Source: Lichina pygmaea (lineage: Eukaryota; Ascomycota; Lichinomycetes; Lichinales; Lichinaceae). Taken from it: a stretch of DNA of 64,000 nucleotides. How positions within the stretch are numbered: the first letter of the stretch is position 1; every line of letters begins with the position of its first letter. The notes below the pieces were generated by a model. That model saw only the letters and a list, made by a program, of their open reading frames with translations. It was not told where the DNA came from and searched no databases. Below are positions 1 through 64,000 of this stretch, piece after piece. The translations under genes were made by a program, and so were the position numbers. The stretch is from NCBI GenBank assembly GCA_963422465.1, contig OY730171.1, forward strand, positions 2,294,001-2,358,000, read 5' to 3'.

Positions 1-833
1 TTTGATCCATCAATAAGCATTGCCTCTCATGTAAGTGGTTGCAAAGAGGGGCCACTTTTCCTTAGGCAGCTTCATCTCTGGTTGGAATTGAAAGTAGACT
101 TGGAGTTGCATGAGCCAGTCGTCAACCTTGTTTCTTTCGCCGTAGAACAGGTCTGGCTTGGCGACGCTAATCTTTCCATCTGGGAAGTTGGGGTTGGTTG
201 CTCCTGAGGTACTCATCCTTGAGGGTCTTCAAAGTGTTGCAGTCTGTACCATACTGTCCTATCCAAGTATAGGATTAGGGCGAGAGGTGGAAGGTGGGTT
301 GGTTCTCGCAGGAGAGGAGTGTCAAGGAGTGCGAAGGGGTTTGGTGGAACATGGTGGTGGTGACACCTGATCAATGGCTTCGTACAAAGGATTGTATTGA
401 AGTAGATCTAGTTGTCTGGATCACAACATGAGTTGAAGACAATTGTTCCATAAGGGAACTATCACTGGACTATATAGTGCTGGCCTGTCAAGATGATCAA
501 GATTGTCTTGACAGTCTCGACGTCGAGACAGGTGAGATTGTCTCGACAGTCCCACCATGTTATACACCCTGTGTCAAGACTGGTGAGATTGTCTCGATGC
601 TTCATGCATCATGCGTTGAGACTGGTGAGATTGTCTTGATGCTTCATGCATCATGCGTCAAGACTGGTGAGATTGTCTTGATGCTTCATGCATCATGTGT
701 CAAGACTCCCGTGTGTGTCTCGACAGTCACGTGACCCCTTGTTGGTTGGTCACTTGACTTCCATGGTGTCCTCTTGCCTGGCCCGCGGCCTGATTGCCTA
801 TAAATGAGTGGCTCCCATCCCTGGGTCGTAACA
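1..833 (-). mobile_element. Ty3/gypsy (family Gy1) copy, 5' end only
   Basis: Reading on the minus strand, this is a 5' LTR (235-833) followed by the first part of gag (10-216), running off the left edge of the window. The gag start matches the gag start of the other Gy1 copies at 3559, 24448 and 36993. It sits against SINE sequence at 834, so the element probably inserted into that SINE; the other side lies outside the window. A fossil copy; its overall state cannot be judged from this piece. Confidence 0.85.
235..833 (-). repeat. Gy1 LTR (5' LTR of the left-edge copy)
   Basis: 599 bp, bounded by TGTT...AACA ends when read on the minus strand. It has a TATATAG box and an upstream array of roughly 42 bp units built on the words GTCAAGAC and GTCTTGAC. 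About three units are present here; other LTRs of the family have two or three, so unit number accounts for much of the length variation. Confidence 0.85.
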
Positions 834-1157
834 TCTGACCCATCCCACATTCTGCCACAAAAACCCCCGAGATTCATAGAACTTGTCTAAGATGTACTCC
901 TCACAAGATGTATGAAAACCCCTAAGAAATAGCTCACCTAATATCTGTCAAGATCCACAAAACCCTCATTACTGTGGTTTTCCTATTTCCTCTACAGGGT
1001 TTTGGGTTTTCCCACAGTACGTACACTACAAACCACAAGGTGTACAGTGAATGTGTGAGGTCTCCAAGTCAAGTCTACCAGAGACAAAAATTCTTCAAGA
1101 AGTTCTGCATGGCTTAACAGCCAAATCAGTGTAAGAATCAAATCAAATCAAAATCAA
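834..1157 (+). mobile_element. tRNA-headed SINE, 5' part missing (S0)
   Basis: Body and 3' tail of the same SINE that is complete at 2216-2659. The promoter head is missing because the gypsy LTR ending at 833 interrupts it. The 3' end reads AGTGTAAGAATCAAATC followed by AAATC repeats, as in the LINE families of this window. The SINE itself sits in an old LTR fragment that starts at about 1158. Confidence 0.8.
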
Positions 1158-1412
1158 AATCACCTGACTATATAGTGCTCAGTTTTCAAGCTCAGCAAGC
1201 TGTGCTCACTTTGCTCACTGTCAAGCTTGTCAAGCTGTGCTTGAAAAGCTTGATGTATATGCATGCTATATCAAGCTTGTCAAGCTGTGCTCACAAGTCT
1301 TGCTGCATATGTACACTGTGTTGAGCTGGTCAAGTTGGACTTGCTATACTCAATACATATACACACTGTGTCAAGCAACCTCTGGTCACTCTGGACAGTT
1401 ATGTGACTCTCC
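1158..1412 (-). repeat. old LTR fragment, U3 part, subfamily Gy1-b
   Basis: Degenerate tandem words such as CAAGCTGTGCTCAC and a TATATAG box on the minus strand match the U3 array of the LTRs at 23847-24429 and 41761-42390. It is strongly diverged and has no internal region attached. The right limit, where LINE sequence begins, is approximate. Confidence 0.6.
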
Positions 1413-2215
1413 GGCAATCAGAGATGGAAAGCAGAATACCTTCAGACACCAAATCCATGAACTGGCCAGCTCTTCAAAGTTCTGGAAGCTTGCAAAGTGA
1501 GGAAAGTCCAAAGCTAACAAGACTCCTGATCTTTCTCTGGTTCCTGATCTAGAAACCCAAGAAGGAACAGCTAAGATCTTTGAGGAAAAGACTAAAGCTT
1601 TCTCACAGCAGTTCTTCCCAAAAGCTCTAGTCCCAGAACCAAGTCCAGAAAGCTTCCAGACTGTCCCTGAGATACAGCTCTTCCAGAAAGTAACATGTGA
1701 AGAAGTGGAGTAAATTCTGGCTAAAAAGAAATCTTTCACAGCAGGAGGAAAAAACAAGCTGCCAAATAGATTTCTGAAAGCTCTGGGGCCCAGGTTCTGC
1801 CAAGCTCTAGCTACTCTGACCTCAACATACTGGAAACTAGAATACTTCCCAGAAAAGTTCAAGAGTGCAAAAACAGTCTGCTTGAGAAAACCTGGCAAAG
1901 AAACCTACAACCAAGCTAAAGCCTGGTGCCCTATAGCTCTGCTGAACACAATAGGTAAACTGATGGAAGCTATTGCTGCAGCCAGACTAAGCAAAGTAGC
2001 AGAAGAAGCTAGTCTATTGCCAGAAATCCAGATAGGCTTCAGGAAAGAAAGATCAACAGAGTCAGCACTTTTCCTTCTGACCTCCCAAGTGGAGAAAGTC
2101 TGGAAGAAGGCATGGTTGCATCTCTTCTCTCTCTGGATATCTCAGAAGTCTATGACAGAGTTCTACCTGAGATTCTACAGCAAATTCTAGAAAGAAAAAG
2201 TATTCCTTTCTGGCT

Positions 2216-2659
2216 GGGGCGGCATAGTGTAGTGGGAAGCTGGTGAGAGTTTCCCACTACGTGGCACCCATGACCCGGAACTAGTGGTGTCAGGCCTGGA
2301 GAACCTGACTAAACTAGTCGTCAGTTCAAATCTGACCCACCCTACATTCTGCCACAAAAACCCTCAAGATTTATAGAACTTGTCTAAGATGTACTCCTCA
2401 CAAGATGTATGAAAACCCCCAAGAAATAGCTCACCCAATATCTGTCAAGATCCACAAAACTCTTATTACTGTAGTTTTCCTATTTCCTCTACAGGGTTTG
2501 GGGTTTTCCCACAGTACGTACACTACAAACTACAGGGTGTACAGTAAATGTGTGACATCCCCAAGTGAAGTCTACCAGAGACAAAAATTCTTCAAGAAGT
2601 TCTGCATGGTTTAACAGCCGAATCAGTGTAAGAATCAAATCAAAAAATCAAATCAAAAT
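2216..2659 (+). mobile_element. full-length tRNA-derived SINE (S1)
   Basis: 444 bp. The head starts GGGGCGGCATAGTGTAGTGG and contains an A-box-like stretch. A B-box-like GTTCAAATCTG lies about 110 bp in; the minus-strand copies S3 and S4 show the cleaner form GTTCGAATCTG. The 3' end is the LINE-type tail AGTGTAAGAATCAAATC plus A-rich repeats. It is flanked by a TSD: CCTTTCTGGCT at 2205-2215 and CCTTTTCTGGCT at 2660-2671. It encodes no protein and would need a LINE's enzymes; the tail points to LINE-B as partner. Confidence 0.88.
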
Positions 2660-2980
2660 CCTTTTCTGGCTAACTTCTTGGATCTACAGCTTCTGCACCA
2701 AGCACTCTACTAATCTTGTTTTTGATAACTCTGAGCCTTTCCCTATTTCTATTCAGTGTGGAGTCCCCAAGATTCTTCTCTATCCTCTACTCTTTTTCTA
2801 TTTTATATTTCTGAACTGCATGAAACAGGCATACTCTCTCTTCTGGTGTTTCTGCTCTGGGATTTGCAGATGATATAAATCTGCTTGCTTTTGGTCACTC
2901 TCTGAAAAGCAACCTTCTGAAGTTGAAGAACACATATCTCAAATGTCTGTCCTGGGCTGCAAGATATAGGATAGTCTTCT

Positions 2981-3540
2981 TGTTATGACCCATGGGATAG
3001 GAGCCACTTATTTATAGACAATCAGGCTGTAGGCCAGGCAAGAGGACACCATGGAAGTCAAGTGACCAACCAACAAGGGGTCATGTGACTGTCAAGACAC
3101 ACACAGAAGTCTTGACACAGGATGCATGAAGTATCAAGACAATCTCACCAGTCTTGACACAGGATGCATGAAGCATCAAGACAATCTCACCAGTCTTGAC
3201 GCAGGGTGCATAACATAGTGGGACTGTCAAGACAATCTCACCTGTCTTGACATCAAGACTGTCAAGACAATCTTAATTGTCTTGACAGTCCAGCACTATA
3301 TAGTCTGATGATAGTTCCCCTATGGAACAATTGTCTTCAACTCATGTTGTGATCCAGACAACTAGATCTACTTTAATACAATCCTTTTGTATAAAGCTAT
3401 TGATCAGGTGTCACCACCACCACATTCCACCAAACCCCTTCGCACTTCTTGACACTCCTCTCCTGCGAAAACCAACCTGCCTTCCACATCTCACCCTTAA
3501 TCCTATACTTGGTTAGGATAGCATGGTACAGACTGCAACA
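2981..3540 (+). repeat. 5' LTR of gypsy A
   Basis: 560 bp, TGTT...AACA. It holds two copies of the roughly 42 bp U3 unit, then a TATATAG box at 3297-3303, then the R/U5 part shared by all Gy1 and Gy1-b LTRs. Confidence 0.9.
3297..3340 (+). promoter_or_regulatory. LTR core promoter and likely RNA start
   Basis: The TATATAG box at 3297-3303 is followed about 30 bp later by GTCTTCAA (3333-3340). That word is complementary to the sequence just after the LTR. The spacing suggests RNA synthesis begins at or near GTCTTCAA. The start site is inferred. Confidence 0.5.
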
Positions 3541-3550
3541 CTTTGAAGAC
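3541..3550 (+). promoter_or_regulatory. putative self-priming primer-binding site
   Basis: CTTTGAAGAC directly follows the 5' LTR. It does not resemble a tRNA 3' end that I recognise, but its reverse complement GTCTTCAAAG matches the presumed RNA start GTCTTCAA at 3333. This arrangement is known for Tf1-type self-primed gypsy elements. The same word follows the 5' LTRs of copies C and D. Confidence 0.5.
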
Positions 3551-3558
3551 CCTCAAGG

Positions 3559-6500
3559 ATGAGTACCTCAGGAGCAACCAATCCCAACTTCCCAGATGGA
3601 AAGATTAGTGTTGCCAAGCCAGACCTGTTCTACAGCAAAAGAAACAAGGTTGATGACTGGCTCATGCAACTCCAAGTCTACTTTCAATTCCAACCAGAGA
3701 CAAAGCTGCCTAAGGAAAAGTGGCCCCTCTTCGCAACCACTTACATGAGAGGTAATGCTTATTGATAGATCAAGCCCTACATCAACAAACATCTCTCAGG
3801 AAACAGAGACCACGATGGCATGTCAGAATAGACGATGAAATAGACACAATTCAAGGACAAGATCAAAAGGATCCTTGGACTATCTAACAAAGATAAAGTG
3901 GCTATACGAATAATCCAGCACATCAAACAACAACACTCCACCGCAGAGTACACTACACAGTTCAAGTAATATTCAGTACTGACTGACTGGGACAACAACA
4001 CCCTGATGGTCATGTACTGACGTGGACTCAAGGAAAATGTGAAGGATGAAATTACCTTCAACAGACAAGTGGTCAACACACTGGACAAGCTCATCACACA
4101 AGGATTCAACATCAATGACAAACTATTTGAGTGAGCAATGGAGAAACACTACAACAGAGGATACAGCCACCCTGCATAGTATGTGAGCAACCACTCCAAG
4201 CTGCCTAACAAGGCACTGCCACATAACCTATATGGCTATGCACCTATGGAACTGGATGCAGTCCACCACAAGAGAAGGTTTACAAAGGGAAGGAACAACA
4301 AAAAAGAGAAAGCACTGAAGTGCTATGCCTGTGGCAAGCTAGGCCACATAGCAAAAGACTGTTGTTCAAAGAACAAGGTGCACTGACAGCAACTTAATAC
4401 ACTTGACAGAGACTGGAACATCATCAAGCCAGAGGACCCACCAGGAGAGGCTTAGCTATCCCTCAAACAATAGGACAACTACGATCAGATATTGGAAGCA
4501 GCCCACCAACTGGCAACATCAGGAGGCAAGGACCTACCAGAACAGACAGGTCAGGACAAGAGACAGGAGCCCTTAACCACCTCTGATAGGGACTGAGACA
4601 AACCCATGTCTATCAAAGAAGAAATACCACAAGGAAGCTATGCTTACAGCATGGACCCACAAAACCTACAACACAGCGAACTACAGTGGAGGTTTTGCAT
4701 GAAGCACCACTACACCTACCACAAACAACTACGAAGGTACAGAGGACATTCACCCTACCACGCCAACTGCCACAAGCATTGGGTCAATTGCGAGAAGGAT
4801 GTGTGTGAGATCTATCTTTGAGACAAACACCAACACACCACATTCCCCAGGCACACACATGATTGGCACAAACACCTCATGTTCCTACAGCAAGGCAACA
4901 ACCACAACTGCTACATCAACAATTGGCAGTACTACCTCAAGTCTGGATGTGACAAGCATCAGCAAGACAAATTCATGAACAGATTCCTCAGAACTGATGG
5001 GAATGGCTGGACCCATTGCCCAGTCAGTGGAAAGACACTTCAATCAGGAAAAGACTGAACTCTCTTGTCAAGGGGTGACATCAGGAGCTCAACAACATGA
5101 CCCCTAGCAATGCAAAGCACCTGCGATTACCTGTGTCACTACATGCCAACATGCCAGTACGGACATACACACTTGTTGACTCTGGAGCCAGTGGAAACTA
5201 CATTTCAAGATAACTTTACAACACCCTTGGCACTGGAAGGAGACACAAGCAGCAGCCCTATCAGCTCACAATAGCAAATGGACAGACAGAACTAGTCTGC
5301 CACAAGACACAGCCAATAGAAATAGTTACCAGACACTATGCTGAAAGGATCCACCTTGATATCGTCAAGTTGGCCACTCAGGATATCTATTTAGAGATGC
5401 CTTGGCTAAAGAAGCACAACCCAGTTGTTAACTGGAGGACAGAAGTACTCATATTTAGGAACTGCACTAACAACATAGCTTGGACCTGTTACCAGCCACA
5501 GAAGTTGTGGACAGATGAGGGAAGGAGTCCTCAGTGGAATCTCACTGACAGAAAGGACAACTCTCAAGAGAAGAGGTCTGCCTTGACAGGCATACTCCAG
5601 AACCAGGTGGCCAAACAGTCAGAGATGAAGAGAGAGGAAGTTGTTAACCCTCTGGAGATCTCTGAAGAGTACTGACCTGGGTATGATAACCTCTTTCAGG
5701 AAGAGACAATAACAGCAGTGTTGCCTAAGCACTAATCTTGGGATCATGAGATCAAGTTGCAACCAGAGATGGAGCCAGGATTTGGACCAATTTACCAGTT
5801 ATCAGAGAAAGAGCTCCAAGTACTTCGTGAGTACCTGGAGGAAAACCTGAAAAAGAGTTTCATTCAAGAATCTCAATTGCCAGCAGGCCAATACTATTTG
5901 CACCAAAGAAAGACAGAAGTCTTCGACTTTGTGTGGATTACAGAAAACTCAACAACATTACTATCAAAAACTGATATCTGTTGCCAAATGCGAACAAATT
6001 GCGAGACAGGATCAGCCAAGCTACAATCTTTACCAAGCTGGACTTGAAAGGAGTATACAACCTGATACACATGAAAGAAGGAGAAGAATGGAAGACAGCC
6101 TTCAGAACCTGATACAGACACTACAAGTATCTGGTCATGCCATTCAGACTCACAAACACACCAGCAACATGTCAAGCCTTGATCAACAATGTTATCAGAG
6201 CATACCTGGACCAAACAGCTATCACCTACCTGGACAACATTCTTGTCTACTCAAACACGCAACAGGAACATACCAAACATGTGAAGGATGTTCTATGATA
6301 CCTACAAGAGGCAGGGCTCAAGCTTAACCTAAAGAAATACAAGTTCAACAAACTGGAAGTTGAATTCCTCAGATACATCATAGGAATTGAAGAGATCAAG
6401 ATTGAACCTGAGAAAATCAAAGTGATTCAACAATAGTCAACACTGACATCAGTTAAGGAAGTACAAGCCTTCCTAGGATTTGCCAACTTCAACTGACAGT

Positions 6501-8392
6501 TTATCAAGAACTACTCACAAACAGCAATACCACTGACAGAACTCACAAAGAAGGATGTGGAGTACTGGTGGACAGAGAGACAACAAAAAGCATTCCAACA
6601 GCTCAAGGACACTTGCGTCAAGGAACTAGTTCTCCTCAACTTCAAGACAGGCCAACCAACACAAATCAAGACAGACACTTCAAATCAGGCAGTGGGAGCA
6701 TGTTTATACCAACAGGCAGACAGCAAGTGGCACCCAGTTGCCTACTACTCACACAAAATATCACAAGCAGAACAAAACTATGATATCCACAACAAAGAGC
6801 TACTGGCAGTTGTCAACACACTCAAACACTGGAGAGTGTACACGGAAAGTAGTTCTGAACTCACTGTTCTCACAGACCACAAGAATCTGACAATGTTCAT
6901 GACAACCAAGAAGCTGAACAGACAGCAAGTCAGATAGGCTGAACTCCTAGGGTAATACAAGTTCAAGATCTTGTACACCCCCAGACAAGACAACAGGAGA
7001 GCAGACACACTAAGCTGACAAAAAGACCACATGGAAGATGATGAACACCAAGGAACAATCTTACAGCAGGACCAGCAAGGAAACCTGGTGCCTTGACCAC
7101 AGATCAACAAGCTCACAGCAGAAGACACTGAGGAATTAATAAGGAACTACCACAACAATCTAGCACATGGTCACCCAGGAATCTCCAAGACCACAGACTT
7201 TATCCAACAGGCAGGGAACAATGTCATCAACCTCTGACAACATGTCACAAGCTACATCAGCAAATATCTACTGTGCCAGAAAAACAAACACAGAAGACAC
7301 AAGCTATATGGAGAAGGACACCTGAACACAATACCAAGAGGCCTGTGAGAAGACATGTCAATAGACTTCATCACAAAGCTACCCAAGTCCAAAGACCCAG
7401 TCACAGGAATCACCTACAACTTGATTATGGTGATAGTGGACAGATTCACAAAATATCTAATAGTGGTACTATTCAAGGAAACCCACACAGCAGAGCAGTT
7501 GGGACACCTCCTACTGGACAGATTGGTCAGGGACCACAGAGTTCCAATCACAGTCATTACTGACAGAGATAAACTCTTCACCTCTAACTACTGGAAGACA
7601 ATCAGTGCAGCCATGGGAACAAAACCTAAAATGTCTACGGCCTATCACCCATGAACTGACAGCCAGACGGAGTAAGCAAACTAAGTCCTGGAGACTTATT
7701 TGTGGCATTACATCAACCAGACCCACAGCAATTAGGTACAATTATTACCAGTGGCACAGCTGGCAATTAACCAGCACAGATCAGACTCAACAAAGGAATC
7801 ACCATTCTTTGCCAATTTTGGACAACACACAAACATCAGAATGCCAAGCAGAGCTTCACCAAACATGGAGAAAGTACTCCAGCATGACAAGCTCCTACAA
7901 CAAACACACACGATGATGAGGTATTACCTTCGAGAAACCTCAGAAAAGATGCAACACCAAATAGACAAAAAATTGAAAATAGCACCTCAGCTGAAGAAGG
8001 GGAATAAAGTCTACCTTCTCACAAAAAATTGGAAAGTCAAGAAACCAAGAACAAAGAAACTGGACTATGTCAAGGTCAGACTATTTTCAGTTGAAGAAAG
8101 AACTGGACCAGTCAACATCAGACTGCGACTACCGAGAGACACTTGGGTACACGCAAACTTTCACATCTCAATGATCAAATTAGCTGACCAGAGCACACCC
8201 TTGCAGGAAATATTTCATTACCAACCAGAGGAAGAACAGAAATTCAAGGTCGAACAGATCTTGAAGAGAAAAGGTCAGCGATACCTTGTCAAGTGGAAAA
8301 ACTACCCAGACTCAGAAAATACCTGGGAACCACTCAGGAACCTCACGAACTGCCAGCTCCTCCTGCAGCAGTTCCAGCAGCAGCAGGACTGA
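3559..8392 (+). pseudogene. gag-pol remains of gypsy A
   Basis: Remains of a chromovirus polyprotein in the order gag, protease, RT, RNase H, integrase, chromodomain. Recognisable pieces include the gag CCHC knuckle (CYACGKLGHIAKDC), the RNase H stretch around TDHKNL, the integrase core around DRFTKYLIVVLF, and the chromodomain around YLVKWKNYP with NTWEP downstream. The chromodomain would direct integration to marked chromatin, which fits the clustering of copies here. Fossil; broken in many places. Confidence 0.88.
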
Positions 8393-8525
8393 ACAGCTCA
8401 GCCTGCAGTGCGGACACATCAATGACTGTCACTGACAAGTCTTCACCATCCACCTCCATCTCAGCAACAAGGCACTGGAGCTTCTTCTTTGCTCAACCCT
8501 CAGCACCTTCAAGAACTTTTCACTT

Positions 8526-8765
8526 TCAGGACACACAAGTCTGTAGCTCAGCAAGCTGCTCAACAAGAGTGTCCCGCTTGGTCTTATCAACAGCCAAATC
8601 CTCGCAAAGGTTATTTTGGGTCATGTTCAGTGACTCCCAAGAAAGCAACACACAGGACTTCCCACGACAAGTGCATTCAGCACACTTCAACTTATTGTTG
8701 TCGTCAGACATTCGGAAGCAGGGCTTGTGGTTCAAAACACAGAAGTCACATGGAGCAAGTGACAT
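8526..8765 (-). CDS. antisense Cys-rich (Zn2Cys6-spaced) small ORF in gypsy A
   Basis: A 79-codon frame on the strand opposite to gag-pol, between the chromodomain and the 3' LTR, starting about 110 bp from the LTR. Cysteines at residues 6, 9, 16, 28, 31 and 38 give C-x2-C-x6-C-x11-C-x2-C-x6-C, the spacing of fungal Gal4-type binuclear zinc clusters. A short helical, charged segment (about 50-75, with DTLVEQLAELQ) could form a coiled coil. Related antisense frames occur at 41403-41594, 45543-45740 and 63795-64000. It is not a gag knuckle, because strand and spacing differ. Whether it is expressed is unknown; the function is inferred from spacing alone. Confidence 0.6.
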   Translation of the reverse strand: MSLAPCDFCVLNHKPCFRMSDDNNKLKCAECTCRGKSCVLLSWESLNMTQNNLCEDLAVDKTKRDTLVEQLAELQTCVS

Positions 8766-8878
8766 GAAGTTATGATCACAGATCTGGGCTGCCAGTTGTT
8801 TTCAGTAAGCAGAGGTACATGATTTTGCAGACATACTCAAGAATTCATCAGGACAATGAATGAAGAAGAGGAGGGTAG

Positions 8879-9432
8879 TGTTACGACCCATGGGATGGGA
8901 GCCACTTATTTATAGGCAATCAGACTGCAAAGGGATACCATGGAAGTCAAGTGACCAACCAACAAGGGGTCACGTGACTGTGAAGACACATAAGTCTTGA
9001 CACAGGATGTATGAAGCATTAAGACAATCTCACCAGTCTTGACACAGGATGCATGAAGTATCAAGACAATCTCACCAGTCTCAACACAGGATGCATGAAG
9101 CATCAAGACAATCTCACCAGTCTTGACGCAGGGTGCATAACATGGTGGGACTGTCAAGACAATCTCACCTGTCTTGACAGGCCAGCACTATATAGTCCAA
9201 TGATAGTTCCCCTATGGAATAATCATCTTCAACTCATGTTGTGATCCAGACAACTAGATCTACTTCAATACAATCCTTTTGTACGAAGCCATTGATCAGG
9301 TGTCACCACCACCATGTTCCACCAAACTCCTTCGCACTCCTTGACACTCCTCTCCTACAAGAACCAACCCACCTTCCACATCTTGCCCTTAATCCTATAC
9401 TTGGTTAGGACAGCACAGTACGGACCACAACA
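8879..9432 (+). repeat. 3' LTR of gypsy A
   Basis: 554 bp with about three 42 bp U3 units. It lacks a segment next to the TATA box that the 5' LTR keeps, so the two LTRs differ in repeat content as well as by base changes. It is followed by the right TSD CTTCT and LINE L1 sequence. Confidence 0.9.
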
Positions 9433-9692
9433 CTTCTCTTCTGAGAAATATAAAATACTTCATTTTTCCAGAAGAAAATCAGACAATCTTCAGCTTCAGC
9501 TAAGACTAGGGAATGTGGTTCTAAGACTAAAAGAAGAAGTGTGAGTACTAGAAGTGTATCTGGATGCAAAGCTCCACTAGCATAAACACCAGAGGATTAT
9601 TCTTCAAAAAGTACAGAAAGCACTTTCCTCTCTTTCTAGAACTTCCTACTCAACTTGGGGCTTCCCAGTTCTCACATTATGTCTTGTGTACA

Positions 9693-9802
9693 GCCTGCGA
9701 CGACTCAAACCTCCACGCGGTGCAGGCTGGGAACCTCGGTGCAGTGATGGCAGGCAGTCTCCCAAGCTGCTTGTAGTCGCTGCACTGAGAGCTAATTGAG
9801 TC
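9693..9802 (+). ncRNA. HDV-like self-cleaving ribozyme, copy 1
   Basis: The first 110 nt of W1 fit the nested double pseudoknot. P1 pairs the start GCCTGC with GCAGGC(T) at 9722-9728. P2 pairs GACTCAA (9702-9708) with TTGAGTC (9796-9802). P3 pairs ACC with GGT (9709-9711 and 9719-9721), enclosing loop TCCACGC, whose CC can pair with the GGG after P1 (P1.1). P4 pairs 9735-9747 with 9777-9789. J4/2 is GCTAA, with the presumed catalytic C at 9792. W1 lacks the first G that W2 and W3 have. Structure was read by eye; cleavage is untested. Confidence 0.75.
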
Positions 9803-10829
9803 ACCAGTTGAGCTGCTGGTGCCCGTGGAGTGACAGGCCACCGGAGGTGTTGCGCAGGCACCCTGGACACCCCCGTGAAGTGACATCAGCAGAACAGACG
9901 ACTGCGACCAAACTGGTTATGAAAACCACCCAACAGATGTCTACTGTGTACGCTACAGCCCAAAGCCAGCCCTGCACCTGGTGGATGTGAAGTCTAGGCA
10001 TCCGACAGGGCACCTCTGGAGTAGTCGAGAGGAGTTTTCATCGCACAACCCCCCCTAGCAGAGTCTCCAGCAGCTAATGCGTCGAGGATCTTGTTCTAGG
10101 AGGGGAGTGATATCTGCACCGTGGCATTGTTAATCGAACGGAGAATACGTGTTCAAGAAGGCGAGCAGGCAGCCCGAAGGAAGCCCGCCGCTCCAGTGCC
10201 TAAGGGCTGTGTGATAGCCAAAGTGCTGGCTTGATGGTTTTGCCTAAGGCCTTGCCATGGGTTCCCTTCGGACTACCTGCGGACCGGGGCCGGGGCACCG
10301 GAGATTCTCTGTTCAGAGGTTCTCCGGTGGGTCACCACATACAACCGGGGTCCCACAGGCGACAGCGGGCAGATTGAGACTCCTCCCTACTTGGTTAGTG
10401 GGCTGGAAAGGCAGTCCTGCAGGTGCTGGCATAGCCTGCAGGGTCTGTAGAGTCTGCGAGGCACGGTCGGCCTCTGTACGAGAGATCTACAGAGGTAACA
10501 CGAAACAGCGAGAGCTGCGGGGTGTGGCATATAATAGCAGTGATGGCACTAGGGTCTGGGCCTACTACGAGACTGTCTATATGGCCCGAGAGGACAGAAG
10601 CGCATGCCGGTCTGTACAGAGTGCAGGCTCAGGCTGCAAATGACAGGCTCAAGGAGCAAACTGCAGTTGGAGCGTGGGCTCCGGGCTGGCAACTCGGCGC
10701 TCCGAAGCAGGACCTAGGGGTGAGCGTACACGGCGGAGCGCAAAAGACCTCAGGACTGCGGGGAAGCGTGGCAGAGACCCTGCATGGGATGTCAACTCTG
10801 CGCTATGCCTTGGCATAGCTCAACTTTGG
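9693..10829 (+). mobile_element. W1: GC-rich 1.1 kb non-coding retro-unit
   Basis: 1137 bp, clearly GC-richer than the surrounding LINE sequence, without a believable gene. The same unit recurs at 22023-23139 and, incompletely, at 13877-14390. The 5' end is fixed at the GGCCTGC start, which folds as an HDV-like ribozyme. The 3' end is fixed at about GGCATAG plus 12 bases. LINE-A sequence (L2) follows directly at 10830, joined at an internal LINE position. The left flank is LINE L1, cut at GTGTACA. I find no target duplication for W1+L2, unlike W3. The arrangement matches the WEIRD part of the Magnaporthe MINE composite in size and layout; sequence homology to it is untested. Confidence 0.75.
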
Positions 10830-12497
10830 CTGGCAAGCTGATGGAAGCTATTACAGCAGCCAGACTAAGCAAGGTAGCAGAAGAGGCTAAGCTCTTGCCA
10901 GAAATTCAGATGGGGTTCAGGAAAGGCAGATCAACTGAATCAGCACTTTTCCTTCTAACTTCCCAAGTGGAAAAAGTCTGGAAAGAAGGCATGGTTGCAT
11001 CTCTACTTTCTCTGGACATCTCAGGAGCATATAACAGAGTTCTTCTAGAGATTCTTCAAAAGATTCTGGAGAGAAAAGGAATCCCTCTCTGGCTAACTTC
11101 TTGGATCCTCTCTTTCTGTACCAGACGTACCACCACCCTAGTTTTTGATGACTCTGAGTCCTCTTCTATTCCTATTCACTGTGGAGTCCCCCAAGGTTCC
11201 CCTTTGTCTCCTATTCTTTTTCTATTCTATATTTCTGAACTTCATGAGACTACATTCTCCTACTACTGGTGTTTCTGCTCTGGGATTTGCAGATGATACA
11301 AATCTGCTTGCATTTGGACACTCTCTTAAAAGCAACTTTCTGAAGTTGAAGAATACACATCTTAAATGTCTATCTTGGGCTGCAAGACATGGAATAGTCT
11401 TCTCTCCTGAGAAATATAAAATACTTCATTTTTCCAGAAGAAGATCAGACAATCTGCAGCTCAAGCTTAGACTTGGGAATGTGATTCTAAAACCAAAAGA
11501 AGAAGTGTGAGTATTGGGAGTGTACCTGGATGCCAAACTCCACTGGCACAAACACCAGAGAATTATTCTTCAAAAAGTACAAAAAGCACTATCTTCTCTT
11601 TCTAGAACCTCTTACTCCACCTGGGGCTTTCCAGTTCTCACAGCACAACTTGTGTACACTACAATACTCAGATCTGTACTGAGCTATGCAGTGGGAATTT
11701 GGTTCAACCCACTCAGAAAATCCTCTAATATTTCCTCTCTTATCATATTCCAAAACAAATGTCTGAGACTTATTGGGGGTGCTTTCAAAGCCACTCCTTC
11801 TTTTCTATTAGAGAGTGAGCTTTTTCTTTTACCTCTAGATCTCTATTTAAAATTTCACACAGCTTGTTTTCTATCTTCTATCCAAACCTCCTCTCTGAAA
11901 GACTTTCTTGACAGTACCCTTTCTACTATTTCTTCCTATGCTTCTTCACTGAGGAAACCTTTAAAGAAATCCTCAACTATCTCTCCTAATTGGAAGTTCA
12001 CTTGGTTAAGTCAAATAACTACTAACCAGGCTAGTTCAAAGAAAGAACTACAAATACTCTTTACTAAAGAGTGGGAAAACCAATGGGAGAAGAAGAAAAG
12101 AAAAAGCTATGCTGGATGGCAGGTGTTTTGCCAAAAACCTCACTACAACAACCTAAAGCTCTACAAAAAGCTACAGAAAGCTGAGGCAAGTCTACTACTG
12201 CAAACCAGAACTGGGAGAATTGGTCTAGCAAGTTTTCTTTTCAGAGCTGGAGTCCCTGACTTTCCTACCCCCCTATGCATGTGTGGTCAAGCAGAAAAGA
12301 CAGTAAAGCATATTACCTCTTCATGCTCTCTCTACTCAAGTCAAAGACAACATACTCTCTTTAACCCCCAAGATTTCACTACTATTATTTCAAACCCAGA
12401 GCTTCTACAGAAGTTTCTGTACTGGTTTATGTCTTTGAAAAGACTAAACCAATTTAATCTGGCTTTCAAACTTCACTATTCACACTCCAACATCTAG
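10830..12497 (+). pseudogene. LINE-A ORF2 C-terminal half (RT to zinc finger), damaged
   Basis: Non-LTR reverse transcriptase fragment. The frame shifts near 11250, where two bases (GT) are missing compared with the copy at 48295-50080. It then meets a TGA at 11508-11510, where intact copies have CGA (Arg in EEVRVLG). The rest (11514-12497) is open and ends in the C-terminal zinc finger (PLCMCGQAE, then HITSSC) and the shared C-terminus. I see no RNase H domain between the RT thumb and the zinc finger. Confidence 0.85.
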
Positions 12498-12672
12498 AAG
12501 CTTTTCCTACCAGACACTACAAGATTTCCTTTTGCTACACTTTCTAGTCACCTCCCTGTCTTCAGTTTTTATTCCTTTAAAGGTTTTCTGAAGAAGTTCA
12601 CTATTAGCTGGAAGATCTGTATGGCTGTAAAGCTACAAACAGTGTAAGAATCAAATCAAATCAAAAAAAAAA
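10830..12672 (+). mobile_element. LINE family A copy L2, 5' truncated, fused to W1
   Basis: 1.84 kb from within the RT (GKLMEAI motif) to the LINE 3' tail AGTGTAAGAATCAAATC followed by an A run. It contains the RT palm (GVPQGSPLSPILF), the FADDTN catalytic motif, the thumb and a C-terminal CxC...H...C zinc finger. Its 5' end is directly the 3' end of W1, so L2 is probably the LINE half of a W-LINE composite. Confidence 0.85.
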
Positions 12673-13876
12673 CAAAAGCTAAGATAGTGTTACAGCCAAG
12701 AGCACAGACTCTTGACAGAACAGAATAACCATGACCCAAACAGAAGAACTAACAGACTGAAGTGATCTGTTGGATCTACCTGCTCTAACAACAGAGCAGA
12801 CTTGGCAGATAAGACAACACAACCTCTGAGAGACTCAAAGTACATTGTCCTCTGGTGGAACTAGGAGATTAAAAACAAGATCAAAGAGAAGAGAAAACTA
12901 AGAAGAAAAGTTCTTCAGAACCAAGAGTGTGCAGAAACTTGAAAAGGTGATAAAAGAAAAGAAGTCCCTGATCAAGAATACCAAAAGAAAAACCTTCAGA
13001 ACACAGCTGCAGAACATAGCAGAGACCCAGAAGTACTGGAAGATTGCCAGATAGAGAAAAGAAAAAGCTCACTGGCAAGCTACCAGAACTTCCTATTGTT
13101 CCAGAGCTCACAAAGTATGATAGAGGAATTACTACAACTTTTGCTCAGAAAGCAGAAGTCTTCAAGACCCAGTTCTTCTCTCTCTCTGCAGCCAGAACCA
13201 GAACCTCAAGAACAGCCAGCCAACTACCAACAATACCAGCTATCCCAGGAAATCTCCAAAAAGGAAGTTCAAGAAATCCTGAAAAGAAAAAAACCTTTCA
13301 CGGCCTGTGGAAAAGACACTCTACCTAATAGGTTTCTGAAGGTACTTGGAGACTTCTTCAATAACAAGATAGCCAAAGTGCTGGAGATCTGCTGGAAGCT
13401 GGGTTATTTCCCAACAAGATACAAAGCAGCCAGAACTGTCTGTCTAAGAAAGCCCAGCAAAAGATCTTACTACCAAGCCAAAGTATAGAGGCCAATAGCT
13501 TTTCTTAACATAATTGGAAAGCTGATAGACGCTATTACAGCTACCAGACTGAGTGAGCTGGCTGAGAAAGAAAATCTCTTGCCAGATATCCAGATAGACT
13601 TCAGAAAAGAAAGATCAACTGAGGCAGCACTTTTTCTACTAACTTCTCAAGTTAAAAAAGTCTGGAAAGAAGGACTGGTTACCAGTCTTCTCTCTCTGGA
13701 TATCTCAGAAGCTTATGACAGAGTCTTGCCAGAGGTTCTCAGGAAAATTCTGGAAAAAAAAGAAGTTCCTGACTGGTTTGTTACCTGGATTTCTTCTTTC
13801 ACTACATAGCACACAACTTCTCTTGTTTTTGATAACTCAGAGTCTTCACAATTTCCTATCCACTATGGAGTTCCCA
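12673..13876 (+). mobile_element. LINE copy L4, closer to family B, both ends lost
   Basis: LINE sequence from the end of the endonuclease region into the RT, resembling LINE-B (28846-34316) more than family A, for example VQEILKRKKPF and RFLKVLGD. The first 100-120 bases (from 12673) are of uncertain origin; TAGTGTTAC near 12687 could be an LTR edge. Readable frames are 13096-13488 and 13579-13809, with in-frame stops and shifts between them. At 13876 it is cut by the W2 unit, and its 3' part is not found. Confidence 0.65.
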
Positions 13877-13987
13877 GGCCTGCAACGACTCAAACCTCCA
13901 TGCGGTGCAGGCTGGGAACCTCAGGGCAGCGATGGCAGGCAGTCTCCCAAGCTGCTTGTAGTCGCTGCACCAAGAGCTAATTGAGTC
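13877..13987 (+). ncRNA. HDV-like self-cleaving ribozyme, copy 2
   Basis: This is the best-preserved P1/P2 of the three. GGCCTGC pairs with GCAGGCT, including a G-U pair at the cleavage-site end as in HDV. GACTCAA pairs perfectly with TTGAGTC (13981-13987). P3 is ACC/GGT with loop TCCATGC. J4/2 is GCTAA with the presumed catalytic C at 13977. The base of P4 is weaker than in copy 1, but the GCAGCGA/TCGCTGC core is kept. Confidence 0.72.
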
Positions 13988-14390
13988 ACCAGTCGAGCTG
14001 TTGGTGCCTGTGGAGTGACGGGCCACCGGAGGTGTCGCGCAGGCACCCTGGACACTCCCATGAAGTGACATCAGCAGAACAGAGGACTGCGACCAAACTG
14101 GTTATGAAAAACACCTGACAGATGTCTACCGTGTACACTACAGCCTGAAGCCAGCCCTGCAGCTGGTGGATGTGAAGTCTAGGCATCCGACAGGGCACCT
14201 CTGGAGTAGTCGAGAGGAGTTCCATCGCGCACCCCCCCCCCCCCCCCCCCCCCTAGCAGAGTCTCCAGCAGCTGATGCGTCGAGGATCTTGTTCTAGGAG
14301 GGGAGCGATATCTGCACCGCGGCATTGTTAATCAAACAGGGAGTGCAAAGAAGTGGCATGGGTAGCCCGGGAAAGCAGCAACTTGGGTGT
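13877..14390 (+). mobile_element. W2: incomplete W unit
   Basis: Starts at GGCCTGC at 13877, directly after LINE L4, and follows W1 and W3 closely to about 14335. It then becomes dissimilar and fades out near 14390. No LINE portion follows; host-like sequence does. A run of about 22 C residues near 14235 expands a short C run present in W1. The right limit is uncertain. Confidence 0.65.
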
Positions 14391-15147
14391 TGTCTATTTA
14401 GCAGACTCCACACTTCTGACACAACTGTGTCACCAGTATAGAGAACCTCTTGGTCTTCTGTGCTTGACATTTCCAGACTCTTGATCCTATCATATACAGT
14501 AGCTTGATACTCAACAGACAATCATTCACAGTATAGAATAACTGATCCTCTCTATCTTTCATAAGTTGTACTACTCTCTGCTTTGACCTGAACATTCCTG
14601 GGCATGGTGCTGTTTGTGGAGACTACTGTTAGTAAACAGTGTGGGTGCTTTAAAATGCACCTACGTGTAAGTGTGTGATGTCTAATGCCCGGGCTGATTG
14701 GGAGTGCTACCATCTCCTCTCTTGGGCTTAAGTAGACCCAATGTCCAGGACATTTAAGCAGGGCATCAATAATAACTTCTACGTACATAGAGGCTGAACA
14801 CATTCCATCTTCGACCAAAGGGCGATTGAGATACCATCCTTCAAGGAAGCAGATTAAATTTGATTCGTCATCACGACACTTAATCCCCTTCCCCTACAAA
14901 AAACCACATGTTCCTTGACCATCCATGTAGAATTCGTACGATGTAGACAAAGAAAAAGCTGCGATGACCACCACATTGCATATGAGAAGGACGGATTGGG
15001 CCCTTTCATATCCCATCCCTGTGACTCGACTCCGTGTCAGATTCTCTCGCCACCCACCCTGGAGATCATGATCACCATCCCTAGACACCAAGCCCTAGCC
15101 CTCACATGATATCCGCGCCCCCGCCTCAATCATTGACTCGGAGCGCC
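14391..15147. other. host-like flank, no gene recognised
   Basis: About 750 bp between W2 and the host gene's stop codon. Short open stretches occur on the minus strand (14398-14595, 14552-14818), but no motif is recognisable and codon use is unconvincing. The part near 14400-14640 may be a degraded coding remnant. The part next to 15147 would hold the 3' UTR of the host gene. Confidence 0.4.
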
Positions 15148-18030
15148 CTAGAATCCCTGGATACCGGCCCCGGTGCTTCCGCCCGTCTTGAAAAACTCAG
15201 TGACGACGCTGATGGCGAAGCTACATGCCGCGACGCACGCTCCGCCCACGAGCATCCTGCCGGCAACCTTCCCAGGTCTGGTCTTGGCTTTCTCGGAACT
15301 GGATTCCGAGGTCCCCCGCGAACCGAACGACTCGTCGTGCCATCTCGACTTCTTAGCTCCACCAAACGGGGCGTCATCTGATCTGGTCGCCCTCCGGCCG
15401 AGAGGGTGATCTTCAGTCAAGTAAGATGACTTGGTCGCGGATAGCAGCTGCTCCCGCTCCTGCTCGGTAATGTCGGAAGGGAGCAGAGTGTTGTAGCTCA
15501 CAAAGCCCGTCGGCGAGGCAAAATTTCCGGTGGTTGTTGTGCCGTCGATCGGATTGACGAAAGGATAGCTGGTCGATCGCGGCTCGACGTGGTCTTCGGT
15601 GGCCTCGGCCGTCGGCCGAGCGGCTTGCTTCGGCCGCGGTTGGTCGACGCCAACGACGACCGGATCTCGCACCTTCTTCAGTACGAGAACGTCGCCTCCG
15701 CCGGATACGATCTCGAATCCGTCCGCTTGCAGCCGTCCGATGTGTGTCAGGAATCGAGCGGGATGGCCGAGCTGGGGAATGACTTGAGCTGGTGTCAAAA
15801 CCTCCTCGGGGGGGTATCCTGTCCTAGGAAGAGCCGAAGATGTCGTCGTCGCGCTGCTGACGTCGTTCGTCGTCGGATCGAACGCAAGAATCTTGTAGAC
15901 CGAAGGCGAAGCGACATCAGCCGCCGAGAGCTCCGGTGTCATTGCGGGCTCTGTCTTCCTCACGACTTGCCTGCCTCGTTCCTTGGCAATGGTGTCGAGC
16001 TGGCTGTCAATGTCCTTGAGAAAATCCTCAATTTCCTGGACGTCTTCTTGCAGGACATTCTCTTGCTCGTTCCAATGGCGAGCGATTTCTTCCGAGCTCG
16101 GCAATGACCCGCTCGTACTTGTGTTCAAAACTCTTGCCTCCTTTCGAAGGGTGGAGCTAGAACCTTGAGCTTCCTTTGTGGGCTGAATCTGATACGACGA
16201 CGCTCCTGGATTCTCCTCAGAGTCTGGGAGAGGATTATCCACGATAGAAGATGCAGCTTGGGGCGTTGGGTCTCGGTTAATAGACGGAGACGCAATGGAG
16301 TGACCTTTCGCAGTCTTTGCCTCATCGATCGTCAGGCTCTGAGCACTGGCTCTTCGCTGGCGGTGGTTCACGTCGATGGTACCGTACTTCTGCTCGTAAA
16401 TCTCGCGGACTTGCTTGGTCAAATTCTGCGGTTGCTCCTTTGAAACGCTGGGTTCATTGCTGGCTGGCACGTCGGGAGAAGAAGTTTCTGGATGAAGGGG
16501 CATATCTGTGCGCCCCGAAGACTCTTGCGAACCGCCGTCGGCCTCGACACGCCGTTGGTCGGATTCCGACGCCTGAAGGGCTCGAGCCGGCTTGCTATCA
16601 TTTCCTGTTCGCTTAACAGAAGTAGGCGCGGCCGATCGTTGGATGATCCCAGCAGACGCCCTCACGTCCGATGGCCGAAGAAGATCGAGGTTTCCATCTG
16701 CGGCTTCTGATCTGGTGGATGGGGGAACAGCTTGCTCATCCGATCGTCTCGTTGCGGTAGTCAGCGCACCGGTAGATGAATATGACACTGGCTGACGGCA
16801 AGTTGGCGTAGCGGTCGAGGCTGCCATACCGCCAGCCTCTTGGTCCACGGCAGGAACAAAGTCTTCTTTCTCCAGCCATCGTGAGCCAGCTCTCCTGGCT
16901 TGCCGCGGCGGAGGCGTAGCACCATGTGACTGGATGTCCCTCGACGACGACGATTCATCTGCCTTGCCGTCCGCCTCGGACACGCGAGCTTCACGGGATC
17001 TCGGGACTGCACGGGTCATTGGCCGGGCAGCCTGGGAGCAAAAGCCACTATCTGTGGAGAATTGGGATGGACCTTTTCCAACAAAATGCCTAGACGAGTG
17101 TTTGATGGGTATATTTTGAGCATCGTTGGCACCTCTGGCGGGTCCAATTGCTCTCGGGACCTTACGCAGGGTGATAGGGTCGATGTCGAAATCGCTCGTG
17201 CTCGGAGAGCCCGTTCCGCTTTCCCTCGGCACAAACTCGTAGGGAGATGAGTTCGAGCTCCAACCTTGAGGGCTTCGAGCCTCGGGGCTCGGGCCGGAAC
17301 GAGACTCCGCCGGCGATCTTCCCCCAATGTGAGCTGTGGGGCGCGAGACGTGATCTTCAGCGAATGGCGTGGTACCAAGCCGCTCACTGATGCTCTTGAA
17401 TAGGCCATGCGGTGACCATGACCCTGACCTGTCCAATCGTTCTAAGCGGCGTCCAAATAGAACCCGGTAAGGGTCCTCATCGAGCTGCCTTCTGAGGTTG
17501 TTCAACGGCAAACCCGGGTCTGTCCCCTTTGCGCCCGGCGATGGAACCTCTTTTGCGGCCTCCGACGCTGGGTTGTTCGACGACGTCTTGTCCGTGTTGT
17601 GGGTCGACGATTGCCTGCCCCTCTGCTCCTCCGACTGGTTGAAATTGACCCATCGTCCACTGTAAGCCCTGCGCTCTTCCCAAGCGCTCGAGATGCGCCA
17701 CCTGGAGGCTCGATAGATGACCTCGCGACCCCAGAGCTGGTTCCGCTGCATCGCCTCGGCATGCTTATGTTTAAGCACTTTGTAGCGTCGCTCTGTGACG
17801 CTGCGCAATTGGGGATCGAGTTGCGGCGTCCATGCTCTTTGGCGGCACCACCAGAACTGCCGTCGACCGACAGATCCCGAGCCAGACGATCGCGGGGTCG
17901 CTGCTAGGAGGGCCAAAGTGCCCAGCGCGAGGACCGCTCGAGCGGGCGCTCCGCCGACGGGGTGAGATATCCAGAACGGCGTGCGCAGTCGCGACACGTG
18001 TCGGGCTGCCAAGGTCTGAGAAACCACCAT
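15148..18030 (-). CDS. conserved-looking fungal Ser/Thr-rich protein with C-terminal membrane segment
   Basis: A single 960-codon frame without introns, GC-rich with host-like codon use, and the only intact non-transposon gene in the window. The N-terminus is basic with alternating small and hydrophobic residues, then a hydrophobic stretch at about 29-45, compatible with a mitochondrial presequence. A Trp/Arg-rich, helical block (about 58-125, with RRQFWWCRQRAW) follows, then a long disordered Ser/Pro-rich middle. A folded-looking block at about 715-840 contains FEIVSGGGDVLVLKK and YPFVNPIDG. A membrane helix lies at about 926-947. The layout recalls large uncharacterised Pezizomycotina proteins, possibly mitochondrial; I cannot assign a function. 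The start at 18030 is the first Met of the frame. Confidence 0.85.
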   Translation of the reverse strand: MVVSQTLAARHVSRLRTPFWISHPVGGAPARAVLALGTLALLAATPRSSGSGSVGRRQFWWCRQRAWTPQLDPQLRSVTERRYKVLKHKHAEAMQRNQLWGREVIYRASRWRISSAWEERRAYSGRWVNFNQSEEQRGRQSSTHNTDKTSSNNPASEAAKEVPSPGAKGTDPGLPLNNLRRQLDEDPYRVLFGRRLERLDRSGSWSPHGLFKSISERLGTTPFAEDHVSRPTAHIGGRSPAESRSGPSPEARSPQGWSSNSSPYEFVPRESGTGSPSTSDFDIDPITLRKVPRAIGPARGANDAQNIPIKHSSRHFVGKGPSQFSTDSGFCSQAARPMTRAVPRSREARVSEADGKADESSSSRDIQSHGATPPPRQARRAGSRWLEKEDFVPAVDQEAGGMAASTATPTCRQPVSYSSTGALTTATRRSDEQAVPPSTRSEAADGNLDLLRPSDVRASAGIIQRSAAPTSVKRTGNDSKPARALQASESDQRRVEADGGSQESSGRTDMPLHPETSSPDVPASNEPSVSKEQPQNLTKQVREIYEQKYGTIDVNHRQRRASAQSLTIDEAKTAKGHSIASPSINRDPTPQAASSIVDNPLPDSEENPGASSYQIQPTKEAQGSSSTLRKEARVLNTSTSGSLPSSEEIARHWNEQENVLQEDVQEIEDFLKDIDSQLDTIAKERGRQVVRKTEPAMTPELSAADVASPSVYKILAFDPTTNDVSSATTTSSALPRTGYPPEEVLTPAQVIPQLGHPARFLTHIGRLQADGFEIVSGGGDVLVLKKVRDPVVVGVDQPRPKQAARPTAEATEDHVEPRSTSYPFVNPIDGTTTTGNFASPTGFVSYNTLLPSDITEQEREQLLSATKSSYLTEDHPLGRRATRSDDAPFGGAKKSRWHDESFGSRGTSESSSEKAKTRPGKVAGRMLVGGACVAACSFAISVVTEFFKTGGSTGAGIQGF

Positions 18031-18456
18031 TCTAAACTGAAGTTGCCTGCAGATCTGATGAGGTTAGCCGTCTCTGAGTCGGCTTCAAGAAGGATCATCA
18101 ATAACCACTTTACCTTGTTTAGAGGCGTGTCATGGCCCGGAGCAAGTGATGGCCTAGCACCTAACCGAGAACTGTACCAGTAAGCATGACTGAGTGTGAT
18201 TCTAGAGGGAGCGCCTATATGTGTTGTGGGCCTATCGACGTTAGGGTCCGGGCTTCTTCTCCAAAACTTCTAGTGGTGCAGTTGTGCTCAGAGCAGTGAG
18301 AGGATGGTCAAGTCGCCACCGTCACATCCCCGCGCGGGGACGCCATCAGCAGGTTTCAGCGCTCGGATTATCTTTCATCCGCTTCCGCTCGCCAACGTCG
18401 GTGGGACCACGTGACTCTGCATGCCGATATTAGAGTTTGATCAAATTCTTTTGTCG
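18031..18456. other. upstream region of the host gene
   Basis: About 425 bp of unique-looking DNA ahead of the host gene, which reads leftward. It should contain its promoter. I see no clear TATA box or operator and no further gene. Confidence 0.4.
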
Positions 18457-18928
18457 GACAATTACTCTGGTACCCCCCTCTATGCACGTAGATTACTTCG
18501 GTGCCCCCCTCCTACTTCGATGCCCCCCGCATAAATCAGTACATGTACTTTGCCGAGCCACACCATACAAAGCTAGGTATCTCTTGAAGTCAAGCAAGGT
18601 ATGAGCTTCATAAGTCCTGGTAGCATCATACAGCTTACATTCTTCGGTCGCATTATTTTCTTGTCGCATCCGATGCCTAGCTCTAGGTCTATCAAGCCAA
18701 TTCTTGTTTTCAATGTCATATATGGGATTTTCGGTGTTGTGGGGACTTTGTGAGTGGTGTGGAGTTGGGCTGTCGGTGGGCTGATGCCCCAAAAGTTTAG
18801 TAGTACTTAGTTCTTCTAGGGAGTGCCACGAAACTAGAAGTCTTTGTACTAAGCGAAGGGGGCATGGAAGTAAGAGGGGGGCACCGAGGTAAGATACGTG
18901 CATAGAGCGGAGTGCCGGAGTAATTGTC
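18457..18928. mobile_element. 472 bp inverted-repeat element (MITE-like)
   Basis: The left end (18457-18529) and right end (18856-18928) are imperfect inverted copies of about 73 bp, both starting GACAATTACT when read inward. Each arm holds three short direct sub-repeats of the type TACTTCGGTGCCCCCCTC. The interior has no convincing gene; a minus-strand frame at 18493-18996 overruns the element. The form suggests a non-autonomous DNA transposon. I could not find a clean target duplication, so the exact ends and superfamily remain open. Confidence 0.6.
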
Positions 18929-18937
18929 TGTTCTTCG

Positions 18938-18956
18938 GTACGTACGTACGTACGTA
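18938..18956. repeat. GTAC microsatellite
   Basis: About five tandem GTAC units directly beside the inverted-repeat element. Confidence 0.8.
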
Positions 18957-19056
18957 AGTTCGTTCGCAATGTATTGCCGGGTCGGTAATTTTGCATGTCT
19001 TATTACTTTTGACACTATCCAGCTATTTGGAGTCCTGATGGCAGCAACACTTGAGG

Positions 19057-19243
19057 TGTTAAAGGCCAGTCCATGTTCACACAGAATGTGGGTGGTCTGC
19101 ATGTCTGAGTAAGGAGGGCAGGGACTTAATAGATGAATAGCAAGGTGGGTAACTCTCTTGCTATTGTCTTTGGTTGTGTGTGTTGTTCAGTCTGGAGAGC
19201 TATTCTCCCCAGCTATCTGGGTTCTCTTATATACAGGAGCCTG
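19057..19243 (-). repeat. Gy3 LTR, left part
   Basis: Starts TGTTAAAGGCC and matches, in reverse, the LTR at 50474-50867 down to TATACAGGAGCCTG, where LINE L3 begins. The LTR resumes after the LINE at 45265 with the duplicated TATACAGAAGTCTG and ends TTAACA at about 45490. Confidence 0.82.
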
Positions 19244-19647
19244 TGATTCTAAAACCAAAAGAAGAAGTGTGAGTATTGGGAGTGTACCTGGATGCCAAAC
19301 TCCACTGGCACAAACACCAGAGGATTATTCTTCAAAAAGCACAAAAAGCACTATCTTCTCTTTCTAGAACCTCTTACTCCACCTGGAGCTTTCCAGTTCT
19401 CACAGCATGTCTTGTGTACACTGCAATACTCAGATCTGTACTGAGCTATGCAGTGGGAATTTGGTTCAACCCACTCAGAAAATCCTCTAATATTTCCTCT
19501 CTTATTATATTCCAAAACAAATGTCTGAGACTTATTGGAGATGCTTTCAAAGCCACTCCTTCTTTTCTTTTAGAGAGTGAGCTTTTTCTTTTACCCCTAG
19601 ATCTCTATTTTAAATTTTACACAGTCTGTTTTCTATCTTCTATCCAA

Positions 19648-19969
19648 CAAAGACAACAAGTCTCTTTTAATCCCCAAGACTTCACCACTATTATTTCAAA
19701 CCCAGAGCTACTACAGAAGTTCTTGTACTGGTTTATGTCTTTGAAAAGACTAAACCAGTTTAATCTAGCTTTCAAACTCCACTATTCCCAATCTAATACC
19801 TAGATTCTCTTCTCTTACCAGAAACTTCAAGATTCCTTTTGTTACATTCCCTAGTCACACCCTGCCTTCAGTTTTATCCCTTCAAAGATTTTCTGAAGGA
19901 GTTCACTATTAGCTAGAAGATCTGCATGGCTGTAAAGCTACTACCAGTGTAAGAATCAAATAAAAAAAA
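19648..19969 (+). mobile_element. very short 5'-truncated LINE-A insertion (L3s)
   Basis: 322 bp comprising only the last ORF2 codons, 3' UTR and tail. It is bracketed by TCTTCTATCCAA at 19636-19647 and 19970-19981. Without recognising it, the surrounding L3 copy would look like an internal deletion. Confidence 0.85.
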
Positions 19970-20497
19970 TCTTCTATCCAAACCTCCTCTCTGAAAGACT
20001 TTCTTGACAGTACTTTTTCTACTATTTCTTCCTATACTTCTTCACTGAGGAAACCTTTAAAGAAATCCTCAACTATCTCTTCTAATTGGAAGTTCACTTG
20101 GTTAAGTCAAATAACTACTAACCAGGCTAGTTCAAAGAAAGAACTACAAATACTCTTTACTAAAGAGTGGGAAAACCAATAGAAGAAGAAGAAAAAAAGA
20201 AGCTATACTGGATGGCAGGTGTTTTGCCAAAAACCTCACTACAACAACCTGAAGCTCTACAAAAAGCTACAGAAAGCTAAGGCAAGTCTAGTCACTCAGT
20301 TCCCTGGTGGAACCAAGACATCCAAAACAAGGTTAGAGAGGAAAGAAGAGTAAGAAGACAAGTTCTCAGAGGACAGGCATCCCAAGAAGACCTTGAGCAA
20401 GCAACTAAGAACAAGAAAAAAGCAGTCAGAGAGGGAAAGCAGACCACCTTCAGACAACAAGTCCATGAGCTAGCCAGTTCTTCAAAATTCTGGAAGC

Positions 20498-22022
20498 TTG
20501 CAAAGTGGGGAAAAACAAGCCAACAGGACTCCTGATCTTCCCCTGGTCCCAGATTTGGAAACACAAGAAGGACTAGCTAAAACCTTTGAGGAGAAGACAA
20601 AAGTATTCTCAGCCCAGTTCTTCCCCAAAGCACTTGTTCCAGAACCAAGTACAGAGAGTTCCCAGAGTACTACAGAGATCCAGCTCTCTCAGGAAGTTAC
20701 TGCTGAAGAAGTGGAACAAATTCTGAACAAAAAGAAACCTTTCACAGCAGGGGGAAAAGATAAGCTGCCAAATAGATTTCTGAAAGCTCTGGGTTCCAAG
20801 TTCTGCCAAGCTATGGCTGTTCTCACATCAACATGCTGGAGACTGGAATACTTTCCAGAGAGGTTCAAGAATACAAAGACAGTCTGTCTAAGAAAACCTG
20901 GTAAAGGATACTATAACCAAGCTAAAGCCTGGCGCCCTATAGCTTTGCTAAACACAACTGGCAAGCTGATGGAAGCTATTACAGCAACCAGGCTAAGCAA
21001 GGTAGCAGAAGAAGCTAGACTTTTGCCAGAAATCCAGATAGGCTTCAGGAAAGAAAGATCAACTGAATCAGCACTCTTCCTACTAACTTCCCAAGTGGAA
21101 AAAGTCTGGAAGGAAGGCATGGTTGCATCTCTACTTTCTCTGGATATCTCAGGAGCCTATGACAGAGTTCTACCTAAGATCCTCCAACAAATCCTAGAAA
21201 GAAAAAGAATTCCTCTCTGGCTATCTTCCTGGATTTTCTCTTTCTGCACCAGTTGTTCTACCACTCTTGTGTTTGATGACTCTGAGTCTTCTGCTATTTC
21301 TATTCACTGTGGAGTTCCCCAAGGTTCCCCTTTATCTCCTATTCTGTTTCTATTTTACATTTCTGAACTTCATGAAACTGTACACTCTCCTTCCACTAGT
21401 GTTTCTGCTCTGGGATTTGCAGATGATACAAATCTGCTTGCATTTGGACACTCTCTAAAAAGCAACCTTCTGAAGTTGAAGAACACACACCTGAAATGTC
21501 TATCATGGACTGCAAGACATGGAATAGTCTTCTCTCCTGAGAAATATGAAATACTTTATTTTTCCAGAAGAAGATCAGACAATCTTCAGCTTAAGCTCAG
21601 ACTGGGGAATGTGATTCTAAGACCAAAAGAAGAAGTGCGAGTATTAGGAGTGTACCTGGATGCAAAACTCCACTGGCATAAGCACCAGAGAATTATTCTT
21701 CAAAAAGCTCAGAAAGCACTTTCCTCTCTTTCTAGAACTTCATATTCTACTTGGGGTTTCCCAGTCCTCACATCATGTCTTGTGTACACTGCAATACTCA
21801 GATCTTTACTGAGTTATGCTGTGGGGATCTGGTTCAATCCTCTAAGAAAATCTTCTAGTATCTCTTCTCTTAGCACATTCCAGAACAAATGCCTGAGACT
21901 TATTGGAGGTGCCTTCAAAGCCACTCCATCTTTCTTATTAGAGAGTGAGCTTTTTCTTTTACCTCTAGATCTCTATTTCAAATTTTGCACAGTCTGTTTT
22001 CTCTTTTCTATTCAAACCTCCT
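20498..22022 (+). CDS. LINE-A ORF2 fragment (RT) of L3b
   Basis: About 508 open codons of non-LTR reverse transcriptase: linker, fingers (KPFTAGGKDKLPNRF), palm (LDISGAYDRVLP; GVPQGSPLSPILF; GFADDTN) and thumb (EEVRVLGVYLDAKLHW). Arg is retained at 21638-21640 (CGA). Upstream, near 20510, bases are missing relative to other copies, which takes the 20291-20500 part out of frame. The frame runs straight into W3, so the last residues of the longer open frame (to 22108) are not LINE. Not functional as it stands because the composite interrupts it. Confidence 0.85.
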
Positions 22023-22134
22023 GGCCTGCAACAACTCGAACCTCCACGTGGTGCAGGCTGGGAACCTCAGGGCAGTCAATGGCGGGCAGCTTCCCAGGCT
22101 GCTTGTAGTCACTGCACCAAGAGCTAATCAAGTC
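22023..22134 (+). ncRNA. HDV-like ribozyme, copy 3 (weakened P2)
   Basis: P1 is GGCCTGC/GCAGGCT, P3 ACC/GGT, and J4/2 GCTAA with presumed catalytic C at 22124. All are kept. P2 has two mismatches (AACTCGA opposite TCAAGTC) caused by transition-type differences from copies 1 and 2, so this copy may be slow or dead now. Its 5' edge coincides with the end of the target duplication, which is what a 5'-terminal ribozyme would produce. Confidence 0.68.
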
Positions 22135-23139
22135 ACCAGTCAAGCTGCTGGTGTTGCGGAGTGACAGGCCACCGGAGGTGTCGCGCAGGCACCCTGGACA
22201 CTCCTGTGAAACAGCTACAGCAGAACAGAGGACTGCGACCAAGCTTGGGAGATGAAAACCACCTGACAGACGACTACTGTGTACGCTACAACCTGAAGCC
22301 AGCCCCACAGCTGGTGGATGTGAAGTCTAGGCGTCTGATAGGGCACCTCTGGAGTAGTCGAGAGGAGTTCTCATCATGTCACCCTCCTAGCAGAGTCTCC
22401 AGCTAACGTGTGAGGATCTGCTAGGGGGGGAGTGTCTTGGCACTGCGGTGTTGTTAATCGAACACGGACCACCTGTTAAAGAAGGAGAGTGGTCGTACAA
22501 GAAGACATCACCACTCCAGTGCCTAAGGGCTGTGTGATAGCCAAAGTGCTGGCTTGATGGTTTTGCCTAAGGCCTTGCCACGAAGTCTCTTCGTACAATC
22601 CACAATCTGGGGCCAGGGGACTGGGTTATCCAGTGGGCCAACAGGTGCAACCAGAGCCCCACAGGCGACAGCAGACCAAGGAGAACTCCTCCCTACTTGG
22701 TTAGTGGGCTGGAAAGGCAGCCCCGCAGGTGCTGGCACAGCCTGCAGGGTCTGTAAGGTCTGCGAGGCATAGGCGGCCTTTGTACAAGAGATCTGCGAAG
22801 ATAACACAAAACAGTTAACAACTGCGAGGCGTGGCATATAATGGCAGTGACAGAGGTAGGGTCTGGGCCTACTACGAGACTGTCTATATGGCCCGAGAGG
22901 ACAGATGCGCATGCCGGTTCGTACAGAGTGCAGGCTTAGGCTGCAAAGAACAAGCTCAGAGAGCAAACTACAGTTGGAGTGTGGGCTCTGGGCTGGTGAC
23001 CCAGCGCTCCGAAGCAGGATCCCAGGGGTGAGCACGTACGGCGGAGTGCAAGAGATCTCAGGACTGTGGGAAAGTGTGGTAGAAACCCTGTGGGGGGGGT
23101 ACCAACTCTACACTATGTTCTGGCATAGTACGACTGTGG
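22023..23139 (+). mobile_element. W3: complete W unit
   Basis: 1117 bp, collinear with W1 from the ribozyme to the GGCATAG end. The region between about 22440 and 22510 is the least conserved among the copies, while the GCCTAAGGGCTGTGTGATAG block after it is highly conserved. No gene is evident; open frames such as 22905-23177 are not shared with W1 in a protein-like way. Confidence 0.8.
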
Positions 23140-23846
23140 TCCTCTGGTTCCTGACCTGGAAACACAAGAAGGAATAGCCAAAACCTTTGAGGAAAAGACT
23201 AAAGCCTTCTCACAGAAGTTCTTTCCAAAAGCTCTAGTTCCAGAACCAGGCTCAGAAAGCTCCCAGACTATCTCTGAGATACAACTCTCCCAGGAGGTAA
23301 TATGTGAAGAAGTGGAGCAAATTCTGGCCAAGAAGAAACCTTTCACAGCAGGAGGGAGAGACAAGCTGCCAAATGGATTTCTGAGAGCTCTGGGGCCTAG
23401 GTTCTGCCAAGCTCTAGCTATTCTGACTTCAACATGCTGGAAACTAGAGTACTTCCCTGAAAGATTTAAGAGTGCAAAAACAGTCTGCTTGAGGAAACCT
23501 GGCAAGGGAACCTACAATCAAGCTAAAGCCTGGCGCCCTATAGCTCTGCTAAACACAACAGGCAAGCTGATGGAAGCTATTGCTGCAGCCAGACTAAGCA
23601 AGATAGCAGAAGAAGCTGGACTATTGCCAGATATCCAGATGGGCTTTAGGAAAGGAAGATCCACAGAAGCAGCACTTTTCCTTCTAACCTCCCAAGTGGA
23701 AAACGTCTGGAAGGAAGGCATGGTTGCATCCCTACTCTCACTGGATATCTCAGGAGCCTATGACAGACTTCTCCCCAAGATACTACAGCAAATTCTGAAA
23801 AGAAAAGGAATACCTGCCTGGCTAGCTTCCTGGATCTACTCTTTCT

Positions 23847-24429
23847 TGTTACGACCCAGGAGGAACAAAGTCTTTATACTCACCGAAAGCAGCAGACAGG
23901 ATACTGGACAGAAGTACCAGGCAGCATAACACGGGAAACAGTCACATGACCGGCGAGACTGACCAGGGAGTGCTCGCCGCAGCATGCATATACGTGAGCA
24001 GAGTGAGCAGAGCTTGCCCAGCTTGCCACAGCATGCATAAACAGTGAGCAAAGTGAGCAGAGCTCACCCAGCTCACTGCAGCATGCATAAACAAGTGAGC
24101 AAAGTGAGCAGAGCTCACCCAGCTCACTGCAGCATGCATGAACAAGTGGGCAAAGTGAGCAGAGCTCACTGAGCTCACAGACTGAGCACTATATAGTCTG
24201 GTGATAGTTCCCTTATGGAATGATTATCTTCAACTCATGTTGTGATCCAGACAACTAGATCTACTTCAATACAATCTTGTACAAAGCCACTGATCAGGTG
24301 TCATCACCACCACATTCCACCAAACTCCTTCACACTCCTTGACACTCCTCTCCTGCGAGAACCAACCTGCCTTCCACATCTCACCCTAATCCTATACTCG
24401 GATAGGACAGTACAGTACAGACTGCAACA
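23847..24429 (+). repeat. 5' LTR of gypsy D (Gy1-b)
   Basis: 583 bp. The U3 array is unrelated to Gy1: units of roughly 50 bp built on GTGAGCAAAGTGAGCAGAGC. From the TATATAG box onward it matches the Gy1 LTRs closely. Confidence 0.9.
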
Positions 24430-25585
24430 CTTTGAAGACTCTCAAGGATGAGTACCTCAGGAGCAACCAACCCTAACTTCCCAGATGGAAAGATTAGCGT
24501 TGCCAAGCCAGACCTGTTCTACAGTGAAAGAAACAAGGTCGACGACTGGCTCATGCAACTCCAAGTCTACTTTCAATTCCAACCAGAGATGAAGCTGCCT
24601 AAGGAAAAGTAGCCCCTCTTCACAACCACTTACATGAGAGACAATACTTATTGATGGATCAAGCTCTACGTCAACAGACATCTTTCAGGAAACAGAGACC
24701 ACGACCGCACAACAGAATAGATGACAAAATGGACATGATTCAAGGATAAGATCAAAAGAATCCTTGGACTATCTAACAAAGACAAAGTGGCTATACAAAT
24801 AATCCAGCACATCAAACAATGACACTCAGCCGCAGAGTACACAACGCAGTTCAAACAATACTCAGTACTGACTGATTGGGACAACAACGCCCTGATAGTC
24901 ATGTACTGACGTAGACTCAAGGAAAACATGAAGGATGAAATCACCTTTGACAGACAAGTGGTCAACACACTGGACAAGCTCATCGCACAAGCAATCAACA
25001 TCAATGATAAACTATTCAAGTGAGTGATGGAGAAACACCATGACAGAGGATACAGCCACCCCGCATGGCATGTGAGTAACCACTACAAGCCACCTAACAA
25101 GGCACCACCACATGACCTATATAGCTATGCACCCATGGAACTGGATGCAGTCCACCACAAGGGAAGGTTCACGAAGGGAAGGAACAACAAGAAGGGGAAA
25201 GCACTGAAGTACTATGCCTGTGGCAAGCTAGGCCACATGGTGAGAGACTGTTGTTCAAAGAACAAGGTGCACCAACAGCAACTTAATACACTCAACAGAG
25301 ACTGGAATGTCATCAAGCCAGAGGACCCACCAGGAGAGGCTCAGCTATCCCTCAAACAATAGGACAACTACAATCAGACATTGGAAGCAGCCCACCAACT
25401 GGCAACATCAGGAGGTAAGGATCTACCAGAACAGACAGTTCAGGACAAGGGACAGGAGCCCTTAACCACCTCTGATAGGGACTGAGACAAACTCATGTCT
25501 ATCAAAGAAGAAATACCATGAGGAAGCTATGCTTACAGCATGGACCCACAAAACCTACAGTACGGTGAACTACAGTAGAGGTTTT

Positions 25586-26188
25586 TGTTGTGGTCTGTAC
25601 TGTGCTGTCCTAACTGAGTATAGGATTAAGGGTGAGATGTGGAAGGTGGGTTGGTTCTCGCAGGAGAGGAGTGTCAAGGAGTGTGAAGGGGTTTGGTGGA
25701 ACGTGGTGGTGGTGACACCTGATCAATAGCTTCGTACAAAAAGATTGTATTGAAGTAGATCTAGTTGTCTGGATCACAACATGAGTTGAAGACAATCATT
25801 CCATAGGGGAACTATTGTCAGACTATATAGTGCTGGCCTGTCAAGACAATCAAGATTGTCTTGACAGTCTTGATGTCAAGACAGGTGAGATTGTCTTGAC
25901 AGTCCCACCATGTTATGCACCCTGTGTCAAGACTGGTGAGATTGTCTTGATACTTCATGCATCCTGCGTCAAGACTGGTAAGATTGTCTCAATACTTCAT
26001 GCATCCTGTGTCAAGACTGGTGAGATTGTCTTGATGCTTCATGCATGCTGTGTCAAGACTCCCGTGTGTGTCTTGACAGTCACATAACCCCTTGTTGGTT
26101 GGTCACTTGACTTCCATAGTGTCCTCTTGCCTGGCCCACAGTCTGATTGCCTATAAATAAGTGGCTCCCATCCCATAGGTTATAACAC
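25586..26188 (-). repeat. 3' LTR of gypsy C
   Basis: 603 bp with three to four U3 units, one or two more than the 5' LTR of the same element. Otherwise similar, with scattered transitions. Confidence 0.9.
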
Positions 26189-29052
26189 TACCCTCCTCTC
26201 CTTCATTTATTGTCCTGATGCATTCTTGAGTATGTCTGCAAAATCATGTGTCTCTGCTTACTGAAAACAACTGGCAGCCCAGATCTGTGATCATAACTTT
26301 GTATCGCTTGCTCTGTGTGACTTCTGTGTTTTGAACCACAAGCCCTGCTTCCGAATGTCTGACAACAACAATAAGTTGAAGTACGCTGAATGCACTTATC
26401 GTGGGAAGTCCTGTGTATCACTTTCTTGGGAGTCACTGAACATGACCTGAGATAACCTTCACAAGGATTTGGCTGTTGATGAGGCTAAGTGGGACACTCT
26501 TGTTGAGCAGCTTGCCGAGCTGCAAGCTTGTGTGTCCTGAAAGTGAAAAGTTCTTGAAGGTGCTGAAGGTCAAGCAAAGAAGAAGCTCCAGTGCCTTGTT
26601 GCTGAGATGGAGGCAGATGGTGAAGACTTGTTGGTGACAGTTATTGACACATCTGCACTGCAGGCCAAGCTGTTCAGTCCTGCTGCTGCCGGAACTGCTA
26701 CAGAAGGAGCTGGCAGTTCACAAGGTTCCTGAGTAGTTCCCAGGTATTTTCCGAGTCTGAGTAGTTTTTCCACTTGACAAGGTATCACTGACCTTTTGTC
26801 TTCAAGATCTGTTTGACCTTGAATTCCTGTTCTTCCTCTGGTTGGTAATGAAATGTTTCCTGCAAGAGTGTGCTCTGGTCAGCTAATTCAATCATTAAGA
26901 TGTGAAAGTTTGGGTGTACCTGAGCATCTCTCAGTAGTCGCAGTCTGACATTGACTGGTCTGGTTCTTTCTTCAACTGAAAATAGTCTGACCTTGGTATA
27001 GTCCAGTTTCTTTGTTCTTGGTTTCTTGACTTTCCAATTTTTTGTGAGGAGGTAGACTTTATCCCCCTTCTTCAGCTGAGGTTCCATTTTCAATTTTTTG
27101 TCCATTTGGTGTTACATCTTTTCTGAGGTCTCTTGAAGGTAATGCCTCATCATTGTGTGTGTTTGTTGTAGGAGCTTGTCATGTTGGAGTGCTTTCTCTG
27201 TGTTTGGTGAAGCTCTGCTAGACATTCTGATGTTTGCGTGTTGTCCAAAATTGGCAAAGAATAGTGATTCCTTTGTTGAGTCTGATCTGTGCTAGTTGAT
27301 TGCCAGCTGTGCCACTGGTAATAATTGTACCTAATTGCTGTGGGTCTGGTTGATGTAATGCCGCAAATAAGTCTCCAGGACTTGGTTTGCTTGCTCTGTC
27401 TGGCTGTCAGTTCGTGGGTGATAGGCTGTAGACATTTTGGGTTTTGTTCCCATAGCTGCACTGATTGTCTTCCAGTAGTTGGATGTGAAAAGTTTATCTC
27501 TGTCAGTAATGACTGTGATTGGAACTCTGTGGTCCCTGACCAATCTGTCCAGTAGGAAGTGTCCTGACTGCTTTGCTGTGTGGGTTTCCTTGAATAGTAC
27601 CACTATTAGATATTTTGTGAATCTGTCCACTATCACCATAATCAAGTTGTAGGTGATTCCTGTGACTGGGTCTTTGGACTTGGGTAGCTTTGTGATGAAG
27701 TCTATTGACATGTCTTCTCACAGGCCTCTTGGTATTGTGTTCAGGTGTTCTTCTCTATATGGCTTGTGTCTTCTGTGTTTGTTTTTCTGGCACAGTAGAT
27801 ATTTGCTGATGTAGCTTGTGACACATTGTCAGAGGTTGATGACAATATTCCCTGCCTGTTGAATAAGGTCTGTGGTCTTGGAGATTCCTGGGTGACTATA
27901 TGCTGGATTGTTGTGGTAGTTCCTTATTAATTCCTCAGTGTCTTCTGCCATGAGCTTGTTGATCTGTGGTTGAGGCACCAGGTTCCCTTGCTGGTCCTAC
28001 TGTAAGATCATTCCTTGGTGTTTATCATCTTCCATGTGGTCTTTTCATCAGCTTAGTGTGTCTGCTCTCCTGTTGTCTTGTCTGGGGGTGTACAAGATCT
28101 TAAACTTGTGTTGCCCTAGGAGTTCAGCCTATCTGACTTGCTATCTGTTCAGCTTCTTGGTTGTTGTGAACATTGTCAGATTCTTGTGGTCTGTGAGAAT
28201 AGTGAGTTCAGAACTGCTTTCTGTGTACACTCTCCAGTGTTCAAGTGTGTTGATGACTGCCAGTAGCTCTTTATTGTGGATATCATAGTTTTGTTCTGCT
28301 TGTGTTATTTTTCATGAGTAGTAGGCAACTGGGTACCACTTGCTGTCTGCCTGTTGGCATAAACATACTCCCACTGCCTGATATGAAGCGTCCGTCTTGA
28401 TTTGTGTCAGTTGGCCTGTCTTGAAGTTGAGGAGAACTGGTTTCTTGGCGCAAGTGTTCTTGAGCTGCTGGAATGCTTTTTGTTGTCTCTCTGTCCACCG
28501 GTACTCTACGTTCTTCTTTGTGAGTTCTGTCAGTGGTGTTACTATCTGTGAGTAGTTCTTAACAAACTGTCAGTTGAAGTTGGCAAATCCTAGGAAGGCT
28601 TGTACTTCCTCAACTGATGTCAGTGTTGGCTATTGTTGAATCACTTTGATTTTCTCAGAGTTGATCTTGATCTCTTTGATTCCTATAATATATCTGAGGA
28701 ATTCAACTTCTGGTTTGTTGAACTTGTATTTCTTCAGGTTGAGCTTGAGCCCTGTCTTTTGTAGGCATTGTAGAACATCCTTCACATGTTTGGTATATTC
28801 CTGTTGTGTGTTCGAGTAGACAAGAATGTCATCCAGGTAGGTGATTGTATTTTATTTTATTTTATTCTTACACTGATTTAGCTGTAGAGCCATGCAGAAC
28901 TTCTAGGTACATGTTTGTTTCTCCAGAAAACCTTTGGAGGAATAAAAACTGGAGCTTGGGAGAGACTAGGGAAAATCTTGTGGAATATGCAGTAGCTAAG
29001 GAAATTTGTACATGTAGCTATTTGTTAAAACAAACAGTTGACTTGGTAGAGC

Positions 29053-32000
29053 TTAGAAAGAGAGTTGGTGGGCTAGGTTGAACTGGTCAAGTCTTTTCAA
29101 AGACATAAACCAGAAAAGAAGTTTAGGAAGTAGCTTGGAGGAGAATAAGATAGATGGGAAATCTTGTAGAGGGAATTGGACTTGTTGTCTTTGGTTTGAA
29201 AATTTGTTACAGAAAAAAGTGATGTGTTGGGCTGTTTCTTCTCCAAAACCACATGTGCATAGAGGGGAGTTAAAGTCTGGAACATTTGCTCTGAAAAGAA
29301 AACTGGCCAGTCCTATTCTTGCTGACAGAATTTGAAGAAATAGACTAGACTCAGCTTTTCTCAAATCTTTGAAGATATTGAGGTTCTTCTTCTGTGGCCT
29401 TCTGGTGAACATGTCCCAAATAGCAGAACAATTTCCTCTGCTTACCTGCCATCTGGCTTCCTATTCTTTGTGGAAAACCTCCTGTAGACTTTTCTTTGAG
29501 AAGTCTTGGTTAGTAGTTAGTTGTTCCAGCCAGACTGTTCTCCAGTTTAGAGAAATAGTTGTCAGAGACTTTGGTGTAGTTCTGAGAGAGGAAACATAGA
29601 GAGAAATTTGACTGTGTAGTTTGTGGAGAAGTGTAGAAGGAGAGTTGGGTAGTGTGTTTGAATAGAAAGATGAAAGAAAACATGCTGTTCTCAGCTTGAA
29701 GTATAAGTCTAGAGGGGGTAGAAATAGTTCTGATTCAAGTAGGAAAATAGGAGTGGCTTTAAAGACACCTCCTATAGTTCTTAAACATTTATTTTGGAAA
29801 GTAGATAATGAAATAATATTAGAGAGTTTCTTTTGGGGATTGAACCAGACTCCTACTGCATAACTAAGAAGAGATCTTAGTATAGCAGTGTAGACATGAC
29901 GTGCTGTTAGGACTGGTAGTCCCCAAGTAGAGTAGGTTGTTCTGGATAAAGCTGAGAAATATTTGGAGACTTTCTGTGACATGATTTTTTGGTGTTTTTT
30001 CCAGACAAGTTTTGAGTCAAAGTAAAGTCCCAAGATGCGCACTTCTTCTTTTGGTTGAAGTACCACTTCTCCAAGTCTTAGACTGAGCTGAAGATTGTCT
30101 CTTCTTCTTCTAGAAAAATGGAGAAGTTCATACTTTTCAGGTGCAAACTTCATACCATGTTTTCTTGCCCAGTCCTGACATTTGGAATGTGTAGACTTCA
30201 ACTTGAGAAGGTTGCTTTTCAAGGAGGAGGAGAATGCAAGAAGATTAGTGTCATCTGCAAAACCAAGTGCTGAAACTCCTTTCTCAGGGGTGTGTACAGT
30301 ATTGTGCAGTTCTGAGATATAGAAAAGAAATAGAATAGGAGAGAAAGATGATCCTTGAGGGACTCCACAGTATATAGGGAACTGGGGGGATTCTGAGCCA
30401 TCAAAAACCAGATAGGTAGTACGTGAAGTAGTGAAGGAAAAGATCCAGGATACAAACCACTTAGGAATCATTCTCTTAATCAGGATCTTTCTGAGAACTT
30501 CTGGCAAGACTCTGTCATAGGCTCCAGAGATGTCTAGAGAGAGAAGACTAGCAACCATTCCTTCTTTCCAGATCTTTTCTACCTGGGAGGTCAGAAGAAA
30601 AAGTGCTGATTCTGTTGATCTTCCTTTTCTGAATCCCATCTGGATTTCTGGCAAGAGATTTTCTTTCTCAGCTAGTTCACTTAGTCTTGCAGCTGCAATA
30701 GCTTCCATTAGCTTCCCAATTGTATTCAGGAGAGCTATAGGGCGCCATGCTTTTGCTTGACAGTAGGATCCCTTGCCAGGTTTCCTTAGGCAGATTGTCT
30801 TGGCTGACTTGTACCTGTCTGGAAAGTATTCCAGTCTCCAGCAAGCCTCCAAAACCTTAGCAATTCTTTTGTTGAAAGGGTCTCCCAGTGCTCTTAGAAA
30901 TCCATTTGGTAGAGTATCTTGGCCTGGTGCTGAGAGAGGTTTTTTCTTCTTTAGAACCTCTTGTACTTCTTCCTTGGAGACTTCTTGGGATAGTTGCCAT
31001 TCCTGGGTTTCTTCTGGCAGGTCCTGTTCCTCTGGCTCTGGCTGTAGGGGAAGAGGGAAGAATTGAGTCCTGAAAGCTTCTGTTTTCTCTTCAAAAGACT
31101 TTGCCAGCTGTCCTTGTTGTCCTATAAGTTCTGGGACTATTGGTAGGTCAGGAACTTTGCCGGCTTTTTCTTTTCCCTATTTGGCAATTCTCCAGTAGTC
31201 CTGGGTTTCTGCTAGCTGGTGGAGATGTGTTCTGAATGTCTTTCTTTTGGCTTGTCTGATCAGACTCTTTTTCTTTTTAGTTATCTCCTCTAGTCTGATG
31301 GTTTCCTCTTGGCCTTGGAGTACTTTTCTTCTTACTTTTCTTTCCCCCTGGATTATTTCTTTGATTTCCTGGTTCCACCATGGTACTGCATACCTGGACT
31401 CTTTGCAAGGTTGAGTTGTCTTGTTTGCAATTTCTTGGAGAGTTTTGTCCAGTCTTTCCAGGTAATCATCCACTTCTTTCTTGCTAGTAAGAGATGGAAT
31501 AGGTGGTAGGTTATCAGCTTCTTGTCTTGCTTGACTAGCATCCAGAGTTCTCCAGTTCTTTTTGTCTGTTCTGGTTTTTCTTGGAGTCTCCAGACTGAGA
31601 ATTGTGTGCACTGGTCTGTGGTCTGACCCTGTGTGGAATCTCATGTTAATTTGTGAGTAAATAAGAAAATTAAGTAAAGAACTTGAAATAAAAGAAAGAT
31701 CAATTGCTGATGAAAGTGGTTCTAGAAGAGTTCTTGCTCTTGTTGGTGTGTAGGGAGCTATTGCCAGCTCTAGTCCCTATTTGTCTGTTAGGTTCTTGAA
31801 GGATAAGGCCAGTTCTGAGTATAGCTGGCTTGACTTTGACCAACTGGGGTGGTGGAGATTTGAGTCTGTCAGGAGAATATGTTCACCCTCTTTTTGGATA
31901 GCTTGTTCCAGTAGGTCTAGAAGAGTCTGAGCTGACTCTCTATAGTTCCTTTGGCTTGTGGGTGTGAAATAGAGGTTGTGGATCCAGAATGACTTTGTTT

Positions 32001-32288
32001 GAACTCTTATCTCCAAGGAGACTAGATCTTTACTCCAGAAAATTGGGCTTATAGATGACCGCAAAGTTCTTCTGTTAACAAGAACAAGTGTTCTCCCTAG
32101 CTCCTGGCTTTGTAAAGGGTAGAAGGCTGAGAATGTTGTAGAGATGCTTGATTCTTGGTGGGGGTTTTTCCAGGGTTCTTGCAGAGTGATAATGTCCACT
32201 TCCTGTAGTCTAGGGTTTGCCAGTAGAAGTTCTTGGCATGTCTGGCTTTTCTGGACATTGTACTGGAGAAGGTTAAGTGTGGAGTAAC
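29053..32288 (-). pseudogene. LINE-B ORF2 (endonuclease, RT, zinc finger) with three in-frame TAGs
   Basis: About 1,078 codons in one frame. The APE endonuclease starts LNLLQYNVQKSQ and has LQEPW, LLTDSNLHHPSW and GSDHRPV. The RT has KPLSAPGQDTLPNGF, LDISGAYDRVLP, GVPQGSSFSPILF and GFADDTN. The C-terminal zinc finger is PLCTCGFGEETAQH. In-frame TAG codons lie at 31779-31777, 31179-31177 and 29463-29461. At the last two, family A copies have TGG (Trp), so these are G-to-A changes on the coding strand. No RNase H domain is visible between RT and zinc finger. Length without RNase H fits a compact Tad-like ORF2. Confidence 0.85.
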
Positions 32289-32291
32289 TTA

Positions 32292-33482
32292 TTAATCCTC
32301 TTGGCTAGAGTCTTCCAAGATCTCAGTAGCTTTTTTTCTGGGTATGTTGATTTGGAACTCTGAGTTCTGTGCAAGTGGGAAAGTGGGGAGCTGAGTGTTC
32401 AGTCTTGAGCTTGAGCATGCTCTTAGTACTTCCCCTTGTTTTCTTTTCTTAGCTTCTTGTCTGTCTTGTAGACTTGGCCCTTTTTCTTGTGTTGAGGGAG
32501 TCTGAGGTAGAGCTAGTCTGGGAGCTATTGTGTACCTCCCTGGTCTTGCTAGCCATACCTCTCTTGCTTTCTGGATTGCTTCCTGTTTTTTCTGGCAGGA
32601 CTTTGACCAGGCTGGGTGGTTTCCCTTGCAGTTTGCACATTTTGGTGTTAGAGTTTCTGGAGAAGTCTGGCAGTCTCTTCTGGCATGCTTTCCTCCACAG
32701 GCTGTGCACTGGGCTTGGGCTTGGCAAGTGCGTGCTTGGTGTCCAAACCTAGCACATTTGTAGCACTGGGTGTCTGATGTTGCTAGCAGGGCTGGTTCTA
32801 CTTCATGTAGAGTGTATCCTAGAACTACTCCTTTCTCAATTAGGAGGTTTGCTTGCTCTGGGGTGGCTAGATCCAGATGTAGAGATGTGACTGGCTTCTG
32901 GAGGAGTTTGGCTTTTCTGGACCAGTAGGTTCTTAGGATGTTGACCTTACTTTCCATCCCAGGGTTTTGGGAGAAGATTGTCTTTTTTGTTTCCTCCAGG
33001 TTTTCTGGCTTGAAGTCTTTTGTCTGCACCCCATGGACTAGCACTGGAAAGATTCTGGGTGATATCTTGGCCTCTGCTGTAAAGACAGCTGGGATCCAGT
33101 CCTTGTTTTCCTCTAGCTGAGTCTTGGCTTGAGGAGTTTCCAGAGAGATTATAATATCTTCTGAGGGTAGTTTTCTGGCTGCTCTTATTTCTTTTTGGCA
33201 GAAGAGTGGTGTTTTCTTCTTGAGAGCTTCCATGAGCTGGGCTGGTGTTCTGTTTGCTAACTGGCCAGTCTGAGTTCCAGGTCTGATAGTGATTTCACTG
33301 TGGATTCTGGTTGGAACAGGGATTTCCTGTCCTACTGTTTTCTGGGCTGCCTGGGCATATGTTGGCTTGGTGTTTTGTTTTTGGACTTGTTTCTCAATGC
33401 TGTCCAGTCTCTCAAGTATCTTCTGGAGACTCTGGGAGTTAGGTGAGTGAGTAGAGACATCTTTGTCCAGAGCTTCTGCCAC
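32292..33482 (-). CDS. LINE-B ORF1 protein (gag-like, CCHC knuckles), main part
   Basis: 396 open codons. A predicted helical N-terminal part (SLQKILERLDSIEKQVQ) resembles the oligomerising coiled coil of LINE ORF1 proteins. A central RNA-binding-like region follows, then three Cys/His knuckles: CYKCARFGHQARTC, CTACGGKHARRDC and CANCKGNHPAWSKSC. The likely full start is the ATG at 33694-33692 (MSKKKPEKEK). That N-terminal segment is out of frame here because two bases are missing compared with copy B2, and one TGG reads TAG. In B2 the same region is in frame but has CAA to TAA instead. The role is binding the LINE RNA. Confidence 0.85.
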   Translation of the reverse strand: MAEALDKDVSTHSPNSQSLQKILERLDSIEKQVQKQNTKPTYAQAAQKTVGQEIPVPTRIHSEITIRPGTQTGQLANRTPAQLMEALKKKTPLFCQKEIRAARKLPSEDIIISLETPQAKTQLEENKDWIPAVFTAEAKISPRIFPVLVHGVQTKDFKPENLEETKKTIFSQNPGMESKVNILRTYWSRKAKLLQKPVTSLHLDLATPEQANLLIEKGVVLGYTLHEVEPALLATSDTQCYKCARFGHQARTCQAQAQCTACGGKHARRDCQTSPETLTPKCANCKGNHPAWSKSCQKKQEAIQKAREVWLARPGRYTIAPRLALPQTPSTQEKGPSLQDRQEAKKRKQGEVLRACSSSRLNTQLPTFPLAQNSEFQINIPRKKATEILEDSSQED

Positions 33483-36400
33483 TTTGGACAGAATACTATC
33501 CCATGCTTTTTTGATGTGTTGGGGAGCTTTTGTGTGGATAAGCTATTCTTCCACTAGCTGGGGAGGTGTCAGACCTTCTCTTCTTCTTTTTCTTGAGTCT
33601 GGGATTGGTCTGTCAGGGAGTTAGCCACTGGGGGTTGCTGGGAGCTTGGAGAAGGCTGGTTTTCTTTCTCTTTCTCTGGTTTTTTCTTTGACATTATGTG
33701 ATTTTGGGTGTCTTCCAGCAGTTCTTTTTGGCTGGGATTGGTGAGGCTTTTTTGGAGGCTTCTTCCAGTTGTTCACAAAGGGTCACCTGGTTCCTAGCAG
33801 TAGTTGCACAATTCTGGGACCACTCCCCAAGACTGTACTTTCCTGGGCAGTCTTCTCCAACTAGACTCTAGGGAAATCTGGTTGTATTAACTCAAGCTAG
33901 GGACCACACCCTCTGCCTGAGCTTTCCTAGAGTTTTTCAATTCTACCAGCACTAGAGGCAAGCTCTAAACCATTCCTCTTATCCTGGGAGCCCTGATCTC
34001 CTTGTTGGTGGGTGTTTCTCACTTTTAGGAGAGGTTTCGTGTTTTATCTCTGATAGACTGGGAGTGCTGGCTCAATTCTCTGGTCCCTCTCACTCTTGTT
34101 GTGGCTGGGTGGTTGGTAGTTGAAGCAAGAAGACGTGAGTTCTGGGATCACAACTTTTGACCAATAGGCCTGATTCAGAAAAGTGATGGGTTTTCACTCT
34201 TGGGAAGTGGGTGGTTTCAGCAAGCTTCACGACTGGTTTCCAGGACTTATCACCAAGTCCGCTGATTGTCAAAAGTGATGGTCCTTTGACGATGTGGTAC
34301 TGGGAAGAGTTTCATGAGGTAGGCGATAGCTGTTTGGTCCAGGTGTGCTCTGATGATGTTGTTGATCAATGCTTGACATGTTGCTGGTGTGTTCGTGAGT
34401 CCGAATAGCATAACCAGATACTTGTAGTATCTGTATCAGGTTCTGAAGACTGTCTTCTATTCTTCTCCTTCTTTCATGTGTATCAGGTTGTATACTCCTT
34501 TCAAGTCCAGCTTGGTAAAGATTGTAGCTTGGCTGATCCTGTCTTGCAGTTTGTTCACATTTGGCAACAGATATCAGTTTTTGATAGTAATGTTGTTGAG
34601 TTTCCTGTAATCCACACAAAGTTGAAGACTTCTGTCTTTCTTTAGTGCAAATAGTATCAGGTATCCTGCTGGCGATTAAGATTCTTGAATGAAATCTTTT
34701 TTCAGGTTTTCCTCCAGGTACTCACGAAGTACTTGGAGCTCTTTCTCTGATAACTGGTAAATTGGTCCAAATCCTGGCTCTGTCCCTGGTTGCAACTTGA
34801 TCTCATGATCCCAAGGTTGGTGCTTAGGCAACACTGCTGTTGTTGTCTCTTCCTGAAAGAGGTTATCATACCCAGGTCAGTACTCTTCAGAGATCTCCAG
34901 AGGGTTAACAACTTCCTCTCTCTTCATCTCTGACTGTTTGGCCACCTGGTTCCAGGGTGTGCCTGTCAAGGCAGACCTCTTCTCTTGAGAGCTGTCCTTT
35001 CTGTCAGTGAGGTTCCACTGAGGACTTCTTCCCTTATCTGTCCATGCCTTCTGCGGCTGGTAACAGGTCTGAGCTGTGTTGTTAGTGCAGTTCCTAAACA
35101 TAAGTACTCCTGTCCTCCAGTTAACAACTGGGTTGTGCTTCTTTAGCCAAGGCATCTCTAAATAGATATCCTGAGTGGCCAACTTGACAATATCAAGGTG
35201 GATTCTTTCAGCATAGTTTCCGGTAACTATTTCCATTGGCTGCGTCTTATGGCAGACTAGCTCTGTCTGTCTATTTGCTATTGTGAGCTGATAGGGCTGC
35301 TGCTTGCGTCTCCTTCCAGTGCTGAGGGTGTTGTAAAGTTGTCTTGAAATGTAGTTTCCACTGGCTCCAGAGTCAACAAGTGTGTATGTCTGTACTGGTG
35401 TGTTGGTGTGTAGTGACACAGGCAATCGCAGGTGCTTTGTGTTGCTAGAGGTCATGTTGTTGAGCTCCTGATATCACCCTTTGACAAGGGAGTTCAGTCT
35501 TTTCCTGATTGAAGTGTTTTTCCACTGACTGGGCAATGGGTCCAGCTATTCCCATCAGTTCTGAGGAATCTGTTCATGAATTTGTCTTGCTGATACTTGT
35601 CACATCCAGGCTTGAGGCAGTACTGCCAATTGTTGACATAGCAGTTGTGGTTGTTGTCTTGCTGTAGGAACATGAGGTGTTTGTGCCAATCATATGTGTG
35701 CCCGGGGAATACAGTGTGTTGATGTTTGTCCCAGAGATAGATCTCACACACATCCTTCTTGCAATTGACCCAATGCTTGTGGCAGGTGGTGTGGTAGGGT
35801 GAATGTCCTCTGTACCTTCGTAGTTGTTTGTGGTAGGTGCAGTAGTGCTTCATGCAAAACCTCCACTGTAGTTCACCATGCTGTAGGTTTCGTGGGTCTA
35901 TGCTGTAAGTATAGCTTCCTTGTGGTATTTCTTCTTTGATAGACATGGGTTTGTCTTGGTCCTCATCAGAGGTGGTTAAGGGCTCCTGTCTCTTGTCCTG
36001 ACCTGTCTGTTCTGGTAGGTCCTTGCCTCCTGATGTTGCCAGTTGGTGGGCTGCTTCCAATGTCTGATTGTAGTTGTCCTATTGTTCGAGGGATAGCTGA
36101 GCCTCTTCTGGTGGGTTCTCTGGCTTGATGACATTCCAGTCTCTGTCAAGTGTATTAAGTTGCTGTCAGTGGACCTTGTTCTTTGAACAACAGTCTTTCA
36201 CCATATAGTCTAGCTTACCACAGGTATAGCACTTCAGTGCTTTCCTTTTTTTGTTGTTCCTTCCCTTCGTAAACCTTCTCTTGTGGTAGAGTACATCCAG
36301 TTCCATGGGTGTATAGCCATATGGGTCATGTGGTGGTGCCTTGTTAGGTGGCTTGTAGTGGTTGCTCACATGCCATGCAGGGTGGCTGTATCCTCTGTCA

Positions 36401-37011
36401 TGGTGTTTCTCCATCACTTGCTTGAATAGTTTGTCATCGATGTTGATTGCTTGTGTGATGAGCTTGTCCTGTGTGTTGACCACTTGTCTGTCAAAGGTGA
36501 TTTCATCCTTCATGTTTTCCTTGAGTCCACATCAGTAGATGACCATCAGAGTGTTATTGTCCCAGTCAGTCAGTACTGAGTATTGCTTGAACTATGTGGT
36601 GTACTCTGTGGCGGAGTGTTGTTGTTTGATGTGCTGGATCATTCGTATAGCCACTTTGTCTTTGTTAGATAGTCCAAGAATCCTTTTGATCTTGTCCTTG
36701 AATTGTGTCCATTTCATTATCCATTCTGATATGCTATCATAGTCTCTGTTTCCTGAGAGATGTTTGTTGACGTAGGGCTTGATCTATCAATAAGCATTAC
36801 CTCTCATGTAAGTGGTTGTGAAGAGGGGCCACTTCTCCTTAGGCAGCTTTGTCTCTGGTTGGAATTGAAAGTAGACTTGGAGTTGCATGAGCCAGTTGTC
36901 AACCTTGTTTCTCTCGCTGTAGAACAGGTCTGGCTTGGCAACGCTAATCTTTCTATCTGGGAAGTTGGGGTTGGTTGCTCCTGAGGTACTCATCCTTGAG
37001 GGTCTTCAAAG

Positions 37012-37570
37012 TGTTGCAGTCTATACTGTACTGTCCTATCCGAGTATAGAATTAGGGTGAGAGGTGGAAGGTGGGTTTGTTCTTGCAGGAGAGGAGTGTC
37101 AAGAAGTGTGAAGGGGTTTGGTGGAATGTGGTGGTGGTCACACCTGATCAATAGCTTTGTACAAAAGGATTGTATTGAAGTAGATCTAGTTGTTTGGATC
37201 ACAACATGAGTTGAAGATGATTGTTCTATAGAGGAACTATCATGAGACTATATAGTGCTGGCCTGTCAAGACAATCAAGATTGTCTTGACAGTCTCAACA
37301 TCAAGACAGGTGAGATTGTCTTGACAGTCCCACCATGTTATGCACCCTGCATCAAGACTGGTGAGATTGTCTTGATGCTTCATGTATCCTGTGTCAAGAC
37401 TGGTGAGATTGTCTTGATGCTTCATGCAAGCTGTGTCAAGACTCCGGTGTGTGTCTCGACAGTCACGTGACCCCTTGTTGGTTGGTCACTTGACTTCCAT
37501 AGTGTCCTCTTGCCTGGCCCGCAGCCTGATTGCCTATAAATAAGTGGCTCCCATCCCATGGGTTGTAACA
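37012..37570 (-). repeat. 5' LTR of gypsy C
   Basis: 559 bp with two U3 units. The primer-site word CTTTGAAGAC follows it in element sense. Confidence 0.9.
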
Positions 37571-40500
37571 GTTTTGCACAAAGCACTACTGCATCTACCA
37601 CGAACAACTACAAAGGTACAGAGAACATTCAACCTACTGTGCCACCTGCCACAAACATTGAGTCAATTGCAAGAAGGATGCGTGTGAGATCCATCTCTGG
37701 GACAAACACCAACACACCACATTCCCCGGGCACACACATGATTAGCACAAACATCTCATGTTCCTACAGCAAGGCAACAACCACAACTGCTATGTCAACA
37801 ATTGGTAGTACTGCCTCAAGCCTGGATGCGACAAGCATCAGCAAGACAAATTCATGAACAGATTCCTCAGAACTGATGGGAATAGCTGGACCCATTGCCC
37901 AGTCAGTGGAAAAACACTTCAAACAGGAAAAGATTGAACTCTCTTGTCAAGGGGCAACATCAGGAGCTCAACAACATGACCCCTAGCAACACAAAGCACC
38001 TGTGATTACCTGTGTCACTACACGCCAACACGCCAGTACAGACATACGCACTTGTTGACTCTGGAGCCAGTGGAAACTACATTTCAAGACAACTTTACAA
38101 CACCCTCAGCACTGGAAGAAGACACAAGTGGCAGCCTTATCAGCTCACAATGGCAAATGGACAGACAGAGCTAGTCTGCCATAACACGCAGCCAATGGAA
38201 ATAGTTACCAGACACTATGCTGAAAGGATCCACCTTGATATTGTGAAGTTGGCCACTCAGGATATCTATTTAGGGATGTCTTGGCTAAAGAAGCACAACC
38301 CAGTTCTTAACTGGAGGACAGAAGTACTCATGTTTAGGAACTGCACTAACAACACAGCTCGGACCTGTTACCAGCCGTAGAATGTGTGGACAGATGAGGG
38401 AAGGAGTCCTCAGTCAAACCTCACTGACAGAAAGGACAGCTCTCAAGAGAAGAGGTCTGCCTTGACAGGCACACCCCAGAACCAGGTGGCCAAACAGTCA
38501 GAGATAAAGAGAGAGGAAGTTGTTAACCCTCTGGAGATCCCTGAAGAGTACTGACCTGAGTATGATAACCTCTTTCAGGAAGAGACAACAATAGTAGTGT
38601 TGCCTAAGCACCAACCTTGGGATCATGAGATCAAGTTGTAACCAGGGACAGAGCCAGGATTTGGACTAATTTACCAGTTATCAGAGAAAAAGCTCCAAGT
38701 ACTTTGCGAGTACCTGGAGGAAAACCTGAAAAAAGGTTTCATTCAAGAATCTCAATCACCAGCAGGATACCTGATACTATTTGCACCAAAGAAAGATAGA
38801 AGTCTTCAACTTTGTGTGGATTACAGGAAACTCAACAACATTACCATCAAAAACTGATATCTATTGCCAAATGTGAACGAACTGCGAGACAGGATCAGCC
38901 AAGCTACAATCTTTACCAAGCTGGACTTGAAAGGAACATACAACCTGATACACATGAAAGAAGGAGAAGAATGGAAGACAGCCTTCAGAACCTGATACAG
39001 ACACTACAAGTATCTGGTTATGCTATTCAGACTCACAAACACACCAGCAACATGTCAAGCATTGATCAACAACATCATCAGAGCACACCTGGACCAAACA
39101 GCTATCACCTACTTGGACAACATTCTTGTCTACTTGAACACGCAACAGGAACATACCAAACATGTGAAGGATGTTCTACAATACCTACAAAAAGCAGGGC
39201 TCAAGCTCAACCTGAAGAAATGCAAGTTCAACAAACTGGAAGTTGAATTCCTCAGATACATTATAGGAATTCAAGGGATCAAGATCAACTCTGAGAAAAT
39301 CAAAGTGATTCAACAATAGCTAACACCGACATCAGTTGAGGAAGTACAAGCCTTTCTAGGATTTGCCAACTTCAACTGACAGTTCATCAAGAACTACTCA
39401 CAGACAGCAACACCACTGACAGAACTCACAAAGAAGGACATGGAGTACCAGTGGACACAGAGACAACAAAAAGTATTCCAGCAGCTCAAGGACACTTGCA
39501 CCAAGAAACCAGTTCTCCTCAACTTCAAGACAGGCCAACCGACACAAATCAAGACAGACACTTCAGATCAGGCAGTGGGAGCATGTTTATGCCAACAGGC
39601 AGATGACAAGTAGCACCCAGTTACCTACTACTCATGAAAAATAACACAAGTGGAACAGAACTATGATATCCACGACAAAGAGCTACTGGCAGTCGTCAAC
39701 ACACTCGAACACTGGAGAGTGTACGTGGAAAGCAGTTCTGAACTCACTGTTCTCACAGACCACAAGAATCTGACAATGTTCACGACAACCAAGAAGCTGA
39801 ACAGACAACAAGTCAGATAGGCTGAACTCCTAGGGCAACACAAGTTTAAGATCTTGTACACCCCCGGACAAGATAACAGGAGAGCAGACACACTAAGCTG
39901 ATAAAAAAACCACATGGAAGATGATGAACACTAAGGAACAATCTTACAGCAGGACCAGCAAGGAAACCTGGTACCTCAACCACAGATCAACAAGCTCATA
40001 GCAGAAGACACTGAAGAATTAATAAGGAACTACCACGATAACCCAGCACATAGTCACCCAGGAATGACCAAGACCACAGACCTTATCCAACAGGCAGGGA
40101 ACAATGTCATCAACCTCTGACAACATGTCACAAGCTACATCAGCAAATGTCTACTGTGCCAGAAAAACAAACACAGAAGACACAAGCCATATGGAGAAGG
40201 ACACCTGAACATGATACCAAGAGGCCTGTGGGAAGATGTGTCATCAGACTTTATCACAAAGCTACCCAAGTCCAAAGACCCAGTCACAGGAATCACCTAC
40301 AACTCAATTATGATGATAGTGGACAGATTCACAAAATATCTGATAGTGGTACTATTCAAGAAGACCCACACAGCAGAACAGTTGGGACACCTCTTACTGG
40401 ACAGATTGGTCAGAGACCACAGAGTTCCAATCATGATCATTACAGACAGAGACAAACTCTTCATGTCTAACTACTGGAAGACAATCAGTGCAGCTATGGG

Positions 40501-41402
40501 AACAAAACCCAAAATGTCTACAGCCTATCACCCACAAACTGACAGCCAGACAGAGTGAGCAAACCAAGTCCTGGAGACTTATTTGCAGTATTACATCAAC
40601 CAGACCCACAGCAATTGGGTACAGTTATTACTGGTGGCACAGCTGGCAATCAACCAGCACAGATCAGACTCAACAAGGGAATCACTATTCTTTGCCAATT
40701 TTGGACAACATGCAAATATCAGAATGCCAAGCAGAGCTTCACCAAACACGGAGAAAGCACTCCAACATGACAAGCTTCTACAACAAACACACACAATGAT
40801 AAGGCACTACCTTCAAGAGACCTCAGAAAAAATACAGTGTCAAATAGACAAAAAATCAAAAATGGCACCTCAGCTGAAGAAGGGGGATAAAGTCTACCTC
40901 CTCACAAAAAATTAGAAAACAAAAAAGCCAAAGACAAAGAAACTTGACAATATCAAGGTTGGACTATTTTCAGTCGAAGAGAAAACAGGACCAGTCAACA
41001 TCAAGATACAACTACCAAGGGATGCCAGAGTCTATCCAAACTTTCATATATTGATGATTGAACCAGCTGACCAGAGCACACCCTTGCAGGAAATATTTCA
41101 TTATCAACCTGAAGAAGAACAAGAGTTCAAAGTTGAACAGATCCTGGCTAGGAAAGGTCAGCAATACCTTGTTAAGTGGAAAGGATACCCAGACTTGGAG
41201 AATACCTGGGAACCACTCAAGAATCTCACAAACTGCCAGCTTCTTCTGCAACAGTTTTGGCAGGAGCAGGACTGAACAGCTTGGCCTGCAGGAGAGACAT
41301 GTCAATGACTGATCAAGTCAAATCCTCACCATCTGACTCCATCTCTTTCACCAGACACTGAAGCTTCTACCTCGCACAGACCTCGGTGCCCTCCAACACC
41401 TT

Positions 41403-41594
41403 TCACTTCTGAGACAGACAAACTTGCACTGCAGCAAGTTGTTCAAAGAGTGCGTCGTGTGTTGCCTCTTCAGCAGCCATATCCTCACGAAGATTGTCCC
41501 AGGATATGTTCAGAGACTCCCAGGACACAGAGACACAAGACCTTCCACGCTGAGTGCACACAGCACATTTCAACTTATCATCTTTCCCTGGCAT
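41403..41594 (-). CDS. antisense Cys-rich small ORF in gypsy D
   Basis: 63 codons on the strand opposite to pol, between chromodomain and 3' LTR, homologous in place and sequence to 8526-8765. This frame keeps the second half of the cluster, C-x2-C-x6-C (CAVCTQRGRSC), followed by the same SWESLN motif and a charged helix (EEATHDALFEQLAAVQ). Confidence 0.5.
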   Translation of the reverse strand: MPGKDDKLKCAVCTQRGRSCVSVSWESLNISWDNLREDMAAEEATHDALFEQLAAVQVCLSQK

Positions 41595-41760
41595 CTGGAA
41601 GCACAGACAACCACGGAGAACACAAAAGTTGCAGGGTGTACATGAAACAAAACCCTGATCACAGATTTGAGCAGCAAGCTGAGTTCAGCTAACAGTCACA
41701 CATGACTTTGGAGACATAACCAGGTTTCATTAAGACAATGAAAGATGGAGAGGAGGATAG

Positions 41761-42390
41761 TGTTACAACCCAGGAGGAACGCAGTCTTTATACTCACTGA
41801 AAGCAGCAGACAGGATACTGGACAGAAGTACCAGCATAACACAGGAAACATTCACGTGACCGGCGAGACTGACCAGGGGGTGCTTGCCGCAGTATACATA
41901 TATGTGAGCAGAGTGAGCAGAGCTCACCCAGCTCACCGCAGCATGCATGAACAGTGAGCAAAGTGAGCAGAGCTCACCCAGCTCACTGCAGCATGCATGA
42001 ACAAGTGAGCAAAGTGAGCAGAGCTCACCCAGCTTGCTGCAGTATGCATGAACAAGTGAGCAAAGTGAGCAGAGCTCACCCAGCTTGCTGCAGCATGCAT
42101 GAACAAGTGAGCAAAGTGAGCAGAGCTCACTGAGCTCGCAGACTGAGCACTATATAGTCTGGTGATAGTTCCCTTATGGAACAATCGTCTTCAACTCATG
42201 TTGTGATCCAGACAACTAGATCTACTTCAATACAATCTTGTACGAAGCCACTGATCAGGTGTCATCACCACCACATTCCACCAAACCCCTTCACACTTCT
42301 TGACACTCCTCTCCTGCGAGAACCAACCCGCCTTCCACATCTTGCCCTAATCCTATACTCGGATAGGACAGTACGGTACAGACTGCAACA
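41761..42390 (+). repeat. 3' LTR of gypsy D (Gy1-b)
   Basis: 630 bp, one roughly 50 bp U3 unit longer than its 5' partner. It is followed by CTTCT and the second half of LINE-E. Confidence 0.9.
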
Positions 42391-45300
42391 CTTCTGTGAT
42401 AAGCGCTCTACCACTCTTGTCTTTGATGATTCTGAGTCTTGTTCTATTCCTATTCATTGTGGAGTTTCTCAAGGTTCTCCACTATCCCCTATTCTTTTTC
42501 TATTCTACATTTCTGAATTGCATGAGACTGTGCATACTCCCTCTTCTGGTGTATCTGCCCTGGGGTTTGCAGATGATACAAATCTGCTTGCTTTTGGTCA
42601 CTCCTTGAAAAGTAACCTTCTGAAGTTAAAGAACACACACCACAAATGTCTATCCTGGGCTGCAAGACATGGAATAGTCTTCTCACCTGAGAAATATGAA
42701 ATACTTCATTTTTCCAGAAGAAGATCAGACAATCTTCAGCTGAAGCTCAGACTGGGGAATGTGATTCTCAAACCAAAAGAAGAAGTGCAAGTACTTGGAG
42801 TGTACCTAGATGCAAAGCTCCACTGGCACAAACACCAGAGGATTATTCTTCAAAAAGCACAGAAAGCACTCTCTTCTCTTTCTAGAACTTCCTATTCTAG
42901 CTGGGGCTTTCCAGTTCACACATCACGTCTGGTGTACACTGCTATACTGAGATCTCTACTGAGCTATGCAGTGGGGATCTGGTTTAACCCTCTAAGAAAA
43001 TCCTCCAATATCTCTTCTCTTGTTTCATTTCAAAACAGATGCCTAAGACTTATTGGGGGTGCTTTCAAAGCCACTCCTTCTTTTCTATTAGAGAGTGAGC
43101 TTTTTCTTCTACCTCTAGACCTCTACTTTAAATTTCACACTGCCTGTTTTCTTTCTTCTATTCAAAACTCCCCTCTCAAATACTTTCTTGACAGTATCTT
43201 TTCCACTATTTCCAGCTATGTCTCTCTCTTGAAGAAACCTTTAAAGGAATCCCCAACTATCTCTCCTAAGTGGAAATTCACTTGGTTAAGTCAAATAACT
43301 ACTAACCAGGCTAGTTCAAAGAAAGAACTACAAAAGCTCTTTACTAAAGAGTGGGAAGACCAATGGGAAGAGAAGAAAAGAAGAAGCTATCCAGGCTGGC
43401 AGACTTTCTGTCAAAAACCACACAAAAACAATCTGAAGCTCTACAAAGAGTTACAGAAAGCTGAGGCAAGTCTGCTACTGCAAATCAGGACTAGAAGAAT
43501 TGGTCTGGCAAGTTTTTTTTTCAGAGCTGGAGTTCCTGACTTCCCTACCCCACTATGTGTGTGTGGCCAAGCAGAAGAAACTGCAAAACATATCACCTCT
43601 TCATGCTTTCTTTATTCAAGACAAAGACAACAAGTCTCTTTTAATCCCCAAGACTTCACCACTATTATTTCAAACTCAGAGCTACTACAGAAGTTCTTGT
43701 ACTGGTTTATGTCTTTGAAAAGACTAAACCAGTCTAATCTAGCTTTCAAACTGCACTATTCCCAACCCAATACCTAGATTCTCTTCTCTTACCAGAAACT
43801 TCAAGATTCCTTTTGTTACATTCCCTAGTCACACCCTGCCTTCAGTTTTTATCCCTTCAAAGGTTTTCTGAAGGAGTTCACTATTAGCTAGAAGATCTGC
43901 ATGGCTGTAAAGCTACTACCAGTGTAAGAATCAAATAAAATAAAATAAAATAAAATAAAATAAAATAAAATTCAAACCTCCTCTCTGAAAACACTTCTGG
44001 ACAATATCTTTTCCAATATCTCCCACTATGCCTCTTCTGTGAAGAAACCTTTAAAGAAATCCTCAACTATCTCCCCCTATTGGAAGTTCACTTAGTTAAA
44101 CCAATTAACTACTAACAAGGCTAGTTCAAAGAAAGAACTACAGAAACTCTTTGTTAAAGAGTGGGAAAACCAATGGAAGGAGAAGAAAAGAAGAAGCTAC
44201 TCTGGGTGGCAGGTGTTTTGTCAAAAGCCTCACCACAACAACCTGAAGCTCTACAAAGAGCTACAGAAGGCTGAGGCAAGTCTACTACTACAAACCAGAA
44301 CTGGGAGAATTAGCCTGGCAAGTTTTCTATTCAGAGCTGGAGTTCCAGATTTTCCTACCTCTTTATGTGTCTGTGGTCAAGCAGAAGAGACAGTGAAACA
44401 TATCACCTCTTCATGCTCTCTTTATTCAAGTCAAAGACAGCAAGCTCCTTTCAATTCTCAAGATTTCACTTCTATTATTTCAAACCCAGAGTTTCTACAG
44501 AAGTTTCTATACTGGTTCATGTCTTTGAAAAGACTGAACCAGTTTAATCTGGCTTTCAAACTCCACTATTCACACTCTAATATCTAGAAGTCTTCTTTCT
44601 ACCAGTCACTACAAGATTTCCTTTTGCTACATTCTCTAGTCACTCCCAGTCTTCAGTTTTTATTCCTCTAAAGGTTTTCTGAAGAAAATCACTCTTAGCT
44701 AGAAGATCTGCATGGCTGAAAAGCTACTATCAGGGTAAGAATCAAATACAAATAAAAATAAAATAAATAAAAAAAGGCAAGTCTACTACTGCAAACCAGA
44801 ACTGGGAGAATTAGTCTAGTAAGTTTTCTTTTCAGAGCTGGAGTCTCTGACTTTCCTACCCCCCTATACATGTGTGGTTAAGCAGAAGAGACAGTAAAGT
44901 ATATTACCTCTTTATGCTCTCTCTACTCAAGTCAAAGATAACATACTCTTTTTAACTCCCAAGATTTCACTACTATTATTTTAAACCCAGAGCTTCTACA
45001 GAAGTTTCTGTACTGGTTTATGTCTTTGAAAAGACTAAACCAATTTAATCTGGCTTTCAAACTTCACTATTCACACTCTAATATCTAGAAGCTTTTCCTA
45101 CCAGACACTACAAGATTTCCTTTTGCTACACTTTCTAGTCACCTCCCTGTCTTCAGTTTTTATTCCTTTAAAGGTTTTCTGAAGAAGTTCACTATTAGCT
45201 GGAAGATCTGCATGGCTGTCAAGCTACAAACAGTGTAAGAATCAAATTAAAAAATTAAAAAAAATATACAGAAGTCTGAGGGGGGGGGAGTTCTCCCCAA

Positions 45301-45542
45301 GAAGTATCAGCTTTCTGTGTGGTAGAGTTGGATAAGGAGTACTCTTCTCTGCCACCTCTGCCACTTTGGCAGAGTTGGCAGAGCTGGTCACATCTCTGCT
45401 ATCTCTGCCACCAGGTCAGGTGAACATTGTTCCATGTACCTTTGTACACTTGCTTAGGTTAGCTCAGCTGTTCCAGCCTAGGCCTTAACACTATCCTCTC
45501 TCTCTAAAGATTCTGTCTCCAGATCCTCTCACTTCTCTCACC

Positions 45543-45740
45543 ATGCCCCAGACATCTTGCAATAGCTGCTGTAGAGCTCTTAGTTCTCAAGTTGGTAAGA
45601 TAGGCAAGGTGTCCAAAGTTTCATGTAGTGCATGTTATCATGATCATGCCAAGTGTGTTGTCAGCTCAGCATCCACATCTTGCAGTCAGTGTATTGAGAA
45701 GAGTTGCTGTTATAATCTTTATCTTGCAGAGTCAGAATAG
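45543..45740 (+). CDS. antisense Cys-rich small ORF in element F
   Basis: 65 codons, opposite in strand to element F, starting about 50 bp from its 3' LTR. Cysteines at 28, 31, 38, 47, 50 and 55/56 give C-x2-C-x6-C-x8-C-x2-C-x4/5-C, again close to a binuclear zinc cluster. A preceding basic stretch (VGKIGKVSKV) is shared with the frame in element N. Family Gy3 is distant from Gy1, so the feature is old or was gained more than once. Confidence 0.55.
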   Translation: MPQTSCNSCCRALSSQVGKIGKVSKVSCSACYHDHAKCVVSSASTSCSQCIEKSCCYNLYLAESE

Positions 45741-46586
45741 GAAAAGATAGAGCTTGAGTTTGCTCAGCTCAAGGCTCAGCTAAAGAATATCAAGAAGTAA
45801 GAGTTGTGGCTTCTTTCTTGTAAGATCTGTCTTTACAGACAGCTGGGTTTGTTGTCCAAGAAGAAGAGTGACACTATCAGATACAAGCTTGCTGTGATCA
45901 AGAACCAAGAGGCTCTTAAGCAGGAGGCTTTGTGTGTGGTGTCTCCACTGTCTCTGGACAATCTTTTCTTTTCAGAGACTTTGGCTTGTCTTGGGTCTTT
46001 GTCTCTGTCAGTCCTGGCTTCTGTAGGTTTTCTTAGTGAAAATCCTACAGCTTCTGGCTTATCACAAAGCTGAATTTCTTGGTGAGTTTCCACAAGTTCT
46101 CCTTATTGTTGTACTCTAACCATTTGACCAGGTACTCAATCTTCCATCTGTTCCTTTAACTGTCTAGGATTCTTTCAACATTGTACTCTTCTTTGTCATC
46201 CTCAAAGTACTATTCTGTTTTGATTTCTGCATCACTGGGTGCTGGCTCAAGCAGTGAGATGTGGAATACTTGGTGTATCCATACTTTCTTTAGCAATCTT
46301 AGTTGATAGTTGACTTCTCCAGTGCACTTCTCAATTTCAAATAGCCTGATTTGTACATGATCCAGCTTTTTGCTTGGTCACTTTAAGTACAGGTTTTTTG
46401 TTGACAAATAGATCTTATCCTCTCTTTTCAGGGTTGGTCTCTTCAACTTTTTGTTGCTTAGGTGGTGGCTTATTACTTGTTGGGCAGATTCAATTACAGT
46501 CTTTATTTCCTTATGCATAGCAGTGAGTTTTTTGATGTTTGTTGAAGTGCCACTTCCAGCTGCTATCACTTCCCAGTGGGGGTTTC

Positions 46587-46873
46587 TGTAAGGACGCTAG
46601 AGTCTGGGCAGGACAGAGTCATGATAAAGACCTGTTCCCTAGGTGGCTACTGAAAGATACCTGGAAAGTGTTATCAAGTAAGTCTGTAGAGTATCACTTA
46701 ATAGATAGAAACTGACAACTGGCTTTTTAACCAGTGTTGGAGAGAAGGCCTGCTTATATGAATCTCACTTAATAATCATGTGACTTGGTATGTACATGTC
46801 ACATGACTGCTAAGTGAGATGACATGCAGCTGAACCCAGTCAGGCACTTGTGCAAGCTGCACAGCTCCTGACA
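46587..46873 (-). repeat. solo LTR (family LTR4) inside element F
   Basis: 287 bp. In the orientation of the element-G LTR it runs TGTCAGG...CTTACA. It is flanked by a perfect 5 bp duplication GTTTC (46582-46586 and 46874-46878). No internal sequence remains, as left by LTR-LTR recombination. Confidence 0.85.
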
Positions 46874-48129
46874 GTTTCTGCTGTAGTTCACAAAAAACAG
46901 TGTTGTGCCTGTCATACTGTACTGCTGATTGTTGTATGTAAACTGAGCTATTACTAACAGTTCCAGCTAATTATTCTGTTGATAGTTGATGTAGTAGTGT
47001 AGGTACTGTTCTATTATTTAGTTTGTTCTCTCAGTTTGTCTGTCTGTTTGTGGATAGTAGGTGGTAGACATTCTTGTGTCTATCTCTAGCTGTCTTGTCT
47101 ATATGTTCCAGAATTTCAAGGTGAAGAGTTTGTCTTGATCCAAGATAATCTTTGTTGGTAGATCTTGTTGGCTAACTAATTCTCTGAGCAGAATATTCAC
47201 AAGTTCACTCACTGTTTCTGTTTCTCACCACAGGATCAGGTGAGTATATTTAGTGAGTTTATCCACAACCACCAGAATACTGTCATATTTCACCTTGGTT
47301 CCCAGGTTCTCTGATCTTGGCAGCTTCACCACAAAGTCTATTGTGATAGTATTCCAAGCCACTTCTGGGAAGTCTATTTGTTGACTCTCTCTATAGAGTT
47401 TGTAGTATAACAGTTTGTTTTTTGTATATTCCTCACAATTGTGAATAAATTCCATCACTTTCCACTTTATTCTGTTGAAGTGGTAACATCTCCAGATTTT
47501 CTCCAGAGTCTTGTCTTGCCTGGGATATCTGTGTAGAGGTCTATCATGATGTTGTCAAATTATATTCTTTTATATACTCTCTAGCACTTCTTTCTTGTTT
47601 GTGGCCACAATGTGGTCTAGGGTCAGAAGTGCACCCACTTGTTCAGTTTCTGCTAACTGAGGTTAAGTATAGACCAATGTCTGTCTTCTTGTCATGAGGA
47701 TTGAGTGTTCTTCTGTTGTGTTATCTGTTGTTATATCAGGTCACCTGCTGAGTGTGTCTGCTTGTGTATTCTCTGATTCTTTTTGATAGAAGATCTGAAA
47801 ATTGTATAAAGCTAATAGCTCTGTCTATTAGACTTGTTGTCTGTTCAGCTTCTTTGTTGTCATGAAGTAGGCTAAATTTTTGTAGTCTGAGTACACATCC
47901 ACCATGTACTTCACTTCTTCCAGGTAAGGTCTCTATTCCTGGAATGTGTCAAAAATCACTAACAGCTTCTTGTTATAAACATATCAGGAGCTGCACAGCT
48001 TGCACAAGCACCTGACTAGGTTTGACTGCATGTTATCTTGCTTAGCAGTCATGTGACATGTACATACCAAGTCACATGATTATTAAGTGAGATTCATATA
48101 AGCAGGCCTTCTCTCCAACACTGGTTAAA

Positions 48130-50080
48130 TTTTTGATTTGATTCTTACACTGTTTGTAGCTTTACAGCCATGCAGATCTTCCAGCTAATAGTGAACTTCT
48201 TCAGAAAACCTTTAAAGGAATAAAAACTGAAGACAGGGAGGTGACTAGAAAGTGTAGCAAAAGGAAATCTTGTAGTGTCTGGTAGGAAAAGCTTCTAGAT
48301 GTTGGAGTGTGAATAGTGAAGTTTGAAAGCCAGATTAAATTGGTTTAGTCTTTTCAAAGACATAAACCAGTACAGAAACTTCTGTAGAAGCTCTGGGTTT
48401 GAAATAATAGTAGTGAAATCTTGGGGGTTAAAGAGAGCATGTTGTCTTTGACTTGAGTAGAGAGAGCATGAAGAGGTGATATGCTTTACTGTCTCTTCTG
48501 CTTGACCACACATGCATAGGGGGGTAGGAAAGTCAGGGACTCCAGCTCTGAAAAGAAAACTTGCTAGACCAATTCTCCCAGTTCTGGTTTGCAGTAGTAG
48601 ACTTGCCTCAGCTTTCTGTAGCTCTTTGTAGAGCTTTAGGTTGTTGTAGTGAGGTTTTTGGCAAAACACCTGCCATCCAGCATAGCCTTTTCTTTTCTTC
48701 TCCTCCCATTGGTTTTCCCACTCTTTAGTAAAGAGTATTTGTAGTTCTTTCTTTGAACTAGCCTGGTTAGTAGTTATTTGACTTAACCAAGTGAACTTCC
48801 AATTAGGAGAGATAGTTGAGGATTTCTTTAAAGGTTTCCTCAGTGAAGAAGCATAGGAAGAAATAGTAGAAAAGGTACTGTCAAGAAAGTCTTTCAGAGA
48901 GGAGGTTTGGATAGAAGATAGAAAACAAGCTGTGCGAAATTTAAAATAGAGATCTAGAGGTAAAAGAAAAAGCTCACTCTCTAATAGAAAAGAAGGAGTG
49001 GCTTTGAAAGCACCCCCAATAAGTCTCAGACATTTGTTTTGGAATATGATAAGAGAGGAAATATTAGAGGATTTTCTGAGTGGGTTGAACCAAATTCCCA
49101 CTGCATAGCTCAGTACAGATCTGAGTATTGCAGTGTACACAAGGCGTGCTGTGAGAACTGGAAAGCCCCAGGTGGAGTAAGAGGTTCTAGAAAAAGAAGA
49201 TAGTGCTTTTTGTGCTTTTTGAAGAATAATTCTCTGGTGTTTGTGCCAGTGGAGTTTGGCATCCAGGTACACTCCCAATACTCGCACTTCTTCTTTTGGT
49301 TTTAGAATCACATTCCCAAGTCTAAGCTTGAGCTGCAGATTGTCTGATCTTCTTCTGGAAAAATGAAGTATTTCATATTTCTCAGGAGAGAAGACCATTC
49401 CATGTCTTGCAGCCCAAGATAGACATTTAAGATGTGTATTCTTCAACTTCAGAAGGTTGCTTTTAAGAGAGTGTCCAAATGCAAGCAGATTTGTATCATC
49501 TGCAAATCCCAGAGCAGAAACACCAGTAGTAGGAGAATGTACAGTCTCATGAAGTTCAGAAATATAGAATAGAAAAAGAATAGGAGACAAAGGGGAACCT
49601 TGGGGAACTCCACAGTGAATAGGAATAGAAGAGGACTCAGAGTCATCAAAAACTAGGGTGGTGGTACGTCTGGTACAGAAAGAGAAGATCCAAGAAGTTA
49701 GCCAGAGAGGGATTCCTTTTCTCTCCAGAATCTTTTGAAGAATCTCTGGAAGAACTCTGTCATATGCTCCTGAGATGTCCAGAGAAAGTAGAGATGCAAC
49801 CATGCCTTCTTTCCAGACTTTTTCCACTTGGGAAGTTAGAAGGAAAAGTGCTGATTCAGTTGATCTGCCTTTCCTGAACCCCATCTGGATTTCTGGCAAG
49901 AGTTTAGCCTCTTCTGCTACCTTGCTTAGTCTGGCTGCTGTAATAGCTTCCATCAGCTTGCCAGTTGTGTTTAGCAGAGCTATAGGGCGCCAGGCTTTAG
50001 CTTGGTTATAGATTCCCTTGCCAGGTTTTCTTAGACAGACTGTTTTTGCATTCTTGAATTTCTCTGGAAAGTATTCCAGT
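48130..50080 (-). mobile_element. LINE family A copy LC, 5' truncated
   Basis: 1.95 kb inserted in the element-G LTR, with a perfect 14 bp duplication CAACACTGGTTAAA at 48116-48129 and 50081-50094. Tail (minus strand) is AGTGTAAGAATCAAATCAAAAA. It is one of the cleanest insertions in the window. Confidence 0.92.
48295..50080 (-). CDS. LINE-A ORF2 fragment of LC (RT to zinc finger), fully open
   Basis: Open from the truncated 5' end to the natural stop (552 codons from the first Met at 49953). RT motifs are LDISGAYDRVLPEIL, GVPQGSPLSPILF, GFADDTNLLAFG and EEVRVLGVYLDAKLHW. The C-terminal zinc finger is PLCMCGQAEETVKHITSSC. The CGA Arg codon is intact (49284-49282). No stops or shifts were seen, so this is a young, 5'-truncated copy without promoter or endonuclease. 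Confidence 0.88.
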
Positions 50081-50473
50081 CAACACTGGTTAAAAAGCCA
50101 GTTGTCAGTTTCTATCTATTAAGTGATACTCTACAGACTTACTTGACAACATCTTCCAGACACCTTTCAGTAGCTGCCTAGGGAACAGGACTTTATCACA
50201 ACTCTGTCCTGCTAAGACTCTAGCACTCTTACAGTTCTGACAACTTCTTCCTTCAAGAAAGTAGTCCAGAGTGGTGATTTGATTGTGAAATCTTCATGAT
50301 CATGACTGACCAGCAACAGAGTGTAACAACCTGCTGTGCAGTGGCCCACCAGAGTGCCAACATAGCTGCTACTCAAAGTCTATCACATGATCATGATGGA
50401 AGTCCATCACCAGACAATAGAAGCTCTGCAGAGAAGTTGTCAGACAATAACAACACAGCTTCTGCAGGAAGGT

Positions 50474-51308
50474 TGTTAAGGTCCAGGCCAGAACAGCTGA
50501 GCTGACCTAAGCAAGTGTACAGAGGTACACAGAATAATATTCACCCAACCTGGTGGCAGAGATAGCAGAGATGTAACCAGCTCTGCCAACTCTGCCAAAG
50601 TGGCAGAGATAGCAGAGAAAAGCACTTCTCATCCAACTCTGCCACACAGAAAGCTGATACTCCTCAGGAAGAACTCCCCCTCTCAGGCTTCTGTATATAA
50701 GACAACCCAGATAGCTGGGGAGAATAGCTCTCCAGACTGAACACAATATACTAACAACAATAGCAAGAGAGTTACCCCACTTGCTATTCATCTATTAAGT
50801 CTCTGCCCTCTTTGATCAGACACACAGACCACCCACATTCTGTGTGAACGTAGACTGGCTCTTAACAGTTTTCAGTCTCTGACATATAGGACACCAGCTT
50901 AATACAATAGCAGATCCACACAGCTCTACTTCTTCACAGGCAGGCTGAGCCCAGACTGCACCTCAGACACAAGCACAGACACCACCTGCCTCTACCACCC
51001 TCACCTTACCTTCAAAGCTGTTGAAGGTGAGTATACCAAAAAAGTATGATAGATCACAAAAAAGATTAGAATTATTCTTCTCTCAGCTTGAGCTTTACTA
51101 CAAGTTCAATACTATACAATTTCTGACAGAACAGGAGAAAGTGCTATTTGCCGTCTCCTACCTGGACAGACTGATGTTCACATAGTTCAACATCTACTTA
51201 CAAGACTTTCTTGACAATAAGGAAGATCCCTCAAACATGGAGACCACAACACAGCAGATCATCAGAAGTTTCTTGATCTTCAAGACTTAAATAAAGAAGA
51301 CTTTTGGA
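50474..51308 (+). mobile_element. gypsy-type element H (family Gy3), 5' LTR and gag start
   Basis: Fossil. The 5' LTR is 50474-50867 (394 bp, TGTTAAG...TTAACA, GTATATAAG box near 50691). About 440 bp of leader and gag-like sequence follow, until LINE LD interrupts it at about 51309. The gag part resembles Ty3/gypsy capsid in composition only. The LTR is the same family as that of element F and carries GGCAGAGATAGCAGAG repeats in U3. Confidence 0.7.
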
Positions 51309-52591
51309 GTTTTTTTTGATTTGATTCTTACACTGTTTGTAGCTTTACAGTCATGCAGATCTTCCAGCTAATAGTGAACTTCTTCAGAAAACCTTTAAAG
51401 GAATAAAAACTGAAAACAGGGATGTGACTAGAAAGTGTAGCAAAAGGAAATCTTGTAGTGTCTGGTAGAAAAAGCTTCTAGATGTTGGAGTGTGAATAGT
51501 GAAGTTTGAAAGCCAGATTAAATTGGTTTAGTCTTTTCAAAGACATAAACCAGTACAGAAACTTCTGTAGAAGCTCTGGGTATGAAATAATAGTAGTGAA
51601 ATCTTGGGGGTTAAAGAGAGCATGTTGTTTTTGACTTCAGTAGAGAGAGCATGAAGAGGTAATATACTTTACTGTCTCTTCTGCTTGACCACACATGTAT
51701 AGGGGGGTAGGAAAGTCAGAGACTCCAGCTCTGAAAAGAAAACTTGCTAGACTAATTCTCCCAGTTCTGGTTTGCAGTAGTAGACTTGCCTCAGCTTTCT
51801 GTAGCTTTTTGTAGAGCTTTAGGTTGTTGTAGTGAGGTTTTTGGCAAAACACCTGCCATCCAGTATAGCCTTTTCTTTTCTTCTCCTCCCATTGGTTTTC
51901 CCACTCTTTAGTAAAGAGTATTTGTAGTTCTTTCTTTGAACTAGCCTGGTTAGTAGTTATTTGACTTAACCAAGTGAACTTCCAATTAGGAGAGATAGTT
52001 GAGGATTTCTTTAAAGGTTTCCTGAGTGAAGAAGTATAGGAAGAAATAGTAGAAAAGGTACTGTCAAGAAAGTCTTTCAGAGAGGAGGTTTGGATAGAAG
52101 ATAGAAAACAAGCTGTGTGAAATTTAAAATAGAGATCTATAGGTAAAAGAAAAGACTCACTCTCTAATAGACAAGAAGGAGTGGCTTTGAAAGCACCTCC
52201 AATAAGTCTCAGACATTTGTTTTGGAATATGATAAGAGTGGAAATATTAGAGGATTTTCTGAGTGGGTTGAACCAAATTCCCACTGCATAGCTCAGTACA
52301 GATCTGAGTATTGCAGTGTACACAAGGTGTGCTGTGAGAACTGGAAAGCTCCAGGTGGAGTAAGAGGTTCTAGAAAGAGAAGATAGTGCTTTTTGTACTT
52401 TTTGAAGAATAATTCTCTGGTGTTTGTGCCAGTGGAGTTTGGCATCCAGGTACACTCCCAATACTCACACTTCTTCTTTTGGTTTTAGAATCATATTCCC
52501 AAGTCTAAGCTTAAGCTGCAGATTGTCTGATCTTCTTCTGGAAAAATGAAGTATTTTATATTTCTCAGGAGAGAAAGCTATTCCATGTCTT
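51309..52591 (-). mobile_element. LINE family A copy LD, interrupted by gypsy I
   Basis: Tail at 51309 (minus-strand A run, then AGAATCAAATC in element sense), reading leftward. ORF2 pieces are 51637-52461 and a short stretch upstream. It has TGA at 52467-52465 where better copies have CGA. It is cut at 52592 by the LTR of gypsy I; the remainder of the LINE is not found to the right. Confidence 0.82.
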
Positions 52592-54594
52592 TGTTGCAGT
52601 CTGTACTGTACCATCCTATCCGAGTATAGGATTAGGGTGAGAGGTGGAAGGTGGGTTGGTTCTCGCAGGAGAGGAGTGTCAAGGAGTGCAAAAGGGTTTG
52701 GTGGAACATGGTGGTGGTGACACCTGATCAATGGCTTTGTACAAAAGAATTGTATTAAAGTAGATCTAGTTGTCTGGATCACAACATAAGTTGAAGACAA
52801 TTGTTCCATAGAGGAACTATCATCAGACTATATAGTGCTGGCCTGTCAAGACAATTGAGATTGTCTTGACAGTCTTGACATCAAGACGGGTGAGATTGTC
52901 TTGACAGTCCCACCATGTTATGCACCCTGTGTCAAGACTGGTGAGATTGTCTTGATGCTTCATGCATCCTGCATCAAGACTGGTGAGATTGTCTTGATGC
53001 TTCATGCATCCTGCGTCAAGACTGGTGAGATTGTCTTGATACTCTATGCATCCTGCGTCAAGACTTCTGTGTGTGTCTCAACAGTCATGTGACCCCTTGT
53101 TGGTTGGTCACTTGACTTTCATGGTGTCCTCTTGCCTGGCCCGCAGCCTGATTACCTATAAATAAGTGGCTCCCATCCCATGGGTTGTAACACTACCCTC
53201 CTCTCCTTCATTCATTGTTGTGATGAATTCTTGAGTATGTCTGCAAAATCATGTGCCTCTGCTTACTGAAAACAACTGGCAGCCCAGATCTGTGATCATA
53301 ACTTTGTGTCACTTGCTCTGTGTGACTTCTGTGTTTTGAACCACAAGCCCTACTTCCGAATGTCTGACAACAACAATAAGTTGAAGTGCGCTGAATGCAC
53401 TTGTTGTGGGAAGTCCTGTGTGTCACTTTCTTGGGAGTCACTGAACATGACCTGAGATAACCTTCACAAGGATTTGGCTGTTGCTGAGGCCAAGCGGGAC
53501 ACTCTTGTTGAGCAGCTTGCCAAGCTGCAGGCTTGTGTGTCCTGAAAGTGAAAAGTTCTTGAAGGTGCTGAGAGTCAAGCAAAGAAGAAGCTCCAGTGCC
53601 TTGTTGCTGAGATGGAGGTGGATAGTGAAGACTTGTCAGCGACAGTCATTGACATGTCCACACTGCAGGCCGAGCTGTTCAGTCCTGCTGCTGCCGGAAC
53701 TACTGCAGAAGGAGCTGGCAGTTCGCGAGGTTCCTGAGTGCCCAGGTATTTTCCAAGTCTGGGTAGTTTTTCCACTTGACAAGGTATCACTGACCTTTTC
53801 TCTTCAAGATCTGTTTGACCTTGAATTCCTGTTCTTCCTCTGGTTGGTAATGAAATATTTCCTGCAAGGGTGTGCTCTGGTCAGCTAATTTGATCATTGA
53901 GATGTGAAAGTTTGGGTGTACCCGAGCGTCTCTCAGTAGTCGCAGTCTGACGTTGACTGGTCTAGTTCTTTCTTCAACTGAAAATAGTCTGACCTTGACA
54001 TGGTCCAGTTTCTTTATTCTTGGTTTCTTGACTTTCCAATTTTTTGTGAGAAGGTAGACTTTATCCCCCTTCTTCAGCTGAGGTGCTATTTTCGATTTTT
54101 TGTCTATTTGGTGTTGTATCTTTTCTGAGGTCTCTTGAAAGTAATGCCTCATCATCATGTGTGTTTGTTGTAGGAGCTTGTCATGCTGGAGTGCTTTCTC
54201 CATGTTTGGTGAAGCTCTGCTTGGCATTCTGATGTTTGCGTGTTGTCCAAAATTGGCAAAGAATGGTGATTCCTTTGTTGAGTCTGATCTGTGCTGGTTG
54301 ATTGCCAGCTGTGCCACTGGTAATAATTGTACCCAATTGCTGTGGGTCTGGTTGATGTAATGCCACAAATAAGTCTCCAGGACTTGGTTTGCTCACTCCG
54401 TCTGGCTGTCTGTTCGTGGGTGATAGGCTGTAGATATTTTGGGTTTTGTTCCCATGGCTGCACTGATTGTCTTCCAGTAGTTGGATGTGAAGAGTTTGTC
54501 TCTGTCAGTAATGACCGTGATTGGAACTCCGTGGTCCCTGACCAATCTGTCCAGTAGGAGGTGTCCCAACTGCTCTGCTGTGTGGGTTTTCTTG
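52592..54594 (-). mobile_element. Ty3/gypsy copy I (Gy1), 3' part
   Basis: Fossil. The 3' LTR is 52592-53192 (601 bp). The antisense-ORF region lies at about 53200-53560 and the chromodomain at about 53700-53860. The integrase C-terminal part runs on to 54594, where LINE LK interrupts it. The rest of the element is not found in the window. Several breaks. Confidence 0.85.
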
Positions 54595-56898
54595 AATATT
54601 TATTTATTTTTATTTTATTTGATTCTTACACTGGTAGTAGCTTTACAGCCATGCAGACCTTCTAGCTAATAGTGAACTCCTTCAGAAAACCTTTGAAGGG
54701 ATAAAAACTGAAGGCAGGGTGTGACTAGGGAATGTAACAAAAGGAATCTTGAAGTTTGTGGTAAGAGAAGAGAATCTAGGTATTGGATTGGGAATAGTGG
54801 AGTTTGAAAGCTAGATTAAACTGGTTTAGTCTTTTCAAAGACATAAACCAGTACAAGAACTTCTGTAGTAGCTCTGAGTTTGAAATAATAGTGGTGAAGT
54901 CTTGGGGATTAAAAGAGACTTGTTGTCTTTGTCTTGAATAAAGAGAGCATGAAGAGGTGATATGTTTTGCAGTTTCTTCTGCTTGGCCACACACACATAG
55001 TGGGGTAGGGAAGTCAGGAACTCCAGCTCTGAAAAGAAAACTTGCCAGACCAATTCTTCCAGTCCTGATTTGCAGTAGCAGACTTGCCTCAGCTTTCTGT
55101 AACTCTTTGTAGAGCTTCAGATTGTTTTTGTGTGGCTTTTGACAGAAAGTCTGCCAGCCTGGATAGCTTCTTCTTTTCTTCTCTTCCCATTGGTCTTCCC
55201 ACTCTTTAGTAAAGAGCTTTTGTAGTTCTTTCTTTGAACTAGCCTGGTTAGTAGTTATTTGACTTAACCAAGTGAATTTCCACTTAGGAGAGATAGTTGA
55301 GGATTCCTTTAAAGGTTTCTTCAAGAGAGAGGCATAGCAGGAAATAGTGGAAAGGATACTGTCAAGAAAGTATTTGAGAGGGGAGTTTTGAATAGAAGAA
55401 AGAAAACAGGCAGTGCGAAATTTAAAGTATAGGTCTAGAGGTAGAAGAAAAAGCTCACTCTCTAATAGAAAAGAAGGAGTGGCTTTGAAAGCACCCCCAA
55501 TAAGTCTTAGGCATCTGTTTTGAAATGAAACAAGAGAAGAGATATTGGAGGATTTTCTTAGAGGGTTAAACCAGATCCCCACTGCATAGCTCAGTAGAGA
55601 TCTCAGTATAGCAGTGTACACCAGACGTGATGTGTGAACTGGAAAACCCCAAGTAGAATAGGAAGTTCTAGAAAGAGAAGAGAGTGCTTTCTGTGCTTTT
55701 TGAAGAATAATCCTCTGGTGTTTGTGCCAGTGGAGCTTTGCATCTAGGTACACTCCAAGTACTCGCACTTCTTCTTTTGGTTTGAGAATCACATTCCCCA
55801 GTCTGAGCTTGAGCTGAAGATTGTCTGATCTTCTTCTGGAAAAATGAAGTATTTCATATTTCTCAGGTGAGAAGACTATTCCATGTCTTGCAGTCCAGGA
55901 TAGACATTTGTGGTGTGTGTTCTTTAACTTCAGAAGGTTACTTTTCAAGGAGTGACCAAAAGCAAGCAGATTTGTATCATCTGCAAACCCCAGAGCAGAT
56001 ACACCAGAAGAGGGAGTATGCACAGTCTCATGCAATTCAGAAATGTAGAATAGAAAAAGAATAGGGGATAATGGAGAATCTTGAGAAACTCCACAATGAA
56101 TAGGAATAGAATAACACTCAGAATCATCAAAGACAAGAGTGGTAGAGCGCTTATCACAGAAGGAGTAGATCCAGGAAGCTAGCCAGGCAGGTATTCCTTT
56201 TCTTTTCAGAATTTGCTGTAGTATCTTGGGGAGAACTCTGTCATAGGCTCCTGAGATATCCAGTGAGAGTAGGGATGCAACCATGCCTTCCTTCCAGACT
56301 TTTTCCACTTGGGAGGTTAGAAGGAAAAGTGCTGCTTCTGTGGATCTTCCTTTCCTAAAGCCCATCTGGATATCTGGCAATAGTCCAGCTTCTTCTGCTA
56401 TCTTGCTTAGTCTGGCTGCAGCAATAGCTTCCATCAGCTTGCCTGTTGTGTTTAGCAGAGCTATAGGGCGCCAGGCTTTAGCTTGATTGTAGGTTCCCTT
56501 GCCAGGTTTCCTCAAGCAGACTGTTTTTGCACTCTTAAATCTTTCAGGGAAGTACTCCAGTTTCCAGCATGTTGAAGTCAGAATAGCTAGAGCTTGGCAG
56601 AACCTAGGCCTCAGAGCTCTCAGAAATCCATTTGGCAGCTTATCTCTCCCTCCTGCTGTGAAAGGTTTCTTCTTGGCCAGAATTTGCTCCACTTCTTCAC
56701 ATGTTACCTCCTGGGAGAGTTGTATCTCAGAGATAGTCTGGGAGCTTTCTTAGCCTGGTTCTGGAACTAGAGCTTTTGGAAAGAACTGCTGTGAGAAGGC
56801 TTTAGTCTTTTCCTCAAAGGTTTTGGCTATTCCTTCTTGTGTTTCCAGGTCAGGAACCAGAGGAAGATCAGGAGTCTTGTTGGCTTTGGACTTTCCCC
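54595..56898 (-). mobile_element. LINE family A copy LK, 5' truncated
   Basis: 2.3 kb with an AAAT-rich tail at 54595-54625 (minus strand), inserted in gypsy I. It starts (5') near GGGGAAAGTCC at 56898, in the linker between endonuclease and RT. The flanks do not match: gypsy I on one side and an unassigned 73 bp on the other. A deletion or rearrangement therefore followed insertion. Confidence 0.82.
54776..56692 (-). CDS. LINE-A ORF2 fragment of LK (RT to zinc finger), open
   Basis: 638 open codons, the longest LINE-A frame here. It has KKPFTAGGRDKLPNGF, LDISGAYDRVLPKIL, the palm with GFADDTNLLAFG, thumb EEVRVLGVYLDAKLHW and C-terminal finger PLCVCGQAEETAKHITSSC. A TAA just upstream (near 56754, TCA in LINE-E) closes the frame on the 5' side. 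It is very similar to LINE-E, including the STTLVFDDSE and SSGVSALGFADD segments, so the two are recent sisters. Confidence 0.87.
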   Translation of the reverse strand: MEQILAKKKPFTAGGRDKLPNGFLRALRPRFCQALAILTSTCWKLEYFPERFKSAKTVCLRKPGKGTYNQAKAWRPIALLNTTGKLMEAIAAARLSKIAEEAGLLPDIQMGFRKGRSTEAALFLLTSQVEKVWKEGMVASLLSLDISGAYDRVLPKILQQILKRKGIPAWLASWIYSFCDKRSTTLVFDDSECYSIPIHCGVSQDSPLSPILFLFYISELHETVHTPSSGVSALGFADDTNLLAFGHSLKSNLLKLKNTHHKCLSWTARHGIVFSPEKYEILHFSRRRSDNLQLKLRLGNVILKPKEEVRVLGVYLDAKLHWHKHQRIILQKAQKALSSLSRTSYSTWGFPVHTSRLVYTAILRSLLSYAVGIWFNPLRKSSNISSLVSFQNRCLRLIGGAFKATPSFLLESELFLLPLDLYFKFRTACFLSSIQNSPLKYFLDSILSTISCYASLLKKPLKESSTISPKWKFTWLSQITTNQASSKKELQKLFTKEWEDQWEEKKRRSYPGWQTFCQKPHKNNLKLYKELQKAEASLLLQIRTGRIGLASFLFRAGVPDFPTPLCVCGQAEETAKHITSSCSLYSRQRQQVSFNPQDFTTIISNSELLQKFLYWFMSLKRLNQFNLAFKLHYSQSNT

Positions 56899-56971
56899 TG
56901 GTTGTTGAGATATGACAAGGACATGAACATGGCTTGGTGAAGTGTGTTATAGTTGGGTAGGTCTTTTGTAG
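56899..56971. other. unassigned 73 bp between LINE LK and an LTR
   Basis: Matches neither the LINE nor the LTR families seen elsewhere in the window. It could be leader sequence of the LTR5 family, since it abuts the end of that LTR from which an internal region would start. Confidence 0.3.
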
Positions 56972-57324
56972 TGTGACAAGGTAATAGCAGAGCAGAACTC
57001 AAGTCTAACTGATCCAGTAACCTTGACCTGACTTGGCTTGAGACTTGAGACTTAGATTGATGTACAAGACAAAAGACAAGGAAGGAAGAAAAAGAGAAAA
57101 GAAGAGAAGAAGCTGGGGGAGTAGGAGAAGTTCTTATAGACAGGGGATCAGGTAACAGCAGAGCAAACAGGCAACAGTGCAGATAGAACTTCCCGGCAAG
57201 GTGTGTGACTTGTGCCAGATATGCAACAAGGCAATAGCAGAGCAAACAGACAACAGTGCAGATAGAACTTCCTGGCAAGGTGTGTGACTTGTGCCAGATA
57301 TGCAACTGGGCCAGAACTGTGACA
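56972..57324 (-). repeat. LTR of family LTR5, isolated
   Basis: 353 bp; in minus orientation TGTCACAG...TTGTCACA, with a CTATAAG promoter box. It is almost the same as the element-L LTR at 58764-59116 in length and sequence. The sides (TGTAG and CTAGT) show no duplication, so it is not a simple solo LTR. Confidence 0.75.
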
Positions 57325-58763
57325 CTAGTTGTGTTTAGCAGAGCTATAGGGTGCCAGGCTTTAGCTTGGTTATAGATTCTCTTGCCAGGTTTTCTTAGAC
57401 AGACTGTTTTTGTATTCTTGAATCTCTCTGGAAAGTATTCCAGTCTCCAGCATGTTGATGTGAGAACAGCTATAGCTTGGCAGAAGTTGGAACCCAGAGC
57501 TTTCAGAAATCCATTTGGCAGCTTGTATTTTCCTCCTGCTGTAAAAGGTTTCTTCTTGTTCAGAATTTGCTCCACTTCTTCAGTGGTAACTTTGTGAGAA
57601 AGCTGGATCTCTGGGGTACTCTGGTGACTTTCTGTACATGGTTCTGGAACATGTGCTTCTGGAAAGAATTAAGCTGAGAAAGATTTTGTCTTCTCCTCAA
57701 AGCTTTTGGCTAGTTCTTCTTGAGTCTCCAGATCAGGGACCAGAGGAAGATCAGGGGTCTTGTTAGCTTTTGATTTTCCCCACTTTGCAAGCTTCCAGAA
57801 TTTTGAGGAACTGGCTAGCTCATGAACTTGTTTTCTGAAGGTGTTCTGTTTGCCTTCTCTGACAGCTTTCTTCTTGAGCTTACTTGCTTCTTCTAGCTTT
57901 TCTTGGCTTGCCTGTCCTCTGAGCACTTGTCTTCTTATTCTTCTTTCCTGCTTAACTTTAGTTTGGATCTCTTGGTTCCACCAGGGGACTGAGTGGCTAG
58001 ATTGCTTCTGGAGTTTGGTGCATCTGTCTGCTATTTCTTGGAGAAAGTGGTTAAGATATTCCAAGTACTCATCCACTTCATGTTTATCTTGAAAGTGGAA
58101 GAGCAGCTGCAAATTATTACACTCTTGTTTTGCCAGATTTGTGTCCAGTGTTTTCCAGTTCCTTTCTGGCTTCCAGGTTTTTCTTGGTGAGTCCAGGTCC
58201 AGGCTAGTTAGCACAGGTCTGTGGTCAGACTTATGAAAGAAGTGCAAAGCAATTTTAGAAAAAATAAGAGAGTTAGAAAAAGAAGAAGATATAAAGAAAA
58301 GATCAGTAGGTGAACAGGGTTTGTGGGAAAAAGATCTAGCTCTTGTGGGTGTAAAAGATACAATAGCTAACTCCAGATTTGAGTTTTTCATTAGAGTTTG
58401 GAACTTGTGTGCAGTGTCAGAATATAGTTTTCTTTTCTTTGACCAGTCAGGGTGGTGAAGATTTGAGTCTGTAAGAAGAATATACTGCTCTTTTGCTTGT
58501 AAAGTATTTTGGAGTAGATAGAGAAGAGCTTCTGATGCTTGTAGGTAGTTCTCTTGACTTGAGGGAGTGAAGTATAGATTATGCACCCACAGAGAAGTAG
58601 AGGTGTTTTCCAGATGAATTTCAAGAGAAACAAAGTCTTTACTCCAGAAAGTAGGGTGGAGAGATGACAGTTTCAGGTTTTTGTTAATAAGAAAAAGAGT
58701 TCTACCAATCTCTGGAGAATATAAAGAAAGAAAAGAAGAACAAACAGTTGAGGTGCTGGTTTG
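57325..58763 (-). mobile_element. LINE family A copy LM, 5' half
   Basis: Endonuclease and early RT portion of a LINE-A ORF2, reading leftward and cut on both sides by LTR5-family LTRs. It supplies the endonuclease part of family A that is missing from most other copies. The 3' half is not found next to it. Confidence 0.82.
57669..58586 (-). CDS. LINE-A endonuclease/linker fragment
   Basis: 305 open codons. APE-type endonuclease motifs are LLTDSNLHHPDW and KSDHRPVL. The conserved linker follows (SVPWWNQEIQ, then HELASSSKFWKLAKWGKSKA). Trp is intact in the LAKWGK motif that is TAG in LINE-B and TGA in L1. A stop near 57667 separates it from the RT part (VEQILNKKKPFTAGGKYK), which continues to 57325. 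Confidence 0.82.
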   Translation of the reverse strand: MHNLYFTPSSQENYLQASEALLYLLQNTLQAKEQYILLTDSNLHHPDWSKKRKLYSDTAHKFQTLMKNSNLELAIVSFTPTRARSFSHKPCSPTDLFFISSSFSNSLIFSKIALHFFHKSDHRPVLTSLDLDSPRKTWKPERNWKTLDTNLAKQECNNLQLLFHFQDKHEVDEYLEYLNHFLQEIADRCTKLQKQSSHSVPWWNQEIQTKVKQERRIRRQVLRGQASQEKLEEASKLKKKAVREGKQNTFRKQVHELASSSKFWKLAKWGKSKANKTPDLPLVPDLETQEELAKSFEEKTKSFSA

Positions 58764-59116
58764 TGTGACAAGGCAATGGCAGAGGAGAACTCAAGCCTAA
58801 CTGATCCAGTAACCTTGACCTGACTTGGCTTGACACTTGAGACTTGGATTGATGTACAAGACAAAAGACAAGGAAGGAAGAAAAAGAGAAAAGAAGAGAA
58901 GAAGCTGGGGAAGTAGGAGAAGTTCTTATAGGCAGGGGATCAGGCAACAGTGGAGCAAACAGGCAACAGTGCAGATGGAACTTCCCAGCAAGGTGTGTGA
59001 CTTGTGCCAGATGTGCAACTGGGCCAGAACTGAGCAAGCAGGCAACAGTGCAGATGGGACTTCCCGGCAAGGTGTGTGACTTGTGCCAGATATGCAACTG
59101 GGCCAGAACTGTGACA
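58764..59116 (-). repeat. 3' LTR of element L
   Basis: 353 bp, followed in plus orientation by TTACCCCCCTCC, a polypurine tract on the element strand. Confidence 0.82.
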
Positions 59117-59622
59117 TTACCCCCCTCCTTCACATGGCAAACTCCTGTGAGTCTCAGGCTGCTTGTGGGTGTAGTTCTGTGGCTGTGGTTTCCTTGGGTA
59201 TTTCTCATGGAAGTTGTAGATGGTGTCTTTGGTGTTGTCAAGATGCTCAATAGGCTTTTCAGTGGCATCTTCAATTAGCCATCCAGACTATTTGACCAGG
59301 TACTTGAACTTCTGTCAAGTCATTGCTGGCTTGGAGTCAAGAATTTCTTCAACCTGGGACTCTTCATCTGTGTCTTGACCAATGACAAGGCCAGGGTGTT
59401 CATTTGATTAGCCAGGGATAGGATTAGCAAGTGTCAGACGTAGAAGGGAAACATGAAAGACAGGGTGGATCTTGAGAGTGTGTGGAAGCTCTAGATAGCA
59501 GGCACAGCTTCTGATTGTCTTCAACATCTTGAATAGTCCAATCCACTTGTCGTCAAGCTTTTTGCATAGGTGGCGTGTCCTGATGTTCTTGGTATTCAGC
59601 CAAACAAGACCTCCAGTTTGAT

Positions 59623-60074
59623 TTTTGATTTTGATTTGATTTTTATTTTTGATTTGATTCTTACACTGATTTGGCTGTTAAGCCATACAGAACTTCTTGA
59701 AGGATTTGTCTCTGGTAGACTTGACTCGGGGACCTCACGTATTTACCGTACACCCCGTGGTTTGTAGTGTACGTACTGTGGGAAAACCCCAAACCCTGTA
59801 GGGGAAATAGGAAAACCACAGTAATAAGGGTTTTGTGGATCTTGACAGATATTGGGTGAGCTATTTCTTGGGGGTTTTCATACATCTTGCGAGGAGTACA
59901 TCTTAGACAAGTTCTATGAATCTCAGGGGTTTTTGTGGCAGAATGTGGGGTGGGTCAGATTCGAACTGACAACTAGTTTAGTCAGGTTCTCCAGGCCTGA
60001 CACCACTAGTTCCGGGTCATGGGTGCCATGTAGTGGGAAACTCTCACCAGCTTCCCACTACACCATGCCACCCC
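59623..60074 (-). mobile_element. SINE copy S3, full length
   Basis: Same family as S1. In minus orientation the head is GGGGTGGCATGGTGTAGTGG, the B box is GTTCGAATCTG, and the tail is AGTGTAAGAATCAAATC plus A-rich repeats. It is flanked by ACCTCCAGTTTGAT at 59609-59622 and 60075-60088. It retains more CpG sites than S4. Confidence 0.88.
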
Positions 60075-60088
60075 ACCTCCAGTTTGAT

Positions 60089-60529
60089 TTTGATTTTGAT
60101 TTTGATTTGATTCTTACACTGATTCAGCTGTTAAGCCATGCAGAACTTCTTGAAGGATTTTTGTCTCTGGTAGACTTGACTCGGGGACCTCACATATTTA
60201 CTGTACACCCTGTGGTTTGTAGTGTACGTACTGTGGGAAAACCCCAAACCCTGTAGGGGAAATAGGAAAACCACAGTAATAAGGGTTTTGTGGATCTTGA
60301 CGGATATTGGGTGAGCTATTTCTTGGGGGTTTTCATACATCTTGCGAGGAGTACATCTTAGACAAGTTCTATGAATCTCGGGGGTTTTTGTGGCAGAATG
60401 TGGGGTGGGTCAGATTTGAACTGACAACTAGTTTAGTCAGGTTCTCCAGGCCTGACACCACTAGTTCCGGGTCATGGGTGCCATGTAGTGGGAAACTCTC
60501 ACCAGCTTCCCGCTACACCATGCCACCCC
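60089..60529 (-). mobile_element. SINE copy S4, full length, next to S3
   Basis: Same orientation and nearly the same sequence as S3. Differences are mostly CG versus CA or TG. It is flanked by ACCTCCAGTTTGAT at 60075-60088 and 60530-60543, so S3 and S4 share the middle copy of one target sequence. Confidence 0.88.
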
Positions 60530-60950
60530 ACCTCCAGTTTGATAGGACAGTGACAGAACTTGATGCAAATTAGTGGTGTGAGCTTGAGCTTCCTGGGATA
60601 CTCGGAGTTCAGCTTGCAACTGTTCCAGAATCTGCGTCATTTCTCCAGAGATTTCCATAGTATCTTGGTTGCAGGCTTCACTCATGGGTGTGATGCTGAG
60701 CTGTGGATGGAACTCTTTGTTGGCAAAGAACAGTGACATGCCAGAGGAATCAGACTGGAAGTTGTTCTGCGTGAACTCTGCCAGAGGAAGCTATTAGACC
60801 CAGTCATCTTGGAGATAGTTGACATAGGATCTCAGGTAGCATTCAAGCTCCTGATTCTCTTGTTCTGTCTGACTATCTGTCTCTGGGTGGTGTCCTGATG
60901 ATAGTCGTAGCATGTCATCAAGATGGGCACAGAGTGCTTTCCAGAATAAG

Positions 60951-61610
60951 TGTTGCGGTCTGTACTGTGCTGTCCTAACTGAGTATAGAATTAAGGGTGA
61001 GATGTGGAAGGTGGGTTGGTTCTTGCAGGAGAGGAGTGTCAAGGAGTGTGAAAGGGTTTGGTGGAATATAGTGGTGGTGACACCTGATCAATAGCTTTGT
61101 ACAAAAGGATTGTATTGAAGTAGATCTAGTTGTCTGGATCACAACATGAGTTGAAGATGATTGTTCCATAAGAGAACTATTGCCAGACTATATAGTGCTG
61201 GCCTGTCAAGATGATTGAGATTGTCGTGACAGTCTTGACATCAAGACAGGTGAGATTGTCTCAACAGTCCCACCATGTTATACACCCTGCGTCAAGACTG
61301 GTGAGATTATCTTGATGCTTCATGCACACTGCGTCAAGACTGGTGAGGCTGTCTTGATGCTTCCTGCATCCTGTATCAAGACTGGTGAGATTGTCTTGAT
61401 ACTTCATGCATGCTGTGTCAAGCTGCCTGTGTGTGTCTTGACAGTCACATAACTCCTTGTTGGTTGGTCACTTGACTTCCATGGTGTCCTCATGCCTGGC
61501 CCGTAGCCTGATTGCCTGTAAATAAGTGGCTCCCATCCCAGGGGTCATAACACTACCCTTCTCTCCTTCATTCATTATCCTGATGAATTCTTGAGTATGT
61601 CTGCAAAATC
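60951..61610 (-). mobile_element. Ty3/gypsy copy I2 (Gy1), 3' end
   Basis: Fossil. The 3' LTR is 60951-61552 (602 bp), plus 58 bp of adjoining internal sequence. It is then interrupted by LINE-B copy B2. It inserted into the integrase part of element L. Confidence 0.85.
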
Positions 61611-63248
61611 CACTTCTGTAGACACTCTTCCCAGTACCACATCGTCAAAGGACCATCACTTTTGACAATCAGCGGATTTTGTCATAAGTCCTGGAAACCA
61701 GTCGTGAACCTTGCTGAAACCACCCACTTCCCAAGAGTGAAAACCCATCACTTTTCTGAATCAGGCCTATTGGTCAAAAGTTGTGATCCCAGAACTCATG
61801 TCTTCTTGCTTCAACTACCAACCACCCAGCCACAACAAGAGTGAGAGAGACCAGAGGTATCCTGAAGAACTGGGCAAAGCCCTACCTACCTTGGAACAAT
61901 CAGCCCTGAGACCAAAACTCAGGATTAAGCCAGTACTCCCAGTCTATCAGAGATAAAACACCAAACCTCTCCTAAAAGTGAGAAACATCCACCAACAAGG
62001 AGATCAGGGCTCCCAGGATAAGAGGAATAGTTTAGAGCTTGCCTCTAGTGCTGGTAGAGTTGAAAAACTGTAGGAAAGCTCAGGCAGGGGGTGTGGTCCC
62101 TAGCTTGAGTTAATACAACCAGATTTCCCTAGAGTCTAGTTGGAAAAAACTGCCCAGGAAAGTACAGTCTTGGGGAGTGGTCCCAGAATTGTGCAACTAC
62201 TGCTAGGAACCAGGTGACCCTTTGCGAACAACTGGAAGAAGCCTCCAAAAGAGTCTCACCAATCCCAGCCAAAAAGAACTACTGGAAGACACCCAAAATC
62301 ACATAATGTCAAAGAAAAAACCAGAGAAAGAGAAAGAAAACCAGTCTTCTCCAAGCTCCCAGCAACCCCCAGTGGCTAACTCCCTGACAGACCAATCCCA
62401 GACTTAAGAAAAAGAAGAAGAGAAGGGGCTGACACCTCCCCAGCTAGTGGAAGAATGGCTTATCCACACAAAAGCTCCCCAACACATCAAAAAAGCATGG
62501 GATAGTATTCTGTCCAAAGTGGCAGAAGCTCTGGACAAAGATGTCCCCACTCACTCACCTAACTCCCAGAGTCTCCAGAAGATACTTGAGAGACTGGACA
62601 GTATTGAGAAACAAGTCCAAAAACAAAACACCAAGCCAACATATACCCAGGCAGCCCAGAAAACAGTAGGACAGGAAATCCCTGTTCCAACCAGAATCCA
62701 CAGTGAAATCACTATCAGATCTGGAACTCAGACTGGCCAGCTAGCAAACAGAACACCAGCCAAGCTTATGGAAGCTCTCAAGAAGAAAACACCACTCTCC
62801 TGCCAAAAAGAAATAAGAGCAGCCAGAAAACTACCCTCAGGAGATATTATAATCTCTCTGGAAACTCCTCAAGCCAAGACTCAGCTAGAGGAAAACAAGG
62901 ACTGGATCCCAGCTGTCTTTACAGCAGAGGCCAAGATATCACCCAGAATCTTTCCAGTGCTAGTCCATGGAATGCAGACAAAAGACTTCAAGCCAGAAAA
63001 CCTGGAGGAAACAAAAAAGGCAATCTTCTCCCAAAACTCTGGGATAGAAAGTAAGGTCAACATCCTAAGAACCTACTGGTCCAGAAAAGCCAAACTCCTC
63101 CAGAAGCCAGTCACATCTCTACATCTGGATCTAGCCACCCCAGAGCAAGCAAACCTCCTAATTGAGAAAGGAGTAGTTCTAGGATACACTCTACATGAAG
63201 TAGACCAGCCCTGCTAGCAACATCAGTCACCCAGTGCTACAAATGTGC
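61611..63248 (+). mobile_element. LINE family B copy B2, 5' end present, 3' part cut off
   Basis: From about 61617 it matches the 5' end of LINE-B (ACTCTTCCCAGTACC), through the 5' UTR and into ORF1. It stops within the first CCHC knuckle where element N is inserted (63249). The shared 5' start with LINE-B indicates both copies are full length at that end. Confidence 0.85.
62306..63217 (+). pseudogene. LINE-B ORF1, copy B2
   Basis: The start ATG is at 62306 (MSKKKPEKEK). CAA to TAA at 62405-62407 interrupts the frame, which then continues in phase through 62447-63217 (256 codons: WLIHTKAPQHIKK, SLQKILERLDSIEKQ, VLGYTLHEV). Near the end the frame is lost just before the first knuckle. It is a useful partner for deciding the ORF1 start, because the lesions differ from those of LINE-B. 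Confidence 0.82.
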
Positions 63249-63492
63249 TGTTAAAAGCCGGGCCAGGTTCACACAGAAACCAGTACAGTCTGTTGCTTCG
63301 CAGGGTGGATTCTAGACAGGGACTTGATAGAGAAATAGACAGATAAGTAACTCTCTCTGTACTATTGTCTCAGTACGATGTGTGCGTGTTGTGTTCAGCC
63401 TGGAGAGCTAATCCCTCCGGGCCCTTTGGGGGGTCTTTATACAGATGCCCTGAGGGGGGGGGGTCTTCTCGAGGGGTATCATCCTTTGGTGT

Positions 63493-63634
63493 GGACAAGC
63501 TCCTTGCTTAGCTCCTGCTTGTCTACCGGACAAGCTCCTTGCTTAGCTCCTGCTTGTCCACTGGACAAGCTCCTTGCTTAGCTCCTGCTCGTCCACCAGA
63601 CAAGCTCCTCACTTAGCTCTTGCTTGTCCACCAG
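63493..63634. repeat. tandem 35 bp repeat in the element-N LTR
   Basis: About four units starting GGACAAGCTCCTTGCTTAGC and ending GCTTGTCC. Each unit begins and ends with complementary words, so each can form a hairpin. Confidence 0.85.
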
Positions 63635-63794
63635 ATCAGTCAGATGTTGTTCTGTATGACTAACACTCCTCCCTTGCTTACCTGGGCTGTTCCGGCCTAG
63701 GTCTTAACACTATCCCCTCCCTCCAAGGGTTCTGTCCCCAGATCCTTTTTGTTCCTACTCCTCTTTTGTCATGAACCAAGGCCAGACAACTTGA

Positions 63795-64000
63795 ACTTGT
63801 TGTTGCAGTTTTCTTTCTTGTCGTATTGGCAAAATAGGCAAGGAATCGAAAATCGCATGCGGTGCTTGTCATCGTGACTACGCCAAGTGTGTCATGAGCT
63901 CTGCATCATCTTTTTGTTGTCAGTGTGTTGAGAAGAGTTGTCACTGTGACCTTCATCTCTCAGAATCAGAATGGAAGAAGATGGAACTTGAGTGCAAGCA
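63795..64000 (+). CDS. antisense Cys-rich frame in element N, partial
   Basis: Open to the window edge and opposite in strand to element N. It shows C-x2-C-x6-C (CGACHRDYAKC), then more Cys pairs and a charged helix start (SESEWKKMELE). It is clearly related to 45543-45740. No ATG start is evident within the open stretch. Confidence 0.45.

What the first reader, a model, noticed from the sequence alone, without database searches (positions are those of the whole stretch)
9693..9802. HDV-like self-cleaving ribozyme at the exact 5' end of a fungal W unit
All three W copies (9693, 13877, 22023) start with a sequence that fits the HDV-type nested pseudoknot. There is a 7 bp P1 with G-U at the cleavage site (GGCCTGC/GCAGGCT), a 7 bp P2 that is perfect in two copies (GACTCAA/TTGAGTC), P3 ACC/GGT, and a C-rich L3 able to form P1.1 with the following GGG. 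A long P4 and a GCTAA J4/2 with catalytic C complete it. HDV-like ribozymes are known at 5' ends of R2, RTE and L1Tc elements, where they release the element RNA. Here one heads a gene-less unit fused to Tad-like LINE sequence.
Basis: partly seen in the sequence, partly recalled or inferred. Interest (0 to 1): 0.95.

Follow-up and report, generated by a model that had tools for sequence, protein, structure and literature searches.

The report
Self-cleaving RNA heads fungal hitchhiker element
A gene-less 1.1 kb sequence present in about 250 copies in this fungal genome begins, at its exact first base, with what looks like a self-cutting RNA of the hepatitis-delta type, which would explain how its RNA gets a precise front end before retrotransposon enzymes copy it into new places.

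Summary
Confirmed, and stronger than first stated. The first ~111 bases of the W unit fit the HDV nested double pseudoknot. Rfam's HDV model (RF00094) gives 85 matches in the 32.5 Mb genome (best 43.9 bits, E 6e-4; none reaches Rfam's 50-bit cut-off), and all 85 are W 5' ends. 92 copies read begin at the predicted cleavage base behind unrelated flanks. In 47 distinct sequences 96% of the pair cells are kept, with two-sided changes in P2 and P4.

W is a 1117-1161 base noncoding unit fused to 5'-truncated LINE copies: the anatomy of the MINE/WEIRD chimeras of Magnaporthe (Gogvadze 2007), whose WEIRD RNA has no known function or source gene. Of 68 full W copies with downstream DNA read, 57 run into LINE coding sequence and 11 into DNA shared with LINE parts of other copies, at 61 different points; four nearly identical W copies have four different junctions. 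So W RNA seems supplied in trans with fixed ends, and LINE reverse transcriptase jumps onto it.

Best reading: an HDV-like ribozyme makes the 5' end of a WEIRD-type RNA parasitic on LINEs. Cleavage is untested and no source gene was found. New variant of a known kind; the open surprise is where W RNA comes from.

The parts
9692..9802 (+). HDV-like ribozyme of W copy 1: P1 9692-9698/9722-9728 (A1-U37), P2 9702-9708/9796-9802, P3 9709-9711/9719-9721, L3 9712-9718 with P1.1 CC to GG at 9729-9730, P4 about 9735-9789, J4/2 AGCTAA 9790-9795 with the candidate catalytic C at 9792
   Evidence: sequence, descriptor hit with 0 P2 mismatches, alignment A1
9692..10829 (+). W unit copy 1, full length, ending ...CAACTTTGG
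10830..12680 (+). 5'-truncated LINE (RT) joined directly to W copy 1, with an A-rich/AATC tail (end approximate)
   Evidence: sequence; tblastn to LINE proteins
13877..13987 (+). HDV-like ribozyme of W copy 2 (G1-U37, perfect P2)
   Evidence: RF00094 34.3 bits, E 0.34 in the 64 kb window
13877..14337 (+). W copy 2, cut at W base 447; upstream flank is LINE sequence
22010..22022 (+). Left target-site duplication ATTCAAACCTCCT, abutting base G1 of W copy 3
22023..22134 (+). HDV-like ribozyme of W copy 3 (subfamily B; two P2 mismatches)
22023..23139 (+). W unit copy 3, full length, ending ...CGACTGTGG
23140..23846 (+). First part of the 5'-truncated LINE joined to W copy 3
23847..42391 (.). Nested insertions interrupting the W3-LINE element (right edge approximate; edge motif TGTTACRACCCAGGAGGAAC at 23847 and 41761)
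   Evidence: inferred
42392..43969 (+). Remainder of the W3-linked LINE with AATAA-type tail (left edge approximate)
   Evidence: LINE ORF 42158-43777
43970..43982 (+). Right target-site duplication ATTCAAACCTCCT of the W3-LINE insertion

Best explanation
W is a noncoding RNA hitchhiker of about 1.12-1.16 kb of the WEIRD type. Its first ~111 nt are an HDV-like self-cleaving ribozyme that cuts its own transcript just before base 1, whatever the upstream promoter or sequence, and so gives every W RNA the same 5' end. During target-primed reverse transcription a LINE reverse transcriptase copies LINE RNA from the 3' tail, leaves it, mostly at a CC, jumps to the free 3' end of a W RNA (...CUGUGG), and copies W to the ribozyme-made 5' end. 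The chimera is then sealed in, giving target duplication | W | truncated LINE | tail | target duplication. Shown by sequence: the fold and its conservation, exact starts, fixed W 3' end, varied junctions, target duplications. Inferred: that the RNA cleaves, that the cut is at base 1, and that W RNA has a free 3' end in the cell.
For: RF00094: 85 genome matches at E<=10 (86 scored of 1614 first-look candidates), best 43.9 bits, E 6e-4; all 85 are W 5' ends: 57 by coordinates, 27 by sequence, 1 (C6:402952) by the W 3' end. Start: 91 rows with 91 distinct upstream flanks, 84 reading GGCCTGC, information 0.19 bit at -1 and 1.69 bits at +1 (the start is set at a fixed offset from a core motif); L106, missed by that motif, starts the same way. 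Target duplications of 10-16 nt abutting base 1 after a LINE tail in 12 of 24 copies (W3 checked). Pairs: 96.1% of cells standard against 27-36% when slid; 42 double-change cells, shuffled mean 17.5, 0 of 500. W 3' end fixed and followed by LINE: tblastn 57 of 68, blastn to LINE parts of other copies for 11 (L106 only from base 253, L078 only its first 61 bases). 61 distinct junctions in 68; first base C in 55, CC in 40 (background 25% and 6%). L085-L088: nearly identical W, four junctions; junction CC|ATGTTCTG occurs in W lineages A1 and A2. 250 5' cores and 264 3' ends genome-wide.
Against: No biochemical proof. All RF00094 scores are below the gathering score of 50, and the model's control also rings, below cut-off, in 4 of 14 prokaryote genomes. 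A loose descriptor fits by chance. The number of pairs with two-sided change (5; shuffled 3.7, 101 of 500) and of further pair types (19; 19.2, 416 of 500) is not above shuffles. Without pseudoknots the MFE of the 112-nt piece is 2.7-8.4 kcal/mol below the nested P1/P3/P4 fold, and in L086 it uses P2 instead of P1 (three copies). Twenty of 47 distinct sequences break P2 pair 15-109 and 15 break 11-113, mostly in subfamily B. In 12 of 24 copies no convincing target duplication was found in the DNA held. W lineage and partner LINE are strongly associated (A1 17/18 and B 10/10 with AT-rich partners, A2 18/22 with GC-rich; p 7e-9), which a freely shared RNA would not predict unless activity periods or recognition differ. 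No source gene was found.
Confidence: 0.8

Rival explanations
1. W is a host noncoding RNA made from one ordinary, unmethylated gene (as Gogvadze et al. proposed for WEIRD); the ribozyme is part of that RNA's processing and the LINE copies are accidental pseudogene chimeras.
For: The youngest A copies keep CpG (o/e 0.75-0.79; a host ORF 1.10; AT-rich LINEs 0.00-0.12), and two young A lineages differ without CpG excess (L086 v L071: 9 of 42 transitions), as expected of a source protected from the decay seen in inserted copies (62-92% of transitions at CpG in six of seven pairs; the seventh, L086 v L016, crosses lineages and has 38%). Fixed 3' end. WEIRD is well expressed in Magnaporthe (PMC2104539).
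Against: None of the 68 W downstream regions read is clearly a solo W, including the nine copies closest to L086 (first nine rows); about 180 further copies were not read downstream. W lineages go with LINE families. CpG retention is not proof of a gene: three short GC-rich LINE pieces beside young A2 copies have 0.82-0.88 (others 0.14-0.63), young B copy L053 has only 0.56, and A against B differences do show CpG excess (37-40%).
Confidence: 0.35
2. The W-LINE chimera itself is the breeding unit, like R2/R1 SIDEs: it is transcribed from neighbours, cut by the ribozyme and re-inserted whole.
For: W-W-LINE tripartite insertions (L107, L108) could have used a W-LINE RNA as template. Two pairs of copies with the same or nearly the same junction, L014/L020 and L012/L018_7214, are neighbours in the W tree.
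Against: 61 distinct junctions in 68 copies and nearly identical W with four junctions. The junctions of those two pairs recur elsewhere in the W tree (L087, L069). The tripartite cases are equally explained by two successive template jumps.
Confidence: 0.15
3. W is maintained as an extrachromosomal self-cleaving RNA, possibly circular (viroid- or retrozyme-like), that LINEs occasionally reverse-transcribe; it has no DNA gene.
For: Ribozyme plus fixed ends at both termini, no solo gene among the copies read, and young A lineages that differ without the CpG decay of integrated DNA. For WEIRD too no solo copy was found.
Against: No head-to-tail W-W junction in the genome (0 matches of one exact pattern). 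No second ribozyme in the window (E<=1) or in 8 loci (E<=0.1), both strands. The fold is branched, not a rod, 66-67% paired, z -3.3 and -1.6 in two copies. No match of a 28-nt core in IMG/VR. A against B differences do show CpG excess.
Confidence: 0.12
4. The 5' end folds like an HDV ribozyme but is not catalytic; the exact start reflects a capped transcription start of a W gene.
For: No cleavage data; sub-threshold Rfam score; many subfamily-B copies have broken P2.
Against: The positions expected to be catalytic are well kept: P1.1 98.9% paired and the cut-site pair G1-U37 in 43 of 47 distinct rows, A-U in the other 4; CTAA of J4/2 in 54 of 54 rows. In the 12 copies with a target duplication no extra base lies between it and base 1.
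Confidence: 0.1

Closest known systems
MINE chimeras (WEIRD + 5'-truncated MGL LINE) of Magnaporthe grisea, Gogvadze et al. 2007 (PMC2104539; parts 1-3 of 5 read)
   Same: Full-length 1.1 kb noncoding unit (WEIRD 1113 nt; W 1117-1161) fused to LINE copies truncated at many points, direct repeats, tripartite cases, recurrent junction sites (there GCC*A/U; here CC, then mostly A or T), no solo copy found.
   Different: Here the unit's first ~111 nt form an HDV-like ribozyme; about 250 copies; two main subfamilies, one with sublineages; several LINE partners.
[quoted passage not shown] abstract start and passages seen)
   Same: Noncoding element headed by an HDV-like ribozyme, the hybrids moved by another LINE's machinery; the R2 ribozyme makes the precise 5' end; in vivo template jumps to other RNAs.
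   Different: SIDEs derive from R2 by internal deletion and keep one structure; W has no LINE match of its own in the window and is rejoined to LINE at a new point almost each time.
HDV-like ribozymes of L1Tc/ingi, NARTco and SIDER elements in trypanosomatids (PMC4035085; abstract start and passages seen) and of R2, R4, Dong (PMC3774820; passages seen)
   Same: Ribozyme at or near the 5' end of retroelements, proposed to release RNA from cotranscripts.
   Different: Those ribozymes belong to autonomous LINEs or their deletion derivatives. The LINEs in this window show no RF00094 hit at E<=1, but neither do W copies 1 and 3, so that test is weak.
Retrozymes (hammerhead; PMC7761336 and PMC11721086, passages seen)
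   Same: Noncoding, ribozyme-bearing, thought to be mobilised in trans.
   Different: Hammerhead, circular RNA intermediates; circularity of W unknown and no W-W junction seen.

Membership tests
HDV-like ribozyme | Nested double pseudoknot P1, P2, P3, P1.1 plus P4 with HDV spacing | tested here: met
   96.1% of cells paired over 38 pairs, slid controls 27-36%; P4 by RNAfold
HDV-like ribozyme | Covariance-model support (RF00094) | tested here: inconclusive
   best 43.9 bits, E 6e-4 genome-wide, model 1-89 in all 85 matches, but 0 of 85 reach the gathering score 50; 5 of 8 W-bearing loci at E<=0.1; 1 of 3 window copies at E<=1
HDV-like ribozyme | Compensatory change in the helices | tested here: met
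   two-sided changes in 5 pairs (2 in P2, 3 in P4), none in P1, P3 or P1.1, which hardly vary; cells 42 v 17.5 shuffled, 0/500; but pairs 5 v 3.7, 101/500. Caveat: related sequences, CpG transitions
HDV-like ribozyme | Catalytic C in J4/2 and C-rich L3 able to form P1.1 | tested here: met
   CTAA of J4/2 in 54 of 54 rows; P1.1 98.9% paired. That this C is the catalytic one is recalled from HDV
HDV-like ribozyme | Self-cleavage 5' of G1, Mg-dependent, leaving 5'-OH | not testable with these tools
   indirect only: the copies read start there
MINE/WEIRD-type LINE chimera | Full-length noncoding 5' unit joined to 5'-truncated LINE, same orientation | tested here: met
   57 of 68 by tblastn, 11 by blastn to LINE parts of other copies; 4 truncated or interrupted W copies (L015, L021, L055, window copy 2) were left out, and in 2 more (L107, L108) W is followed by W
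MINE/WEIRD-type LINE chimera | Short direct repeats flanking the whole chimera | tested here: met
   12 of 24 copies; in 12 of 24 no convincing repeat in the DNA held
MINE/WEIRD-type LINE chimera | Sequence homology of W with WEIRD | not tested
   no WEIRD sequence was at hand
Viroid-like circular RNA | Rod-like fold, ribozyme on both strands, multimeric junctions | tested here: not met
Retrozyme | Hammerhead ribozyme, circular RNA | tested here: not met
   no hammerhead hit on either strand of the window (E<=1) or of 8 loci (E<=0.1); circularity not testable
LINE 5' UTR ribozyme (R2/RTE type) | Ribozyme is the fixed 5' end of one autonomous LINE | tested here: not met
   junctions at 61 points, in more than one LINE family

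The most novel reading that the evidence does not exclude
W (and WEIRD) is a gene-less, self-cleaving RNA that persists in fungal cells outside the chromosomes, with lineages specialised on different LINE families; its hundreds of genomic copies are only fossils made when LINE reverse transcriptase jumps onto it.
Probability: 0.12. Interest if true: 0.92.

Novelty: new variant of a known kind. Interest (0 to 1): 0.63.

Why it matters
It offers a concrete mechanism for a puzzle open since 2007: why the WEIRD-type RNA in fungal MINE chimeras is always copied full length although no gene for it was found. It puts an HDV-like ribozyme on an RNA that seems to be captured in trans rather than on a LINE or its deletion derivative, and makes the origin of that RNA testable: a hidden gene, processed chimeras, or a free RNA. 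The match between W lineages and LINE families suggests specialised parasitism rather than accident.

Tried and rejected
Loose HDV descriptor in Python: not specific (16 and 14 hits on the window's strands; 463 in 60 shuffled single strands), so dropped as evidence. Viroid-like rod: not supported. W-W head-to-tail dimers: one exact pattern, 0 matches. W in other collections: 0 in viral contigs; 1 match of a 19-mer in a Segatella genome, judged a chance match because no P1 or L3 partner stands around it. CpG test: fixed A/B differences showed no CpG excess (17 of 79 transitions), but columns with 90% agreement under-sample CpG sites, so single young copies were compared instead. There L086, L071 and L076 against subfamily B give 37-40% of transitions at CpG, above a background near 20%; L071 v L076 gives 5 of 11 and L071 v L072 0 of 7; so the no-decay argument rests on L086 against L071, L072 and L076 (20-23%). 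The LINE control was mixed: AT-rich LINEs are nearly CpG-free, GC-rich ones range from 0.14 to 0.88. In one search my filter failed to exclude W itself, so only about 18 rows show the true LINE upstream, and the microhomology count printed there is not used. In one search the added rows were off by one base; corrected, whose motif missed L106. Two 24-nt repeats (L013, L027) do not follow a LINE tail and were not counted as target duplications. Organism: the nearest relative bearing a name of one 971-aa ORF is from the lichen fungus Lepraria neglecta at 26% identity, so a lichen-forming ascomycete is only a guess.

Novelty searches: the listings (open-licence PMC library) show no paper joining an HDV-like ribozyme to WEIRD/MINE or to a fungal LINE chimera; most of the listed papers were not opened. 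[quoted passage not shown] Absence there is not proof.

Full report
WHAT IS THERE. The window lies in a 32.47 Mb genome of 8 contigs. Its three W units start at 9692, 13877 and 22023. W is 1117-1161 bases in the 50 full copies compared, GC 0.55-0.62 in 19 copies computed. An 18-base W 3' pattern has 264 matches in the genome (2 mismatches allowed; reversed control 5) and a 28-base ribozyme core 250 (3 allowed; control 0), so most W copies are probably complete at both ends.

THE RIBOZYME. Structure on base numbers of W: P1 1-7/31-37 with G1-U37, P2 11-17 with the seven bases after J4/2, P3 18-20/28-30, L3 21-27, P1.1 C22 C23 with G38 G39, a P4 of 19 counted pairs, J4/2 AGCTAA. On alignment A1 (54 sequences, 47 distinct) 96.1% of 1786 cells form standard pairs, 27-36% when partners are slid. 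Two-sided changes occur in 5 of 38 pairs (shuffled 3.7, 101 of 500 as high) and 42 cells (shuffled 17.5, 0 of 500); further pair types, 19, are not above shuffles (19.2). The best pair is P2 16-108, G-C mostly in subfamily B and A-U in subfamily A. P1, P3 and P1.1 hardly vary, so they give no covariation either way. Of the 90 rows with both P2 strands read, 59 have no mismatch; most of the others are subfamily-B rows with G-to-A or C-to-T type changes.

INDEPENDENT MODEL. RF00094 on the whole genome: 1614 candidates, 86 scored, 85 matches at E<=10, best 43.9 bits and E 6e-4, none over the cut-off. All are W 5' ends: 57 by coordinates, 27 by sequence read, and C6:402952 by the W 3' end found 1.1 kb downstream. 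In the window only copy 2 shows, and in a test of 8 W-bearing loci 5 were hit at E<=0.1. The same search rang below cut-off in 4 of 14 control prokaryote genomes at the lax E of 10, so weak hits by themselves mean little; the weight lies in the ranking and the position.

EXACT 5' END. 91 rows, aligned at a fixed offset from a core motif, have 91 different 12-base upstream flanks; 84 read GGCCTGC at bases 1-7 and the other 7 differ from it by one or two bases. L106 was missed by the motif and starts the same way. Position -1 carries 0.19 bit, +1 carries 1.69. The copies were found by their 5' 200 bases, by RF00094 or by the full unit, so 5'-truncated copies are under-sampled, but copies reaching further upstream would have been seen. 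Target duplications abut base 1 in 12 of 24 copies (10-16 nt; L011's 10 nt is within its shuffled maximum). For W3 the duplication ATTCAAACCTCCT stands at 22010 and 43970, the element being split by nested insertions.

3' END AND PARTNERS. In 48 of 50 full copies W ends in CTGTGG (exceptions: window copy 1 CTTTGG, L082 GTGTGG), and of the 18 others read at the 3' side one reads CTCTGG (L099). Left out of this count are four truncated or interrupted copies (L015, L021, L055, window copy 2). Of the 68, 57 continue as LINE by tblastn to window LINE proteins and 11 by blastn to LINE parts of other copies, L106 only from 253 bases on and L078 only over 61 bases. The 68 junctions use 61 points; the first base is C in 55 and CC in 40 (25% and 6% expected). 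Two further insertions are W + 5'-truncated W + LINE (L107, L108). L085-L088 have nearly identical W and four junctions; junction CC|AAGACAATCTG occurs in two separate places of the W tree (L014/L020 and L087) and CC|ATGTTCTG in lineages A1 and A2. This looks like end-to-end template jumping onto a W RNA with fixed ends.

KNOWN PARALLEL. Gogvadze et al. 2007 (PMC2104539; parts 1-3 of 5 read) describe the same anatomy in Magnaporthe: WEIRD, 1113 nt, noncoding, well expressed, always fused to a truncated retroelement, junction motif GCC*A/U, no source gene, no homologue. W is of this kind; homology could not be tested. R2/R1 SIDEs (PMC3414825, passages) and trypanosomatid SIDERs (PMC4035085, passages) are noncoding elements headed by HDV-like ribozymes.

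WHERE DOES W RNA COME FROM? None of the 68 downstream regions read is clearly a solo W, including the nine copies closest to L086; about 180 copies were not read on that side. Inserted copies differ from a young copy of their lineage by transitions mostly at CpG (62-92% in six pairs), but L086 and L071, two young A lineages, differ without CpG excess (9 of 42); A against B does show an excess (37-40%). The youngest A copies have CpG o/e 0.75-0.79 against 0.00-0.12 in AT-rich LINEs; GC-rich LINE pieces range from 0.14 to 0.88. W lineages go with LINE families: A1 17 of 18 and B 10 of 10 with AT-rich partners, A2 18 of 22 with GC-rich ones (partner judged by GC of up to 130 bases; shared ancestry and activity periods not corrected for). 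A protected source gene, processed chimeras or a free RNA all remain possible; the fold and the lack of W-W junctions speak against a classical viroid.

VERDICT. Steps shown: fold, conservation, exact start, template-jump anatomy. Steps inferred: cleavage, free 3' end, source.

Noticed in passing
L107 (G000:C4:3400293, - strand) and L108 (G000:C5:3624828, + strand): Tripartite insertions W + W truncated at base ~210 or ~234 (closest to window copy 3, subfamily B) + truncated LINE, like the tripartite chimera reported in Magnaporthe.
   Followed up: partly
window 29461-33542, 48295-50079, 54776-56749: These AT-rich LINEs are almost free of CpG (o/e 0.04-0.06) while a neighbouring host-like ORF (15148-18063) has 1.10: strong CpG loss in some repeats.
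   Followed up: partly
50 full W copies: Strong match between W lineage and the base composition of the LINE partner (Fisher p 7e-9, not corrected for shared ancestry).
   Followed up: partly
G000:C1:541-1663 (L106): A full W, 97% identical to L086, 0.5 kb from a contig end, joined to sequence that matches LINE 5' regions from base 253 on, so perhaps heading a long LINE copy.
   Followed up: no
window 24042-24129: Repeated GTGAGCAAAGTGAGCAGAGCTCACCCAGCTCACT units in what looks like a nested retroelement; a sub-threshold MIR8788 hit there looks like a chance match to the repeat.
   Followed up: no
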